Assembly (NCBI GenBank): GCA_947302515.1
Contig: CAMYVT010000006.1
Location: forward strand, 1 to 55,823
Direction: 5' to 3'
Source of the DNA: an uncultured Caryophanales bacterium
Lineage (GTDB): Bacteria > Bacillota_I > Bacilli_A > RF39 > UBA660
DNA length: 55,823 nucleotides
Part shown: positions 1 through 55,823 of the stretch, in pieces
How the letters are laid out: each line of letters starts with the position of its first letter
Numbering within the stretch: position 1 is the stretch's first letter
Program-made: the position numbers and the translations under genes
The notes under the pieces: generated by a model
What the model was told of the DNA's origin: nothing
The model's input: only the letters and a program-made list of their open reading frames with translations
The model's database searches: none

Positions 1-3232
<3,232 letters not shown>

Positions 3233-3261
3233 TTTACAAATATAGTATAATGTGCTATAAT
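3233..3261 (+). promoter_or_regulatory. Promoter for the 3297 gene
   Basis: TTTACA at 3233-3238, a spacer of 17 bases, then TATAAT at 3256-3261 preceded by TGC (extended -10). It begins directly after the upstream stop codon. A second TATAAT at 3246-3251 has no well-placed -35. Confidence 0.75.
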
Positions 3262-3296
3262 ATGGGGCAGAAAAAGGGATGTTAGGAGTGAAAAAG

Positions 3297-4112
3297 ATGA
3301 AAAAAGAAAAAGAATTAGAAACAGTAGAAGAAATTACAGAAAAAGAACAAGAAATAATTGATTCTTATATGGATGAAGAGTTAGATAATTATATTCAAGA
3401 AAAAGAATCAAAAGAAGAAAAAACTCGTAAAGAAAATGAAAAAATATTAGAAAAAGAATTAGATGAGGATCTAGAAGAATATGAAATAGAAGATGATTTT
3501 GTAGAAAAGAAAAAAGATCCAGATTCAGGTAAAAAGTTATTTAAAAAAATAATTAATATTATTTTAATAATTCTTTTCATCTTTATAATACTAGCTGTAA
3601 TTGATGTTATATGTGTAACTAAATTAAATAAAGGACCATATTTCGCAGTACCAGTACATACATATGATGATGGAGGTACTAAAGAGTATTATGGTTTAGG
3701 TTATAAAGTAATTAAATATCATCAAGTACAAGGAAGAAGAGATATAGAAATAGGCTCATGGGCTTTAAAATATAATGTAGAACCTATATATTCTGAAATA
3801 GTAGATCTAGCAATAGAATTTAATAATGATGAAAATGCTTCATATAAAAAATATTATAAACAATTATTAGTAGTAACAGGTTCACTAAAAGAAGTAGATA
3901 AGAAACATAATAAAATAGTATTATCATTTGATGATGAAGATGGTAAATATAATTTAGATGTAGTATGTAATATGGAAACAGATAAAGATAATCTAAATAT
4001 ATTAGAACCAAAATATGAAATATCAGCAATGGGTACTATGATAGATTATGATCATAAAACAAATGAAAATCCCGCAACTATCTATTTAGATAATTGTTTC
4101 GCAGAACAATAA
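3297..4112 (+). CDS. Single-pass membrane protein with acidic N-terminus and OB-fold-like C-terminus
   Basis: Function not known. ATG 3297 is chosen because AGGAG at 3284-3288 sits 8 bases before it; an in-frame ATG at 3279 lies upstream of that site. The first 80 or so residues are almost all Glu, Lys and Asp, probably a charged coiled coil in the cytoplasm. One membrane segment follows (about residues 84-106, Ile/Leu-rich). The outside part contains YGLGYKVIKY, a motif I associate with uncharacterised Firmicutes membrane proteins, and ends in a beta-rich segment (LLVVTGSLKEVDKKHNKIVL ... ATIYLDNCF) that resembles the tRNA_anti-like OB-fold family. It stands alone between its own promoter and terminator. 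The OB-fold call is by eye only. Confidence 0.7.
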   Translation: MKKEKELETVEEITEKEQEIIDSYMDEELDNYIQEKESKEEKTRKENEKILEKELDEDLEEYEIEDDFVEKKKDPDSGKKLFKKIINIILIILFIFIILAVIDVICVTKLNKGPYFAVPVHTYDDGGTKEYYGLGYKVIKYHQVQGRRDIEIGSWALKYNVEPIYSEIVDLAIEFNNDENASYKKYYKQLLVVTGSLKEVDKKHNKIVLSFDDEDGKYNLDVVCNMETDKDNLNILEPKYEISAMGTMIDYDHKTNENPATIYLDNCFAEQ

Positions 4113-4136
4113 AAGAGTAGTAATACTCTTTTTTTT
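4111..4136 (+). terminator. Rho-independent terminator after the 3297 gene
   Basis: Stem AAAAGAGTA (4111-4119), loop GTAA, stem TACTCTTTT (4124-4132), then a T-run. The stem starts inside the stop codon. Confidence 0.85.
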
Positions 4137-4138
4137 AT

Positions 4139-4146
4139 TGTATAAT
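4139..4146 (+). promoter_or_regulatory. Possible -10 for the surface-protein gene at 4171
   Basis: TATAAT at 4141-4146, 25 bases before ATG 4171. The region where a -35 should lie is the arm and loop of the preceding terminator and has no good hexamer, so promoter and terminator would overlap. Confidence 0.4.
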
Positions 4147-4170
4147 CTAATTAAGATAGGAGGTAATACT

Positions 4171-5475
4171 ATGAGAAGTAAAACAAAATATAAATTCAGT
4201 ACTTTATTACTAGTATTACTTTTATTATTCTTAACTTTAGGTTATGCCTATCTTAATCAAAGTCTAAATATAAATGGTAATTCAATATTAAATAATGCAT
4301 CATGGAATGTATATTGGGATAATGTTCAAGTAACTACTGGTTCAGTAGAATCATCTACTCCTACAATAGATTCAAATAAAACAACAGTAACATTTTCTGT
4401 ACATTTATCTAAACCAGGAGACTTTTATGAATTTACTGTAGATGCTAAAAATGATGGAACAATAGATGCGATGATAGAATCAATTTCATCAACTCTGAAT
4501 AATAATCCAATCACAACATTACCAAATTATCTATATTATTCAATTACATATAGTGATGATAGAACAATAGAAGCAAATCACTTATTAAAAGCAAATGATA
4601 AAGAAATATATAAAGTAAGAGTAGAATATAAATTAGATATTAGTCCAGAAGATCTACCAACTACAAATCAAACACTCAATTTCGCATTCCAATTAAACTG
4701 CATACAAGGATCTATAGGTTCATTATCTAAAAATGTTGAATTGGGTGATTATGTTTCTTATACTCCTGAAATAACTAATTATACAATAGATAGAAGTTGT
4801 ACTGGTGCTAGTAATGATCGTAATATTAATCCTAGTGAATTAAATCTTTGGAGGGTTATTAAAAAGAAACGTGATGGATCTTTAGAATTAATTAGTGAAT
4901 ATAATTCGAGCACTTCAGTTGTCTTTTATGGAAAAGTTGGGTATTCCAACTTCACGGGATGTTTAAATTTAATTGCAAGTAAATATGAAACAGAAGGTAT
5001 AACAACTGGGTCTAGAAACTTCGGATTTAAGGGACAAACAGAGTATATTACAGATCAATCAAAATTACGTTCTAACAATGCATGGAGGTGCAGCACAGGA
5101 GAAGCATGTGCTCCGGAACAAGAAGAATATTTAGGTGGAGGAGATTTTCTTTATCTAGATGATTATAACCTTGTTAATAATGTACTTGGAACCATATATA
5201 CACCAAAAATAAATAATCGTATTTCGAGTTACTGGACTTCATCAAGACATTATTTTTTTGATAACTATTCTAACATTGAACAATATTGGTTTGGTATTTC
5301 TATAGGGACTTCGGGTGAACCAACCGTTATGATTAGATACATATATAGTGAAGGAACTAGTCAACAAACAACAGGCTCAATAGGAGTTAGGCCTATAATT
5401 ATAATTAATAAAAATGTTAATATATCATCTGGTACAGGAACTAAAGATAATCCTTTTGTTATAGTGAAATCATAA
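4171..5475 (+). CDS. TasA/camelysin-like surface protein with a C-terminal DUF6273-like domain
   Basis: Predicted secreted or membrane-tethered surface protein. ATG 4171 follows AGGAGG (4158-4163) at 7 bases. A basic N-terminus and hydrophobic stretch end in LGYAYL, like the leader of SipW-processed TasA/camelysin proteins. Next is a beta-rich module of about 150 residues (SWNVYWDNVQVTTGSV, FYEFTVDAKNDGTIDAMI) that is clearly paralogous to the first half of the gene at 15044. The C-terminal half is different: LGDYVSYTP, LWRVIKK, several cysteines and a final GVRPIIIINK ... SSGTGTKDNPFVI, which resembles the DUF6273 domain of Firmicutes surface proteins. Structural role inferred; fibre formation is a guess. 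No sipW-type peptidase lies in the window. Family-level call moderate, function unknown. Confidence 0.75.
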   Translation: MRSKTKYKFSTLLLVLLLLFLTLGYAYLNQSLNINGNSILNNASWNVYWDNVQVTTGSVESSTPTIDSNKTTVTFSVHLSKPGDFYEFTVDAKNDGTIDAMIESISSTLNNNPITTLPNYLYYSITYSDDRTIEANHLLKANDKEIYKVRVEYKLDISPEDLPTTNQTLNFAFQLNCIQGSIGSLSKNVELGDYVSYTPEITNYTIDRSCTGASNDRNINPSELNLWRVIKKKRDGSLELISEYNSSTSVVFYGKVGYSNFTGCLNLIASKYETEGITTGSRNFGFKGQTEYITDQSKLRSNNAWRCSTGEACAPEQEEYLGGGDFLYLDDYNLVNNVLGTIYTPKINNRISSYWTSSRHYFFDNYSNIEQYWFGISIGTSGEPTVMIRYIYSEGTSQQTTGSIGVRPIIIINKNVNISSGTGTKDNPFVIVKS

Positions 5476-5481
5476 TAATAG

Positions 5482-5510
5482 AAAAGAAGAGCTTTTACTC
5501 TTCTTTTTCT
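5482..5510 (+). terminator. Rho-independent terminator after the surface-protein gene
   Basis: Stem AAAAGAAGAG (5482-5491), six-base loop, stem CTCTTCTTTT (5498-5507), followed by a T-rich tract. Confidence 0.85.
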
Positions 5511-5511
5511 T

Positions 5512-5539
5512 TTGTTTAATATGATAAATATGGTATAAT
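5512..5539 (+). promoter_or_regulatory. Promoter of the gatCAB operon
   Basis: TTGTTT at 5512-5517, a 16-base spacer, then TATAAT at 5534-5539 with TGG before it (extended -10). The gatC start codon is 29 bases downstream of the -10. Confidence 0.7.
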
Positions 5540-5567
5540 AAATTAGTTATGAAAGGAGTGTTTTTTC

Positions 5568-5876
5568 ATGGATGAAAAGCTAAAAAGAGAAGAAGTATTA
5601 CATGTAGCAAATCTTGCTCGTATTAAACTAACAGAACAAGAGATTGAAAAATATCAAGTAGAATTAAAAAAACTACTAGAAGATGTAGAAAAGATTAATG
5701 AAGTAGAAGGATATGATGATGATATTCTTATTGCTTGTTGGGATAGTAATACTGAATTAAGAGAAGATGAAGAAGGACCTATGTTAGATCCTAAACAAGT
5801 AATTGAAAATGCTCCTAGACATGCTGGTAACTATATTGAAGTACCTGTAGTTATCGGAGAAAGTGAAGGTGCTTAA
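5568..5876 (+). CDS. gatC: Aspartyl/glutamyl-tRNA amidotransferase subunit C
   Basis: Small subunit of the GatCAB complex, which converts Glu-tRNA(Gln) (and Asp-tRNA(Asn) where needed) to the correct amide-charged tRNA in the cytoplasm. GatC wraps around GatA and holds it to GatB. The 102 residues match the family: REEVLHVANLARIKLTEQEI at the N-terminus, then the LREDE segment and the C-terminal belt. AAAGGAG (5552-5558) lies 9 bases before ATG 5568. gatA starts just after its stop, confirming the operon order C-A-B known from Bacillus. Confidence 0.96.
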   Translation: MDEKLKREEVLHVANLARIKLTEQEIEKYQVELKKLLEDVEKINEVEGYDDDILIACWDSNTELREDEEGPMLDPKQVIENAPRHAGNYIEVPVVIGESEGA

Positions 5877-5877
5877 T

Positions 5878-7326
5878 ATGAAATATCTAAATAGAGGTAT
5901 TGATGAAATACATGAATTATTAAAAAGTAAAAAGATTAAGCCAATAGATTTAGTAGAAGAAGCTTTTGAAAATATTGAGAATAATAAAGATTTAAATGCT
6001 TATATTACTTTAAATAAAGAAGATGCTATTAGTAAGGCTAAGGAATTAGAAGATAAAGAAGTAGATAATATACTATTTGGACTACCTATAGCAGTAAAAG
6101 ATAATATTTGTACTAATGGATTAAGAACTACTTGTGCATCTCACATTTTAGATAATTTTGTACCAATATATGATGCAACTATTGTAGAAAAAATAAAAGA
6201 ACATAATATGATTATTATTGGTAAAACTAATATGGATGAATTTGCTATGGGATCAAGTTCTAGAACAAGTTATTTTGGAGCACCAAAAAATCCATGGAAT
6301 AGAAATAAGATTTGTGGAGGATCTAGTGGTGGTTCTGCAGCAACTATAGCAGCAAGAGATGTATTATTTGCTATCGGATCAGATACTGGAGGTTCTATTC
6401 GTCAACCTGCATCATATACTGGAATAGTAGGTATGAAACCAACATATGGAAGAATTTCTAGATACGGTTTAATTGCCTTTGGATCAAGCTTAGATCAAAT
6501 GGGTCCAATGACTAAGAATGTATATGAAAATGCAGTATTATTAAATGCTATAGTTGGTAAAGATGAAAGAGATTTAACTTCTGCAAGAAAAGAAGAAGAG
6601 GATTTTACAAGATTAATTGGTAAAGACATTAAAGGTATGAAAATAGCAGTACCAAATTATTTAATGGGAGATATTGTATCAGATGAAGTAAAAAATAAAA
6701 TTATTGATACAATTGAATTATTAAAGAAAAATGGAGCAACAGTAGATTATGTAGATGTTAAATACTTAGAAAATGCAATGACTTTATATCAGATTATTGC
6801 TATGGGAGAAGCATCATCAAATCTAGCTAGATTTGATGGTATTAGATATGGTTTTCAAGCAGATGATATTAAAACTATTGATGATGTATACTTAGAAACA
6901 AGAGGTCAAGGCTTTGGTGAAGAAGTAAAAAGAAGAATCATGGTAGGATCTTACCTACTAAGTGGAGAAAATGCTAAAGTATATTACAATAAAGCTTTAT
7001 CTATCAGAGATGATATGAGAAAAGAATTTAAAAAAGTATTTGAAAAGTATGATTTAATTATAGGACCTACTACAGTAACTACTGCTTATGATTTAACAGA
7101 TCCTATGGATGATCCTAGAAAATCATTCATGGATGATATTTTAGTAATACCAGTTAATATGGCAGGACTTCCAGGAATGAATATACCAGTAGGTTTTGAT
7201 AAAGAACATATGCCAATTGGTATGCAAATAATTGGTAATTCTTTTGAAGAAGCTAAAATGTATCAATTAGGTAGTTTTATTGAAAAAGAATTAAATCTTG
7301 ATTTAATTCCAGGAGGTGAGAAGTAA
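5878..7326 (+). CDS. gatA: Aspartyl/glutamyl-tRNA amidotransferase subunit A
   Basis: The glutaminase subunit: it hydrolyses glutamine and channels the ammonia to GatB. It is an amidase-signature enzyme with an intact Lys-cisSer-Ser triad: K74 (AVKDNI), S149 (GGSSGGS) and S173 (GSDTGGSIRQP). The K-S-S spacing (75 and 24) is the same as in Staphylococcus aureus GatA. I place the start at ATG 5878, two bases after the gatC stop: AAGGTG at 5866-5871 is well placed and MKYLNRGIDEIHELL is the usual GatA N-terminus. A GTG at 5863 in the same frame is less likely. 482 residues, full length. Confidence 0.96.
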   Translation: MKYLNRGIDEIHELLKSKKIKPIDLVEEAFENIENNKDLNAYITLNKEDAISKAKELEDKEVDNILFGLPIAVKDNICTNGLRTTCASHILDNFVPIYDATIVEKIKEHNMIIIGKTNMDEFAMGSSSRTSYFGAPKNPWNRNKICGGSSGGSAATIAARDVLFAIGSDTGGSIRQPASYTGIVGMKPTYGRISRYGLIAFGSSLDQMGPMTKNVYENAVLLNAIVGKDERDLTSARKEEEDFTRLIGKDIKGMKIAVPNYLMGDIVSDEVKNKIIDTIELLKKNGATVDYVDVKYLENAMTLYQIIAMGEASSNLARFDGIRYGFQADDIKTIDDVYLETRGQGFGEEVKRRIMVGSYLLSGENAKVYYNKALSIRDDMRKEFKKVFEKYDLIIGPTTVTTAYDLTDPMDDPRKSFMDDILVIPVNMAGLPGMNIPVGFDKEHMPIGMQIIGNSFEEAKMYQLGSFIEKELNLDLIPGGEK

Positions 7327-8750
7327 TGTCTAATTATATACCTACAATAGGTGTAGAAGTACACGTAGAATTAAAAACAAAGACAAAGATTTTCTCAAAC
7401 TCCAGAAATGGATATGGTCAAATGGCTAATTCTTTAACTAATGTAGTAGATTTAGGTTATCCTGGAACACTTCCTACATTAAACGAAGAAGTAATAAATC
7501 TAGCAATTAGAGCAGCAACAGTTCTAAATTGTAAGATTAGAAGAGAAATGTTCTTTGATAGAAAGAATTATTTCTATCCAGATAATCCAAAGAATTATCA
7601 GATTACTCAATCAAGAACTCCTATTGGATATGATGGATACGTAGAAATAGAAGTAAATGGTGAGAAAAAGAAAATTGAAATAGAAGAAATGCATATTGAA
7701 GAAGATACATGTAAGAGTGCTCACAGAGGAGATAAAACACTACTTGACTTTAATAGAGCAGGAGTACCTCTAATTGAGATAGTTACTAAACCATGTATCA
7801 GTAGTGGAGAAGAAGCAAAAGCATATCTTGAAAAATTAAGAGAGACTTTATTTTACTGTGATATAAGTGACTGTAAGATAGAAGAAGGTTCTATGAGAGC
7901 AGATGCTAATGTTTCTATTCGTAAGAATGAATCTGATCCATTTAATACTAAAGCAGAAATTAAGAATATCGGTTCTATTTCCAATGTTGGTTTAAGTATA
8001 GAAAAAGAAATAGAAAGACAAACTAAATTGTATGATAATGGAGAAACATTTAAGCCACAAACAAGAAGATTTGATGATAAATTACAAAATACAGTATTAA
8101 TGCGTGTTAAAGAGACGGGAAATGATTATCGTTATTTCCCAGAACCAGATATTCCATATGTAATTATTACAGATGAAATGATAGAAGAAGCAAGAAAAGA
8201 TATTCCAATGCTTCCTGATGAAAGAAGAAAAGTCTATGTTGAAAAAGGTGTACTAGAAATAAATGCAAATAAACTAGTACAAAATAGACCATTAAGTGAT
8301 TTCTTTAATACATTATTAGATGAAAATACTAATTTTAAAATTGCATCTAATATGTTATTAGGAGATATTTCTGCCTATCTTAATAGATGTGAAAAAGATA
8401 TTACAGAAACAACTCTTACTAAGGAAAGATTTTTAGAATTAGTTAAATCTTATGAAGAAGGAACAATTACAAGTAAGAATTTAAAAGATATGTTAGATAC
8501 TATTCTAGAAAGTGATAAATCAATAGCTGATATTATGAAAGAACAAGGTATTGAAAATATTACTGATGATAGTGAAATAAGGAATATAATTAAAGAGATT
8601 ATTAAGAATAATCCTGAAAGTGTAACTGACTATAAGAATGGTCACGATAGAGCAATTAAGTTCTTAATGGGACAAGTAATGAAAGAAACAAAAGGTAAGG
8701 CAAATCCTCGTTTAGCAAACGATATTTTGTTAGAAGAATTAAAAGGTTAG
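7326..8750 (+). CDS. gatB: Aspartyl/glutamyl-tRNA amidotransferase subunit B
   Basis: Binds the mischarged tRNA and carries the kinase-like site that activates the glutamate side chain before ammonia is added. The N-terminal cradle contains the family motifs PTIGVEVHVEL, DRKNYFYPD and IEEDTCKS; the C-terminal helical and YqeY-like tail ends in FLMGQVMKETKGKANP. 474 residues, normal length. The ATG shares a base with the gatA stop (TAATG), and AGGAGGTG at 7311-7318 lies inside the end of gatA, so the two are translationally coupled. No hairpin terminator follows; a new promoter starts right after the stop. Confidence 0.97.
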   Translation: MSNYIPTIGVEVHVELKTKTKIFSNSRNGYGQMANSLTNVVDLGYPGTLPTLNEEVINLAIRAATVLNCKIRREMFFDRKNYFYPDNPKNYQITQSRTPIGYDGYVEIEVNGEKKKIEIEEMHIEEDTCKSAHRGDKTLLDFNRAGVPLIEIVTKPCISSGEEAKAYLEKLRETLFYCDISDCKIEEGSMRADANVSIRKNESDPFNTKAEIKNIGSISNVGLSIEKEIERQTKLYDNGETFKPQTRRFDDKLQNTVLMRVKETGNDYRYFPEPDIPYVIITDEMIEEARKDIPMLPDERRKVYVEKGVLEINANKLVQNRPLSDFFNTLLDENTNFKIASNMLLGDISAYLNRCEKDITETTLTKERFLELVKSYEEGTITSKNLKDMLDTILESDKSIADIMKEQGIENITDDSEIRNIIKEIIKNNPESVTDYKNGHDRAIKFLMGQVMKETKGKANPRLANDILLEELKG

Positions 8751-8752
8751 AA

Positions 8753-8781
8753 TTGAAAAAGAGGGGTTCATAGTGTATAAT
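8753..8781 (+). promoter_or_regulatory. Promoter for the 8804-12132 operon
   Basis: TTGAAA at 8753-8758, 17-base spacer, TATAAT at 8776-8781, 22 bases before ATG 8804. It lies immediately after the gatB stop. Confidence 0.75.
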
Positions 8782-8803
8782 TAGTTTATTAGGATGTGAT
8801 GAT

Positions 8804-9262
8804 ATGAAGTTTTTCAAAAAGCATAAAACTTTAACTTTAATTTTATTAATTATTATAGCTGGTTTACTAGCAGTATTTATCTTAAGAGACACGGTTAATT
8901 TTGATGAATCAACTGCAGTATATGGTAATAGATTAGAAGGAATAGATGCAGTAAAAGTAACAAAAGAACAAGAAAAATCTATTACTGAAGCTCTAAAAGC
9001 AAATACTGAAGAAACTAAAATTAGAGTAGCTGGTAAATTAGTTAATATTATTATATATACTAAAGGAAATGTTACTTTAGATGAAGCAAAAGCTATGGCA
9101 CCAACTGTTTTAGCAATATTCTCTGAAGAACAAAAGAAGTTCTATGATTTTCAATTCCTAATTGATAATAGTGAAAATCAATCTCAATTTCCAATTATAG
9201 GTTATATGCAACACTCAAGAGATGGAGTTAATTGGACAAAAGATAGAGCTGTGGAGGGTTAA
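8804..9262 (+). CDS. Small single-pass membrane protein of unknown function
   Basis: 152 residues: a short basic N-terminus (MKFFKKHKT), one membrane segment (about residues 9-26) and an extracytoplasmic domain of about 125 residues with no cysteine. The stretch IIIYTKGNVTLDEAKAMAPT suggests a small alpha/beta fold, but I do not recognise a family. AGGATGTGAT precedes ATG 8804. It is the first gene of an operon: the sensor gene at 9265 starts 2 bases after its stop, so it may be an accessory part of that sensor. This link is inference from position only. Confidence 0.7.
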   Translation: MKFFKKHKTLTLILLIIIAGLLAVFILRDTVNFDESTAVYGNRLEGIDAVKVTKEQEKSITEALKANTEETKIRVAGKLVNIIIYTKGNVTLDEAKAMAPTVLAIFSEEQKKFYDFQFLIDNSENQSQFPIIGYMQHSRDGVNWTKDRAVEG

Positions 9263-9264
9263 GA

Positions 9265-11304
9265 ATGAAGAAGAAATTATTAATACTTCTTCCTATCTTA
9301 ATAGCTGTAATAGCTTTTATATTTGTTTATCGATATTATAATAAAGAGGATAAAACAACAACATTAACTATCACTGAAAAAAGATGGGTAGAAGAAAATG
9401 CAGAAAAAGAATTTGATTTTGAAATAATAAATGATTATCCGTTATATGGATTAAATGGAGTAGGAGTTATCTTCGACTTTGTATCAGATTTTGAAGAAAA
9501 TGTAGGTATTGAATTTAATAAAATATCTTATTTAAAAACAGAAACACCAACAGGAAAAAGTTATCGTATAAGAGTTCTTAGTGGGGATGAAGAATTAACA
9601 GATAAAGATTTATTCTTATTTAATGATAATTATGTTATAGTTGGAAAACAATACGAAAGAATAAATCATATTAGAGATATTAAAAATAAAAAGATAGGTA
9701 TACTTAAAGAAGATGAAGAAGAAATGACTTTCTATCTTAAAGGAGGAAGTAATCTATCTTATACTACATATGAAAGTGTAGCTACTATGTATGAAGCCTT
9801 AGATAAAGGATCAATAGATTTACTAGTAGTACCAAATATTATGTATTTGAATTATACAATTCAAAAAGATAAATATTATGTTAATTATTATTTAACAGAA
9901 GCAAAGAAACAAATAGTTATTACATTAAGTGATAATGAACCAAAATTAAATGCAATACTTACAAAATACTATAATAAATGGAGACAATTAAACTATATTA
10001 CAGAATATAATCAAGAGTATTTTAATTATTATTTAGATAACAATAAATTAGATGCTAAAACTAAAGCAAAATTAGTTTCTAAGAATTATGTTTATGGTTA
10101 TGTAGAAAATTTGCCATATGAGAAGAAAGTAAATAATAGAGTAGCAGGTATTGCAGGAGAATATATTGATAGAGCATCAAGATTAGCAGATATTACATTT
10201 AAATATAAAAAATATAATTCAGTAAAAGCATTAAAGAAAGCAGTAGAAAAAGGAGAAGTAGATATTTACTTCGATTACTATAATTATACTAATGATGAAT
10301 ATCTACCTACAGTATCTACATTTATTGAAGATTTCTCAGTATTAGGCTTACAAGAAGATAATCATATAGTAACATCATTTGAAAGTCTAAAGAATCAAGA
10401 TATAGTAATGCTAGAAAATGACTCTTTATATAGTTACTTTAAGAGTAATTCAAGAGCTAATATTAAAACTTATAAAAATATTAATGAATTAGTAAAAAAT
10501 GCTAAACATAAGATAATAGTAGTAGATAGTGAAGTATATCGTTATTATCAAAATAATAAGTTTAAGAAATATAAGTTGTTATATCAAGATAATATGATGA
10601 ATGATTATAAGTTTATGGTTAAGAAAGATAATGAAGCTTTCTATAATTTATTCAATTATATTATCAATACTAATTCTTATTACAATTACCGTAATTCAGG
10701 TATTGAAAATTTAAATGCATTGATAATTGAAGATTCAACATTAGAGCAAGTATATACAATAGTATTAGCAATTATCTTTACTCCATTAATATTAATTGGT
10801 TTATTTGTTCTTATTGTTAAACATAAGAATAAGAAGAAAAAAGTAAAGATTACTGATAGACATAAATATACTGATATGTTGACTTCTTTAAAGAATAGAA
10901 ATTATTTAAATATGAAGATGCAAGAATGGGAAGATTGTGAAATGTTCCCACAAGCAATAGTAATGGTTGATTTAAATAATGTTAAATATGTTAATGATAA
11001 CTATGGACATGAAGAAGGAGATCAATTAATTATTAGAGCAGCAGGTATTTTAGTTAATACCCAATTAGAAAACAGTGAAATAATAAGAACAGATGGAAAT
11101 GAATTCTTAATCTATTTAGTTGGATATAGTGAAAGACAAATAAATACATATACAAAGAAATTATCTAAAGAGATGAAGAATCTTCCACATGAGTTTGGTG
11201 CAGCTATAGGTTATAGTATGATTACTGATGAAATAAAAACATTAGATGATGCTATTAATGAAGCAACACTAGAAATGATAACAAACAAAGAAGAATATAA
11301 ATAA
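9265..11304 (+). CDS. Membrane sensor: substrate-binding-like ectodomain plus degenerate GGDEF domain
   Basis: 679 residues. An N-terminal signal anchor (residues 5-23) is followed by about 460 outside residues that look like one or two periplasmic-binding-protein (SBP_bac_3-like) lobes: IRDIKNKKIGILKED and the later LKNQDIVMLENDSL are typical lobe-start segments. A second membrane segment (about 495-520) leads to a cytoplasmic GGDEF domain. Its substrate motif is intact (DLNNVKYVNDNYGHEEGDQL), but the signature is D610-G-N-E-F rather than GGDEF/GGEEF. The third position, acidic in active diguanylate cyclases, is Asn612. The protein may therefore bind a nucleotide or act by contact rather than make c-di-GMP. 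Cotranscribed with the small membrane protein upstream and yihY downstream. Confidence 0.82.
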   Translation: MKKKLLILLPILIAVIAFIFVYRYYNKEDKTTTLTITEKRWVEENAEKEFDFEIINDYPLYGLNGVGVIFDFVSDFEENVGIEFNKISYLKTETPTGKSYRIRVLSGDEELTDKDLFLFNDNYVIVGKQYERINHIRDIKNKKIGILKEDEEEMTFYLKGGSNLSYTTYESVATMYEALDKGSIDLLVVPNIMYLNYTIQKDKYYVNYYLTEAKKQIVITLSDNEPKLNAILTKYYNKWRQLNYITEYNQEYFNYYLDNNKLDAKTKAKLVSKNYVYGYVENLPYEKKVNNRVAGIAGEYIDRASRLADITFKYKKYNSVKALKKAVEKGEVDIYFDYYNYTNDEYLPTVSTFIEDFSVLGLQEDNHIVTSFESLKNQDIVMLENDSLYSYFKSNSRANIKTYKNINELVKNAKHKIIVVDSEVYRYYQNNKFKKYKLLYQDNMMNDYKFMVKKDNEAFYNLFNYIINTNSYYNYRNSGIENLNALIIEDSTLEQVYTIVLAIIFTPLILIGLFVLIVKHKNKKKKVKITDRHKYTDMLTSLKNRNYLNMKMQEWEDCEMFPQAIVMVDLNNVKYVNDNYGHEEGDQLIIRAAGILVNTQLENSEIIRTDGNEFLIYLVGYSERQINTYTKKLSKEMKNLPHEFGAAIGYSMITDEIKTLDDAINEATLEMITNKEEYK

Positions 11305-11316
11305 AAGGTGAATATG

Positions 11317-12132
11317 ATGGAAAAAGCAAGAGAGTTTATATTAAAAATATTCAATTACTTAATGAGACCAGAAATGAGAATATTACCAGGACAACTTGCT
11401 TTTTTTCTTGTCATGACACTTATTCCCATGCTTGCTATTATAGTTACAATAGCAGCAGCATTATCAATCTCAATAGAAACTATAAGAATAGCAATTAGTG
11501 AATCTATTCCTGTAGGATTAGCAGATATATTAAATGGTATTATTTCAGGAGATGGTATTAATTTTAATATTATGGTATTTTACTTCTCAGCTATACTTCT
11601 AGCAAGTAATGGTACTTATTCAATGATTAATACATCAAATGAAATATATAAAGTAAAACCTAAAAACATTATTAGTAGAAGAACAAAAGCTATAGTAATG
11701 ATTTTTATAATCATGGCACTACTAATCTTCTTATTTGCAGTACCTATATTTGGAGGTACTTTAGCAAGTATTATTGGCTATGCAACAGGAAGTGTAACTC
11801 TTCCACAAATAATTCAAAAAATATTAATAATATTAAAATATCCAATTATGATTTTTGTATTATTCATTAATATTAAACTAATGTATATCATAGCTCCAGA
11901 TGAAGAAATACCTTCAAGAACTACTAATAAAGGAGCAGCTTTTGCAGCATTAGGATGGGTTTTATCCACAGAATTATTCTCATATTACTTAGAAAAGTTT
12001 GCAAAATATGATATATTCTATGGAGGAATATCTAATATTTTAGTACTATTCTTATGGATTTATTTATTATCATACATCTTTGTTTTAGGTATGGTAATTA
12101 ATGCAAGTAGTTATAAAGAAGAATTGCAATAA
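11317..12132 (+). CDS. YihY/BrkB family inner-membrane protein
   Basis: Multi-pass membrane protein of the YihY/virulence-factor-BrkB family (once misnamed ribonuclease BN); function not settled. The sequence shows the family opening MRILPGQLAFFLVMTLIPM, about six hydrophobic segments and the C-terminal GGISNILVLFLWIYLLSYIF. Three in-frame starts exist (GTG 11308, ATG 11314, ATG 11317). I prefer 11317 because AGGTGA at 11306-11311 is then at the usual distance. It is the last gene of its operon: 12 bases after the sensor gene and ended by a terminator whose stem begins inside the last codons. Confidence 0.88.
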   Translation: MEKAREFILKIFNYLMRPEMRILPGQLAFFLVMTLIPMLAIIVTIAAALSISIETIRIAISESIPVGLADILNGIISGDGINFNIMVFYFSAILLASNGTYSMINTSNEIYKVKPKNIISRRTKAIVMIFIIMALLIFLFAVPIFGGTLASIIGYATGSVTLPQIIQKILIILKYPIMIFVLFINIKLMYIIAPDEEIPSRTTNKGAAFAALGWVLSTELFSYYLEKFAKYDIFYGGISNILVLFLWIYLLSYIFVLGMVINASSYKEELQ

Positions 12133-12146
12133 TTCTTCTTTTTTTA
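12116..12146 (+). terminator. Rho-independent terminator after the YihY gene
   Basis: Perfect 10-bp stem AAGAAGAATT (12116-12125) / AATTCTTCTT (12131-12140) with a five-base loop and a T-run. The left arm encodes the last residues of the protein. Confidence 0.88.
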
Positions 12147-12181
12147 TATAATATTAATGATAATAATAACCTCTATCTAAG

Positions 12182-12210
12182 TTGAAAAAATGGTTATAAA
12201 ATGATATAAT
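12182..12210 (+). promoter_or_regulatory. Promoter for the sulfatase gene
   Basis: TTGAAA at 12182-12187, 17 bases, TATAAT at 12205-12210 with TGA before it (extended -10). GAGGTGAGGT then precedes ATG 12228. Confidence 0.82.
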
Positions 12211-12227
12211 TACGAGGTGAGGTAATT

Positions 12228-14306
12228 ATGAAAAGAATAAAAAATGGAATTAATAAATTTGTTAAAAATATTAAGTCTAAGTATAAACGCGCAAAAGAAG
12301 ATCATGTAGTAAGAAAATACATGAAAGACAATGTTTTATTTATTGCTTTTGTAATTACAGGAGTATTAAATGCTACAGTATTAAGATTCTTTTGTATGCA
12401 TTCCATAGAGAATTATTTATCTTGGAAAGCAATATTAGCAGATACAGCCGTAGTTATAGCTATAGGTTCTTTGGGGTACCTTTTTAAACCCAAAAATAGA
12501 TTTGCTTACTTCTTTCTATGGAATATATTTCTAACAGGAATATGTATAGTAAATTCAGTATATTATACTTTCTATACTTCATTTGCATCAATCTCAATGT
12601 TATCATTAACACAATATATTGGAGATGTAGGAGATGCAGTAGTAGAAAATGTTCTACAATTAAAAGATATGATTTATGTTATAGGACCAATAGCATTATT
12701 AATAGTACATTTTAAATTAAAAAAGAAAAACCACTATAAAAAAGTAGATTTAAAATCAGAACGTAAAAAGAAAATGCTTCATACCTTATCATTTGCTGGA
12801 GTATTAGGTATTATTTTCTTAATTACTATGTCATCATTAGATGTATCAAGATTCTTTAAACAATGGAATAAAGAATATATTGTTATGAGATTTGGTATAT
12901 ATGTATATCAAGCAAATGATGTAGTATCAAGTATTCAACCTAAGATTAATTCAATGTTTGGCTATGATCAAGCACATAAAGAATTTACTGATTATTTTGC
13001 AGAAAAAGAAGAACCAACTACTAACGAATTTACTAATATGTTTAAAGGAAAAAATATTATTGTTATTCATGCAGAAAGTATGATGACTAATGCAATGAGT
13101 TATAACTTCAATGGAATACCAGTAACACCTAATCTTAATAAACTAGCAAAAGAAGGAATGTTCTTTAATAATTTCTATTCACAAGTAAGTGTTGGTACAA
13201 GTAGTGATTCAGAATTAACATATAATACATCATTAATGCCTACAAAGAGTGGTACAGCATTTGTATCATACTCAGATAGAACATTTAATACAGTACCAAA
13301 AATGTTAAAAGAACAAGGTTATTATACATTCAGTATGCATGCTAATAATGCAGACTTCTGGAATAGAAGAAATATGTATAATAGTTTTGGTTATGATAGA
13401 TTTTATAGTAAAGCAGATTATGTAGTTGAAAAAGAAAATGTTATAGGTTTAGGTCTATCAGATAAAGAATTCTTTAAACAATCAATTGAAAAATTAAAAG
13501 AAATAAATAATGAACATGAACACTGGTATGGATTAATGATTATGCTATCAAATCATACTCCATTCTCAGATGTAGAACACTATGGAGAGTATAATGTAGA
13601 TCTTCAGACAACAGTTTTAAATGATACTGGAGAACCAGAAACAGTAACATATCCATTTATGGAAGGTACAAAATTAGGTAATTACTTTAAATCACTTCAT
13701 TATGCAGATAGTGCTTTAGGAGAATTAATGACTGGCTTAGATGAAACAGGATTATTAGAAAACACAGTAATTGTTTTATATGGAGATCATGATGCAAGAT
13801 TGCCTAAGAAAGATTATAATAGGTTACAGAACTATAATACAGAAACCCATGAAATAAGAGATGAATCAGATGAATTATATCAAGAGTATGACTATTATCA
13901 ATATGAAATGGGCAGAAAAGTACCATTCATAATATGGACAAAAGATCTAGCAGGAACAAATTATAATACAACATATGATTATGTAATGGGTATGTATGAT
14001 GTTGCTCCTACATTAGGTAATATGTTTGGATTTAATAATAAATATGCATTAGGACATGATATATTTAGTATTAGAGATAAAAATATAGTAGTATTCCCTA
14101 ATGGAAACTGGGTAAATACTTATGTATATTACAATAGTCAAAAAGGAGAGTATCTACCACTTACAGAACAACCAATTACAGAAGAAGATATAACTAATAA
14201 TACAGAATATGCAAATAAATTATTAGATGTATCAAATAATATCATAGTTTTTGATTTATTAAATCCAGAAAAGAATACAACATTAGTAGAGGAGGCTAGT
14301 AAATAA
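12228..14306 (+). CDS. LTA-synthase-family sulfatase (phosphoglycerol transferase type)
   Basis: Membrane enzyme that in related bacteria polymerises glycerol-phosphate from phosphatidylglycerol on the outer face to make lipoteichoic acid, or adds phosphoglycerol to surface glycans. About five N-terminal membrane segments (residues 25-210) precede an extracellular alkaline-phosphatase-fold domain. Key residues align with LtaS: E283 (HAESM), catalytic T324 (GTSSDSE, equivalent to Thr300 of S. aureus) and D520/H521 (YGDHD). 692 residues, near LtaS length. It has its own strong promoter, and the next gene starts in its stop codon. Which product it makes (LTA polymer, primer or glycan decoration) cannot be told from sequence. 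Confidence 0.9.
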   Translation: MKRIKNGINKFVKNIKSKYKRAKEDHVVRKYMKDNVLFIAFVITGVLNATVLRFFCMHSIENYLSWKAILADTAVVIAIGSLGYLFKPKNRFAYFFLWNIFLTGICIVNSVYYTFYTSFASISMLSLTQYIGDVGDAVVENVLQLKDMIYVIGPIALLIVHFKLKKKNHYKKVDLKSERKKKMLHTLSFAGVLGIIFLITMSSLDVSRFFKQWNKEYIVMRFGIYVYQANDVVSSIQPKINSMFGYDQAHKEFTDYFAEKEEPTTNEFTNMFKGKNIIVIHAESMMTNAMSYNFNGIPVTPNLNKLAKEGMFFNNFYSQVSVGTSSDSELTYNTSLMPTKSGTAFVSYSDRTFNTVPKMLKEQGYYTFSMHANNADFWNRRNMYNSFGYDRFYSKADYVVEKENVIGLGLSDKEFFKQSIEKLKEINNEHEHWYGLMIMLSNHTPFSDVEHYGEYNVDLQTTVLNDTGEPETVTYPFMEGTKLGNYFKSLHYADSALGELMTGLDETGLLENTVIVLYGDHDARLPKKDYNRLQNYNTETHEIRDESDELYQEYDYYQYEMGRKVPFIIWTKDLAGTNYNTTYDYVMGMYDVAPTLGNMFGFNNKYALGHDIFSIRDKNIVVFPNGNWVNTYVYYNSQKGEYLPLTEQPITEEDITNNTEYANKLLDVSNNIIVFDLLNPEKNTTLVEEASK

Positions 14307-14935
14307 TGAAATTAAAAAAGAAAGCAAAAAAAACAATCATTGCCATAGTAATTGTACTATTATTAGGCTTATTAGGATTTGTAGTATATAAGTACTATAA
14401 TACTTCAGGTAATGAAGTAAAAGAAGCAAAAATACTAAGTCAAATAGATAAATATGGTTATAAATTAAAAGAGAATAAAACAAAAGCATATAAAGATATG
14501 TTTAAAGAATTAGAAGATATCTTAAATGCTGATAAAGTAGATGAAGAAGCCTATGTTAAAAAGATATCAGAAATGTTTGTTTATGACTTCTATTCTTTAG
14601 ATGATAAAGATGCTAAAACAGATGTAGGAGGAGTAGATTTTGTATATTCTAAAGTATTAGAAAACTTCTTACAAAACGCTCAAAATACATATTATAAATA
14701 TGTAGAAAGTAATATTTATAATAATCGTAATCAAAAATTACCAATAGTAAAAGATATAGAGATAACAGAATTAACAACTAAACCATTTGCTTATGGTAAT
14801 GAAACAGATGAAAAAGCTTATGAAGTATCAGTAAAATGGGATTATACAGATCCAGATTTTTCTACATATCAAAAAGATGCAAAATTAATATTCATACACG
14901 ATGATATAAAATTAAGTTTAGTAGAACTACAATAG
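14306..14935 (+). CDS. Membrane-anchored partner of the LTA-synthase-like gene, unknown family
   Basis: 209 residues: very basic N-terminus, one membrane segment (about 10-28), then a soluble outside domain with no cysteine. Helical first half (KAYKDMFKELEDIL) and beta-rich second half (KAYEVSVKWDYTDPDF), perhaps an NTF2-like fold; I do not recognise the family. Its ATG overlaps the stop of the sulfatase gene by one base (TAATG) and GGAGG lies just upstream, so the two are translationally coupled. A role in binding or regulating the sulfatase is likely from this coupling but unproven. Confidence 0.72.
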   Translation: MKLKKKAKKTIIAIVIVLLLGLLGFVVYKYYNTSGNEVKEAKILSQIDKYGYKLKENKTKAYKDMFKELEDILNADKVDEEAYVKKISEMFVYDFYSLDDKDAKTDVGGVDFVYSKVLENFLQNAQNTYYKYVESNIYNNRNQKLPIVKDIEITELTTKPFAYGNETDEKAYEVSVKWDYTDPDFSTYQKDAKLIFIHDDIKLSLVELQ

Positions 14936-14948
14936 TAGTTCTTTTTTA
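14923..14948 (+). terminator. Terminator of the sulfatase operon
   Basis: Stem AGAACTAC (14923-14930), loop AATA, stem GTAGTTCT (14935-14942), then six T. The left arm lies in the last codons of the 14306 gene. Confidence 0.87.
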
Positions 14949-14960
14949 TATATGACAAAA

Positions 14961-14976
14961 TGTAAAAATATGTAAT
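14961..14976 (+). promoter_or_regulatory. Direct repeat TGTAAA-N4-TGTAAT, possible response-regulator box
   Basis: Two TGTAAH half-sites with a 10-base period, 68 bases before the surface-protein start at 15044. It resembles a WalR/YycF box (TGTWAH-N5-TGTWAH) but is one base shorter in period. A matching pair lies upstream of the glucosaminidase gene (18133). A weak -10 (TATGAT, 15012-15017) without a -35 follows. Half-sites like this also arise by chance in AT-rich DNA. Confidence 0.3.
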
Positions 14977-15043
14977 TTAATTAATAATTATATAGTATTT
15001 GGTATTTCTACTATGATAAAATAATAATATGGTAGGTGATCAT

Positions 15044-16048
15044 ATGAGAAAAAAGAAAAGTTCACTAATAATAGTTATAATACTTTTGGTATTATTTTTA
15101 GGCTTAGGATATGCTTACTTAACAACAACTTTAAATATAAATGGTACTACTGATGTAGATTCTAATACATGGAATATTTATTGGGATAATGTTCAAGTAA
15201 CAAGTGGATCAGTTACAGGAACACAAGTTACTCAGATGCCAACAATAGATACAAATAAAACTACAGTATCATTTCAAATAAGGCTAAAAGAGCCTGGAGA
15301 ATATTATGAGTTTACTGTTGATGCAACAAATGATGGTACTATTGATGCAATGATTGATACAATAACAAAGACAAACAATATACCGGATTATTTATATTAT
15401 ATTGTTACATATGAAGATGGAATTGAAATTGAGCAAAATCAATTATTAAAGGCTAATACTACTGAAACATATAAAGTAAGAGTAGAATATAGAACAAATA
15501 TTAATCCTAATCAGTTACCATCTACAGCTCAATCACTTAATCTTTCATTTTCAGTAACTTATATTCAAGCAGATGCTAATTCATCACCTCCAAGAATAAC
15601 ATTATTTACATATAATAATTCATTACCAATAGGTCAAAGCATAACTTCACAGGAACCAACATATAATACGTATCAAGAAGTAATGGCAGCAAAAGGTTTT
15701 CCAATGTTTTTAAAACATGTTGTTTCAAACAACGTCCCTTTAAAAGTATATTTAGGTTTTGAGCATAATGGCAGAGACTATTACATTCAACCTGATCCTG
15801 AAGGAATGTATTATGAATCAAACAAACAGATTCTAAAAGAAGCTTTTGGAGAAGAATATTGCTCAGAATGGTCTGATTCATATTATCCATTATCATATAC
15901 TTGCGTATATCCACCAGGAGATTATACAATTGCAGTACACGCAAGAATAAATGGAACTGTAGAAGCATATTCCGGAGGGCAATGCTGCTATATCTATGGA
16001 GAACATTATGGGTCAACGTATTTAGGTGGCTGTGGTATGTCAAGCTAA
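15044..16048 (+). CDS. TasA/camelysin-like surface protein, paralogue of the gene at 4171
   Basis: Predicted exported surface protein of 334 residues. ATG 15044 is preferred because AGGTGAT (15034-15040) precedes it. The basic, hydrophobic leader ends in GLGYAYL. Residues up to about 175 closely follow the protein encoded at 4171 (TWNIYWDNVQVTSGSV against SWNVYWDNVQVTTGSV; YYEFTVDATNDGTIDAMI), but the C-terminal half is unrelated to it. That half is Tyr/Gly-rich, has six cysteines, including CC and a final GGCGMSS, and may form disulfides or bind the wall. The two genes form a mosaic family with a constant N-terminal module and a variable outer part. Single-gene unit ended by a palindromic terminator shared with the opposing LCP gene. 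Confidence 0.75.
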   Translation: MRKKKSSLIIVIILLVLFLGLGYAYLTTTLNINGTTDVDSNTWNIYWDNVQVTSGSVTGTQVTQMPTIDTNKTTVSFQIRLKEPGEYYEFTVDATNDGTIDAMIDTITKTNNIPDYLYYIVTYEDGIEIEQNQLLKANTTETYKVRVEYRTNINPNQLPSTAQSLNLSFSVTYIQADANSSPPRITLFTYNNSLPIGQSITSQEPTYNTYQEVMAAKGFPMFLKHVVSNNVPLKVYLGFEHNGRDYYIQPDPEGMYYESNKQILKEAFGEEYCSEWSDSYYPLSYTCVYPPGDYTIAVHARINGTVEAYSGGQCCYIYGEHYGSTYLGGCGMSS

Positions 16049-16050
16049 AA

Positions 16051-16080
16051 AAAGAATGCTAATTAGCATTCTTTTATTTT
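16051..16080. terminator. Bidirectional terminator between convergent genes
   Basis: Perfect 24-bp palindrome AAAGAATGCTAA/TTAGCATTCTTT (16051-16074) flanked by A-run and T-run, between the plus-strand surface gene and the minus-strand LCP gene. Confidence 0.88.
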
Positions 16081-18028
16081 ATTCATTATTCTCATCAGGC
16101 TCAGGTTCAGTAGTTGGTTCAGGTGAAGGGCTTGGTGTAGGATCTACTTCTTCACAATCTTCTCCATCTTCACATTTTTCATCTTTATTGTCTTTATCAT
16201 CATCTTTATCTTTGTCTTTATCTTTTTTATCTCCTGATAATGTTAATGTAAGGCTACCTTTCATTAAATCAATACGTTTTTTAGCAGGTTCACTTTGTTC
16301 AACTACTGTACCACTTGTACCTTTAAATACACAAGTGATTCCATATTGACTACAAGTCTTTCTAGCAATTTCTTCAGTATCTCCAGTAAAGTCTGGTAGT
16401 AATTTATAACTATTAGTATTTCTATAAGGACCTTCTCCAATAACAGTCTTTTCATAAGGATTATTAATAGAGAAATGGAATTCTTTAATATCTTTATGAT
16501 TAATCTTTTCTAGATTAATATTCATTGCTTCAATAATATCATCACGACTACTTGTATTAGGAATATAATCCCATAATACCATTCTAGCTCTTTCATCATA
16601 AATCATTTGTCCAGTACCATCTAAGTATAATTGTTGTATTGTTACTAAATCAGCATCATCACTACTTAAACTTCTTTTAACAATATCTTTTCCAACATTA
16701 TAGAAAGATAATATTTGTTTAGTGGTTAAGTTAGTATCAACACTATTAGATACAGTATCAAATATAGTCATAAATGTCTTAACATCTTTAATTTCCTTCA
16801 TCTTATTAACAAGAGCCATAATAATTTCTTGTTGATGTTTAGCGCGCCCAAAGTCTCCATTTTGTAAAGATTTACGGTCTCTTGCAAAAACTAAAGCTTG
16901 TTCACCAGTAAGTACTTGTCTTCCTGGATTAATACATAATTTATTAGTTCTAGAAGAATCATCAGTACATAATTGTTGTGGAACATCAACTTCAACTCCA
17001 CCAACAGAATCTACTAATTTAACAAGACCTTTAAAGTTAATCTTTGCATAATAATCAATATTAATATTAAAGTAATCTTCAATAGTATTAATCATACAGT
17101 CATTTCCATATCCAGCAGCATGAGTAATCTTATTTTCAGGATGACCACTCCAACAAGAAATAGGAACATAACTATCTCTAGGAATAGATAACATTGTAGC
17201 ATTTAATGTTTTAGGATTAAAAGTTACTAGAATTAATGTATCACCATTAGCAACAGCATTCTTTTCAAGTACTTCATCAGTAGAATCAATTCCCATTAAT
17301 AATATAGTAAATGGTTCAGTAACACTCTTGCCAGAAGAAGCAGTTTCAACAGTAGAAACATGAGCTTTTTTCATAGTTTTACTTGCTTCACCAATTACTT
17401 TAGTATCAGTTTCTATATTTTCATAACCAGTAATATTAGAAAACATTGCTACATAACCGCTAGGAACAAACATACCACTAATTTCTTTAGCATATAAATC
17501 AGCAAGCATAGAAGTATAATCTTCATATTCAACTATCTCATTATAATCCTGTAATTTATATTTTTTAATCATTTCATTAGGAATAATATATCCATCAGGG
17601 TTCTTCTCATCATTTAACATACCAATAGTTAAATCGCTAGCAGTCTTAATATCATCATTTTGATTAGAACTAAGTACTACTAAATAAGAAGTATAAGTAA
17701 CTTCACTCTTATTAACGTTACTAATCTTACCATAAACATAATTAAGTGAATATGCTATTCCAAAACATATTAAAGCATAAATAATTAACCAAAATATAAA
17801 TAATACTTTATGAGGTTTCTTCTTAGTCTTACCTAATAGTATTCTTCTAGTCTTTAATATCAGTCTAAGATCATATAAACCAATAAGCCCCATAACAATA
17901 TAACGTATAACCGTTTCAATTCCATCAAATAATAATATCTCATAAATGGCTAAGCCACTAGTAACTAATGCAATGATTAAAAATAAAATCATAAGTTTAT
18001 GAGAAATTTTGTGTTCTTTTCTAGCCAT
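16079..18028 (-). CDS. LCP-family (LytR-CpsA-Psr) protein with a C-terminal PASTA-like domain
   Basis: LCP enzymes transfer teichoic acids, capsules or other polyprenyl-linked glycans onto peptidoglycan outside the cell. Order: three membrane segments (residues about 12-110), a region resembling a substrate-binding-protein lobe (SYLVVLSSNQNDDIKTASDL...), the LCP domain with its Asp/Arg motifs (SIPRDSYVP, NKITHAAGYG, FARDRKSLQNGDFGRAKHQQ), then LPDFTGDTEEIARK...GTVVEQSEPAKK, which fits one PASTA domain, and a charged Asp/Lys tail with PTPSPSPEP. Start ATG 18028 is 6 bases after GGAGG; the ATG at 18034 abuts it. Next to the glycan locus it is a good candidate for attaching that polymer to the wall. 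Confidence 0.88.
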   Translation of the reverse strand: MARKEHKISHKLMILFLIIALVTSGLAIYEILLFDGIETVIRYIVMGLIGLYDLRLILKTRRILLGKTKKKPHKVLFIFWLIIYALICFGIAYSLNYVYGKISNVNKSEVTYTSYLVVLSSNQNDDIKTASDLTIGMLNDEKNPDGYIIPNEMIKKYKLQDYNEIVEYEDYTSMLADLYAKEISGMFVPSGYVAMFSNITGYENIETDTKVIGEASKTMKKAHVSTVETASSGKSVTEPFTILLMGIDSTDEVLEKNAVANGDTLILVTFNPKTLNATMLSIPRDSYVPISCWSGHPENKITHAAGYGNDCMINTIEDYFNINIDYYAKINFKGLVKLVDSVGGVEVDVPQQLCTDDSSRTNKLCINPGRQVLTGEQALVFARDRKSLQNGDFGRAKHQQEIIMALVNKMKEIKDVKTFMTIFDTVSNSVDTNLTTKQILSFYNVGKDIVKRSLSSDDADLVTIQQLYLDGTGQMIYDERARMVLWDYIPNTSSRDDIIEAMNINLEKINHKDIKEFHFSINNPYEKTVIGEGPYRNTNSYKLLPDFTGDTEEIARKTCSQYGITCVFKGTSGTVVEQSEPAKKRIDLMKGSLTLTLSGDKKDKDKDKDDDKDNKDEKCEDGEDCEEVDPTPSPSPEPTTEPEPDENNE

Positions 18029-18065
18029 AATCATCCTCCATATAATATATTACATCACTTATAAA

Positions 18066-18094
18066 ATTATACCCGAAAAACACTTATTTTTCAA
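18066..18094 (-). promoter_or_regulatory. Promoter of the LCP gene
   Basis: On the minus strand TTGAAA (18094-18089), 17 bases, TATAAT (18071-18066), 38 bases before the ATG. Confidence 0.78.
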
Positions 18095-18132
18095 GCAATC
18101 ACCCAATATAAAAAAAATCAAGAAAAATGCTT

Positions 18133-18148
18133 TGTAAAATACTGTAAA
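18133..18148 (+). promoter_or_regulatory. Direct repeat TGTAAA-N4-TGTAAA in the divergent LCP/glucosaminidase spacer
   Basis: Two identical hexamers with a 10-base period, 47 bases upstream of the extended -10 of the glucosaminidase gene. It matches the pair at 14961 and resembles a WalR-type box with one base less between half-sites. Confidence 0.3.
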
Positions 18149-18192
18149 ACCTTTATTTTTCATACGATTTTATTCCTTTTCAAACCCTTAAC

Positions 18193-18201
18193 TGATATAA
18201 T
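18193..18201 (+). promoter_or_regulatory. Extended -10 of the glucosaminidase gene
   Basis: TGATATAAT at 18193-18201, with only a weak TTCCTT at the -35 place, which would suit an activated promoter. Confidence 0.6.
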
Positions 18202-18228
18202 ATATGTATAGAATAGGAGGTATGTGCA

Positions 18229-21200
18229 GTGAAAAAGAAATTATTGTTGTTAACAGTACTTTTTACATGCTTATTTACATGCAAAAATGTATATGCCTTT
18301 GACATTAACAATTATAGATATAAATCATTATGTGGAAACTATGAAGTAGCAGGTTTTCATTCAGATGGAGTAATAGATCCAGTAAAATGTTTTGGGACTT
18401 TTGAAGAAGCCAGAACTTTTATGAGAAATAATGGAGCTTATGATTTAGCAATCTTAACAAAAGTAAATGGTCAAAATAAAATAATAGATGCTAATATGGC
18501 TCTTGTAGATTTAACAGTAAATAATAATCAATTGACATATTATTATGAAAATAGTGAATTAACTTCACGTCAATACACATATATGGATAATCGTTCTTCA
18601 TATGGAGGTGTAGATGCAGGATTACTTGATACAGGATGGTCTAATGCTAAAGGAAAATGGGTAGCTCAAGTAAGAATTGGTAATTTTACTGGATGGATTC
18701 CAAGTGAAGCATATGAGATAGTTCCATTAACATGGTTAAAATCATATAGTTATTATAATGTAACAAATGATTATATTAGACATGTATATGTATCAAAGAT
18801 TCAAAATGATTTTAATATAACTGGAGGAAACACTATTGGACCAAAACCAGAAATGCTAAGTCCAGGAACATATTTCAGTTATGATGGACATTATTTCTAT
18901 GATCAATTAGAAAAACTAATGATAGATTATAAGAATAATACTCATATGAATGCTGTTAATAAGAACAATCCATATTATAACTATTATATGTATTTATCAA
19001 ATCATACAAAAACAGCATATTCTAGTGTTAATATAGATGAATATATTAGAAATAATATGGGATATAACAGAGATGTCTATGGACATAAAGCTTCAGAAAA
19101 AACATCAAGATTATATGGTTCAGGAACTTTCTTCTATTATGCTCAACAAAAATATGGAGTAAATGCTATTCTATCATTAAGTTTAAGCAGAAATGAAACA
19201 GGTAATGGTAGAAGTTACTTAGCAATAAATAAAAATAATGGATTTGGCCTAAATGCAGTAGATTCTAATCCAATTAATGGGGCTAACTGGTATGCAACGT
19301 TTGGAAGTAGTATTGTAGGATATGCAAATAAATGGATTACTTATGGTTTTGCTCATCCAAGAGACTGGAGATATTTTGGTCCTCAATTTGGAGATAAAAT
19401 GATAGGTATGAATGTTAAATATGCATCAGATACTTATTGGTCAGAAAAAATGGCAGCTAATTATTATAGTTTAGATAAAGCATTTGGATTACAAGATTAT
19501 AATCTATATCAATTAGGAGTAATAACTAGTAAAGCACAAGCTTATAGTGGACCATCTACTTCATCAAAATGGGTATATGAATATCCAGAAGCAGAAGATG
19601 CAGTAGTTATCTTAGGTGAAGAAAAAAGTGGTAATGAAACATGGTATAAAGTACAAAGTGATTTAAATATAGATGCTAACCATAATGAAATAACATCAGG
19701 TAACTACAACTGGAATGGTGTAGTCTATGTAAATGCAAAATATATTAAAAAGATTAATACAGCCAAATATGGTATTGTTAATCCAAAAGATATAACAGAT
19801 TATCAAAATAGTAATTATGAATATAACTTATATATTGAAAATACTGAATTCAAACCTAAAGTAGGTATTTCTACTAAGAGTACTGCTTACTATTATGATT
19901 CATCTTTAACATCACCAAAAGGACAAACATTATTAAAAGATAGATATGTAATGGTATATGCAGTAGCAACAGAAAATAATCAACCAGTATCATATTTAGT
20001 AACAAGTGATTATTTCTATGATCAAAAACATTGGGTAGATGCAAGTTCTATTAAATTAACAAATACATCCTATGGAAAAGTAACTGTAGACACTGATGAC
20101 AATCAATATACATGGGTTAACTATAATACAGAAGATAAAGCATACTCTAAAATAAGTGGATTATACACATATGCTTATGTACCAGTATTAGAAAAAGTAA
20201 CAGTAGGTAATGATGTATGGTATAAAGTACCAGTAAGCTTATCATCAAATGATAATGTTTATGGTTATACATTATCTAAATATAGTACCTATATAAGAAT
20301 AGATTTATCTACTCCAGTATCAGAATTACATCCACCAGTTATTACTGCAAAAGATAAAGAAATAACTGTAGGAGAAATATATGATCCTATGCTAGATGTA
20401 ACTGCCTGGGATAATGAAGATGGAGATATTACAAGTAAAATAATTATTACAAATAATACAACAAGTAATATTAAAGCAGGTAAATATATTATTACTTATC
20501 AAGTAACTGATAGTGATAATCAAACAACCGTTAGAACAATAAATATGGTTGTTAAAGAAAATGCTGCTCCAGTAATTAATGCAAGTAATAAAACAATAAA
20601 AGTAAATACTGAATTTAATGAATTACAAGATGTAACAGCAACTGATAAAGAAGATGGAGACTTAACAAGTAAAATAATAATTAAAGAAAATACTGTTAAT
20701 ACTAGTACTCCAGGAACATACAAAGTAATATATGAAGTAACAGATTCTAAAAATAAAACGACTACTAAAGAAATAACAGTAGTAGTAGAAAAAGAAGAAC
20801 AAGAAGAACCTGATACTCCAGATACACCATCTACTCCAGTAGGAGATATGTCTGAAGGAGAATTTAACTTAGAAGATTTATCATTTAATTCAGCAACAAA
20901 AGAATTTACTATTAGTGGTTATTTAATTATTAAGAATATTAATAATACTAATAAAACATATGAATTATTATTAAAAGATAAGAATAATAATAAGGAGTAT
21001 AAAATACCAATATCTTCATGGACTAAAGATACTCCATATGATATAGGAGTAGTAAATAATTATAATTATAATGATTCATGGTTTAAAGGAAAAATAGACT
21101 TTAGTAATATTCCTAATGGAGATTATGAATTATATATGACTGCATACAGTAATGGTAAATATACAACTCAAGTAATAGATAATTTCTTTGGATTAGATAT

Positions 21201-21756
21201 TGCTAAAAGAAATCAAGGAACTAATCATGGATATAACTTTAAAACAGTAACAGAATTATTAATTCAACCAGTAGAATTAGAGATAAGAGATGAATTAATA
21301 ACAACATCATCTTCTCCTACATATAGAACTATGGTTAATGAATTCGATACAATTAATTTCAAAAATAATAAGTTATATATGTTAGGTTTCTCATATAATT
21401 ATAAAGGTATTTATAGTACTCAATTGAGTATTACAAGAAAACTAATATTAGAAAATACTGAGACTTATAAAACATATTCATATGATTTAGGTAGTGTAGC
21501 AGGACCATTCAAAATAACTACACAAGATAATATGGATAAGACTTATGCCTGGTATGAAAAAGAAATAGATATTTCTAATTTAGAAAAAGGTAATTATAAA
21601 GTATTAGTATATACAAAAACAACTAATGCAGAAGACTATGGAGAATTAACTGATATGTTTGAATCATTAAATGAATCAGCAACTATAAGCAATAAAAAAT
21701 ATAATATAACTTATAATAAAGATAGATTAGATAGATTAGAAATATCAGTAAAATAA
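18229..21756 (+). CDS. Large secreted N-acetylglucosaminidase with SH3-like and DUF5011-like domains
   Basis: Predicted wall hydrolase cutting peptidoglycan glycan strands. It starts with GTG 18229, 8 bases after AGGAGG; the nearby ATG at 18222 is out of frame. Signal peptide residues 1-24 end in VYA. After an N-terminal region of about 200 residues comes a glucosaminidase domain (about 220-430) with the probable acid E323 in SRNETGNGRSYL. Then follow SH3-like segments (about 435-705, e.g. AYSGPSTSSKW...TWYKV), two DUF5011-type Ig-like domains (about 708-861; DxEDGDLTSKI pattern) and a C-terminal beta-rich part to 1175. No sortase motif or membrane anchor is seen. It diverges from the LCP gene and has a possible regulatory repeat upstream. 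Strong for the enzyme class, moderate for domain edges. Confidence 0.87.
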   Translation: MKKKLLLLTVLFTCLFTCKNVYAFDINNYRYKSLCGNYEVAGFHSDGVIDPVKCFGTFEEARTFMRNNGAYDLAILTKVNGQNKIIDANMALVDLTVNNNQLTYYYENSELTSRQYTYMDNRSSYGGVDAGLLDTGWSNAKGKWVAQVRIGNFTGWIPSEAYEIVPLTWLKSYSYYNVTNDYIRHVYVSKIQNDFNITGGNTIGPKPEMLSPGTYFSYDGHYFYDQLEKLMIDYKNNTHMNAVNKNNPYYNYYMYLSNHTKTAYSSVNIDEYIRNNMGYNRDVYGHKASEKTSRLYGSGTFFYYAQQKYGVNAILSLSLSRNETGNGRSYLAINKNNGFGLNAVDSNPINGANWYATFGSSIVGYANKWITYGFAHPRDWRYFGPQFGDKMIGMNVKYASDTYWSEKMAANYYSLDKAFGLQDYNLYQLGVITSKAQAYSGPSTSSKWVYEYPEAEDAVVILGEEKSGNETWYKVQSDLNIDANHNEITSGNYNWNGVVYVNAKYIKKINTAKYGIVNPKDITDYQNSNYEYNLYIENTEFKPKVGISTKSTAYYYDSSLTSPKGQTLLKDRYVMVYAVATENNQPVSYLVTSDYFYDQKHWVDASSIKLTNTSYGKVTVDTDDNQYTWVNYNTEDKAYSKISGLYTYAYVPVLEKVTVGNDVWYKVPVSLSSNDNVYGYTLSKYSTYIRIDLSTPVSELHPPVITAKDKEITVGEIYDPMLDVTAWDNEDGDITSKIIITNNTTSNIKAGKYIITYQVTDSDNQTTVRTINMVVKENAAPVINASNKTIKVNTEFNELQDVTATDKEDGDLTSKIIIKENTVNTSTPGTYKVIYEVTDSKNKTTTKEITVVVEKEEQEEPDTPDTPSTPVGDMSEGEFNLEDLSFNSATKEFTISGYLIIKNINNTNKTYELLLKDKNNNKEYKIPISSWTKDTPYDIGVVNNYNYNDSWFKGKIDFSNIPNGDYELYMTAYSNGKYTTQVIDNFFGLDIAKRNQGTNHGYNFKTVTELLIQPVELEIRDELITTSSSPTYRTMVNEFDTINFKNNKLYMLGFSYNYKGIYSTQLSITRKLILENTETYKTYSYDLGSVAGPFKITTQDNMDKTYAWYEKEIDISNLEKGNYKVLVYTKTTNAEDYGELTDMFESLNESATISNKKYNITYNKDRLDRLEISVK

Positions 21757-21780
21757 AAAGAAGGTTTAAACCTTCTTTTT
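21755..21780. terminator. Bidirectional terminator between glucosaminidase and PASTA genes
   Basis: Perfect 26-bp palindrome centred at 21767/21768: A-run, GAAGGTTTAAACCTTC, T-run. It serves both convergent genes. Confidence 0.88.
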
Positions 21781-24021
21781 TTATCCTGCTAAATAAATAC
21801 GTACTGTACTACAACTAGTAGTAGAACCACCATTCCATGATTTATTACCACTATTATCTTCAGGTAAGAATGTACCAGCTTTTTTACCAGTTCCAGTAAC
21901 CTTACGTACTTGTACATCTATTCCTGGACATTCTCCTTCAATATAAGCAATTACTGCATTAGCAGTACCAGTATATCCTGCATCATTATTAACACTATTA
22001 ATAATAGTTTGTTTAATTCCAGATCCCATTACACTACAACTATTACATTGTGGCGAAGGACTAGGACTTGGACTTGGACTAGGAGATGGTGAAGGACTAG
22101 GTTTTGTACTAGGAGTAGATCCACCACTATCTTCAGCCTTACCATTACTTAATGTAACAGTAACAGTAGTACCTTGAGATACTTCTGATCCTGCACTAAT
22201 AGATTGACTAATAACAGTATCTTTTTTATTTGTACTATTTTTATAAACAAAGTTATATTTTAATCCAACATTATTAAGTTTCTTAATAGCTTCACTCTTA
22301 GTAAGTCCTTTTAAATTAGGAACTTCCATCTTTTTACCATCACTAATAGTAACAGTAATAACATCATCATTCTTTAATGTTTGACCAGCTTTATGAGAGA
22401 ATTTAATTATTTCCCCAGCAGCAACATCATTACTAAATTCATGACTAGTTTCATATTTAATACCATATTTATCAGCCCATTGATAGAATTGATCAGCACT
22501 CTTAAATTTAGGCATCTTTAAACTACCTAAAGATAATGTTACTTTAATAAGAGTACCTTGCTCTACAACATCACCTTTTTCTTTATCAATAGATATAACT
22601 TTACCTTTCTTAACAGTATCATCATATTTATCAATAAATTCTAGTTTTAAATGATTCTTAATAGCCCATTCAGTAAGATTTTCAACATCTTTATCACTTA
22701 AATCAGGAATAGTAATTTTAGGACCTTTACTAATAGTAACTTGAATTTTATCTCCATTAACACCTACAGTAGTTCCCGCTTCAATACTTTGAGTAACTCC
22801 ATATCCTTTTTTAATAGTATCAGAGAAGTCTTCTACAAAGTCATAATTAAGTTTATTTTGTTTCATATAGAATTCAATTTCAAATTTAGTTTTATTTGTA
22901 AAATCAATTAATTTAACTTCATCACTATTACCTTCATCACCATAAGAAAATACTAATTTTAGTTCTTCATTTCTCATCAAATTACCACTTTTACTTTGTT
23001 CAATAACAGTGTCTTTAACTTGATCAGACTCAGTAAATTCAACAATAACATTACTTAGATGATTAGTAAGAACGTAATTAATAACTCTTTCATCATTCCA
23101 TGTAAGCATGCTAGGAACAATTACTTCTTTATAAGGATTAGGTCCTTCACTAATAGCAACAACTATCTCATCAATATCACGAATATCAGTACCAACTTTA
23201 ACACTTTGACTAATTATTTCATATTCAGGTACCATATCACTATATTCATATTCTTGTACTAATTTAACATCATTTTTATTAGCCCACTTAACAACATCAG
23301 TAAGTTCTTTACCACTAAAATTCTGTACTTTAGTAGTACTTACAGTATTTGTCTCAGTAGGATTATAAATGTTTAAAATCATAAAAGCAATTAGTAAGAA
23401 AGCACTTATATATATTGGTAATTCTTTCTTTCTTTTAGAAGTAATACATACAATTAAATAAAGAATAGTAAATAAACTAAGTATAGCAGCACCAATTATC
23501 TTATAAATACTACTTGTATTATCCATAATAATAGCCGTAAAAGAATATACAGCAAAGAAAATACTGATACATACAACAAATATTAAGAAAAAACTATTCT
23601 TATCAGCATTATCATCATATTTCTTTTCTTTAGTAGGTTTATCATTCTTAAAAGATTTTAAATCTTCTTCAAATTCTTCTTCTATTTTACCCATTATTTC
23701 AGTATCAATTATTTCTGTATCTTCTTTAGCCTTCTCTTTCTCTTCTACTTTAGGATCTTCCTTAACAATTATTTCATCTTCATCATTATCTTCAGGAATA
23801 GATTCTTCTATTTCTTCAATTTCTTCTTTTACTTTTTTCTTTCCTTCAATCTCATCTCTAAAAGAAACATCCATTCCCTCATTAGTATCTTCAAACTTAT
23901 CTTTTTTATTATCAATCTTATCAAAAGCTTCATCTATTTGATCCATAAGATCATTAGTATCTTCAAAGCTCTTATGTTTCTTTTTTGCACTACTGGTAAC
24001 ATCTTTTCGACTATAAGCCAT
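21781..24021 (-). CDS. Multi-PASTA membrane protein without a kinase domain
   Basis: 746 residues. ATG 24021 follows GGAGG (24034-24030) at 8 bases. The first 150 residues are cytoplasmic and very acidic (Glu/Asp/Lys). Three membrane segments follow (about 155-250). The outside part is a chain of about six PASTA-like repeats of 65-70 residues; the last, VPNLKGLTKSEAIKKLNNVG ... QSISAGSEVSQGTTVTV, is the clearest. Then come a P(SP)8 linker and a small C-terminal domain with four cysteines (CNSC...C...C). PASTA repeats bind peptidoglycan stem peptides or lipid II and usually sit on Ser/Thr kinases or penicillin-binding proteins; neither catalytic domain is here. It may be a wall-sensing scaffold. 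Function inferred only. Confidence 0.83.
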   Translation of the reverse strand: MAYSRKDVTSSAKKKHKSFEDTNDLMDQIDEAFDKIDNKKDKFEDTNEGMDVSFRDEIEGKKKVKEEIEEIEESIPEDNDEDEIIVKEDPKVEEKEKAKEDTEIIDTEIMGKIEEEFEEDLKSFKNDKPTKEKKYDDNADKNSFFLIFVVCISIFFAVYSFTAIIMDNTSSIYKIIGAAILSLFTILYLIVCITSKRKKELPIYISAFLLIAFMILNIYNPTETNTVSTTKVQNFSGKELTDVVKWANKNDVKLVQEYEYSDMVPEYEIISQSVKVGTDIRDIDEIVVAISEGPNPYKEVIVPSMLTWNDERVINYVLTNHLSNVIVEFTESDQVKDTVIEQSKSGNLMRNEELKLVFSYGDEGNSDEVKLIDFTNKTKFEIEFYMKQNKLNYDFVEDFSDTIKKGYGVTQSIEAGTTVGVNGDKIQVTISKGPKITIPDLSDKDVENLTEWAIKNHLKLEFIDKYDDTVKKGKVISIDKEKGDVVEQGTLIKVTLSLGSLKMPKFKSADQFYQWADKYGIKYETSHEFSNDVAAGEIIKFSHKAGQTLKNDDVITVTISDGKKMEVPNLKGLTKSEAIKKLNNVGLKYNFVYKNSTNKKDTVISQSISAGSEVSQGTTVTVTLSNGKAEDSGGSTPSTKPSPSPSPSPSPSPSPSPQCNSCSVMGSGIKQTIINSVNNDAGYTGTANAVIAYIEGECPGIDVQVRKVTGTGKKAGTFLPEDNSGNKSWNGGSTTSCSTVRIYLAG
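22051..22101 (-). repeat. Hexanucleotide repeat encoding P(SP)8
   Basis: Nine Pro and eight Ser codons alternate, mostly as ACTTGG/ACTAGG on the plus strand, forming the linker before the C-terminal domain of the PASTA protein. Such a tract can change length by slippage in whole Ser-Pro steps without breaking the frame. Confidence 0.8.
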
Positions 24022-24121
24022 ATTTATTACCTCCAATCTTACCTTAATTCTACTAAAAATTAAGTAAAAAGTCTATTTGTATAAGGAATATTTACAGTAT
24101 TATAAAAACAACTTTACAAAT

Positions 24122-24148
24122 AAAAAAAATAGAACTAATTACTAGTTC
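24122..24148 (-). terminator. Hairpin plus U-run on the minus strand in the divergent spacer
   Basis: GAACTA-ATTAC-TAGTTC (24132-24148) next to a run of A on the plus strand, so read on the minus strand it is a hairpin followed by a U-run. It could stop antisense transcripts before the PASTA gene, or be an operator, since it ends one base before the extended -10 of the plus-strand gene. Confidence 0.45.
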
Positions 24149-24149
24149 A

Positions 24150-24158
24150 TGTTATAAT
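24150..24158 (+). promoter_or_regulatory. Extended -10 of the first glycan-locus gene
   Basis: TGTTATAAT at 24150-24158, 21 bases before ATG 24180; no clear -35, because that place is taken by the inverted repeat at 24132-24148. Confidence 0.55.
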
Positions 24159-24179
24159 TTTTGTAAAGAGAGTGATTAT

Positions 24180-26483
24180 ATGGAAAATTGGATGAATAAA
24201 AATATAAATAAAATAATAGCAATCTTCTTACTACTACAACCAGTACTAGATTTATTAACTGGAGTATGTATTAATACACTTCATATTAATATTACGATAG
24301 GAATAGTAGTAAGATTATTATTTCTAGCATTTATATGCTTCATAGTATTATTTATTTTTAAAAAGAAGAAATTATTAATTCCATATTTAATAATAGGACT
24401 CTATTTTATTTTATATACTGTAGGAATGATTATTTATAAAGATTCAAGTCTACTTACAGAACTTCAAAATCTAGTAAGAGCCTTCTATTTTCCAATACTA
24501 TTAGTATCATTATTCTCTATTAGAGATAAAATACGCATAAGTAATATGACTTTCTTAACAATGATTCTTCTATATATATTATTTATTTTTGTACCAACAA
24601 TAATAGGAATAGGTTATAAAACATATCAAATAACTAAAGTAGGTACTTTAGGATTCTTTAATTCTGCAAATGAAATAAGTGGAATAATATCTATTCTTAC
24701 TCCAATATTATTTGTAGTATTCTATAAATCAAGAAAACTAATACCAATAGTATTATTCTCAATTATGTACTTAATAGTAATACTAATGGTAGGTACAAAA
24801 ACACCATTATTATCATTAATTATAACAGTAGGTATAAGTATATTATATTTATGGTATTACTTATTTAAACAAAGAAATTATACTTATATAGTATCATCAA
24901 TAATTGTATTATTATTTGCTTCTATAGCAATGCTTTTAATAATACCCCAAACAAACTTTTATAAGAATATAAAAACTCATCTTAATTATTTAGGTCTAAA
25001 TAATATAACAGAAGTGTTTAAAGATGAAAAACTTGTAGATCATTTTATCTTTAGTTCTAGATTAAAATTCTTAAATCATAAAGCCTATATTTATAAAACA
25101 TCTAATACTTATGAAAAAGTATTTGGAATAGGGTATATTAATGATGATAGAGAAACTAAACAAATAGAAATGGATTATTTTGATATTTATTATAGTCATG
25201 GAATAGTAGGATTTACTATCTATTTTGTAACTATATTATATGTACTATATAAATTATTAGAATATAGAAAAGATAGAAAATATGAGAATGGAATGATTGT
25301 GTTATCACTATTCTTAATAATATTCTTAGCGTTCTTTACGGGTCATATCCTAACCGCCCCATCAGTAAGTATAGTAGTAGTATTACTATTCTTAAGTGTA
25401 GAGCAAAGAAAGAAAAAAGATTTATTATTTACAGGATACAATCTAGGAATAGGTGGTATAGAAAAAGCTCTAATAAACTTATTAAAGAATGTTGATTATA
25501 ATAAGTATAATGTAACACTAGTATTAGAGAAAGAAGAAGGAGAATTACTAGATAGAATAAATAAGGAAGTAGTAGTTAGAGAAGTAAAAGTAAGTGAGAA
25601 TAAAGATTTTATCATAAGAAAAGCAATAAACTTTATTCGTAAATTAATATTTAAAGTATTTGAGTATGATAACTATGATTTTAGTTGTTGTTATGCAACA
25701 TATAGTTATAGTGGTAATAAACTAGCACGAATAGCTTCTCTAAATAATTCTCTATATGTACATAGTGATTATAAGTATGTATTTGAAACAGAAGATGAGT
25801 ATAAAGAGTTCTTTAATACAAGAAATATTTATGATTTTAATAAGATAGTATTTGTCTCAAAAGAATCACAATCTTCATTTACAAATATCTATAAAGAATT
25901 AAAAGATAAAACACTAGTAATAAATAACTTTATAGATATCAAAGAAATACAAGATAAAAGTAAAGAAGAAATAGAAGTAAAAAAGCAAAAGAATAAAAAA
26001 CTATTTGTCTTTGTAGGAAGATTAGATGATTCATCAAAGAAAGTATCACGTGCAATCAATTTAGTAAAAGAAATAAAAGATATAGAATTATGGATAGTAG
26101 GAGATGGACCTGATCGTAATAGATATGAAAATGAAGTAGAAAAACTAAAACTACAAAAAGAAATTAAATTCATAGGTAGTAAGATTAATCCATATCCATA
26201 TATGAATGAAGCGGATTATATCATTTTAACTTCAGATTATGAGGGATTCCCAGTAACATACTTAGAAGCTATAGCTTTAAAGAAAGATATAATTACAACA
26301 ATTCCTACAAGTGATGAATATATTGATATCAAAGAATATGCTTATATCATTTCTAAAGATAAAAAAGAAATGGTAAAAGAAGTAAAAGAAATATTAAAGA
26401 ATAAAAAAGATACTAAAAAAATAGATCTTATAGAAATACAAGAGGATAGAAAAGAAGAATTATATTTATTATTTAATAATTAA
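24180..26483 (+). CDS. O-antigen polymerase/ligase-like membrane domain fused to a GT4 glycosyltransferase
   Basis: 767 residues. The N-terminal 410 residues form 10-12 membrane segments with a larger outside loop near residues 270-340, the layout of Wzy/WaaL (O-antigen ligase family) proteins, which join lipid-linked glycans outside the cell. From about residue 415 the chain becomes a cytoplasmic GT-B enzyme of family GT4: GYNLGIGGIEKALINLL at the start, KKLFVFVGRLDDSSKKV before the donor domain, WIVGDGPDRNRYENEV, and the EX7E signature EGFPVTYLE. Both functions in one polypeptide is unusual. It forms its own transcription unit at the left end of the glycan locus. The polymerase-versus-ligase choice cannot be made from sequence. 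Confidence 0.82.
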   Translation: MENWMNKNINKIIAIFLLLQPVLDLLTGVCINTLHINITIGIVVRLLFLAFICFIVLFIFKKKKLLIPYLIIGLYFILYTVGMIIYKDSSLLTELQNLVRAFYFPILLVSLFSIRDKIRISNMTFLTMILLYILFIFVPTIIGIGYKTYQITKVGTLGFFNSANEISGIISILTPILFVVFYKSRKLIPIVLFSIMYLIVILMVGTKTPLLSLIITVGISILYLWYYLFKQRNYTYIVSSIIVLLFASIAMLLIIPQTNFYKNIKTHLNYLGLNNITEVFKDEKLVDHFIFSSRLKFLNHKAYIYKTSNTYEKVFGIGYINDDRETKQIEMDYFDIYYSHGIVGFTIYFVTILYVLYKLLEYRKDRKYENGMIVLSLFLIIFLAFFTGHILTAPSVSIVVVLLFLSVEQRKKKDLLFTGYNLGIGGIEKALINLLKNVDYNKYNVTLVLEKEEGELLDRINKEVVVREVKVSENKDFIIRKAINFIRKLIFKVFEYDNYDFSCCYATYSYSGNKLARIASLNNSLYVHSDYKYVFETEDEYKEFFNTRNIYDFNKIVFVSKESQSSFTNIYKELKDKTLVINNFIDIKEIQDKSKEEIEVKKQKNKKLFVFVGRLDDSSKKVSRAINLVKEIKDIELWIVGDGPDRNRYENEVEKLKLQKEIKFIGSKINPYPYMNEADYIILTSDYEGFPVTYLEAIALKKDIITTIPTSDEYIDIKEYAYIISKDKKEMVKEVKEILKNKKDTKKIDLIEIQEDRKEELYLLFNN

Positions 26484-26484
26484 G

Positions 26485-26511
26485 AAAATAACTAGAAATA
26501 GTTATTTTTTT
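26485..26511 (+). terminator. Terminator after the ligase-GT4 fusion gene
   Basis: 10-bp stem AAAATAACTA (26485-26494) with GAAA tetraloop and TAGTTATTTT (26499-26508), then T. Confidence 0.87.
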
Positions 26512-26546
26512 AATAATATGTTAGAATAGTTTTATGAGGTGATATA

Positions 26547-27464
26547 ATGCCAAAATTCAGTATTATTATTCCTGTATATAATGTAGAGGAATATATAAAG
26601 GAATGTTTAGATAGTGTAGTAAATCAAACTTATAAAGATTATGAAGTAATCGTAGTTAATGATGGTACTAAAGATAAGAGTATGGATATTGTTAAAAAGT
26701 ATGATGTTAAAGTAATAAATCAAGAAAATCAAGGCTTATCAGCAGCAAGAAACAATGGAGTAAAACATTCTAAAGGAGATTATTTATTGTTTTTAGATAG
26801 TGATGACTCTTATGAAAAAGATTTATTAGACAGATTAGAAAAAGCAATTACAAAATTTAAACCAGATATAATTAGATTTCAAATTCAAGAGATGTATGAA
26901 GATAAATCAAAAAAAGAATTCAATGAAGTAGGATTTGAACCAGTTAAAGGAGATAAAGCCTTCTCAAAGATTTGTAAATATCATTTCGTAGAAAACGCAT
27001 GGTGTTATTGTATAAAAAGAAGTTATTATGAAAAAGAAAAATATGAATTTGCTAAAGGTATGATCCATGAAGACTTTGGTCTTATGCCATTAGTTATTAT
27101 GAAAGCTAAAAGAGTAATGTCTATTGAAGATATAGGATATAATTATAGACAAAGAAATAATAGTATTATGAGTGATAAGAACTATGAAAAAACTAAGAAA
27201 AAAGTATCTGACTTCTTACATCACTATATATTCTTAAATAATGAAATTAATAAGACTAATTTAGACTCTAAAGTATTTAAAAGTTTTATCTCTAATTCAC
27301 TAATCTTAAAGATAACAGAATTAAAAGGAAAAGATTATAAAGAATATAAAAAGATATTAAAAGAAGAAAAAGTATATAACAATTTATTAACTGATACATT
27401 AAGTAGAAAGATTAAAAAGGTATTATTAAGAATAAGTCCAAAATTATATTATAGACACAAATAA
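26547..27464 (+). CDS. Family 2 glycosyltransferase
   Basis: Cytoplasmic GT-A enzyme that adds a sugar from a nucleotide donor to a growing glycan; donor and acceptor unknown. The N-terminal catalytic domain shows FSIIIPVYNVEEYIKECLDS, VNDGTKDKS, the LSAARNNGV segment and the metal-binding LFLDSDD. The C-terminal 100 residues are helical and basic, as in EpsJ-like enzymes, with no membrane segment. GAGGTGAT precedes ATG 26547. It begins an operon of three genes (GT2, polyprenyl-phosphate GT2, HAD phosphatase) ended by the hairpin at 28982. 305 residues, normal for the family. Confidence 0.88.
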   Translation: MPKFSIIIPVYNVEEYIKECLDSVVNQTYKDYEVIVVNDGTKDKSMDIVKKYDVKVINQENQGLSAARNNGVKHSKGDYLLFLDSDDSYEKDLLDRLEKAITKFKPDIIRFQIQEMYEDKSKKEFNEVGFEPVKGDKAFSKICKYHFVENAWCYCIKRSYYEKEKYEFAKGMIHEDFGLMPLVIMKAKRVMSIEDIGYNYRQRNNSIMSDKNYEKTKKKVSDFLHHYIFLNNEINKTNLDSKVFKSFISNSLILKITELKGKDYKEYKKILKEEKVYNNLLTDTLSRKIKKVLLRISPKLYYRHK

Positions 27465-27474
27465 GGAGAATACT

Positions 27475-28419
27475 ATGTTAAAGAAAGAAAAAATATCATT
27501 AATAATTCCCTGCTTTAACGAAGAAGAATCAATCCCATTATTTTATGAAGAAACAAATAAAATAACAAAAAAAATGAAAAACATAGATTTTGAATTAATC
27601 TTCGTAAATGATGGCTCTAAAGATAATACTCTTCCAGTCTTAAAAGACTTATCAAAGAAAGATAAGAGAGTAAGATATATTTCTTTTTCAAGAAACTTTG
27701 GTAAAGAAGCAGGAATGTATGCGGGTCTTGAAGCCGTAACAGGAGACTATGCTGCTATTATGGATGCCGACATGCAAGACCCACCAGAAAAATTAATTGA
27801 GATGTATGATATTATTAAGAATGAAGATTATGATTGTGTTGCTTTATATACTGAATCTCATAAAGGATATAATTTTATTAGAAAAGGATTAACAAAAATT
27901 TGGTATAAATTAATTGATAAGATATCAGATTCTAAACAAGTTGCTGGAGCTAGGGATTTTAGATTAATGACTAGACAAATGGTGGATGCTATTTTAGATA
28001 TGAAAGAATATAATCGTTATACCAAAGGTATGTTTGGTTTTGTAGGATTTAATACTAAATGGTTAGCCTATGATGCTCCTGAAAGAGTAGCAGGAACAAC
28101 TAAATTTAATTTAAGAAAACTAATAAAATATGCAATGGAAGGAGTAATGGCTTTTTCTACAACACCACTTTTATTATCAGCTTATGTTGGAATGATATTC
28201 TGTTTAATTGCTTTTATTGCTATTATCTTCATAATTGTAAAAACATTAGTATGGGGAGATCCAACATCGGGTTGGCCTTCAATGGCCTGTATAATTATAT
28301 TTGTTAGTGGGGTACAATTATTCTTCTTAGGAATAATAGGAATGTATCTATCTAAAATATATTTAGAGGTAAAGAAAAGACCTGTTTATATAGTAAAAGA
28401 AACAGAAAAGACTAAATAG
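27475..28419 (+). CDS. Polyprenyl-phosphate glycosyltransferase (GtrB/DPM1-like GT2)
   Basis: Predicted to move a sugar from a nucleotide donor to polyprenyl phosphate, making the lipid-linked donor used by GT-C enzymes outside. The GT-A domain has SLIIPCFNEEESIP, FVNDGSKDN, SFSRNFGKEAGMYAG and MDADMQDPP, all typical of the GtrB/DPM1 group, plus the late R-rich segment RVAGTTKFNLRKL. Two C-terminal membrane helices (about residues 235-295) follow, as in GtrB. 314 residues, full length. AAGGAG lies 10 bases after the previous gene. A second enzyme of the same type is encoded at 31775, so the locus may charge two different sugars. No GtrA-type flippase is seen. Confidence 0.88.
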   Translation: MLKKEKISLIIPCFNEEESIPLFYEETNKITKKMKNIDFELIFVNDGSKDNTLPVLKDLSKKDKRVRYISFSRNFGKEAGMYAGLEAVTGDYAAIMDADMQDPPEKLIEMYDIIKNEDYDCVALYTESHKGYNFIRKGLTKIWYKLIDKISDSKQVAGARDFRLMTRQMVDAILDMKEYNRYTKGMFGFVGFNTKWLAYDAPERVAGTTKFNLRKLIKYAMEGVMAFSTTPLLLSAYVGMIFCLIAFIAIIFIIVKTLVWGDPTSGWPSMACIIIFVSGVQLFFLGIIGMYLSKIYLEVKKRPVYIVKETEKTK

Positions 28420-28427
28420 GAGTAATT

Positions 28428-28985
28428 ATGATTAATGCATATGATTTTGATGAAACAATTTATAATGGAGATTCATCCGTAGACTTTTATTTCTACTCTC
28501 TAAAAAGAAATAAAAAAGTATTATTACAACTACCAGTACAATTATGGGGAGTAATACTATATGTATTAAAGATAGTAGATAAAACAAAGTTTAAAGAAAA
28601 AGTATTTTCATATTTAAAAAGAATAGATAATGTAGATGATTATATTACAGACTTTTGGAAGATCCATAAGAAGAATATAAAGAAATGGTATTTAGATCAA
28701 AAAGAAAAAACTGATGTAATAATATCAGCATCACCAGAGTTTTTATTAAAACCATTAGAAAAAGAAATGAACTTCACTGTTATTGCAACAAAAGTAAATA
28801 AAAAGAATGGTATATTTGAATCAAAGAATTGTCATGATTATGAAAAAATAAAAAGATATGAAGAATTATTTAATAAAAAAATAAAAAAATTTTATACTGA
28901 TTCCATTAAAGCAGATAAAGCTATGCTTGAATATGCTAAAGAAGGATATGTAGTTAAAGGAGATGTTATAACAAAATATGAATAA
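28428..28985 (+). CDS. HAD-superfamily phosphatase (IB-type)
   Basis: 185 residues with all HAD motifs: DFDETI (motif I, nucleophile and acid aspartates), the Ser of ISASPEF (motif II), a lysine in the KKNGIFESK region, and YTDSIKAD (motif IV). The insertion after motif I is hydrophobic (VLLQLPVQLWGVILYVL) and may lie at the membrane. Similar small HAD-IB proteins are fused to UbiA-type phosphoribosyltransferases in some bacteria; here a UbiA of that kind is encoded at 32740. The enzyme could remove the 5-phosphate from a polyprenyl-phosphoribose intermediate. That is inference; another phosphate ester is possible. Confidence 0.8.
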   Translation: MINAYDFDETIYNGDSSVDFYFYSLKRNKKVLLQLPVQLWGVILYVLKIVDKTKFKEKVFSYLKRIDNVDDYITDFWKIHKKNIKKWYLDQKEKTDVIISASPEFLLKPLEKEMNFTVIATKVNKKNGIFESKNCHDYEKIKRYEELFNKKIKKFYTDSIKADKAMLEYAKEGYVVKGDVITKYE

Positions 28986-29008
28986 AAGGAATAATCCTTT
29001 TATTTTTT
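28982..29008 (+). terminator. Terminator after the HAD phosphatase gene
   Basis: 9-bp stem ATAAAAGGA (28982-28990), loop ATAA, TCCTTTTAT (28995-29003), then T-run. Confidence 0.85.
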
Positions 29009-29020
29009 ATGCTTTTTTTC

Positions 29021-29026
29021 TATAAT
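29021..29026 (+). promoter_or_regulatory. -10 element for the 29048 gene
   Basis: TATAAT at 29021-29026 with a T-rich, weak -35 zone lying in the preceding terminator. It falls downstream of an in-frame ATG at 29009, which supports ATG 29048 as the real start. Confidence 0.5.
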
Positions 29027-29047
29027 ATATATAAGGAATGTGAGATT

Positions 29048-31732
29048 ATGAAAAAACTGTTAAAAAATAAAAAACCAGAAGTATTATTATTTATCTTTTC
29101 ATTAGTTTTTCTATTAATTATTGGAATAATATTAAGCTATAATTTTAAAATGGGAGATAATTATAATTTATTATTTGATTCTGATACGGGTAGAGTAGTA
29201 GATGATGCTATTAGTTTGAATGCTAATCACTATAGATCAAGTGTTCATCCTTTATTTGTATTGTTTGTTCAACCAGTAGTATTTTTTATTTCAAGTATCA
29301 TTTTAAGTAAGAATTTATCATTAATAATACTCTCTGCTTTAGTATCATCAACATCAATATATTTCTTATATAAAATATTAGATATTATTAAACCAAATAA
29401 AAAACAAAATATAATTATTTGTTTAATATATTTATTCTCACTTTCAAATATTATTTTTACTGCTGGAATAGAGACCTATAATTTCGCAACTTTATTTCTT
29501 ATACTCATGTGGTATTTTTATTTAAAACAAGATAATAAACAGAAAAGTTTATATTTCTATATATTATTAATATTATTTGGAGTATTATCAATTTCATTTA
29601 TTATTACTAATGTATTTATCTATTTAATAATGATTTTATTGCTATTAATATCAAAGAAAATAAATATAAAACAAATAATAATAATAGGATTAATAACACT
29701 ATGTTTATCTTTTGGTCTAAGTATTGGTCAAAGACTAGTATTTCATACAACCCCATTATTATTTAAAATAGATACTCACGAAGAAATAAAATTTATTAAT
29801 AAAGAATTAAATATAAAAAATAAAATAAAAGAAGTAGTAGTAAATGATTATTATAATTCATTTATTGGAAATAATGTTCACTTAAATATAAACTATGGTA
29901 ATTCTTATAATGGTCAAAATTATGTTATAGCTTTTAACAATATGAGTATATTTAATTTTATTATTATGACAGCATTCTATATTATTTTAATATTCTTAGT
30001 AGCAAGAAATATTAAAAAGAAAAAGCTATTTAATATAGGTTTATTACTAGCATTACTATTTAATACAATATTACATATATTTTATGGAAACGAAACAGCA
30101 TTCTTATATTCACTACACTTTGTATATTTAATAATTATTCTATTTGGAATAAATCTATTACTTGAAGATAATAAAAAAATAAAGAAATATTCCTTTATTT
30201 TCTTATTGGTATTCTTAATAATAGAAGTATTAAATAATACATTAATATTTAATAATGTAATGAGTTATGTAAAAAAAATAATAGAAGGAAATACTTTAGT
30301 AAATAGTATAGGATTACCACTTACAATACTTTTAGAATTACTAGTAATTATTCTTGTTATAGGAATAATAATTATAGGTATAAAACTAATAAAGAAAATT
30401 ACAAATACAAAGAAAAAAGAAACAAAAATAATATTATCTTTAGCAATAATTCTATTATTCTTTTTAACAGAATGGATTTTTATTGGAATAGAAAATGTAG
30501 AAGATTATCATAAATTATTATGGATAAAATTAGAAGATAAAAATAAAAATTTTTCACCAATAGAAAAAATGGATTATGTAAGTAATGATTTTAAAAAATA
30601 TTTTGAATCAGAATTAAAAGAGTTAGAAGAATACAAAAAAGAATTAATTGATTTTAAAAATGAATATCAAACAATTGATTCTACAGCTCCTAGTTATTCA
30701 GAATACTATTATTTTGGTATGGCTAATAGAAGAAAACTAGTATATAGACCAAATAAAATAATAGATGTTGAAACAAAAGAAGTAGTGTATTCATTTGAAG
30801 AAAAAGATCATTTTATTATTCCTAATACTTATACAGTTTTAATAGAAACAAAAGATAAAGATTTTATAATGATTAAAGAAGATAAATATGGAGTACATTA
30901 CGTAGTAAATGGAAAAGATAGTATTATTAAAGGTACTGATAAATATCTTGAATTATTTAATTTTTCAAATGAAAAATATCAAAACATGAAGAAAGTATTA
31001 TATGGAGAAATACTATTTAATATTAAAGATAGTATTATTTATCCCAATATTATTGTTTATAATAAACCATGGTATAGAGATGCAGCTCTAACAACAATGG
31101 TATTACAAAAAACTCATAATACAGATTTAATTAAAGATTGGGTATCACAAATAGAAGATATTTATGACTATCAAAATGGTGGGGAAAAAGAACCAGATAA
31201 TTTAGGAGAATTACTATATATTATTTCTACTCAAGAAGAAAAGAATTATGATCTTATTGATAGAATTGAAAGAGAAGCAGAAAATATCGCTAAGTCTAAT
31301 AATAATGGATATTATATTTATGGTAAAACAGATACTGGAGATGAATTCTTGTATCAAAATTTATGGTATAAATTAGGAATAGAAAGTATAGGAAGAAAGT
31401 ATCACTTTAATTTAGATATTATTCCAGAAGATGCATATTCTAAAATGGCATGGTGGAGTAATTATGAATTAATTGATACTAATAATCAATTTGATGGAGA
31501 TTGTTATCCATATCTTAATATTGCTGAAAGACATAAATTAAAAAAAGGTAGTATTCCAATTAATAATAATTTATATCCATTATCATGGGAAGTAGGTGCA
31601 ACAGCAGCTAATTATGATGCTTATAGAGGAATAGATGATCATATGAGTGATGTTAAGGTTTCACCTCTTCATTCATGGTCTGCATCAGAGTTTCTATTAT
31701 TACTTTTAGAGGACTATCCTAGTTTGCAATAA
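29048..31732 (+). CDS. GT-C-like multi-pass protein with a C-terminal six-hairpin-glycosidase-like domain
   Basis: 894 residues. ATG 29048 is preferred over an in-frame ATG at 29009, which lies in the promoter. The first 480 or so residues carry about a dozen membrane segments. The first outside loop is acidic and aromatic (LLFDSDTGRVVDDAI; then SVHPLFVLFVQP), the pattern of GT-C enzymes of the PMT/ArnT type that use polyprenyl-linked sugars. A soluble outside part follows; from about residue 665 it reads KPWYRDAALTTMVLQK ... NGGEKEPDNLGELLYIIS ... WKLG-like helices ... PLHSWSASEFLLLLLED, suggesting an (alpha/alpha)6 glycosidase-like fold. One protein may thus both add and trim or recognise sugars outside. 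Neither activity is proven. Confidence 0.7.
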   Translation: MKKLLKNKKPEVLLFIFSLVFLLIIGIILSYNFKMGDNYNLLFDSDTGRVVDDAISLNANHYRSSVHPLFVLFVQPVVFFISSIILSKNLSLIILSALVSSTSIYFLYKILDIIKPNKKQNIIICLIYLFSLSNIIFTAGIETYNFATLFLILMWYFYLKQDNKQKSLYFYILLILFGVLSISFIITNVFIYLIMILLLLISKKINIKQIIIIGLITLCLSFGLSIGQRLVFHTTPLLFKIDTHEEIKFINKELNIKNKIKEVVVNDYYNSFIGNNVHLNINYGNSYNGQNYVIAFNNMSIFNFIIMTAFYIILIFLVARNIKKKKLFNIGLLLALLFNTILHIFYGNETAFLYSLHFVYLIIILFGINLLLEDNKKIKKYSFIFLLVFLIIEVLNNTLIFNNVMSYVKKIIEGNTLVNSIGLPLTILLELLVIILVIGIIIIGIKLIKKITNTKKKETKIILSLAIILLFFLTEWIFIGIENVEDYHKLLWIKLEDKNKNFSPIEKMDYVSNDFKKYFESELKELEEYKKELIDFKNEYQTIDSTAPSYSEYYYFGMANRRKLVYRPNKIIDVETKEVVYSFEEKDHFIIPNTYTVLIETKDKDFIMIKEDKYGVHYVVNGKDSIIKGTDKYLELFNFSNEKYQNMKKVLYGEILFNIKDSIIYPNIIVYNKPWYRDAALTTMVLQKTHNTDLIKDWVSQIEDIYDYQNGGEKEPDNLGELLYIISTQEEKNYDLIDRIEREAENIAKSNNNGYYIYGKTDTGDEFLYQNLWYKLGIESIGRKYHFNLDIIPEDAYSKMAWWSNYELIDTNNQFDGDCYPYLNIAERHKLKKGSIPINNNLYPLSWEVGATAANYDAYRGIDDHMSDVKVSPLHSWSASEFLLLLLEDYPSLQ

Positions 31733-31751
31733 AAGGCTTATCTGATATAAT
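31723..31751 (+). promoter_or_regulatory. Promoter of the 31775-39385 operon
   Basis: TTTGCA at 31723-31728 (inside the end of the upstream gene), 17 bases, TATAAT at 31746-31751 with TGA before it. Confidence 0.7.
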
Positions 31752-31774
31752 AACAAATAGAAAGTGGTGGTTAT

Positions 31775-32743
31775 ATGTTCTTTCATAAAGAACCAATTTT
31801 ATACGTTGTAGTACCTTGCTATAACGAAGAAGAAGTACTAGAAGAAACAACAAGACAATTAAAAAATAAAATGGAGAAATTAATAAAAGAAAAAACAATC
31901 TCTAATAAAAGTAGAGTTATGTATGTTAATGATGGTTCTAAAGATAGTACATGGGATCTTATTAAAGAAGTAAATAAACAAGAAAAATTATTTACAGGAA
32001 TAACTTTATCAAGAAATAGAGGTCATCAAAACGCCTTATTAGGTGGATTAATGACTGCTAAAGAATATGCTGACGTCGTGATTTCTATGGATGCTGATCT
32101 ACAAGATGATATTAATGCTATAGATGAGATGCTAATAAAGTATAAAGAAGGTTGCGATATAGTTTATGGAGTTAGAAGTGCTCGTAAGAAAGATACCTTC
32201 TTTAAAAGAGTTACTGCAGAAGGCTTTTATAAATTTATGAAAGCATTAGGAGTAGACTGTGTATATAATCATGCAGATTATCGACTAACATCAAAAAGAG
32301 TATTAGAGGAATTTTCTAATTATAAAGAAGTTAATTTATTTTTAAGAGGAATGTTTCCTCTAGTAGGATTTAAATCAGATATAGTTTATTATGAAAGAAA
32401 AGAAAGATTTGCTGGAGAATCAAAATATCCATTAAAGAAAATGTTAAATTTTGCCTGGGATGGTATAACATCATTCTCCGTAAAACCACTTAGATTTATC
32501 TGTATTTTAGGTTTTATTATATTATTTATTAGTATTGCTATTATGATTTATTCACTAGTTAGATATTTAACAGGAAATACTGTCTCTGGTTGGACATTCT
32601 TATCTATATCTATTTGGTTTATAGGTGGATTACAAATGATAAGTATTGGTATCATAGGAGAATACATTGGAAAAATGTATAATGAGACTAAACAAAGACC
32701 TAGATTTATTATAGAAGAGAACTTAGAGGAAAAGAAAAAATGA
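31775..32743 (+). CDS. Second polyprenyl-phosphate glycosyltransferase (GtrB/DPM1-like GT2)
   Basis: 322 residues, same architecture as the enzyme at 27475 but clearly diverged: LYVVVPCYNEEEVLEETT, MYVNDGSKDST, SRNRGHQNALLGGL, SMDADLQDD, and the late RFAGESKYPLKKM segment, then two membrane helices (about 240-300). It should load a sugar onto polyprenyl phosphate at the inner face of the membrane. It is the first gene of a six-gene operon (GT2, UbiA, GT-C, GT2, acyltransferase-GT-C, SGNH) with its own promoter. GGTGG precedes ATG 31775, and its end overlaps the next start by 4 bases. Confidence 0.87.
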   Translation: MFFHKEPILYVVVPCYNEEEVLEETTRQLKNKMEKLIKEKTISNKSRVMYVNDGSKDSTWDLIKEVNKQEKLFTGITLSRNRGHQNALLGGLMTAKEYADVVISMDADLQDDINAIDEMLIKYKEGCDIVYGVRSARKKDTFFKRVTAEGFYKFMKALGVDCVYNHADYRLTSKRVLEEFSNYKEVNLFLRGMFPLVGFKSDIVYYERKERFAGESKYPLKKMLNFAWDGITSFSVKPLRFICILGFIILFISIAIMIYSLVRYLTGNTVSGWTFLSISIWFIGGLQMISIGIIGEYIGKMYNETKQRPRFIIEENLEEKKK

Positions 32744-33612
32744 AAGATTATTTAAAATTAATTAGAGTAAAACATTGGTTAAAGAATGGTTTGGTATTTT
32801 TACCAATATTCTTTAGTATTAACGTCTTAAATAAAGACTTATTATTTACTAGTATTCTAGCATTCTTTATATTTTCAGTAACTGCTAGTATAGTTTATAT
32901 ATTAAATGATTTAGAAGATGTTGAAAAAGATAAAAAACATCCAATAAAAAAAGATAGACCACTTGCTAGTGGAAGAGTATCTATTAGAGAAGCAAAAATA
33001 ATAAAAGCAATATTATTAATTATTTTAGGTGGATTACTATATATTATTGCTACTAGAGTAGATTCAATCTGGGTATTATTAATACCAATAATTTATTTAT
33101 TATTAAATATTATTTATAGTAAATCATTAAAAAATATTCCAATCATAGATGTAGTAATAATTGTTATAGGATTCTTATTAAGAGTAATATATGGTGGAAT
33201 AGTTATTAATGTAGAAGTATCTAAATATTTATATTTAATGATTATTTTTGGATCATTCTTCTTAGGATTTGGTAAAAGAAGAAATGAAATAATTAAGAAT
33301 GGTGAAAAGAGTAGAGAATCTCTTTCTATGTATAATAAAGCATTCTTAGATAAGAACATGTATGTAGCTTTTGCTTTAGCAATTGTTTCATATACATTAT
33401 GGTGTGTTGATCCAACTACTATAGCTCATATTGGTAATGATTATATTTTTTGGACAATTCCATTATTAATTATTATCCTTCAATTATATAGTTTAAATAT
33501 TGAAGGAGATTCTCATGGAGATCCAGTAGAAGTAATTCTATCAGATAAAAAACTATTATGTGCTATAAGTATATATTTAATAGTATTAATAATAATATTA
33601 TATTTATTATAG
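32740..33612 (+). CDS. UbiA-family prenyltransferase of the decaprenyl-phosphate phosphoribosyltransferase type
   Basis: Multi-pass membrane enzyme of 290 residues. The aspartate-rich motif is NDLEDVEKD (56-64) followed by HPIKKDRPLASG, and the second conserved block is FGSFFLGFGKRRNEI ... RESLSMYNKAFL (170-202). The GKR-x2-E and R-x-SL-x2-Y pattern is what I associate with Mycobacterium Rv3806c-type DPPR synthases, not with menaquinone or heme UbiA enzymes. Such enzymes join polyprenyl phosphate to phosphoribosyl pyrophosphate, the first step to lipid-linked ribose or arabinose. In this locus it would supply a pentose donor to a neighbouring GT-C enzyme. ATG overlaps the previous stop (ATGA). 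No DprE1/DprE2 epimerase is in the window, so ribose rather than arabinose may be used. Confidence 0.83.
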   Translation: MKDYLKLIRVKHWLKNGLVFLPIFFSINVLNKDLLFTSILAFFIFSVTASIVYILNDLEDVEKDKKHPIKKDRPLASGRVSIREAKIIKAILLIILGGLLYIIATRVDSIWVLLIPIIYLLLNIIYSKSLKNIPIIDVVIIVIGFLLRVIYGGIVINVEVSKYLYLMIIFGSFFLGFGKRRNEIIKNGEKSRESLSMYNKAFLDKNMYVAFALAIVSYTLWCVDPTTIAHIGNDYIFWTIPLLIIILQLYSLNIEGDSHGDPVEVILSDKKLLCAISIYLIVLIIILYLL

Positions 33613-33625
33613 AAAAGAGAATAAT

Positions 33626-35242
33626 ATGAAAGAAATAAATATTTCAAAACAATTAGAAATACTAATAAAAGTATTAATAGTACTATCATTTGCTGTTTTA
33701 AGTTTAATATTAATGCATGATTTTAAATTAAAAATAGCAGTAATAAATGGTATATTGTGTTTAATAGTAGGAGTACTTGTATTCAAAAAGATTAGTATTA
33801 AAAAAATAACTATAAAGAAACTAATTATATCTTTATTAATAGCAGCCTATGTAGATACATTATTCATTACTATTTCACAAACTAGAATGATAGATATTAT
33901 TACTACTATTAATTTATATATTAATAGAGGATTTATTAATCAAATAATTCCTTATTTAATAGGAGTATTATCATATCCTGCTATAGTATTTTGTATTTAT
34001 TATTGGATTGAAAAACATCATCCTAAAGTAATACAAGAAGTTAAATCATTAGAAAAGAAAGAAATAAATTATTTAATAATAGTAGGTATACTATCACTAT
34101 TATTAGTAACATTTACTTTTACTTTTTCAACAGCTTTTTTAAATACAACATATGAAGATAGAGCAATTACTGATGTTATATATACAAGTGATAATGGAAC
34201 TATCTATGGAACAGATGCCTGGTTTAATATTCCACATCCAGAAAATGATATTAGACAACCACTATTTGGAATATTCTCTCTACCATTTTCTATTCCAGCT
34301 CATATTACTTCTGAATTAATATTCTTTGTACCAAAAGATGCTTGCTATGGAGTAGTATTATCAGTAATACAATTTTTATTGCTAGCTCTAACAACAATTA
34401 TGTTAGCAAGAATATTAAAATTAAAAGATTATCAAAAAAAGTATTTTTATGCTTTCTTTAGTTTAAGTTTTCCTTATATTATTTTTGGCTTATTAATAGA
34501 ACAATATGTAGTAGCATTATTCTATTTAATATTAACTATCTATGAATATGATAAATTAAAAGGAATAAATTATTCATATTTAGGATCTGTTTCAACACTT
34601 ATTACTTCAGGAATAATATTTCCTTTAATAACTAAGTTTAAAGATTTAAAAACTACAATTAAGAATTATAAAGATTGTTTTATATATTTCATAGTTGTAT
34701 TAGTATTAGGAGGACAATTTAGTCAAATACTAACTATTAATGAAAAAATGACTTACTTTATGTCAGATTTTGCAGGTAAACAATCATTACCTGAAAAGTT
34801 TTGTAAGTATACTACCTTTGTAGAATCAATATTTAAGATTACTCCAGGACATATAGAAAAGTTTTTAAATTATGATGCTTATAGATTACCTATTCCAGAA
34901 ACAATAAGTATTATAGGAATAGTTATTTTAGCGCTTGTAGTATTAAGCTTTATTCTAAATAGAAAAGAGAAAATGGCCTGGATATCAATTCTATGGATAA
35001 TTTTTTCTATAATAATACTATGTATTGTAGGTTGGGGAACAGTAGAAAATGGTTTAATATTATATAGTCTTTATTTCGCCTGGGCTTTTTACTTATTAAT
35101 ATATTTATTAATAAAGAAATTAATTCCAAATAAAAAATTATTCTCTAGTATAATGATTATACTAATAGTAGTAATGTTTATTTATAATAGTAAAGAAATA
35201 TTAAATATATTAGATTTTGCATTAACATATTATCGTAGATAG
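33626..35242 (+). CDS. Multi-pass membrane protein, GT-C-like, function unknown
   Basis: 538 residues with about 12 hydrophobic segments. A larger loop after the fourth or fifth segment holds YEDRAITDVIYTSDNG and FNIPHPENDIRQPLFGI, which has the acidic and aromatic make-up of the first outside loop of GT-C glycosyltransferases. I recognise no named family. It sits 13 bases after the UbiA gene, so it is the best candidate for an enzyme that spends the lipid-linked pentose made there. AGAG is a weak ribosome site before ATG 33626, but the frame and spacing fit the operon. Confidence 0.65.
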   Translation: MKEINISKQLEILIKVLIVLSFAVLSLILMHDFKLKIAVINGILCLIVGVLVFKKISIKKITIKKLIISLLIAAYVDTLFITISQTRMIDIITTINLYINRGFINQIIPYLIGVLSYPAIVFCIYYWIEKHHPKVIQEVKSLEKKEINYLIIVGILSLLLVTFTFTFSTAFLNTTYEDRAITDVIYTSDNGTIYGTDAWFNIPHPENDIRQPLFGIFSLPFSIPAHITSELIFFVPKDACYGVVLSVIQFLLLALTTIMLARILKLKDYQKKYFYAFFSLSFPYIIFGLLIEQYVVALFYLILTIYEYDKLKGINYSYLGSVSTLITSGIIFPLITKFKDLKTTIKNYKDCFIYFIVVLVLGGQFSQILTINEKMTYFMSDFAGKQSLPEKFCKYTTFVESIFKITPGHIEKFLNYDAYRLPIPETISIIGIVILALVVLSFILNRKEKMAWISILWIIFSIIILCIVGWGTVENGLILYSLYFAWAFYLLIYLLIKKLIPNKKLFSSIMIILIVVMFIYNSKEILNILDFALTYYRR

Positions 35243-35256
35243 AAAGAAGGGATCAT

Positions 35257-36195
35257 ATGACAGATATTAGTATTATAGTACCAGCATATAATGCTGAAAA
35301 ATATATTAGTAAATGTCTAGAATCATTAATAAATCAAACAAAAAAAGAATTAGAATTTATCATCGTAAATGACGGTTCAAATGATAATACTGAGAGTATA
35401 ATTAAAAACTATAAAGATAAAAGAATCAAATATTTTAAGAATAAAAATCAAGGTATTGGTAAAACTAGAAATTTTGGAATTGAAAAGTCTAATTCAAAGT
35501 ACATTATGTTTTTAGATAGTGATGATTATCTTGATAAAACTACTTGTGAAAAGATGTTTAATAAGATTGAGAATAATGATTTAGATATTGCTATCTGTGA
35601 TTTTTATAGAGAATACGATAATGGCAATATAGAAGAAGTACATACTGCTTCTTTTGAGAATTCTTCTTTGAGAGGTAATCCTGATATTATAAATGAGAAT
35701 TTATGTCCATGGGCTAAAATATATAAGAGTAGTTTAATAAAAGATGGAAATATTCGTTTTGTTGAGAATTTAAAGTACGAGGATGCTCCTTTTGTTATAG
35801 AAGCATATGTTAAAGCAAAGAAAATAGGTAAAATAGATGAATGCCTTAATTACTATTTAGTTCATAGTAATAGTGAAACTACTGTTAGAGATAGAAGATG
35901 TTTTGATATTTTAAAAATTATTGATAAAATAAGAACTATTACAAAAGACACAGAAGAATTAACTGAAAAGATTAATAAATTAACTGTACGTATGATTACA
36001 AATTATACTATTCAACAAAGAGTACAAGTTAATAATGATGTCGCAATGGAATTTATTGATAAAGCTTTTGCTTATCTTAAAAAAGAAGTTCCAGATTATA
36101 AAAAGAATAAATATTATGAAGGAAGAGGGGTACTTAGAAGAACCATTGAAAAGAGTAGGTTCTTAACTAAACTTTATTGTAAATTATATAAATAA
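35257..36195 (+). CDS. Family 2 glycosyltransferase
   Basis: 312 residues, single GT-A domain: ISIIVPAYNAEKYISKCLES, IVNDGSNDNT, GIGKTRNFGIEK and the metal-binding FLDSDDYLD. The C-terminal 100 residues are helical with a basic tail and no membrane helix. Adds one sugar to a cytoplasmic glycan intermediate; specificity unknown. It is related to but clearly different from the GT2 at 26547. 14 bases separate it from the upstream membrane gene, in the same operon; AGAAGGGAT precedes ATG 35257. Confidence 0.87.
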   Translation: MTDISIIVPAYNAEKYISKCLESLINQTKKELEFIIVNDGSNDNTESIIKNYKDKRIKYFKNKNQGIGKTRNFGIEKSNSKYIMFLDSDDYLDKTTCEKMFNKIENNDLDIAICDFYREYDNGNIEEVHTASFENSSLRGNPDIINENLCPWAKIYKSSLIKDGNIRFVENLKYEDAPFVIEAYVKAKKIGKIDECLNYYLVHSNSETTVRDRRCFDILKIIDKIRTITKDTEELTEKINKLTVRMITNYTIQQRVQVNNDVAMEFIDKAFAYLKKEVPDYKKNKYYEGRGVLRRTIEKSRFLTKLYCKLYK

Positions 36196-36218
36196 AATAC
36201 TATGAAAGGAGTTTTAAC

Positions 36219-38723
36219 ATGAATAAGAGAATTAAATATCTAGATGAATTAAGAGTATTTGCTATGATATTAATTATTGCCTTACATATAATCGCAATAT
36301 TTAATTATAAGTATATTGATATTAGTACTTTTAAATTCGCTCTTACTGTATTTTTAAGCTCCTTTACTAGAGTAGGAGTACCTATCTTCTTTATGTTAAC
36401 GGGAGTACTATTACTACCTAAAAAAGAAGAAAAGTACTCTGTTTTTTTTAAGAAAAGAGTAATGAGACTAATTATAGCTTATGTATTTTTTTCTTGCATT
36501 TATTATATATATCAATTAATAATGGGTATTAAAGTTTTTAATTTGTTTGAACTTATAAGAGAAATTACTTCATCACAAGTAGAATATCACTTATGGTTTA
36601 TGCCTGTAATAATAACTATATATTTACTTATACCTTTTATTAAGAAACTAGTAGATAACTTAAAAAGAGAAGATTTAAAAAGATTAATAATTATATTATT
36701 TATTACCGTAAATTGTTTTTATGGAATAAATGCTATAACTAATGTTTTTGGTTATGGAGTACTTAGTAGTTTTCTGTTACCCAAGCTATTAGGTTATATT
36801 AATTATTTACTTATTGGTTATTATATATTTAATAATGATTATAAAATAAATAAAAGATTAATAATTACTAGTATTATATCTATCTTATTAATTCCACTAT
36901 GTACATTATTTATTAGTAGAGGAAGTTTTCAAGAATTATTCCTAGATTCTATTTCTCCTTTAGTAGTTGCTCCTTCTATATTAGTATTCTTATTATTTAA
37001 GAATAAAAAGAAAAAAACACCTAATATTATTTCTAAATTTGTAAGCATTAATACTAATAATGTTTTCTATGTTTATCTAAGTCATGTATTATTCTTAAAT
37101 GTATTATTTCATCAAATAGAAACAAAAGTCTTAACAACAACATTTAAACAAGACTTAGGAATAATGTTATTACTATGGATTAGTGTATTAGTACTATCTT
37201 TCTTATTCTCTTATATTTATGTAAAAGTAAAAGATTTTATTAAGAATAATAGAGATAAAATTACTAAAATATTAATAAAATGTTTTTATCTTGTACTTAT
37301 ACTATTATTTATACTTATAATTATAAATTTATTAATAAATAAGTATCATTTTATTAATCTTAATTATTTATTATTTATTATAGGTTTATTTGTATTTATG
37401 TTTGTTTTTTATATGATTAATAAATATAAAGATACAATATTTAAAAATAAAATTATAAATATAGTACTAATACTTATATATATATCTTTTCAAATACTTA
37501 TAGCATATTTGTTTATGGTTTATCCATCATGGGATTTTGGTCAAATTTATGATATAGCAGTAAATTTTGCAACAAGTAATCATCCTACTTTTGGTAGTTC
37601 TTATTTATATGTATGTAGTAATAATATTATGTTTACTGTTATCTTAGAATTAATATTTAAACTATTATATTTAATAGGTATTAAAAACTTCTTAGAAACA
37701 GGAATAATAATCAATATTATTATGATTGATATTAGTATTATTTATACATATCTATTAATTAATAAGATAAATACTAATTATAGTAAACCATATCTTATAT
37801 TTATCTTATTGTTTTCACCATTAATTTTTTATATTCCTATATTTTATACAGATACAATATCTATGCCATTTATCATTGTACCTATATATTATTTATACTT
37901 ATATTTTTATAAGAAACAAAAAATTAGTTATTTAATAATATCAAGTATTATTTTAGGAATAGGATCTATGATTAAACCAACTATCTTAATATTATTAGTT
38001 GCTTTACTTATATATTTTGTATTAATAAATAATAAGAAGAATAATTACTATATTATTTTACCTATCTTAATAGGTTTAATAGTATTACCACTAATATTAC
38101 AAAAAGTATTTATTAATCATTTCTTTGATCAAGAATCTCTATCTAATTATAAAATACCTACAGTTCATTATATATTAATAGGATTAGAAAATAATGGAGA
38201 ATATAGTGAAAAGAGATATAAAGAGATTAATTCTTATGTAGGAGAAGATATAAAAGTAAAAGAAACTAAAATTAAGATTGATAAAAGAATAAATGAAATG
38301 ATTAAAAATAAAGAAATATTAGGTTTTTATAATAGAAAAATAGCTTATACTTGGACAGATGGAACATTTTTTTCATATGTTAAACTAAGTAGAAAACCAG
38401 TACATGAAAAATATTTACAATTTGTGTATTCCGAAAATAATAAAAATAGTATATACTGGTTATTGAGTAATGTAGAGTGGTTTATTGTTCTTGCTCTTAT
38501 GCTTATAGGTATTATTAAGAGAAAATATCTACCTAAAGAAATAAAAGAATTACAATTACTTATATTTATTAGTATATTTGGATTATTTTTATTTTTACTT
38601 ATATGGGAAACAAGATCTAGATATTTAGTAAATTATGTTCCTTTATTCTTAGTTAATGCCTATATAGGTTTGTGTGCAATAAACTCAGAGAAAAAGTTAA
38701 AAGATGGGAGAATAAAAAAGTGA
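36219..38723 (+). CDS. Acyltransferase-3 domain fused to a GT-C-like membrane domain
   Basis: 834 residues, AAAGGAG before ATG 36219. Residues 1-345 are an acyltransferase 3 (OafA/WecH-type) domain: YLDELRVFAMILIIALHI at the start, RVGVPIFFMLTGVLLLPK, YHLWFMPVIITIY and VFYVYLSHVLFLN, with about 10 helices. This family O- or N-acylates surface glycans. After a short basic linker a second set of about 10 helices runs from 355 to 815; its first outside loop (YPSWDFGQIYDIAVNFA) and a late loop (VHYILIGLENNGEYSEKRY) look like a GT-C mannosyltransferase-type enzyme. One chain may transfer a lipid-linked sugar and acylate it. No frame break separates the halves. The first half is firm, the second inferred. 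Confidence 0.8.
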   Translation: MNKRIKYLDELRVFAMILIIALHIIAIFNYKYIDISTFKFALTVFLSSFTRVGVPIFFMLTGVLLLPKKEEKYSVFFKKRVMRLIIAYVFFSCIYYIYQLIMGIKVFNLFELIREITSSQVEYHLWFMPVIITIYLLIPFIKKLVDNLKREDLKRLIIILFITVNCFYGINAITNVFGYGVLSSFLLPKLLGYINYLLIGYYIFNNDYKINKRLIITSIISILLIPLCTLFISRGSFQELFLDSISPLVVAPSILVFLLFKNKKKKTPNIISKFVSINTNNVFYVYLSHVLFLNVLFHQIETKVLTTTFKQDLGIMLLLWISVLVLSFLFSYIYVKVKDFIKNNRDKITKILIKCFYLVLILLFILIIINLLINKYHFINLNYLLFIIGLFVFMFVFYMINKYKDTIFKNKIINIVLILIYISFQILIAYLFMVYPSWDFGQIYDIAVNFATSNHPTFGSSYLYVCSNNIMFTVILELIFKLLYLIGIKNFLETGIIINIIMIDISIIYTYLLINKINTNYSKPYLIFILLFSPLIFYIPIFYTDTISMPFIIVPIYYLYLYFYKKQKISYLIISSIILGIGSMIKPTILILLVALLIYFVLINNKKNNYYIILPILIGLIVLPLILQKVFINHFFDQESLSNYKIPTVHYILIGLENNGEYSEKRYKEINSYVGEDIKVKETKIKIDKRINEMIKNKEILGFYNRKIAYTWTDGTFFSYVKLSRKPVHEKYLQFVYSENNKNSIYWLLSNVEWFIVLALMLIGIIKRKYLPKEIKELQLLIFISIFGLFLFLLIWETRSRYLVNYVPLFLVNAYIGLCAINSEKKLKDGRIKK

Positions 38724-39385
38724 AGAAAACATCAGTATTTATAACTATTCTATTATTGGTTTCTATAGTAATTGGTATTAATAAAATCAATGCATCAAGT
38801 TTAGGAGATATACCTACTAAAACAGAGAATATTACTAAAAATGAAAATATTGTATTTGTTGGAGATTCTATTTTTGATTGGTTTCCTACTGACAAAATAT
38901 TTAGTGATTTACCAATAGTAAATAGTGGAATAAGTGGTAATAAGACAACAGATATTCTTAATAATATGGAAAAGAGGATATATCAATATAATCCTACTAA
39001 AGTATTTATTCAAATTGGTACAAACGATTTAGAATGGGAAGATAGTGAAGAATTAAATGAACAGGTATATGAGAATATTGTTAAAATAGCAGAAGGTGTA
39101 AAAGCAAATCGTAAGAATAGTGATATATATATTATCTCAATCTATCCTGTTAATAATAATTTATATGGAGCACATGATAGACATATTCCTGAAATAAAAT
39201 CAGTAAATTCTAAATTAAAAAAGTATTGTGCTAATACAGAAGGAATAGAATATATTGATGCATTCAAGGATTTGATTAATAGTGAAGAAATGTTTGATGA
39301 GGATTATACTGACGATGGATTACATCCTAATGGTTTAGGTTATGCTAAAATAACTGAAATTCTTATGAAATATATTTATCAATAA
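38720..39385 (+). CDS. SGNH/GDSL-family hydrolase with N-terminal anchor
   Basis: Predicted extracellular esterase or acyl-handling enzyme of 221 residues. GTG 38720 overlaps the stop of the acyltransferase fusion (GTGA), and GGGAG at 38706-38710 is 9 bases before it; longer in-frame starts would run deep into the upstream gene. A hydrophobic N-terminus (about 5-19) is a signal peptide or anchor. SGNH blocks are all present: GDSIFDW (Ser), GISGNKTTD (Gly), QIGTND (Asn) and DGLHPNGLG (Asp-His). Acyltransferase 3 proteins are often fused to SGNH domains, so the pair probably works together on glycan acylation. Last gene of the operon. Confidence 0.87.
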   Translation: MKKTSVFITILLLVSIVIGINKINASSLGDIPTKTENITKNENIVFVGDSIFDWFPTDKIFSDLPIVNSGISGNKTTDILNNMEKRIYQYNPTKVFIQIGTNDLEWEDSEELNEQVYENIVKIAEGVKANRKNSDIYIISIYPVNNNLYGAHDRHIPEIKSVNSKLKKYCANTEGIEYIDAFKDLINSEEMFDEDYTDDGLHPNGLGYAKITEILMKYIYQ

Positions 39386-39409
39386 AAGAAGTCAAAAGAC
39401 TTCTTTTTG
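39384..39409 (+). terminator. Terminator after the SGNH hydrolase gene
   Basis: 10-bp stem AAAAGAAGTC (39384-39393), loop AAAA, GACTTCTTTT (39398-39407), T-rich end. Confidence 0.87.
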
Positions 39410-39410
39410 T

Positions 39411-39439
39411 TTTACTTTATTAGCAAAAGATGCTATAAT
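39411..39439 (+). promoter_or_regulatory. Promoter of the ABC exporter operon
   Basis: TTTACT at 39411-39416, 17 bases, TATAAT at 39434-39439 with TGC before it. Confidence 0.75.
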
Positions 39440-39483
39440 ACCAATGTACATTTTATTGAGAAAGCGAAAAGAGGTATATTAGT

Positions 39484-40227
39484 GTGGAAAAAGATATAGC
39501 AATAAAAGTAACACATGTATCAAAAGACTTTAAATTATATTATGATAAAGCACATACACTAAAAGAAAAATTATTATTCTTTTCGAGAAAAAATAAAGAA
39601 AAGGATCATATCTTACATGTATTAAAAGATATTAATCTAGATATACATAAAGGTGAAAGTGTAGCTTTAATTGGTACAAATGGTAGTGGTAAGTCAACAT
39701 TATTAAAATTGATGACTAAAATTATATATCCTAATAAAGGTAGAATTACAACTAATGGTAAATTAACATCATTACTAGAATTAGGAGCAGGATTCCATGA
39801 TGATTTTACAGGAAGAGAAAATATATATTTCAATGCATCAATTTTTGGATTGACTAGAAAAGAAATAGATAAAAAGATTGATGAAATAATTGAATTCTCT
39901 GAATTAGGAGATTTTATAGATAATCCAGTAAGAACTTATTCTTCAGGAATGTATATGAGATTAGCATTCTCTGTTGCAATTAATGTTCAAGCTGAAATAT
40001 TATTGATTGATGAAATCTTAGCAGTAGGAGATAATCATTTCCAAGAAAAATGTTTTAATAAATTAATAGAATTAAAAGAATCTGGAAAGACAATAGTAAT
40101 AGTTACTCATAGTATGCAACAAGTTAAGAGATTTTGTGATAGAGCAGTATGGTTATATCAAGGTGAAGTTAAAATGGATGGAAACGTTAATGAGGTTCTT
40201 GAAGAGTATAAAAGGGTTTGTGGGTGA
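39484..40227 (+). CDS. Polysaccharide ABC exporter, ATP-binding subunit (Wzt/TagH/RgpD-like)
   Basis: Drives export of a finished lipid-linked polysaccharide. GTG 39484 is preceded by GAGG at 39471-39474; a GTG two bases earlier is out of frame. The 247 residues hold a Walker A (GTNGSGKST), a signature (YSSGM), a Walker B (ILLIDEIL) and the H-loop (VTHSM). The insert LLELGAGFHDDFTGRENI and FSRKNK...LKDINLDI are marks of the TagH/Wzt/RgpD group. It lacks the long C-terminal carbohydrate-binding domain of some Wzt proteins, so export is probably not gated by a special chain end. The permease starts 5 bases after its stop. Confidence 0.92.
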   Translation: MEKDIAIKVTHVSKDFKLYYDKAHTLKEKLLFFSRKNKEKDHILHVLKDINLDIHKGESVALIGTNGSGKSTLLKLMTKIIYPNKGRITTNGKLTSLLELGAGFHDDFTGRENIYFNASIFGLTRKEIDKKIDEIIEFSELGDFIDNPVRTYSSGMYMRLAFSVAINVQAEILLIDEILAVGDNHFQEKCFNKLIELKESGKTIVIVTHSMQQVKRFCDRAVWLYQGEVKMDGNVNEVLEEYKRVCG

Positions 40228-40232
40228 TTAAG

Positions 40233-41006
40233 ATGAACGTATTTAGAGATTTATATAATTATAGAGAACTTCTAAAAACAAATGTTAAGAAAGAAATAAG
40301 AGGTAAATACAAAGGATCATGGCTGGGAGTAATATGGACATTCCTAAATCCATTATTAATGTTAGCAGTATATGCATTTGTATTTCCTTATATTTTAAGA
40401 GTAGAAGTCGAAAACTATACCATATTTATGATAGTAGCCCTAATTCCATGGAATTTCTTTACTACAGCAGTAGTATCTGGAACAAGTTGTATTAATATTA
40501 ATGGAATGATTCTTAAGAAAGTATATTTTCCTAGAGAAATAATTCCAATCTCAGTAACTTTATCACAATGTATTAATTTCTTAATAACTAGTATTATTAT
40601 GTTTATATTTATTCTAGTAAGTGGAGTTGGATTTTCAATTCATTTAGCATTTTTCCCAGTATTAGTATTAATTCAGTTTATATTAATTTTAGGAATTAAT
40701 TTCATACTTTCTAGTATTACAGTATTTGTAAATGATGTTGCTCATTTTGTTCAAGTTGGTATGACATTAGGTTTTTATGCAACACCAATTGTATATTTAT
40801 CATCAATGTTACCAGATCAATTTCAATGGGCAATGAGAGCTAATCCTATGGCAGTATTAGTAGAAGCTTATAGATCAGTACTTTATTATCATGAAATGCC
40901 AAATATGAAATGGTTAATAATCTGGACAATTATAAGTTTTGCATTACTAATATTAGGGTATATGTTATTTAAGAGATTAGAAAAAACATTCGTTGAAGAA
41001 TTATAA
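40233..41006 (+). CDS. Polysaccharide ABC exporter, permease subunit (Wzm/TagG/RgpC-like)
   Basis: Membrane half of the exporter. ATG 40233 is chosen because GGTGAT (40223-40228) precedes it at the usual distance. The family motif KKEIRGKYKGSWLGVIWTFLNPL at the N-terminus marks an ABC-2 type polysaccharide permease, here given by its first part KKEIRGKYKGSWLG; six hydrophobic segments follow, with GFYATPIVYLSSMLP and RANPMAVLVEAYRSVLYY near the end. 257 residues, normal size. With its ATPase it forms a two-gene operon closed by a strong terminator. The pair implies that the main polymer is completed inside and then exported. Confidence 0.92.
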   Translation: MNVFRDLYNYRELLKTNVKKEIRGKYKGSWLGVIWTFLNPLLMLAVYAFVFPYILRVEVENYTIFMIVALIPWNFFTTAVVSGTSCININGMILKKVYFPREIIPISVTLSQCINFLITSIIMFIFILVSGVGFSIHLAFFPVLVLIQFILILGINFILSSITVFVNDVAHFVQVGMTLGFYATPIVYLSSMLPDQFQWAMRANPMAVLVEAYRSVLYYHEMPNMKWLIIWTIISFALLILGYMLFKRLEKTFVEEL

Positions 41007-41037
41007 AAAGTTAACAATAATTTGTTAACTTTTTTTA
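41005..41037 (+). terminator. Terminator after the ABC exporter operon
   Basis: 13-bp perfect stem AAAAAGTTAACAA (41005-41017), loop TAAT, TTGTTAACTTTTT (41022-41034), then T. Confidence 0.9.
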
Positions 41038-41081
41038 TTAGAAAATACTTATAAAAAAAAGAAAAAATAGCTTTCATATGT

Positions 41082-41110
41082 TTTACAAAAAATATAGTGT
41101 ATGCTATAAT
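41082..41110 (+). promoter_or_regulatory. Promoter of the UDP-amino-sugar operon
   Basis: TTTACA at 41082-41087, 17 bases, TATAAT at 41105-41110 with TGC before it; the best -35/-10 pair in the window. A leader of about 55 bases precedes the GTG start; I see no clear hairpin in it. Confidence 0.82.
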
Positions 41111-41169
41111 GAAATGGAATATTAGCAATACGATTTTAGGCTGATAGAAGAAAGAAATGAGGTAATAAA

Positions 41170-42189
41170 GTGGAAAAACAAGATATGTTTAAAGACAAAG
41201 TATTATTAATTACAGGAGGAACAGGATCATTCGGAAACAAAGTCTTAGAAATGTTCCTAGATTCTAGTTTAAAAGAAATTCGTATTTTCTCAAGAGACGA
41301 GAAAAAACAAGATGACATGAGAAAAAAATATAATAATCCAAAACTAAAATTCTATATTGGAGATGTTCGCGATGTTAACACATTAGAAAATGTTATGCCT
41401 GGTGTAGACTATATCTTCCATGCTGCAGCATTAAAACAAGTTCCATCATGTGAATTCTTCCCAATTGAAGCAGCAAAGACAAATGTATTTGGATCATATA
41501 ATATGTTAGAGTGTGCTACTCGTCATGGAGTTAAAAAAATTGTTTGCTTATCAACAGATAAAGCAGCTTATCCAATTAATGCAATGGGAATGAGTAAAGC
41601 ATTAATGGAAAAAATTATTATTGCCAAAGCAAGAATGCTAGGAGATAATGCTAAAACAACTATCTGTTTAACAAGATATGGAAATGTTATGGGTTCTCGT
41701 GGATCAGTTATTCCACTTTTCTATAAATTGATAAGAGAAGGAAAACCAATTACAGTAACAGATCCAGAAATGACTCGTTACATGATGACTCTAGAGCAAG
41801 CAGTAAAATTAGTTATGTTTGCATTTGAACATGGAGAACAAGGAGACTTATTCGTACAAAAAGCTCCAGGAGCAACAATTGATACATTAGCAAAAGCAGT
41901 TAAGAAATTAAAAAATAGTGAAGATACAGAAGTTAAGATTATTGGAACACGTCATGGAGAAAAAGATCATGAAGTATTAGTAACAAGAGAAGAAATGACA
42001 AAAGCAGAAGACATGGGAGATTACTTCAGAATCCCAATGGATAATAGAGACCTTAACTATGATAAGTTCTATCCAGAAGGAGATGGAACAGTAAGAAAAG
42101 TTGAATCTTACACATCTAACAATACTCGTCAATTAGATGTTGATGGAATGGTAGAGTTATTAAAAGAAATGGGAGAAATTGAAGAATGA
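41170..42189 (+). CDS. UDP-GlcNAc inverting 4,6-dehydratase/5-epimerase (CapE/WbjB/FnlA-like)
   Basis: First step from UDP-GlcNAc to UDP-2-acetamido-2,6-dideoxy-L-hexoses. GTG 41170 follows GAGG (41159-41162); an internal ATG at 41185 has no good ribosome site. 339 residues, extended SDR fold. NAD(P)-binding motif TGGTGSFG (15-22). The usual SDR Tyr-x3-Lys is Met139-x3-Lys143 (STDKAAYPINAMGMSKALME), the SMK triad described for WbjB-type dehydratases. Later segments TRYGNVMGSRGSVIPLF and PEMTRYMMTLEQAV match the CapE group. It leads a three-gene operon with overlapping starts (ATGA). Highly confident on class; the final sugar depends on the next two genes. Confidence 0.92.
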   Translation: MEKQDMFKDKVLLITGGTGSFGNKVLEMFLDSSLKEIRIFSRDEKKQDDMRKKYNNPKLKFYIGDVRDVNTLENVMPGVDYIFHAAALKQVPSCEFFPIEAAKTNVFGSYNMLECATRHGVKKIVCLSTDKAAYPINAMGMSKALMEKIIIAKARMLGDNAKTTICLTRYGNVMGSRGSVIPLFYKLIREGKPITVTDPEMTRYMMTLEQAVKLVMFAFEHGEQGDLFVQKAPGATIDTLAKAVKKLKNSEDTEVKIIGTRHGEKDHEVLVTREEMTKAEDMGDYFRIPMDNRDLNYDKFYPEGDGTVRKVESYTSNNTRQLDVDGMVELLKEMGEIEE

Positions 42190-43043
42190 GAGTTTTAGTT
42201 CTAGGAAAAACTGGAATGCTTGGACATGTAGTATGTACTTATCTAGAAGAACAGGGATATGATGTAATAGGTACAGCAAGAAAAGATGAAAAGTATTCTT
42301 ATGATGCTAATAGTAATCTAGAAGGAATAAAAACTATCATTGAAGATACTAAACCAGAAGTAGTAGTTAATTGTATTGGGGTATTAAATCAAGTATGTGA
42401 AGATAATAAACCAATGGCAGTAAGATTAAACAGTTTATTACCTCATTACTTAGATTCTATATCAGAAGAGTATAATTTTCATTTTATTCATGTAAGTACA
42501 GACTGTGTTTATGAAGGGACTAAGGGTAAATATGATGAAACATCTTTTCCAGATGCAAGAAGTTTCTATGGTAGAAGTAAAGCATTAGGAGAGGTTAAAA
42601 ATGATAGAAGTGTTACTCTTAGAACTTCAATAGTAGGACCTGATAGTAATCCTAAAGGTATAGGATTATTCCAATGGTTTATGAAACAAGAAAATGAAGT
42701 TGGAGGATACTCTAAAGTTATTTGGACAGGAGTTACTACTATAGAATTAGCAAAACAAATAGATGTTGCTATTAAAAATCATTTAACAGGACTACAACAT
42801 GTAGTAAATAATGATTTTATTCCTAAGAAAGATTTACTTGAATTATTTAAAAAGTATTTTGATAAAGATATAGAAATAAAAGAAAATGATCAAATTGTAA
42901 GTGAAAAGACATTAATAAGAACAGATTTATCTTATGACTTTGATATACCATCATATGATGAAATGGTAAAAGAAATGAGACAGTGGGTTGATAATCATCA
43001 AGAATTATATCCAAACATAGAATGTGGGAGGAAAGTAAAATGA
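42186..43043 (+). CDS. RmlD-like nucleotide-sugar 4-ketoreductase (WbvR-like)
   Basis: SDR enzyme of 285 residues, expected to reduce the 4-keto group of the CapE-type product. Motifs: LGKTGMLGHVV (nucleotide binding), VVNCIGVLNQ, STDCVYEGTKG and Tyr-x3-Lys in FYGRSKALGE. It is RmlD-like along its length and ends at the SDR fold. It lacks the C-terminal cupin domain of CapF/WbjC, the UDP-L-FucNAc pathway enzyme of about 370 residues. In the known UDP-L-QuiNAc pathway (WbvB-WbvR-WbvD) this step is done by an RmlD homologue, so the gene points to L-RhaNAc as intermediate and L-QuiNAc as product. ATG overlaps the previous stop. Confidence 0.88.
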   Translation: MRVLVLGKTGMLGHVVCTYLEEQGYDVIGTARKDEKYSYDANSNLEGIKTIIEDTKPEVVVNCIGVLNQVCEDNKPMAVRLNSLLPHYLDSISEEYNFHFIHVSTDCVYEGTKGKYDETSFPDARSFYGRSKALGEVKNDRSVTLRTSIVGPDSNPKGIGLFQWFMKQENEVGGYSKVIWTGVTTIELAKQIDVAIKNHLTGLQHVVNNDFIPKKDLLELFKKYFDKDIEIKENDQIVSEKTLIRTDLSYDFDIPSYDEMVKEMRQWVDNHQELYPNIECGRKVK

Positions 43044-44149
43044 AAGTAATGACTATAGTTGGTACTAGACCTGAAATTATAAAATTATCAAGTACTCTAA
43101 AGGAACTTGATAAATATACTGAACATATTTTAGTTCATACTGGACAAAATTATGATTATGAACTAAATGAAGTGTTCTTTAAAGATTTAGGATTACGTGC
43201 ACCAGATGTATATATGGATGCTGCAGGAGAAAATGCTGCAGAAACAATTGGTAATGTAATAATTAAATCAGATGAATTAATTAAAAAATATAAACCAGAT
43301 GCAATTCTTCTATATGGAGATACTAATTCATGTTTATCAGTAATATCTGCTAAAAGAAATAAAGTACCAGTATTCCATATGGAAGCAGGTAATAGATGTT
43401 TTGATGAAAGAGTTCCAGAAGAAATTAATAGAAAGATTGTAGACCACTTAAGTGATATTAATATGACTTTAACAGAACATGCTAGAAGATACTTAATAGC
43501 AGAAGGAATTAGACCAGAAACTGTTATTAAAACAGGTTCTAGTATGAAAGAAGTATTAAATGAAAAAGCTGAAGATATTAAAAATAGTGATGTTTTAGAA
43601 AGATTAGGAGTCGAAAAAGGTAAATACTTTGTACTAAGTATGCATAGAGAAGAAAATGTTGATAATCCAAAGAACTTTGAATCTCTAATTAATGCCATAA
43701 ACAAAGTAGCAGAAACATATAAAATGCCTATTATCTTTAGTGCTCATCCTAGAACAAGAAAAAAAATAGAATCTGGTAATTACAAATTTAATGATCTAGT
43801 TAATTATATGAAACCATTAGGTTTTAATGATTATAATTGTCTACAACAAAATGCTTTCTGCGTAATATCAGACAGTGGAACTATTACTGAAGAATCATCA
43901 ATTATGGGATTCCCTGCTATTACAGTAAGACAAGCCCATGAAAGACCAGAAGGAATGGATGAAGGAACACTTATTATGAGTGGTGTAGATGCTGATGATA
44001 TAATTGATTCAATAAAAGTAGTTACTTCTCAAGAAACAAAGCCAAAAATAGTAAGTGATTATGATGTTGAACATGTCGGTGCAAAAGTAGTAAAAATTAT
44101 TATGAGTTACACTGGTTATGTTAATAGAACAGTATGGAGAAAATATTAA
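43040..44149 (+). CDS. UDP-N-acetyl-hexosamine 2-epimerase of the FnlC/CapG/WbvD type
   Basis: Last step of the operon: non-hydrolysing 2-epimerisation of the UDP-2-acetamido-2,6-dideoxy-L-hexose. ATG 43040 overlaps the upstream stop (ATGA) and GGAGG (43027-43031) is 8 bases before it. 369 residues, GT-B-like WecB fold: VGTRPEIIK, GDTNSCLS, the active-site region HMEAGNRCFDERVPEEINR, SMHREEN, and SDSGTITEESS. The HMEAGNRCFD form, rather than HVEAGLR of WecB/MnaA, fits the CapG/FnlC/WbvD subgroup acting on L-sugars. Ends with a strong terminator. Confidence 0.92.
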   Translation: MKVMTIVGTRPEIIKLSSTLKELDKYTEHILVHTGQNYDYELNEVFFKDLGLRAPDVYMDAAGENAAETIGNVIIKSDELIKKYKPDAILLYGDTNSCLSVISAKRNKVPVFHMEAGNRCFDERVPEEINRKIVDHLSDINMTLTEHARRYLIAEGIRPETVIKTGSSMKEVLNEKAEDIKNSDVLERLGVEKGKYFVLSMHREENVDNPKNFESLINAINKVAETYKMPIIFSAHPRTRKKIESGNYKFNDLVNYMKPLGFNDYNCLQQNAFCVISDSGTITEESSIMGFPAITVRQAHERPEGMDEGTLIMSGVDADDIIDSIKVVTSQETKPKIVSDYDVEHVGAKVVKIIMSYTGYVNRTVWRKY

Positions 44150-44161
44150 TAAAATATTATT

Positions 44162-44196
44162 AAATAGCAATATTGAAAAATATTGCTATTTTCTTT
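44162..44196 (+). terminator. Terminator of the UDP-amino-sugar operon
   Basis: 13-bp perfect stem AAATAGCAATATT (44162-44174), GAAA tetraloop, AATATTGCTATTT (44179-44191), T-rich end. Confidence 0.9.
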
Positions 44197-44222
44197 GTAT
44201 GACAACATTATTGTGTTATAAT
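44195..44222 (+). promoter_or_regulatory. Promoter of the 44284-50967 operon
   Basis: TATAAT at 44217-44222 with TGT before it (extended -10); only a weak TTGTAT at 44195-44200, 16 bases upstream. Confidence 0.6.
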
Positions 44223-44283
44223 AATTTTAGAGTTAAAGGGTAAAATGGGGTGTAGGAATTATTATATTCAGGTGGTGAATGAA

Positions 44284-47106
44284 ATGCCTCAAAGCAATAT
44301 TCTATTATTAACAGATGTCTTCCCTTGTAAAAAATATTCAGGAAGTATTTTAAGTGAGCAATTATCACAATTCTTATTAGATGATAATTATTCTTTATAC
44401 TGTGTTTGTATAAAGAATAAAGTACTTAAATTTGATTATGTAGATGATGAATTAACTACAAAGGTAACAACACTATTTTTAGACAAACCATATGAAAGTA
44501 AAGATAATGATAAGACATTTGATAAAGAAATAGAAATTATTATTAAGAAAACAATAAAATTTATTGATGATAATAATATAGATATCGTATGGTGCCCAGT
44601 ACAGGGAGAAACACTATTACGAGTTTTAAGCGCGGTTCAAAAAGAAAGATCATATTTAAGAGTTGTTCCACAGGTATGGGATCCAATTAAATGGGTATTT
44701 CATGATTTAAGTTATACAAAAGAAAAAACAAGTGAACTTGTTAAAATATTCGATAATGTATTAAAAAAGAGTGATGCTATTTTGACAGCATCAGATGCTA
44801 TGAGTGAAGCATATGAAAAAAAATATAAAGTTAAATGTAGACCAGCATATTTAGCATTTGATATTGATGAAGAATATAATATTGAAAAAACATCAGACTT
44901 TGTAATATTAATGGCTGGTCAACCATATGCATCTCTAGGAATAGATGCTCTATTAGATGCAATGGATTCAATTAATTGGAAGTATAAAAATAAAAAAATC
45001 ATATTTAGAGTTTTTGGTAATCCAATGTATTGTCCATTTAAAGACGATCCGAGAGTAGATTTTAGAGGTTTTGTTTCACAAGATATTTTAATTGAAGAAC
45101 AAAAGAAAGCTGATTTATTATATTGTTCATACTTCTTTGACAAACATCCAGTATTTAAAGAAGTATCTCAATTATCATATCCTAGTAAAGTAACATCATA
45201 TATACCATCAGGAGTACCAATAATAATACATTCTTTTGATGATACATCTATTTATAAACATGTAGAAAAATATAATGCAGGTTATTTATTAAATAGTGTA
45301 GATAAAAAGGATATTATAAAAACAATAAAAGAAGCAATAGATAATCAAGGTACAGTAAAAGAAAAGAAATTAGTAAAAAATGCTTATAAATTATTTAAAG
45401 AAACATTTGGAATAGAAAAGAATAAAAAAGATTTTTTTGAAGTGTTGGATTTACCATATAAGAAAACTAATAAAAAAAGACTATTAGAAATTAATTATAT
45501 TGATTTACCTGGAAAAAGATTTAATGGTTATGACATCATGGAAGAATTAAATAAGAAAAAAGATTTCTTAGTAAATCAATTAGTAACACATAAACAAAGT
45601 GATAATAAAAATGTTATTAAACTATATAATGATCGAGAGCAACAATTAGAATATGCATTACTAGAATTTGAAGATAAATATTTATCGGTTCATAATTGTT
45701 TATCTAATTCATCTCCTCATATCTTATCAAGTGAAACATTTAAGAAAAGTGATATAGTACATATTCATATGATTCATAATTTAAAAATGTCTCTTATTAG
45801 TTTGATTGATATATGTAATAGAAAACCTACAGTTATTTCTATTCATGATCCATGGACTTTTACAGGCAGATGTGTTCATTATGGTGAATGTGATAAGTAT
45901 TTAAGTGGCTGTGATAAATGTCGTAATTTAGATACATTATTCCCACTAAGAAAAGATAATTGTAGTGAATTATGGAAAATAAAGAAATATGTATACAAAC
46001 ATTTAGATGTAGATTATGTAGTATCATCAAAATATATGTATGATTTATTTAATAAAAGTCCACTTACTAAAGGTAATAGAGTACATCTAATACCATTTGG
46101 AATTGATATAGATTATTTTTCTAGTGGTATAACTCAAGAAATAGCTAGAAAAAGATATAATATACCAAAAGATAATATAGTAATATTTCATAGAGCTCAA
46201 AAAGAATTTAAAGGTACTAATTACTTAGTAGAAGCATTAAAAATGCTTAAAACAGATAAAAATATAACAATAATTACTTGTAGTGAAAAAGGATTATTAT
46301 TTGAAATAGAATATGATTATCAAGTAATAGAATTAGGTAATATAGATAGTGAAGAATTAAGGTATGCATATAATGCTTGTGATATCTTTTTAATGCCATC
46401 TATTGGAGAAAGTTTTGGTCTGATGGCAATAGAAGCTATGTCATGTTCTAAACCTATTATTGTATTTAATAATACTGCTCTTCCTTCAGTAACCTTTGCT
46501 CCAGATTGTGGTATAGCAGTAGAAAATAAGAATTCTACAAAACTAATGGAAGCTATAAAATTATTAGTAGAAGATGATGAAGAAAGGTTAAGAAGAGGAA
46601 AACTATCACGAAAAGTAGTTAAAGAGAACTATGATGTAAATATCTATAATAAAAAGATGGAAGAATTATATAAAGAAGTATTAAGTAGAAAACATGATTA
46701 TTCAAAGATATCTGTTTTAAATAGTAAAATAGAAAATAATAATAATGTTAAATATATGAAATATATGCTTAATAGTTTAACTAAACAATTATTTGATAAA
46801 GAGTCATTAGAATATAATAATTTAATTTATTCAAAAGAAGAAATAAAGAATCCTCGATGGAGAAAAATAGAATATAGTGATATATCAGTTCAATTATTAT
46901 TAAACAATTATAATAATAAGATTGCTGAGTACGGTCATGATTTTGCTCCAAAAGAGAGTAATTATAGTTATCTAGATAAATTTAAATTATATAGAATGAC
47001 AAAAAGATTTATATATTTAATACTCCATGATAGACACTTACTAGTATTAACAATAAAAAGAAAATTTAATACATTAACAAGAATTATTTTAAGAAAAAAT
47101 AAATAA
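44284..47106 (+). CDS. Tandem GT4-type glycosyltransferase (two GT-B domains)
   Basis: 940 residues. ATG 44284 is preferred over ATG 44245 because AGGTGGTGA (44270-44278) lies in between, at the usual distance. The first GT-B unit (about 1-400) has SNILLLTDVFPCKKYSGSIL, VVPQVWDPIKWV and a donor half with VILMAGQPYASLGIDALLDA; its late motif is less canonical. The second (about 405-800) has YIDLPGKRFNGYDIMEEL, ISIHDPWTFTGRC with a cysteine cluster (C..YGEC..YLSGCDKC), HRAQKEFKGTNYLVEAL and a clear EX7E motif (ESFGLMAIE). A basic tail of 140 residues follows. It probably adds two successive sugars. First gene of a three-gene operon. Confidence 0.85.
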   Translation: MPQSNILLLTDVFPCKKYSGSILSEQLSQFLLDDNYSLYCVCIKNKVLKFDYVDDELTTKVTTLFLDKPYESKDNDKTFDKEIEIIIKKTIKFIDDNNIDIVWCPVQGETLLRVLSAVQKERSYLRVVPQVWDPIKWVFHDLSYTKEKTSELVKIFDNVLKKSDAILTASDAMSEAYEKKYKVKCRPAYLAFDIDEEYNIEKTSDFVILMAGQPYASLGIDALLDAMDSINWKYKNKKIIFRVFGNPMYCPFKDDPRVDFRGFVSQDILIEEQKKADLLYCSYFFDKHPVFKEVSQLSYPSKVTSYIPSGVPIIIHSFDDTSIYKHVEKYNAGYLLNSVDKKDIIKTIKEAIDNQGTVKEKKLVKNAYKLFKETFGIEKNKKDFFEVLDLPYKKTNKKRLLEINYIDLPGKRFNGYDIMEELNKKKDFLVNQLVTHKQSDNKNVIKLYNDREQQLEYALLEFEDKYLSVHNCLSNSSPHILSSETFKKSDIVHIHMIHNLKMSLISLIDICNRKPTVISIHDPWTFTGRCVHYGECDKYLSGCDKCRNLDTLFPLRKDNCSELWKIKKYVYKHLDVDYVVSSKYMYDLFNKSPLTKGNRVHLIPFGIDIDYFSSGITQEIARKRYNIPKDNIVIFHRAQKEFKGTNYLVEALKMLKTDKNITIITCSEKGLLFEIEYDYQVIELGNIDSEELRYAYNACDIFLMPSIGESFGLMAIEAMSCSKPIIVFNNTALPSVTFAPDCGIAVENKNSTKLMEAIKLLVEDDEERLRRGKLSRKVVKENYDVNIYNKKMEELYKEVLSRKHDYSKISVLNSKIENNNNVKYMKYMLNSLTKQLFDKESLEYNNLIYSKEEIKNPRWRKIEYSDISVQLLLNNYNNKIAEYGHDFAPKESNYSYLDKFKLYRMTKRFIYLILHDRHLLVLTIKRKFNTLTRIILRKNK

Positions 47107-47129
47107 TATTCTTTTAATCAGGAGGGTTT

Positions 47130-49436
47130 ATGAAAAAAATAACTGAAAAATGTACAAGTTGTGGCGCATGCCTTAAGAGATGTCCTAAAGGAGCAATATC
47201 TTTTCAAAAGATAGGCGCACAAGAAGTAGCTGTAATAGATGAAGATAAATGTATTAATTGTGGAAGATGTTTTAAATTATGTCCAAGCAATAATTATAAA
47301 GAAGATAATAAAGTTGATATTAAAGTTGCTAGATTAAACAATGAAATTAACATTAAAAAAAGTGCTTCTGGTGGTATTTTTGGAGAACTAGCAAGATTCT
47401 TTTTAAGTAATAATGGCATTATCTATGGAGCAGTCTATACTTCTGACTTTAAAGGCGTTAAACATATTAGATGTGAAGATGAAGAAACTCTTGATAAGAT
47501 ATTAAAATCTAAATATGTTAGAAGTGATTTAAAAAATACTTATGTAGAAGCAGAAAAAGATTTAAAAGATCATAAACTAGTGCTTTTTTCAGGTACTCCA
47601 TGTCAGATAGCAGGCTTAAAAAGATATCTTCAAAAAGATTATAATAATTTATTTACTACAGATATTGTTTGTCATGGAACACCATCTCCAATTATTTGGA
47701 AGAAATATGCAGACCTTCTTGAAGAAGTAGAAGAATCAGAGATAACATCAGTAGATTTTAGACATTTTGAAGAAAATGATACATCTAAAAACTTTAAAGT
47801 TACTTTTAAAAATGGAAATATTTTTAAAGAAAGTTTATATGATACTTCATATGGTAGGGCTTTCCTAATAGGATTAATTAATGGAGAAGGTTGTGGAGAT
47901 TGTAAATTTAATAATTTTAGAAATTATAGTGACCTAACTTTAGGAGATGCATGGGGATATATTAATAAAGAATATCCACATAAGAATTCTATTATTTTCA
48001 TTAATACTAAAAAAGGAAAGCAAATGTATTCATGGATTGAAGATAAGTTAATAGAATTTGATGATTTTGATTTGAGTGCTATACTAAAGGAATGTTATCC
48101 TATAGTACATCCTACTCTAAATCATGATAACTATAATAAAGTAAATCCTAGAGTTGAAAATATTGATAAAGAATTATGGCATTGGTTAGAACCTGAAAGT
48201 GGGTTACAAAAAGATAGTAAAGGTGTAGGAATTCTAAACTTTCATTATGAAAATTATAATTATGGAGCAAATTTAGTAGCATACAGTTTAAGTAAAGTAA
48301 TTAAAAAAATAGGTTATTATCCATATATTATTAATTTTGATCCATATGAAATTACTGATCCAATTAAAAGATATCAAACTTTAGGTCTTTATAATTTCAG
48401 AAAAAAACATTTAAATATGACTCCTAGATTTAAAAATAGAGATGAATTAAATATATTAAATAATTATTTGGATATGTATGTAGTTGGTAGTGATCAAGTA
48501 TGGAGACAAGCTATTACTGCAACTGATATATATACATATTTCTTAGATTTTGCAAAAGATAAAAATAAGATTAGTTATGCAGCAAGTTTTGGAAAAGATT
48601 ATTTTGAAGGTACTGATATAGAAAAAATACATTGTGCTAGATTATTATCATCATTCTATAATATCTCTGTAAGAGAAAATGATGGATTAGATATATTAAA
48701 AAATGACTTTAATACTACAGGAGAAGTAACAATAGATCCAACTTTATTATTAACTGCAGAAGACTATGAAGAAATAATAGATGAAGAATATGATAATAAA
48801 GTAGATGTTGCTGTATACTTTGTAATGGATTTTGATAATAAGATTACTAATGATAAAAATTTCAAAAGACTATTTCCTCATAAAAAGATAGTTAATATTA
48901 AAGGAGAATATGAAGAAAAACCATATGGCAAAGTATTTAAATATAATAGTATGTCTAAATGGTTAGATGGTTTTAGAAAAGCTAAATATGTAGTAACAGA
49001 TTCATATCATGGCTTAATATTTAGTATAATCTTTAAAAAGAAAGTAATATGTATTGGTAAAAATAGTGCATCTTTAAGTAGATTTAAAACACTAATAGAT
49101 AATTTAAGTGGAAGTATTGAAGATGTAATGTATAGCACTTTATCAGAAGTAAAAAATACTAAAAAAACATTAGATTATGATGAAATAGATAAAAATTTAA
49201 AAGTATTAAGAGAAAAATCTATAAAATTCTTAGAAGATAATTTGGGAAAAGATAAAATAAAAGAAGAGAATAAATTCTATAAAGATGTAGATGAAATAGT
49301 ATCAAAATATAATAATATGGAACATAAATTAAATGCTGCAAACGATGAAGTTAATAAAATGATAAATTCCAGATCATGGAAAATAACTAAACCAGTAAGA
49401 TACTTAAGAAGGGTGGCTAAGAGAAGCGATGAGTAA
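47130..49436 (+). CDS. Ferredoxin/FrhB-like oxidoreductase fused to polysaccharide pyruvyl transferase
   Basis: 768 residues, one open frame. AGGAGGG sits 4-5 bases before ATG 47130. Residues 1-65 carry two 4Fe-4S motifs (CTSCGACLKRCPKG, CINCGRCFKLCPSN). Residues 65-340 are an F420-hydrogenase beta-subunit (FrhB) type domain: SASGGIFGELA, FSGTPCQIAGLKRYL, DIVCHGTPSP and the CGDCKF...LTLGDAWG end. From about 365 to 690 is a CsaB/WcaK-like pyruvyl transferase: GILNFHYENYNYGANLVA, VVGSDQVWRQ, YAASFGK, IDPTLLL, TDSYHGLIFS. Pyruvyl transferases add ketal-linked pyruvate to glycans; the flavin/Fe-S domain may reduce a sugar or an intermediate. The two are usually separate neighbours. Physical coupling suggests consecutive steps. 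Flavin use and substrate unknown. Confidence 0.88.
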   Translation: MKKITEKCTSCGACLKRCPKGAISFQKIGAQEVAVIDEDKCINCGRCFKLCPSNNYKEDNKVDIKVARLNNEINIKKSASGGIFGELARFFLSNNGIIYGAVYTSDFKGVKHIRCEDEETLDKILKSKYVRSDLKNTYVEAEKDLKDHKLVLFSGTPCQIAGLKRYLQKDYNNLFTTDIVCHGTPSPIIWKKYADLLEEVEESEITSVDFRHFEENDTSKNFKVTFKNGNIFKESLYDTSYGRAFLIGLINGEGCGDCKFNNFRNYSDLTLGDAWGYINKEYPHKNSIIFINTKKGKQMYSWIEDKLIEFDDFDLSAILKECYPIVHPTLNHDNYNKVNPRVENIDKELWHWLEPESGLQKDSKGVGILNFHYENYNYGANLVAYSLSKVIKKIGYYPYIINFDPYEITDPIKRYQTLGLYNFRKKHLNMTPRFKNRDELNILNNYLDMYVVGSDQVWRQAITATDIYTYFLDFAKDKNKISYAASFGKDYFEGTDIEKIHCARLLSSFYNISVRENDGLDILKNDFNTTGEVTIDPTLLLTAEDYEEIIDEEYDNKVDVAVYFVMDFDNKITNDKNFKRLFPHKKIVNIKGEYEEKPYGKVFKYNSMSKWLDGFRKAKYVVTDSYHGLIFSIIFKKKVICIGKNSASLSRFKTLIDNLSGSIEDVMYSTLSEVKNTKKTLDYDEIDKNLKVLREKSIKFLEDNLGKDKIKEENKFYKDVDEIVSKYNNMEHKLNAANDEVNKMINSRSWKITKPVRYLRRVAKRSDE

Positions 49437-50967
49437 AAAAGTAAGTATAATTATACCAGTTTATAATGGAGCAAATTATTTAAAAGAAGCAATAGAAAGT
49501 GCCTTAGCGCAGACATATAAAAATATTGAAATAGTAGTAGTAAATGATGGATCTACAGATAATGGAGCAACAGATAAAATAGCTAAATCATATGGAGATA
49601 AGATTAAATACTATTTAAAAGAAAATGGAGGAGCAGCTTCTGCCCTTAATTATGGTATTTCAAAGATGACAGGAGACTATATGTCATGGCTAAGTCATGA
49701 TGATTTGTATTATCCGGAAAAAATAGAGAAAGAAATTAAAGAGATAGAAAAATATGATGAGAATACTATACTTTTCTCTAATTTTGATTTAATAGATCCT
49801 AAAGGGAATAAATTTGATACTGTAATATATGATCATAAAATGCTAAAGAAAAAACCAGATTATGCAGTATTAAGAGGATGTATTGGAGGAATAACTTTAC
49901 TAATACCTAAACATATACTAGATGAATGTGGAGAATTTCGTAAAGATTTAAGATGTGTTCAAGACTATGAAATGTGGTTTAGAATGTTATCTACAGGTAA
50001 ATATAAATTTGTACATATGGAAGATGTTTTAACTGCCACAAGAATTCATCCAGGGCAAGATACTCAAACATCACCTAAGATGGTTACTGAAGGAAATTGG
50101 TTATGGATTTATATGACCGAAAACTATCCAAAAGAAAAGAAGATAGAGTATGAATCTTGTGAATATTTATTTTATAAAGAGATGGAAAATTATTTAGAGA
50201 ACACTCCATATAAAGATGCTATTAATAGAATGAATGAATTAGCACAAGAATGTCTTAATAAAGAAAAAAATAATAAAGTAGTTAATGAAGCTACAGTAAT
50301 TATAATTGATGATAAAGATAAAGATGAATTGAATAAAACAAAAAATAGTGTTAAGAATCAACAAATAAAAAGTTGTGTAATTATAGAATGCAAAAAAGAT
50401 AAATTAGCAGATGCAATAAGTAAAGTAAAAACAGAATATTATTCTATTCTTTATGCTGGAGTAGAAGCTAAAGATAATTGGTTAGAAGAAGAATTAGTAT
50501 TAGCTTCAGCAACGAATAAAGGTGTAATAATATCAGACTATAATAGGCCAATAAAATCAGGAGTAGTAGATAATTACTGTTCTTTCTTAACACCAATTGA
50601 TGGAGTAATATTAAAGAAAACTAAAGTTAATTATAAAAATGATATTAGTTTAATGCTAGACACTGCATTAGTTGAAGGATCTTTTGTAACAGGAAATCAT
50701 TATTTAACTAATGTAGTAGAAAAATATCAAATGGATGAAGTATTTGATTATGTTAAAACAGTAATTGGATTAGGGAAGAGTAATTCACTACAAATAGCGT
50801 CTTTAAACTATGATGTAGCATGTATATACAATAGATTTGCTAAAGAAGGAAGAAAAGTAAGTATGTATGAAGATTGTGATGAATATAGAACACTTAAATT
50901 TTCACGTAGTTTTCGTATGTTTAAGAAATATTATGATTATAAACAAAAGAAGAGGAAGAAACTATAA
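49429..50967 (+). CDS. Family 2 glycosyltransferase with a second, degenerate GT-like domain
   Basis: 512 residues. ATG 49429 lies 8 bases inside the end of the previous gene. The first 220 residues are a GT-A domain: VSIIIPVYNGANYLKEAIES, VVNDGSTDNGAT, GGAASALNYGI, and WLSHDDLYY in place of the common DSDD. CVQDYEMWFRML is the usual catalytic-acceptor segment of this group. From about residue 285 a second alpha/beta part begins (NEATVIIIDDKDKDELNKT, YSILYAGVEAKDNWLEEEL) that resembles a GT2 domain but lacks an evident DXD; it may bind acceptor glycan. A basic tail ends the protein. Last gene of its operon. Confidence 0.85.
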   Translation: MSKKVSIIIPVYNGANYLKEAIESALAQTYKNIEIVVVNDGSTDNGATDKIAKSYGDKIKYYLKENGGAASALNYGISKMTGDYMSWLSHDDLYYPEKIEKEIKEIEKYDENTILFSNFDLIDPKGNKFDTVIYDHKMLKKKPDYAVLRGCIGGITLLIPKHILDECGEFRKDLRCVQDYEMWFRMLSTGKYKFVHMEDVLTATRIHPGQDTQTSPKMVTEGNWLWIYMTENYPKEKKIEYESCEYLFYKEMENYLENTPYKDAINRMNELAQECLNKEKNNKVVNEATVIIIDDKDKDELNKTKNSVKNQQIKSCVIIECKKDKLADAISKVKTEYYSILYAGVEAKDNWLEEELVLASATNKGVIISDYNRPIKSGVVDNYCSFLTPIDGVILKKTKVNYKNDISLMLDTALVEGSFVTGNHYLTNVVEKYQMDEVFDYVKTVIGLGKSNSLQIASLNYDVACIYNRFAKEGRKVSMYEDCDEYRTLKFSRSFRMFKKYYDYKQKKRKKL

Positions 50968-50988
50968 TTTCTTCTCTTTTTTTTATTT
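50951..50988 (+). terminator. Terminator of the 44284-50967 operon
   Basis: AGAGGAAGAAA (50951-50961), loop, TTTCTTCTCT (50968-50977) pairing with one bulged G, then a long T-run. The left arm is in the last codons. Confidence 0.8.
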
Positions 50989-50991
50989 TTC

Positions 50992-51000
50992 TGATATAAT
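50992..51000 (+). promoter_or_regulatory. Extended -10 of the GH25 lysozyme gene
   Basis: TGATATAAT at 50992-51000; the -35 zone is T-rich and lies in the preceding terminator. GAAAGGTAGTGAT then precedes ATG 51027. Confidence 0.6.
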
Positions 51001-51026
51001 CTAATTAATAGAAAGGTAGTGATAAA

Positions 51027-54000
51027 ATGAAGAAAAAATATTTATTACTTATCTTAACAATTATACTTGCAATACCAGTAATAGTATTTGCTGGACCCAA
51101 TATGCCAGAAAATGCAGCTGATCTAGATATAGATGCTCCAGTTATTGGTGGACATCCTGATTATTTAGGTGAAAATAGTTATGTAACGGTATTAGAGCAA
51201 ACATGGACGAATGTAACAGATGATACTGAAATGACAAGAAATGATGTGTTTCAGGCAAAGAAACAATATCACTATTCATTAAGATATAAACCTTTAACTA
51301 GCCAACAAATCTGGACTAGTAAATTTGAAGATAGTCCATATTCTTTAGGTGGAGGCGGATCATCAGGCCCATCAGAAGGTGGATGGGGATGGACTTTTTA
51401 TACTGGAAGTAAAGATGATTTAGTAATCCATACTGGAGATGTAGTTATAAAAAATACAATTGTACCAAAAGCAAATGAAACAACAAAAGAATTAGATATA
51501 ACTGCTGATAATATAAATGCTCATGGTTCATGGATAAGAAAAGAAGGAGAATCTGAGTATTATGGTGATGAAAGCTTTTTAGAGGGTGCTGTATATATAT
51601 ATCGCCTTTATTTATCAGCAACTCCCGGATATTCTTTTGATAATGATTTTCAAGTAGTTAATAATGCCGCTCCTGAAAAAATCATTACATCAAGCCTATC
51701 AGGTAGCTATGAAAGTGGTTATTTAACATATGATGTTCAATATCAAATAGAAAGACCAGTTCAAAGTATTACTTTAAAAAGAGAAAATAATAATTCTATT
51801 TTCGTTGGTTCAACAGCAAAAATTAATGCAACAATTAATCCTACAGAAGCAGCAAATGAGCCATTAACATGGAGTAGTTTAAATACAGATATAGCAACAG
51901 TTTCACAAGCTGGAATAATTACAGCAAGAAGCGTTGGTACAGCTACTATTAAAGTAGAAAGTGAAAATGGAGTTTCAGCAACAATAGATATAGTAGTATC
52001 ACCTAAAGCAGAACAAATATCATTTAATAATACAGAACTTATTTTAAAAGTAGGTGAAGCATTTACTTTAACCAATATTTTAAAAATAAATACAGTACCA
52101 TCTAATGCTGGAATTGACCCTGTAACATGGGCATCATCTGATTCATCAATAGCAAGTGTTGATGGAACTATGATCTATGCAAATAGTCCAGGAAAAGTAA
52201 CAATTACAGCAACAGAAGTAAATGGAAAACAGACATTTTGTGAAGTAACAGTTAGAAGTGGTGCAGAAACAATAAGAATAGAACCATCATATATAGAAAT
52301 ATATATTGGAGAAACAGTTAATTTAGAAGCAATTGTTTATCCAGAAAGTGTTGTTACTAATAGAGTTACATGGTCTACTAACAATGATTCAGTATCAGTA
52401 ACAAATGAAGGAGAAGTAACAGGACTAAGAGAAGGTAGAGCAACAATTACTGCAGAAACTACTGATGGTAAAGTTGCAACAGCAACAGTAGTAGTTAATA
52501 AACAACCAGTAGTAGAATCACTTTCATTTGATCAAAGTGAAATTACTATTAATGTTGGAGAATCACAACAATTAAATTTAACAATTTATCCTGATGATGC
52601 TGTAGATAAAACAATTACATGGTCTAGTAGTAATTCTAATGTTGTTAGAGTATCAAATAGAGGTGTAGTAACAGGAATTAATTCTGGAAGAGTAGAAGTA
52701 ACTGCTAGAAGTAGTAATGGTATAGGTGCCAAAATAGTAGTTAAAGTTGTTAAGAATGGATTCCTAAAAGAAATGTGGAATGGTAAAGAAGAGACATTCT
52801 TCTATATCAATAATATTAAACAAAAAGGATTTATAACTTATCAAGGAAAAATCTATTATTTAGATGAAAGAGACGGAAAACTATTATATGGATGGCAGTC
52901 AAAAGATAATAATAGATGGTATCAACAAGATGATGGATCATTATTAATAGGATTAAATACTATAGATGGAAAATTATATTACTTCAATTCTATGGGATTC
53001 CTTCAAACAGGATTTATAACAATTAATGGAAGATATTATTATTTTTCAGAAGAAGATGGTTATGCTGTAACAGGATGGATTAATACAGAAGAAGGAACAT
53101 ACTATCAACAAGATGATGGTACATTACTTACAGGATATCAAACAATAGAAGGTAAACATTACTATTTTAATAATAGAGGTCTTTTAACAACAGGATTTAT
53201 AGAATTAAATGGTAAGAAATATTTCTTTAGTAGAACTTACGGTTATGCCTTACAAGGTTGGGTAAGTAATAGTGAAGGAAAGTGGTATCAAAATGAAGAT
53301 GGCTCATTATTAATAGGTGTTAATAAAATTGGAGACAAGTATTATTACTTTGATAATAATGGAATGCTACAAACGGGCTTCATTACCTATGCCGGTAAAA
53401 AGTATTTCTTTAGTAGAACTTATGAGTATGCTCTACAAGGTTGGGTAAGTAACTTTGAAGGGAAATGGTATCAACAAGCAGATGGCTCATTACTAACAGG
53501 ATATCAAACAATAGGTGGAAAACATTATTACTTTGATGAAGAAGGAATGCTACGAACAGGTTTTATAACAATAAATAATAAAATATATTTCTTCAGTAGA
53601 ACATATGAATATGCCTTAGAAGGCTGGGTAAGTAATAGTGAAGGAAAATGGTATCAACAAGCAGATGGTTCATTACTTACTGGAATTCAAATAATAGATG
53701 GTGAAAAATATTATTTTGGAGCAGACGGAAAACTAATAACAGGATTTGTCAAATTAGATGGAAAGAATTATTTCTTTAGTAGAACTTATGGACATACATT
53801 ATATGGTTGGGTAAGTAATAGTGAAGGAAAATGGTATCAACAAGCAGATGGCTCATTACTAACAGGATACCAAACAATTGATGGCAAACATTATTACTTT
53901 AATGAAGATGGAATGCTAACAACAGGCTTTATTAAAATAGATGGAAAGAACTATTTTTTCTCAAGAACTTATGATTATGCTTTAGAAGGCTGGGTAAGTA

Positions 54001-55214
54001 ATAGTGAAGGAAAATGGTATCAAAATGAAGATGGTTCATTATTAACAGGATACCAAACAATAGGTGGAAAACATTATTACTTTAATGAAGATGGAATGTT
54101 AACAACAGGTTTTGTAACAATAGATGGTAAAGTATATTTCTTCTCAAGAACATATGATTATGCCTTAGAAGGCTGGGTAAGCAATAGTGAAGGAAAATGG
54201 TATCAGTTAGAAGATGGAAGTTTAATTACAGGTCTTCAAACAATTGATGGAAAACATTATTACTTTGGAGAAGATGGAAAAATAGCAACAGGATTCTTCA
54301 AAATAGATGGTAAAATATACTTCTTTAGTAGGGTATCACTATATGCTTTAAAAGGTTGGGTAGTAAGTGATACAGAAGGAGTATGGTATCAAGATGAAGA
54401 TGGATCATTAATTACTGGATATCATACAATAGATGGAAGAGATTATTACTTTAATGAAGAAACAGGAAAACTTGATGGTTTTAGAGTAGTAGATGGAAAA
54501 ACATATTACTTTAATCCTGATGGAACAAAAGCAAAAGGTGTTCAATATATTGCTAATACTTTCTTCCAATTCAATTCAATTACTGGAGAATATGAAAAAA
54601 GAGTAAGACAAATAAGAGTTATAGATATATCATCTCATAATGGAGATATAAACTGGACAACAGTAAAGAATTCAGGAATGGTAGATGCTGTAATCTTAAG
54701 ATTAGGATATGGTCAAGGATATTTAGATACAAAATTTATTTATAATAAAAATGAACTAGAAAGATTAGGAATTCCATATTCAGTATATCTATTTAGTTAT
54801 GCTGAAAATGGATATGAAGCCTTACAAGAATCAAACTTTTTAGTAGATACTATTAGAAATAATAATGTACATATAGCAACAAATATCTTTGGAATCTATT
54901 ATGACTTAGAAAGCTGGGATATAGCATCTACAGGAGAAAGTAGTTCTACTATAAGTCTAGATGCATATGGCAGTATTATATCTTCATTTATAGATAATAC
55001 TGAACAAAAACTGTGTATAAAAACCAGAGTATATGCATCAACTTCATATATTACAGATAGATTCCCTGAAGTATTTCAACCATATGCTACATGGGTAGCA
55101 GATTGGAGAGGTTATTTAGGATATACTGGTCCATATGAAGGATGGCAATATACAAGTACTGGATATATACCTGGAATTAATACAAATGTTGATTTAAGTT
55201 ATTTCTATATGTAA
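51027..55214 (+). CDS. Secreted GH25 lysozyme with four Ig-like domains and a cell-wall-binding repeat array
   Basis: 1395 residues, predicted N-acetylmuramidase. Signal peptide 1-22 (ends VIVFA). Residues 23-240 are unique, with a Gly/Ser-rich GGGGSSGPSEGGWGW patch. Four BIG2-type Ig-like domains follow (about 241-575; ITW/VTWSS, ATVS and GTATIKV patterns). Residues 575-1185 are nine units of a 61-residue cell-wall-binding repeat (GWVSNSEGKWYQQADGSLLT core). The GH25 domain runs from about 1196 to the end: D1200 in IDISSHNGDINW, and D1293/E1295 in YYDLESW are the expected catalytic residues, and VDLSYFYM closes it. The repeats probably bind wall glycan or teichoic acid. Own promoter and terminator; the signal peptide and chromosomal context argue against a phage endolysin. 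Confidence 0.92.
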   Translation: MKKKYLLLILTIILAIPVIVFAGPNMPENAADLDIDAPVIGGHPDYLGENSYVTVLEQTWTNVTDDTEMTRNDVFQAKKQYHYSLRYKPLTSQQIWTSKFEDSPYSLGGGGSSGPSEGGWGWTFYTGSKDDLVIHTGDVVIKNTIVPKANETTKELDITADNINAHGSWIRKEGESEYYGDESFLEGAVYIYRLYLSATPGYSFDNDFQVVNNAAPEKIITSSLSGSYESGYLTYDVQYQIERPVQSITLKRENNNSIFVGSTAKINATINPTEAANEPLTWSSLNTDIATVSQAGIITARSVGTATIKVESENGVSATIDIVVSPKAEQISFNNTELILKVGEAFTLTNILKINTVPSNAGIDPVTWASSDSSIASVDGTMIYANSPGKVTITATEVNGKQTFCEVTVRSGAETIRIEPSYIEIYIGETVNLEAIVYPESVVTNRVTWSTNNDSVSVTNEGEVTGLREGRATITAETTDGKVATATVVVNKQPVVESLSFDQSEITINVGESQQLNLTIYPDDAVDKTITWSSSNSNVVRVSNRGVVTGINSGRVEVTARSSNGIGAKIVVKVVKNGFLKEMWNGKEETFFYINNIKQKGFITYQGKIYYLDERDGKLLYGWQSKDNNRWYQQDDGSLLIGLNTIDGKLYYFNSMGFLQTGFITINGRYYYFSEEDGYAVTGWINTEEGTYYQQDDGTLLTGYQTIEGKHYYFNNRGLLTTGFIELNGKKYFFSRTYGYALQGWVSNSEGKWYQNEDGSLLIGVNKIGDKYYYFDNNGMLQTGFITYAGKKYFFSRTYEYALQGWVSNFEGKWYQQADGSLLTGYQTIGGKHYYFDEEGMLRTGFITINNKIYFFSRTYEYALEGWVSNSEGKWYQQADGSLLTGIQIIDGEKYYFGADGKLITGFVKLDGKNYFFSRTYGHTLYGWVSNSEGKWYQQADGSLLTGYQTIDGKHYYFNEDGMLTTGFIKIDGKNYFFSRTYDYALEGWVSNSEGKWYQNEDGSLLTGYQTIGGKHYYFNEDGMLTTGFVTIDGKVYFFSRTYDYALEGWVSNSEGKWYQLEDGSLITGLQTIDGKHYYFGEDGKIATGFFKIDGKIYFFSRVSLYALKGWVVSDTEGVWYQDEDGSLITGYHTIDGRDYYFNEETGKLDGFRVVDGKTYYFNPDGTKAKGVQYIANTFFQFNSITGEYEKRVRQIRVIDISSHNGDINWTTVKNSGMVDAVILRLGYGQGYLDTKFIYNKNELERLGIPYSVYLFSYAENGYEALQESNFLVDTIRNNNVHIATNIFGIYYDLESWDIASTGESSSTISLDAYGSIISSFIDNTEQKLCIKTRVYASTSYITDRFPEVFQPYATWVADWRGYLGYTGPYEGWQYTSTGYIPGINTNVDLSYFYM
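52890..54536 (+). repeat. Nine tandem 183-bp repeats (61-residue cell-wall-binding units)
   Basis: The GW codon pair recurs at 52890, 53073, 53256, 53439, 53622, 53805, 53988, 54171 and 54354: every step is exactly 183 bases. Each unit holds three sub-repeats of about 20 residues (KWYQ..DGSLLTG, HYYF.EDGMLTTGF, YFFSRTY.YALEG). Units 3-8 are the most alike at the DNA level, outer units more diverged. Confidence 0.93.
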
Positions 55215-55239
55215 AAAAGAGTCTAATCTCTTTTTTTTT
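55213..55239 (+). terminator. Terminator after the GH25 gene
   Basis: AAAAAAGAG (55213-55221), loop TCTAAT, CTC plus a run of nine T. Only the inner GAG/CTC pairs are strong. Confidence 0.75.
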
Positions 55240-55261
55240 ACCCAAAATTAAATAATCCTTA

Positions 55262-55270
55262 TGCTACAAT
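55262..55270 (+). promoter_or_regulatory. Extended -10 of the last, partial gene
   Basis: TGCTACAAT at 55262-55270, 21 bases before ATG 55292; no good -35. Confidence 0.5.
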
Positions 55271-55291
55271 AAAATAGAAGGTAGGATAAGT

Positions 55292-55823
55292 ATGAAGAAA
55301 TTATTGTTTATTACACTATTATTAACAATTATTTTTATTCCTAAAAATATTTATGCACAAGAAGAGTGGATAAATACTGAAGAAGGAACATATTATCTTA
55401 TTGATGGAAATCCTGTAACTGGAATATATGAAATAGATGGAGAAAAATACTATTTTGATGAGAATGGAAAACAAGTAACAGGGTTTATCAAAATAGATGG
55501 AAAGAATTATTTCTTCAGTAGAACTTATGGTTATGCTTTAAAAGGCTGGGTATATAATTTCGAAGGTAAATGGTATGAGCAAGAGGATGGTTCTCTATTA
55601 ACTGGATATCAAACAATAGATGGAAAAAACTATTATTTTGATGAAAATGGTATGCTACAAACAGGATTTATTAATATAAATGGTAAACCATATTTCTTTA
55701 GTAGGACATATGAATATGCCTTAGAAGGCTGGGTAAGCAACTTTGAAGGTAAATGGTATGAGCAAGAAGATGGTTCTCTATTAACTGGATATCAAACAAT
55801 AGATGGAAAAAACTATTATTTTG
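55292..55823 (+). CDS. Secreted cell-wall-binding repeat protein (3' end outside the window)
   Basis: The frame is open from ATG 55292 to the window edge, 177 codons. MKKLLFITLLLTIIFIPK begins a signal peptide ending in IYA. It is followed at once by the same 61-residue repeats as the GH25 protein: WINTEEGTYYL, then GWVYNFEGKWYEQEDGSLLT and GWVSNFEGKWYEQEDGSLLT, with FFSRTYGYAL in between. The GW codons at 55544 and 55727 are again 183 bases apart. In the GH25 protein the repeats come before the enzyme; here they follow the signal peptide directly, so a catalytic domain, if any, lies beyond the window. GGTAGGAT precedes the start. It may be a second wall hydrolase. Confidence 0.88.
   Translation, partial: MKKLLFITLLLTIIFIPKNIYAQEEWINTEEGTYYLIDGNPVTGIYEIDGEKYYFDENGKQVTGFIKIDGKNYFFSRTYGYALKGWVYNFEGKWYEQEDGSLLTGYQTIDGKNYYFDENGMLQTGFININGKPYFFSRTYEYALEGWVSNFEGKWYEQEDGSLLTGYQTIDGKNYYF

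Follow-up and report, generated by a model that had tools for sequence, protein, structure and literature searches.

A surface glycan locus predicted to make and use lipid-linked ribofuranose in an uncultured Caryophanales bacterium

The window analysed here is a stretch of 55,823 nucleotides from an uncultured Caryophanales bacterium, and ten of its open reading frames, all on the forward strand between positions 26547 and 39385, were verified at their coordinates. Two family-2 glycosyltransferases of the glycan backbone (26547-27464 and 35257-36195; PF00535 at 128.9 and 138.6 bits) and an SGNH esterase/acyltransferase-like protein (38672-39385; PF13472, 78.8 bits) provide the context. GtrB1 (27475-28419) and GtrB2 (31775-32743, overlapping the start of the UbiA gene) are GtrB/PgfS-like polyprenyl-phosphate glycosyltransferases; the first-pass annotation had described them as two GtrB/DPM1-like enzymes, and their PgfS matches reach 288 and 246 bits, both below the cut-off of 500. 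GtrB1 is probably a separate hexose-type donor enzyme. The remaining frames encode a 185-aa HAD-IB phosphatase (28428-28985), the GT-C glycosyltransferase GTC1 (29009-31732), a 290-aa UbiA-fold protein (32740-33612), a second GT-C glycosyltransferase, GTC2 (33626-35242), and a protein in which an acyltransferase-3 domain is fused to a GT-C-like part (36219-38723). No flippase was recognised among the ten proteins by Pfam and NCBIfam scans.

The UbiA-fold protein contains both blocks reported at first pass, NDLEDVEKD and GKRRNE...RESLSMY, and matches Pfam UbiA with 77.8 bits (cut-off 34.2). Its best NCBIfam match is the DPPR-synthase model NF008977 (PRK12324 models) with 220.5 bits, below the curated cut-off of 234, as was also every UbiA match in 288 genomes of a related order (that of genome G001; the genome of the window lies outside this set). 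Further DPPR-synthase models gave 195.5 and 146 bits, and the remaining UbiA families at most 67 bits. PRK08238 ('UbiA family prenyltransferase'), which we take to be of the HAD-UbiA fusion type, scored 170.9 bits, with the later part alone of its 482 positions matched. Among PDB entries, the decaprenyl-phosphate phosphoribosyltransferase 8j8j was retrieved at 6e-34 and the next different molecule at 4e-4. Regarding the PRPP site, eleven contact residues are given for Rv3806c in the accessible part of PMC10994848, and nine of them are identical in the window protein (R22, K28, Y70, N73, D77, K87, R90, Y138 and K143) and in each of the 50 distinct locus UbiAs (that of the window among them), which were picked by our own UbiA model. 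The other two are changed, Q135 to N in 50/50 and Y157 to F in 49/50 locus UbiAs. K28 alone is no proof, since this lysine is retained as well in L096 and L097, each a second UbiA of a Bacilli genome. In 20 of 25 genomes (G001-G025), the locus-type UbiA is the only UbiA match. We used a tree of 33 rows, with four paralogues omitted and the locus UbiAs thinned, an earlier tree with all 14 paralogues having been set aside for its very long branches. Here, the locus UbiAs formed a group of 24 (89/94, under the starred level of the tool) that included PAR_L100 of G195, with L095, L098 and L099 as its nearest neighbours at weak support (85/64). The contrast paralogues are from Bacteroidota, 'quinone/heme-type' is our own reading of them, and individual columns of their alignment are uncertain. 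Taken together, the results support a place for the window protein among the PRPP-type polyprenyl-phosphate phosphoribosyltransferases, away from the quinone and heme models, and the Rv3806c-type assignment proposed at first pass held in profile and structure-database searches, residues and phylogeny.

The HAD protein matches Pfam HAD with 45.5 bits (cut-off 27) and lies far under the NCBIfam cut-offs (52 bits vs 98). Residues D6, D8, T10, S102, K140 and D163 were invariant in an alignment of 17 sequences, as expected for the full HAD-IB motifs noted earlier. Within the order of 288 genomes, the HAD was present in 31 of 36 UbiA-positive and 41 of 252 UbiA-negative genomes (odds ratio 32, Fisher p 9e-17, kinship ignored); for this count, the UbiA match of G168 (3e-4) was dropped, reducing 37 genomes to 36, and the weak HAD matches of G261 and G159 were retained. 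The other five UbiA-positive genomes gave no HAD match. Where both were found, the HAD lay no more than 4 kb from UbiA in 26 of the 31 genomes and no more than 40 bp from it in 18. From its motifs, Pfam match, linkage and tree position, it is predicted to be a 5-phosphatase of the ribose lipid.

In relatives, fusions that place the HAD ahead of a GT-C enzyme recur, and some of these proteins also include a flippase of the GtrA type; one HAD-GT-C chain lies at L015:9323-11509. Our own models for counting such fusions were built partly from the proteins that they counted; independently of them, Pfam recognised HAD together with GtrA in 5 of 10 proteins scanned, and both are given for 14 of the 120 proteins listed. 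A HAD-GtrA fusion adjoins UbiA in L072-L075, with both domains confirmed by Pfam in 4/4, and GtrA was present somewhere in the genome in 27 of 28 related genomes. Our literature search found no HAD-GT-C fusions; the supplement of Kelly 2024 (Figs S11 and S12) may show related architectures.

Three GT-C-like membrane proteins had been listed at first pass. AlphaFold2 models compared with VIA-align predict GT-C folds for GTC1, which also has a C-terminal alpha-rhamnosidase-like domain (residues 567-907), and for GTC2 (core about 142-538), which had no match at 1e-3 with Foldseek alone; the two are related in a profile comparison (95.5%). The third protein is instead an acyltransferase-3 (Acyl_transf_3, 121.7 bits) followed by a part that matches PMT_2 with 35.4 bits (cut-off 26.1) and TIGR03766 with 70 bits (cut-off 500). 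The pentose transfer had been assigned to the GT-C at 33626. This enzyme is still a candidate, but not the sole one: in the close relative L001, GTC2 is absent after UbiA and GTC1, the GT-C directly after HAD, is retained, and L018 likewise lacks GTC2 at this place. Since both proteins have the predicted fold and HAD is fused to members of either family in relatives, we do not regard the assignment to 33626 alone as established, and treat both as candidate pentosyltransferases.

One could argue that the GT-Cs of the window use the hexose lipids of the two GtrB-like enzymes, the pentose lipid being spent by a GT-C encoded elsewhere in the genome. GTC1 adjoins GtrB2 in the window and in ten relatives' loci (L001, L004, L006, L007, L008, L009, L012, L014, L019 and L025), so it might use the donor of GtrB2. 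We nevertheless regard this as unlikely, given the GTC1-family relatives that are fused to HAD and adjoin UbiA with no GtrB2 in the mapped stretch (L016 and L076), and the GTC2-family relatives that are HAD-fused (L015 and L113) or adjoin UbiA (L074 and L077). The HAD itself could be a general phosphatase of lipid carriers or lipid-linked sugars, with the phosphoribosyl lipid from UbiA dephosphorylated by another enzyme. Its substrate is made less certain by the twelve UbiA-less loci that we fetched, seven of which have a PF00953 (TagO/WecA-like) gene next to the HAD, and protein P0113 fuses PF00953 to HAD; in four of the twelve, HAD is fused to GtrA and no UbiA was seen. However, the PF00953-linked HADs and P0113 form one clade (98/88) separate from the window clade, each of whose 22 members either is a fusion or belongs to a UbiA-containing locus or genome, in a tree whose bootstrap is not fully settled. 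Together with the spacing of at most 40 bp noted above, this makes a general role quite improbable.

The identity of the pentose is a further point, as the same donor pathway could operate with epimerisation to arabinofuranose or xylofuranose, before transfer, by enzymes encoded elsewhere in the genome. Such enzymes do accompany this UbiA family in Bacteroidota, where loci L027 and L028 contain UbiA, a DprE1-like gene, a DprE2-like gene and HAD in a row, and an epimerase is shown for the xylose-type system in the accessible part of Kelly 2024 (PMC11127046). In the 288 genomes, however, the DprE1 search returned a single match, of 17.6 bits in a 311-aa frame, and the search works on controls (Corynebacterium glutamicum was recovered, with one control above cut-off). 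Moreover, the FAD_binding_4 frames of 22 of 25 genomes measure 299-319 aa, which is the length of MurB. Epimerisation is very unlikely in our view. As no DprE1 was found in the order, we predict D-ribofuranose itself as the most likely sugar; of the ribose- or arabinose-decorated glycan suggested at first pass, ribose is kept and arabinose becomes unlikely. Finally, the UbiA protein is a member of its superfamily with the first aspartate motif, as a quinone, heme or other aromatic prenyltransferase would be. Scores, PRPP residues and tree all oppose this reading, which we consider extremely improbable, and a quinone or heme role was rejected on these grounds.

According to these results, the cluster likely makes and uses lipid-linked ribofuranose. 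The UbiA protein would transfer ribose-5-phosphate from PRPP to a carrier lipid, presumably undecaprenyl phosphate, as its strong homology and conserved PRPP site suggest. The HAD would then take off the 5-phosphate on the cytoplasmic side, as motifs, linkage and fusions indicate. The fusions in relatives suggest that the ribose lipid would be turned outwards by a flippase, with GtrA as the most likely family; GTC1, GTC2 or both would then pass the pentose on to an exported glycan of the cell surface. In relatives, dephosphorylation and transfer would be carried by a single polypeptide, which in some proteins would include flipping, with the HAD at its front. The front end of GT-C proteins is cytoplasmic, so a HAD at the front of these chains would be placed inside the cell. 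We put forward, at even odds, a modular pathway in gut Bacilli whose movable part would be the 5-phosphatase instead of the synthase, fused several times to different GT-Cs and to GtrA, so that single chains would dephosphorylate, flip and transfer lipid-linked ribose; if true, dephosphorylation would occur inside the cell, coupled to flipping and transfer.

The core idea of the first-pass annotation thus stands, with UbiA apart from quinone and heme enzymes and co-occurring with HAD. A pentose-decorated glycan had also been presented as new for this lineage; the pathway was published in 2024 and Gram-positive candidates are mentioned there (accessible part of Kelly 2024, PMC11127046), so the locus is not new in kind. 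What is added here is the lack of DprE1 matches above the single weak one in the order, the HAD fusions to GT-Cs (some with GtrA) and two GT-C candidates instead of one. A ribofuranose-bearing surface glycan is predicted for uncultured, small-genome gut-type Bacilli. With the natural fusion proteins, one could examine in which order, and on which side of the membrane, dephosphorylation, flipping and transfer take place; for the mycobacterial epimerases, the side of action is said to need further study (PMC11127046, accessible part). The HAD family also widens the search key, flagging candidate pentose transferases without a UbiA domain.

Among the closest known systems is the three-component pentofuranose pathway of Citrobacter youngae O1/O2, backed by assays (this and the following comparisons refer to the accessible parts of Kelly 2024, PMC11127046, and of PMC7389260). 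In both systems, a surface glycan cluster encodes a UbiA-fold phosphoribosyltransferase, a HAD phosphatase and a GT-C transferase, and the window has the HAD with catalytic motifs linked to UbiA and the predicted GT-C fold, with a presumed pentose donor. C. youngae has a single HAD-UbiA protein and also carries a small transporter gene, whereas HAD and UbiA are separate genes in the window, where no flippase was recognised, and relatives of the window fuse HAD to GT-C or GtrA. The Rv3806c/mycobacterial arabinan pathway shares the UbiA fold, most PRPP-binding residues and GT-Cs like Aft and Emb in fold; it differs in DprE1, not found above that weak match in the related order, in the carrier, here presumably undecaprenyl, and in a phosphatase unrelated to HAD (PMC11127046). 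In Pseudomonas pilin arabinosylation, PPPRS is a DPPRS-like UbiA proposed to feed glycosylation, with another phosphatase and a pilin acceptor, and one P. syringae candidate has a HAD at the end of UbiA (PMC11127046). The CsbB-GtcA-YfhO glycosylation of lipoteichoic acid uses GlcNAc or galactose lipids as donors, but follows the same Gram-positive logic of a lipid-P-sugar synthase, a putative GtrA-family flippase and a membrane transferase (PMC7389260), and a YfhO domain is fused to the locus-type HAD in P0061 and P0070.

The positions of the ten ORFs listed by the first-pass annotation at 26547-39385 were confirmed on the window sequence. With NCBIfam models, the UbiA protein (32740-33612) was closest to DPPR synthases, with 220.5 and 195.5 bits, below the cut-offs of 234 and 207. 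PRK08238 (UbiA family prenyltransferase), which we take to be the HAD-UbiA fusion type, came third with 170.9 bits over model positions 193-478 of 482, and the other UbiA families followed: PRK12884 (67 bits), 4-hydroxybenzoate (37), heme O (25) and the remainder no higher than that. In the PDB it matched two sequences of decaprenyl-phosphate phosphoribosyltransferase (6e-34 and 2e-25) and, much more weakly, 4od4 (4e-4). Counting against this assignment, every UbiA match across the order (288 genomes) fell short of the curated DPPR-synthase cut-off. The nearest relatives on genome contigs came from rumen Bacilli MAGs, with 76% (locus L001) and 78% (L004) identity.

Through the alignment from the PDB comparison, we transferred to this protein the PRPP-holding residues of Rv3806c reported in the available text of PMC10994848. 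Nine are identical (R9, K15, Y53, N56, D60, K70, R73, Y126 and K131) and two differ (Q135 to N and Y157 to F, Rv3806c numbering). All nine are invariant in the 50 distinct locus UbiAs, window included. Among eight other UbiA proteins from two Bacteroidota genomes, the lysine of K28 is present in none and the tyrosine of Y70 in one; N73, D77, Y138 and others are also common to the wider UbiA set. The six residues mutated by Kelly and colleagues, according to the available text of PMC11127046, were all found: five are fully conserved across the 69 aligned copies (duplicates included), and the sixth is E in 67 of them and D in the other 2. A tree of 33 rows separates the locus UbiAs from the Bacteroidota paralogues (89/94). 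The best matches, the PRPP residues and the tree grouping support the proposed DPPR-synthase type over a quinone or heme type. A second UbiA group of about 310 aa with a KRYAE motif (L095, L098 and L099, from genomes G014, G184 and G272) retains the majority of the PRPP residues, with G in place of Q135 and N in place of Y157; it is possibly another lipid phosphoribosyltransferase.

The HAD (28428-28985) keeps its catalytic motif positions across 17 aligned sequences. A recognisable HAD was present in 21 of 29 loci of UbiA relatives and was not found in L013, L014, L017, L018, L021, L024, L025 and L029; L018 and L025 are truncated where their contigs stop, and for L013, L014 and L017 the HAD lies elsewhere in the genome. 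The HADs of Bacteroidota loci L027 and L028 are weak relatives (25-30% identity), yet clear Pfam HADs. In the order of G001, UbiA was found in 37 of 288 genomes (one was dropped, leaving 36) and HAD in 72, with both in 31. The expected co-occurrence was recovered: HAD is present in 31/36 UbiA-positive genomes versus 41/252 UbiA-negative ones, the latter counting against the link (31/5 vs 41/211, odds ratio 32, p 9e-17, kinship ignored). Where both occur, they lie on the same contig within 4 kb in 26 genomes, within 40 bp in 18, and on different contigs in 5.

Twelve UbiA-less HAD loci were fetched. A TagO/WecA-like PF00953 gene adjoins HAD in seven (L060, L063, L064, L065, L067, L068 and L069; 7/7 scanned neighbours), HAD-GtrA is present with no UbiA seen in four, and neither in one. 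P0113 is a PF00953-HAD fusion by Pfam. In the HAD tree, the PF00953-linked HADs and P0113 form one clade (98/88), apart from the window HAD clade of 22 (100/98), which points to a side branch but is no proof of what the window HAD acts on.

HAD is also found fused to membrane proteins. A single protein joins HAD (1-182) to the GTC2 family of window 33626-35242 (190-728) in L015, and HAD to the GTC1 family of window 29009-31732 in L016; in L003 (two proteins), L006, L019, L020 and L022, HAD carries about 500-580 more residues. Later loci added HAD-GTC1 (L076), HAD-GTC3 (L078) and HAD-GTC2 (L113), with HAD confirmed by Pfam in all three. Searching the database with the L015 HAD for fusion-length proteins gave 127 matches, and the 120 listed were classed with models built in this analysis. 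Among the 120 listed, HAD is joined to the fold-tested GTC1 or GTC2 families in 28, to GTC3-GTC5 membrane modules (GT-C nature inferred) in 59, 5 of them with GtrA in between, and to YfhO in 6, one with GtrA; an unassigned part accompanies HAD-GtrA in 7 and HAD in 14, and 6 are others. Pfam scans of ten listed proteins placed GtrA alongside HAD in five (P0075 having PMT_2 as well, P0070 YfhO and P0090 a LANC-like part), and gave HAD-SGNH in P0033 and HAD-acyltransferase in P0073. P0033, P0044 and P0045 have HAD fused to an SGNH esterase domain (415-424 aa). HAD-GtrA proteins adjoin UbiA in L072, L073, L074 and L075, with both domains above Pfam cut-offs in 4/4, the L074 ORF as called lacking the HAD front. 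Since fused HADs are dispersed among unfused ones in the tree, HAD was likely fused on several separate occasions.

Neither Pfam nor NCBIfam scans recognised a flippase among the ten locus proteins. GtrA is present in 27 of 28 related genomes, where it may serve other sugars; in the available text of PMC7389260, GtrA-family proteins are proposed as lipid-P-sugar flippases in Gram-positives.

Regarding the pentose, the 288 genomes, possibly incomplete, gave a single DprE1 profile match of 17.6 bits, in a 311-aa frame. In G001-G025, the genomes from which the loci come, FAD_binding_4 matched single frames of 299-319 aa, a length like that of MurB, in 22 of 25 genomes and a 363-aa frame in one, and was not found in two. 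Given this near-absence of DprE1 and the MurB-length frames, our best guess is that the pentose would be ribofuranose; of the ribose or arabinose decoration first proposed, arabinose is the unlikely option. DprE1-like proteins adjoin the same UbiA family in Bacteroidota L027 and L028 (400 and 449 bits, cut-off 500), as do DprE2-like ones (193 and 178 bits, cut-off 250), the latter both scoring higher to the SDR model PRK07102 (293 and 296 bits).

Upstream of the locus, one protein (24180-26483) has a part resembling an O-antigen ligase and another matching glycosyltransferase group 1. On the downstream side is an ABC exporter, whose ATPase (39484-40227) scores 234 bits against a model of teichoic-acid exporters (cut-off 538) and whose permease (40218-41006) drew no match in NCBIfam at 1e-20. 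Consecutive FnlA-like (534 bits, cut-off 730), RmlD-like (by eye; no NCBIfam match at 1e-20) and WecB-type epimerase (244 bits, above the cut-off of 210) genes at 41170-44149 suggest synthesis of UDP-FucNAc. At 36219-39385, one gene encodes an acyltransferase-3 domain joined to a GT-C-like part, and the SGNH gene that comes next overlaps it; the pair suggests glycan O-acylation. Further on, one protein (47130-49436) contains ferredoxin, FrhB-like and polysaccharide pyruvyl transferase domains, and a large surface protein (51027-55214) has Big_2, choline-binding repeats and a family 25 glycoside hydrolase; the next gene, with similar repeats by eye, extends beyond the window end.

In the available text of PMC11127046, Kelly and colleagues used assays to establish the steps of synthase, phosphatase and GT-C for Citrobacter youngae, left the flippase unproven and mentioned Gram-positive candidates, Bacillus among them. 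The pentofuranose pathway is therefore already known. To it we add HAD and UbiA as separate genes, unlike in the C. youngae system, the HAD-GT-C and HAD-GtrA-membrane-protein chains, and its setting in Bacilli without recognisable DprE1.
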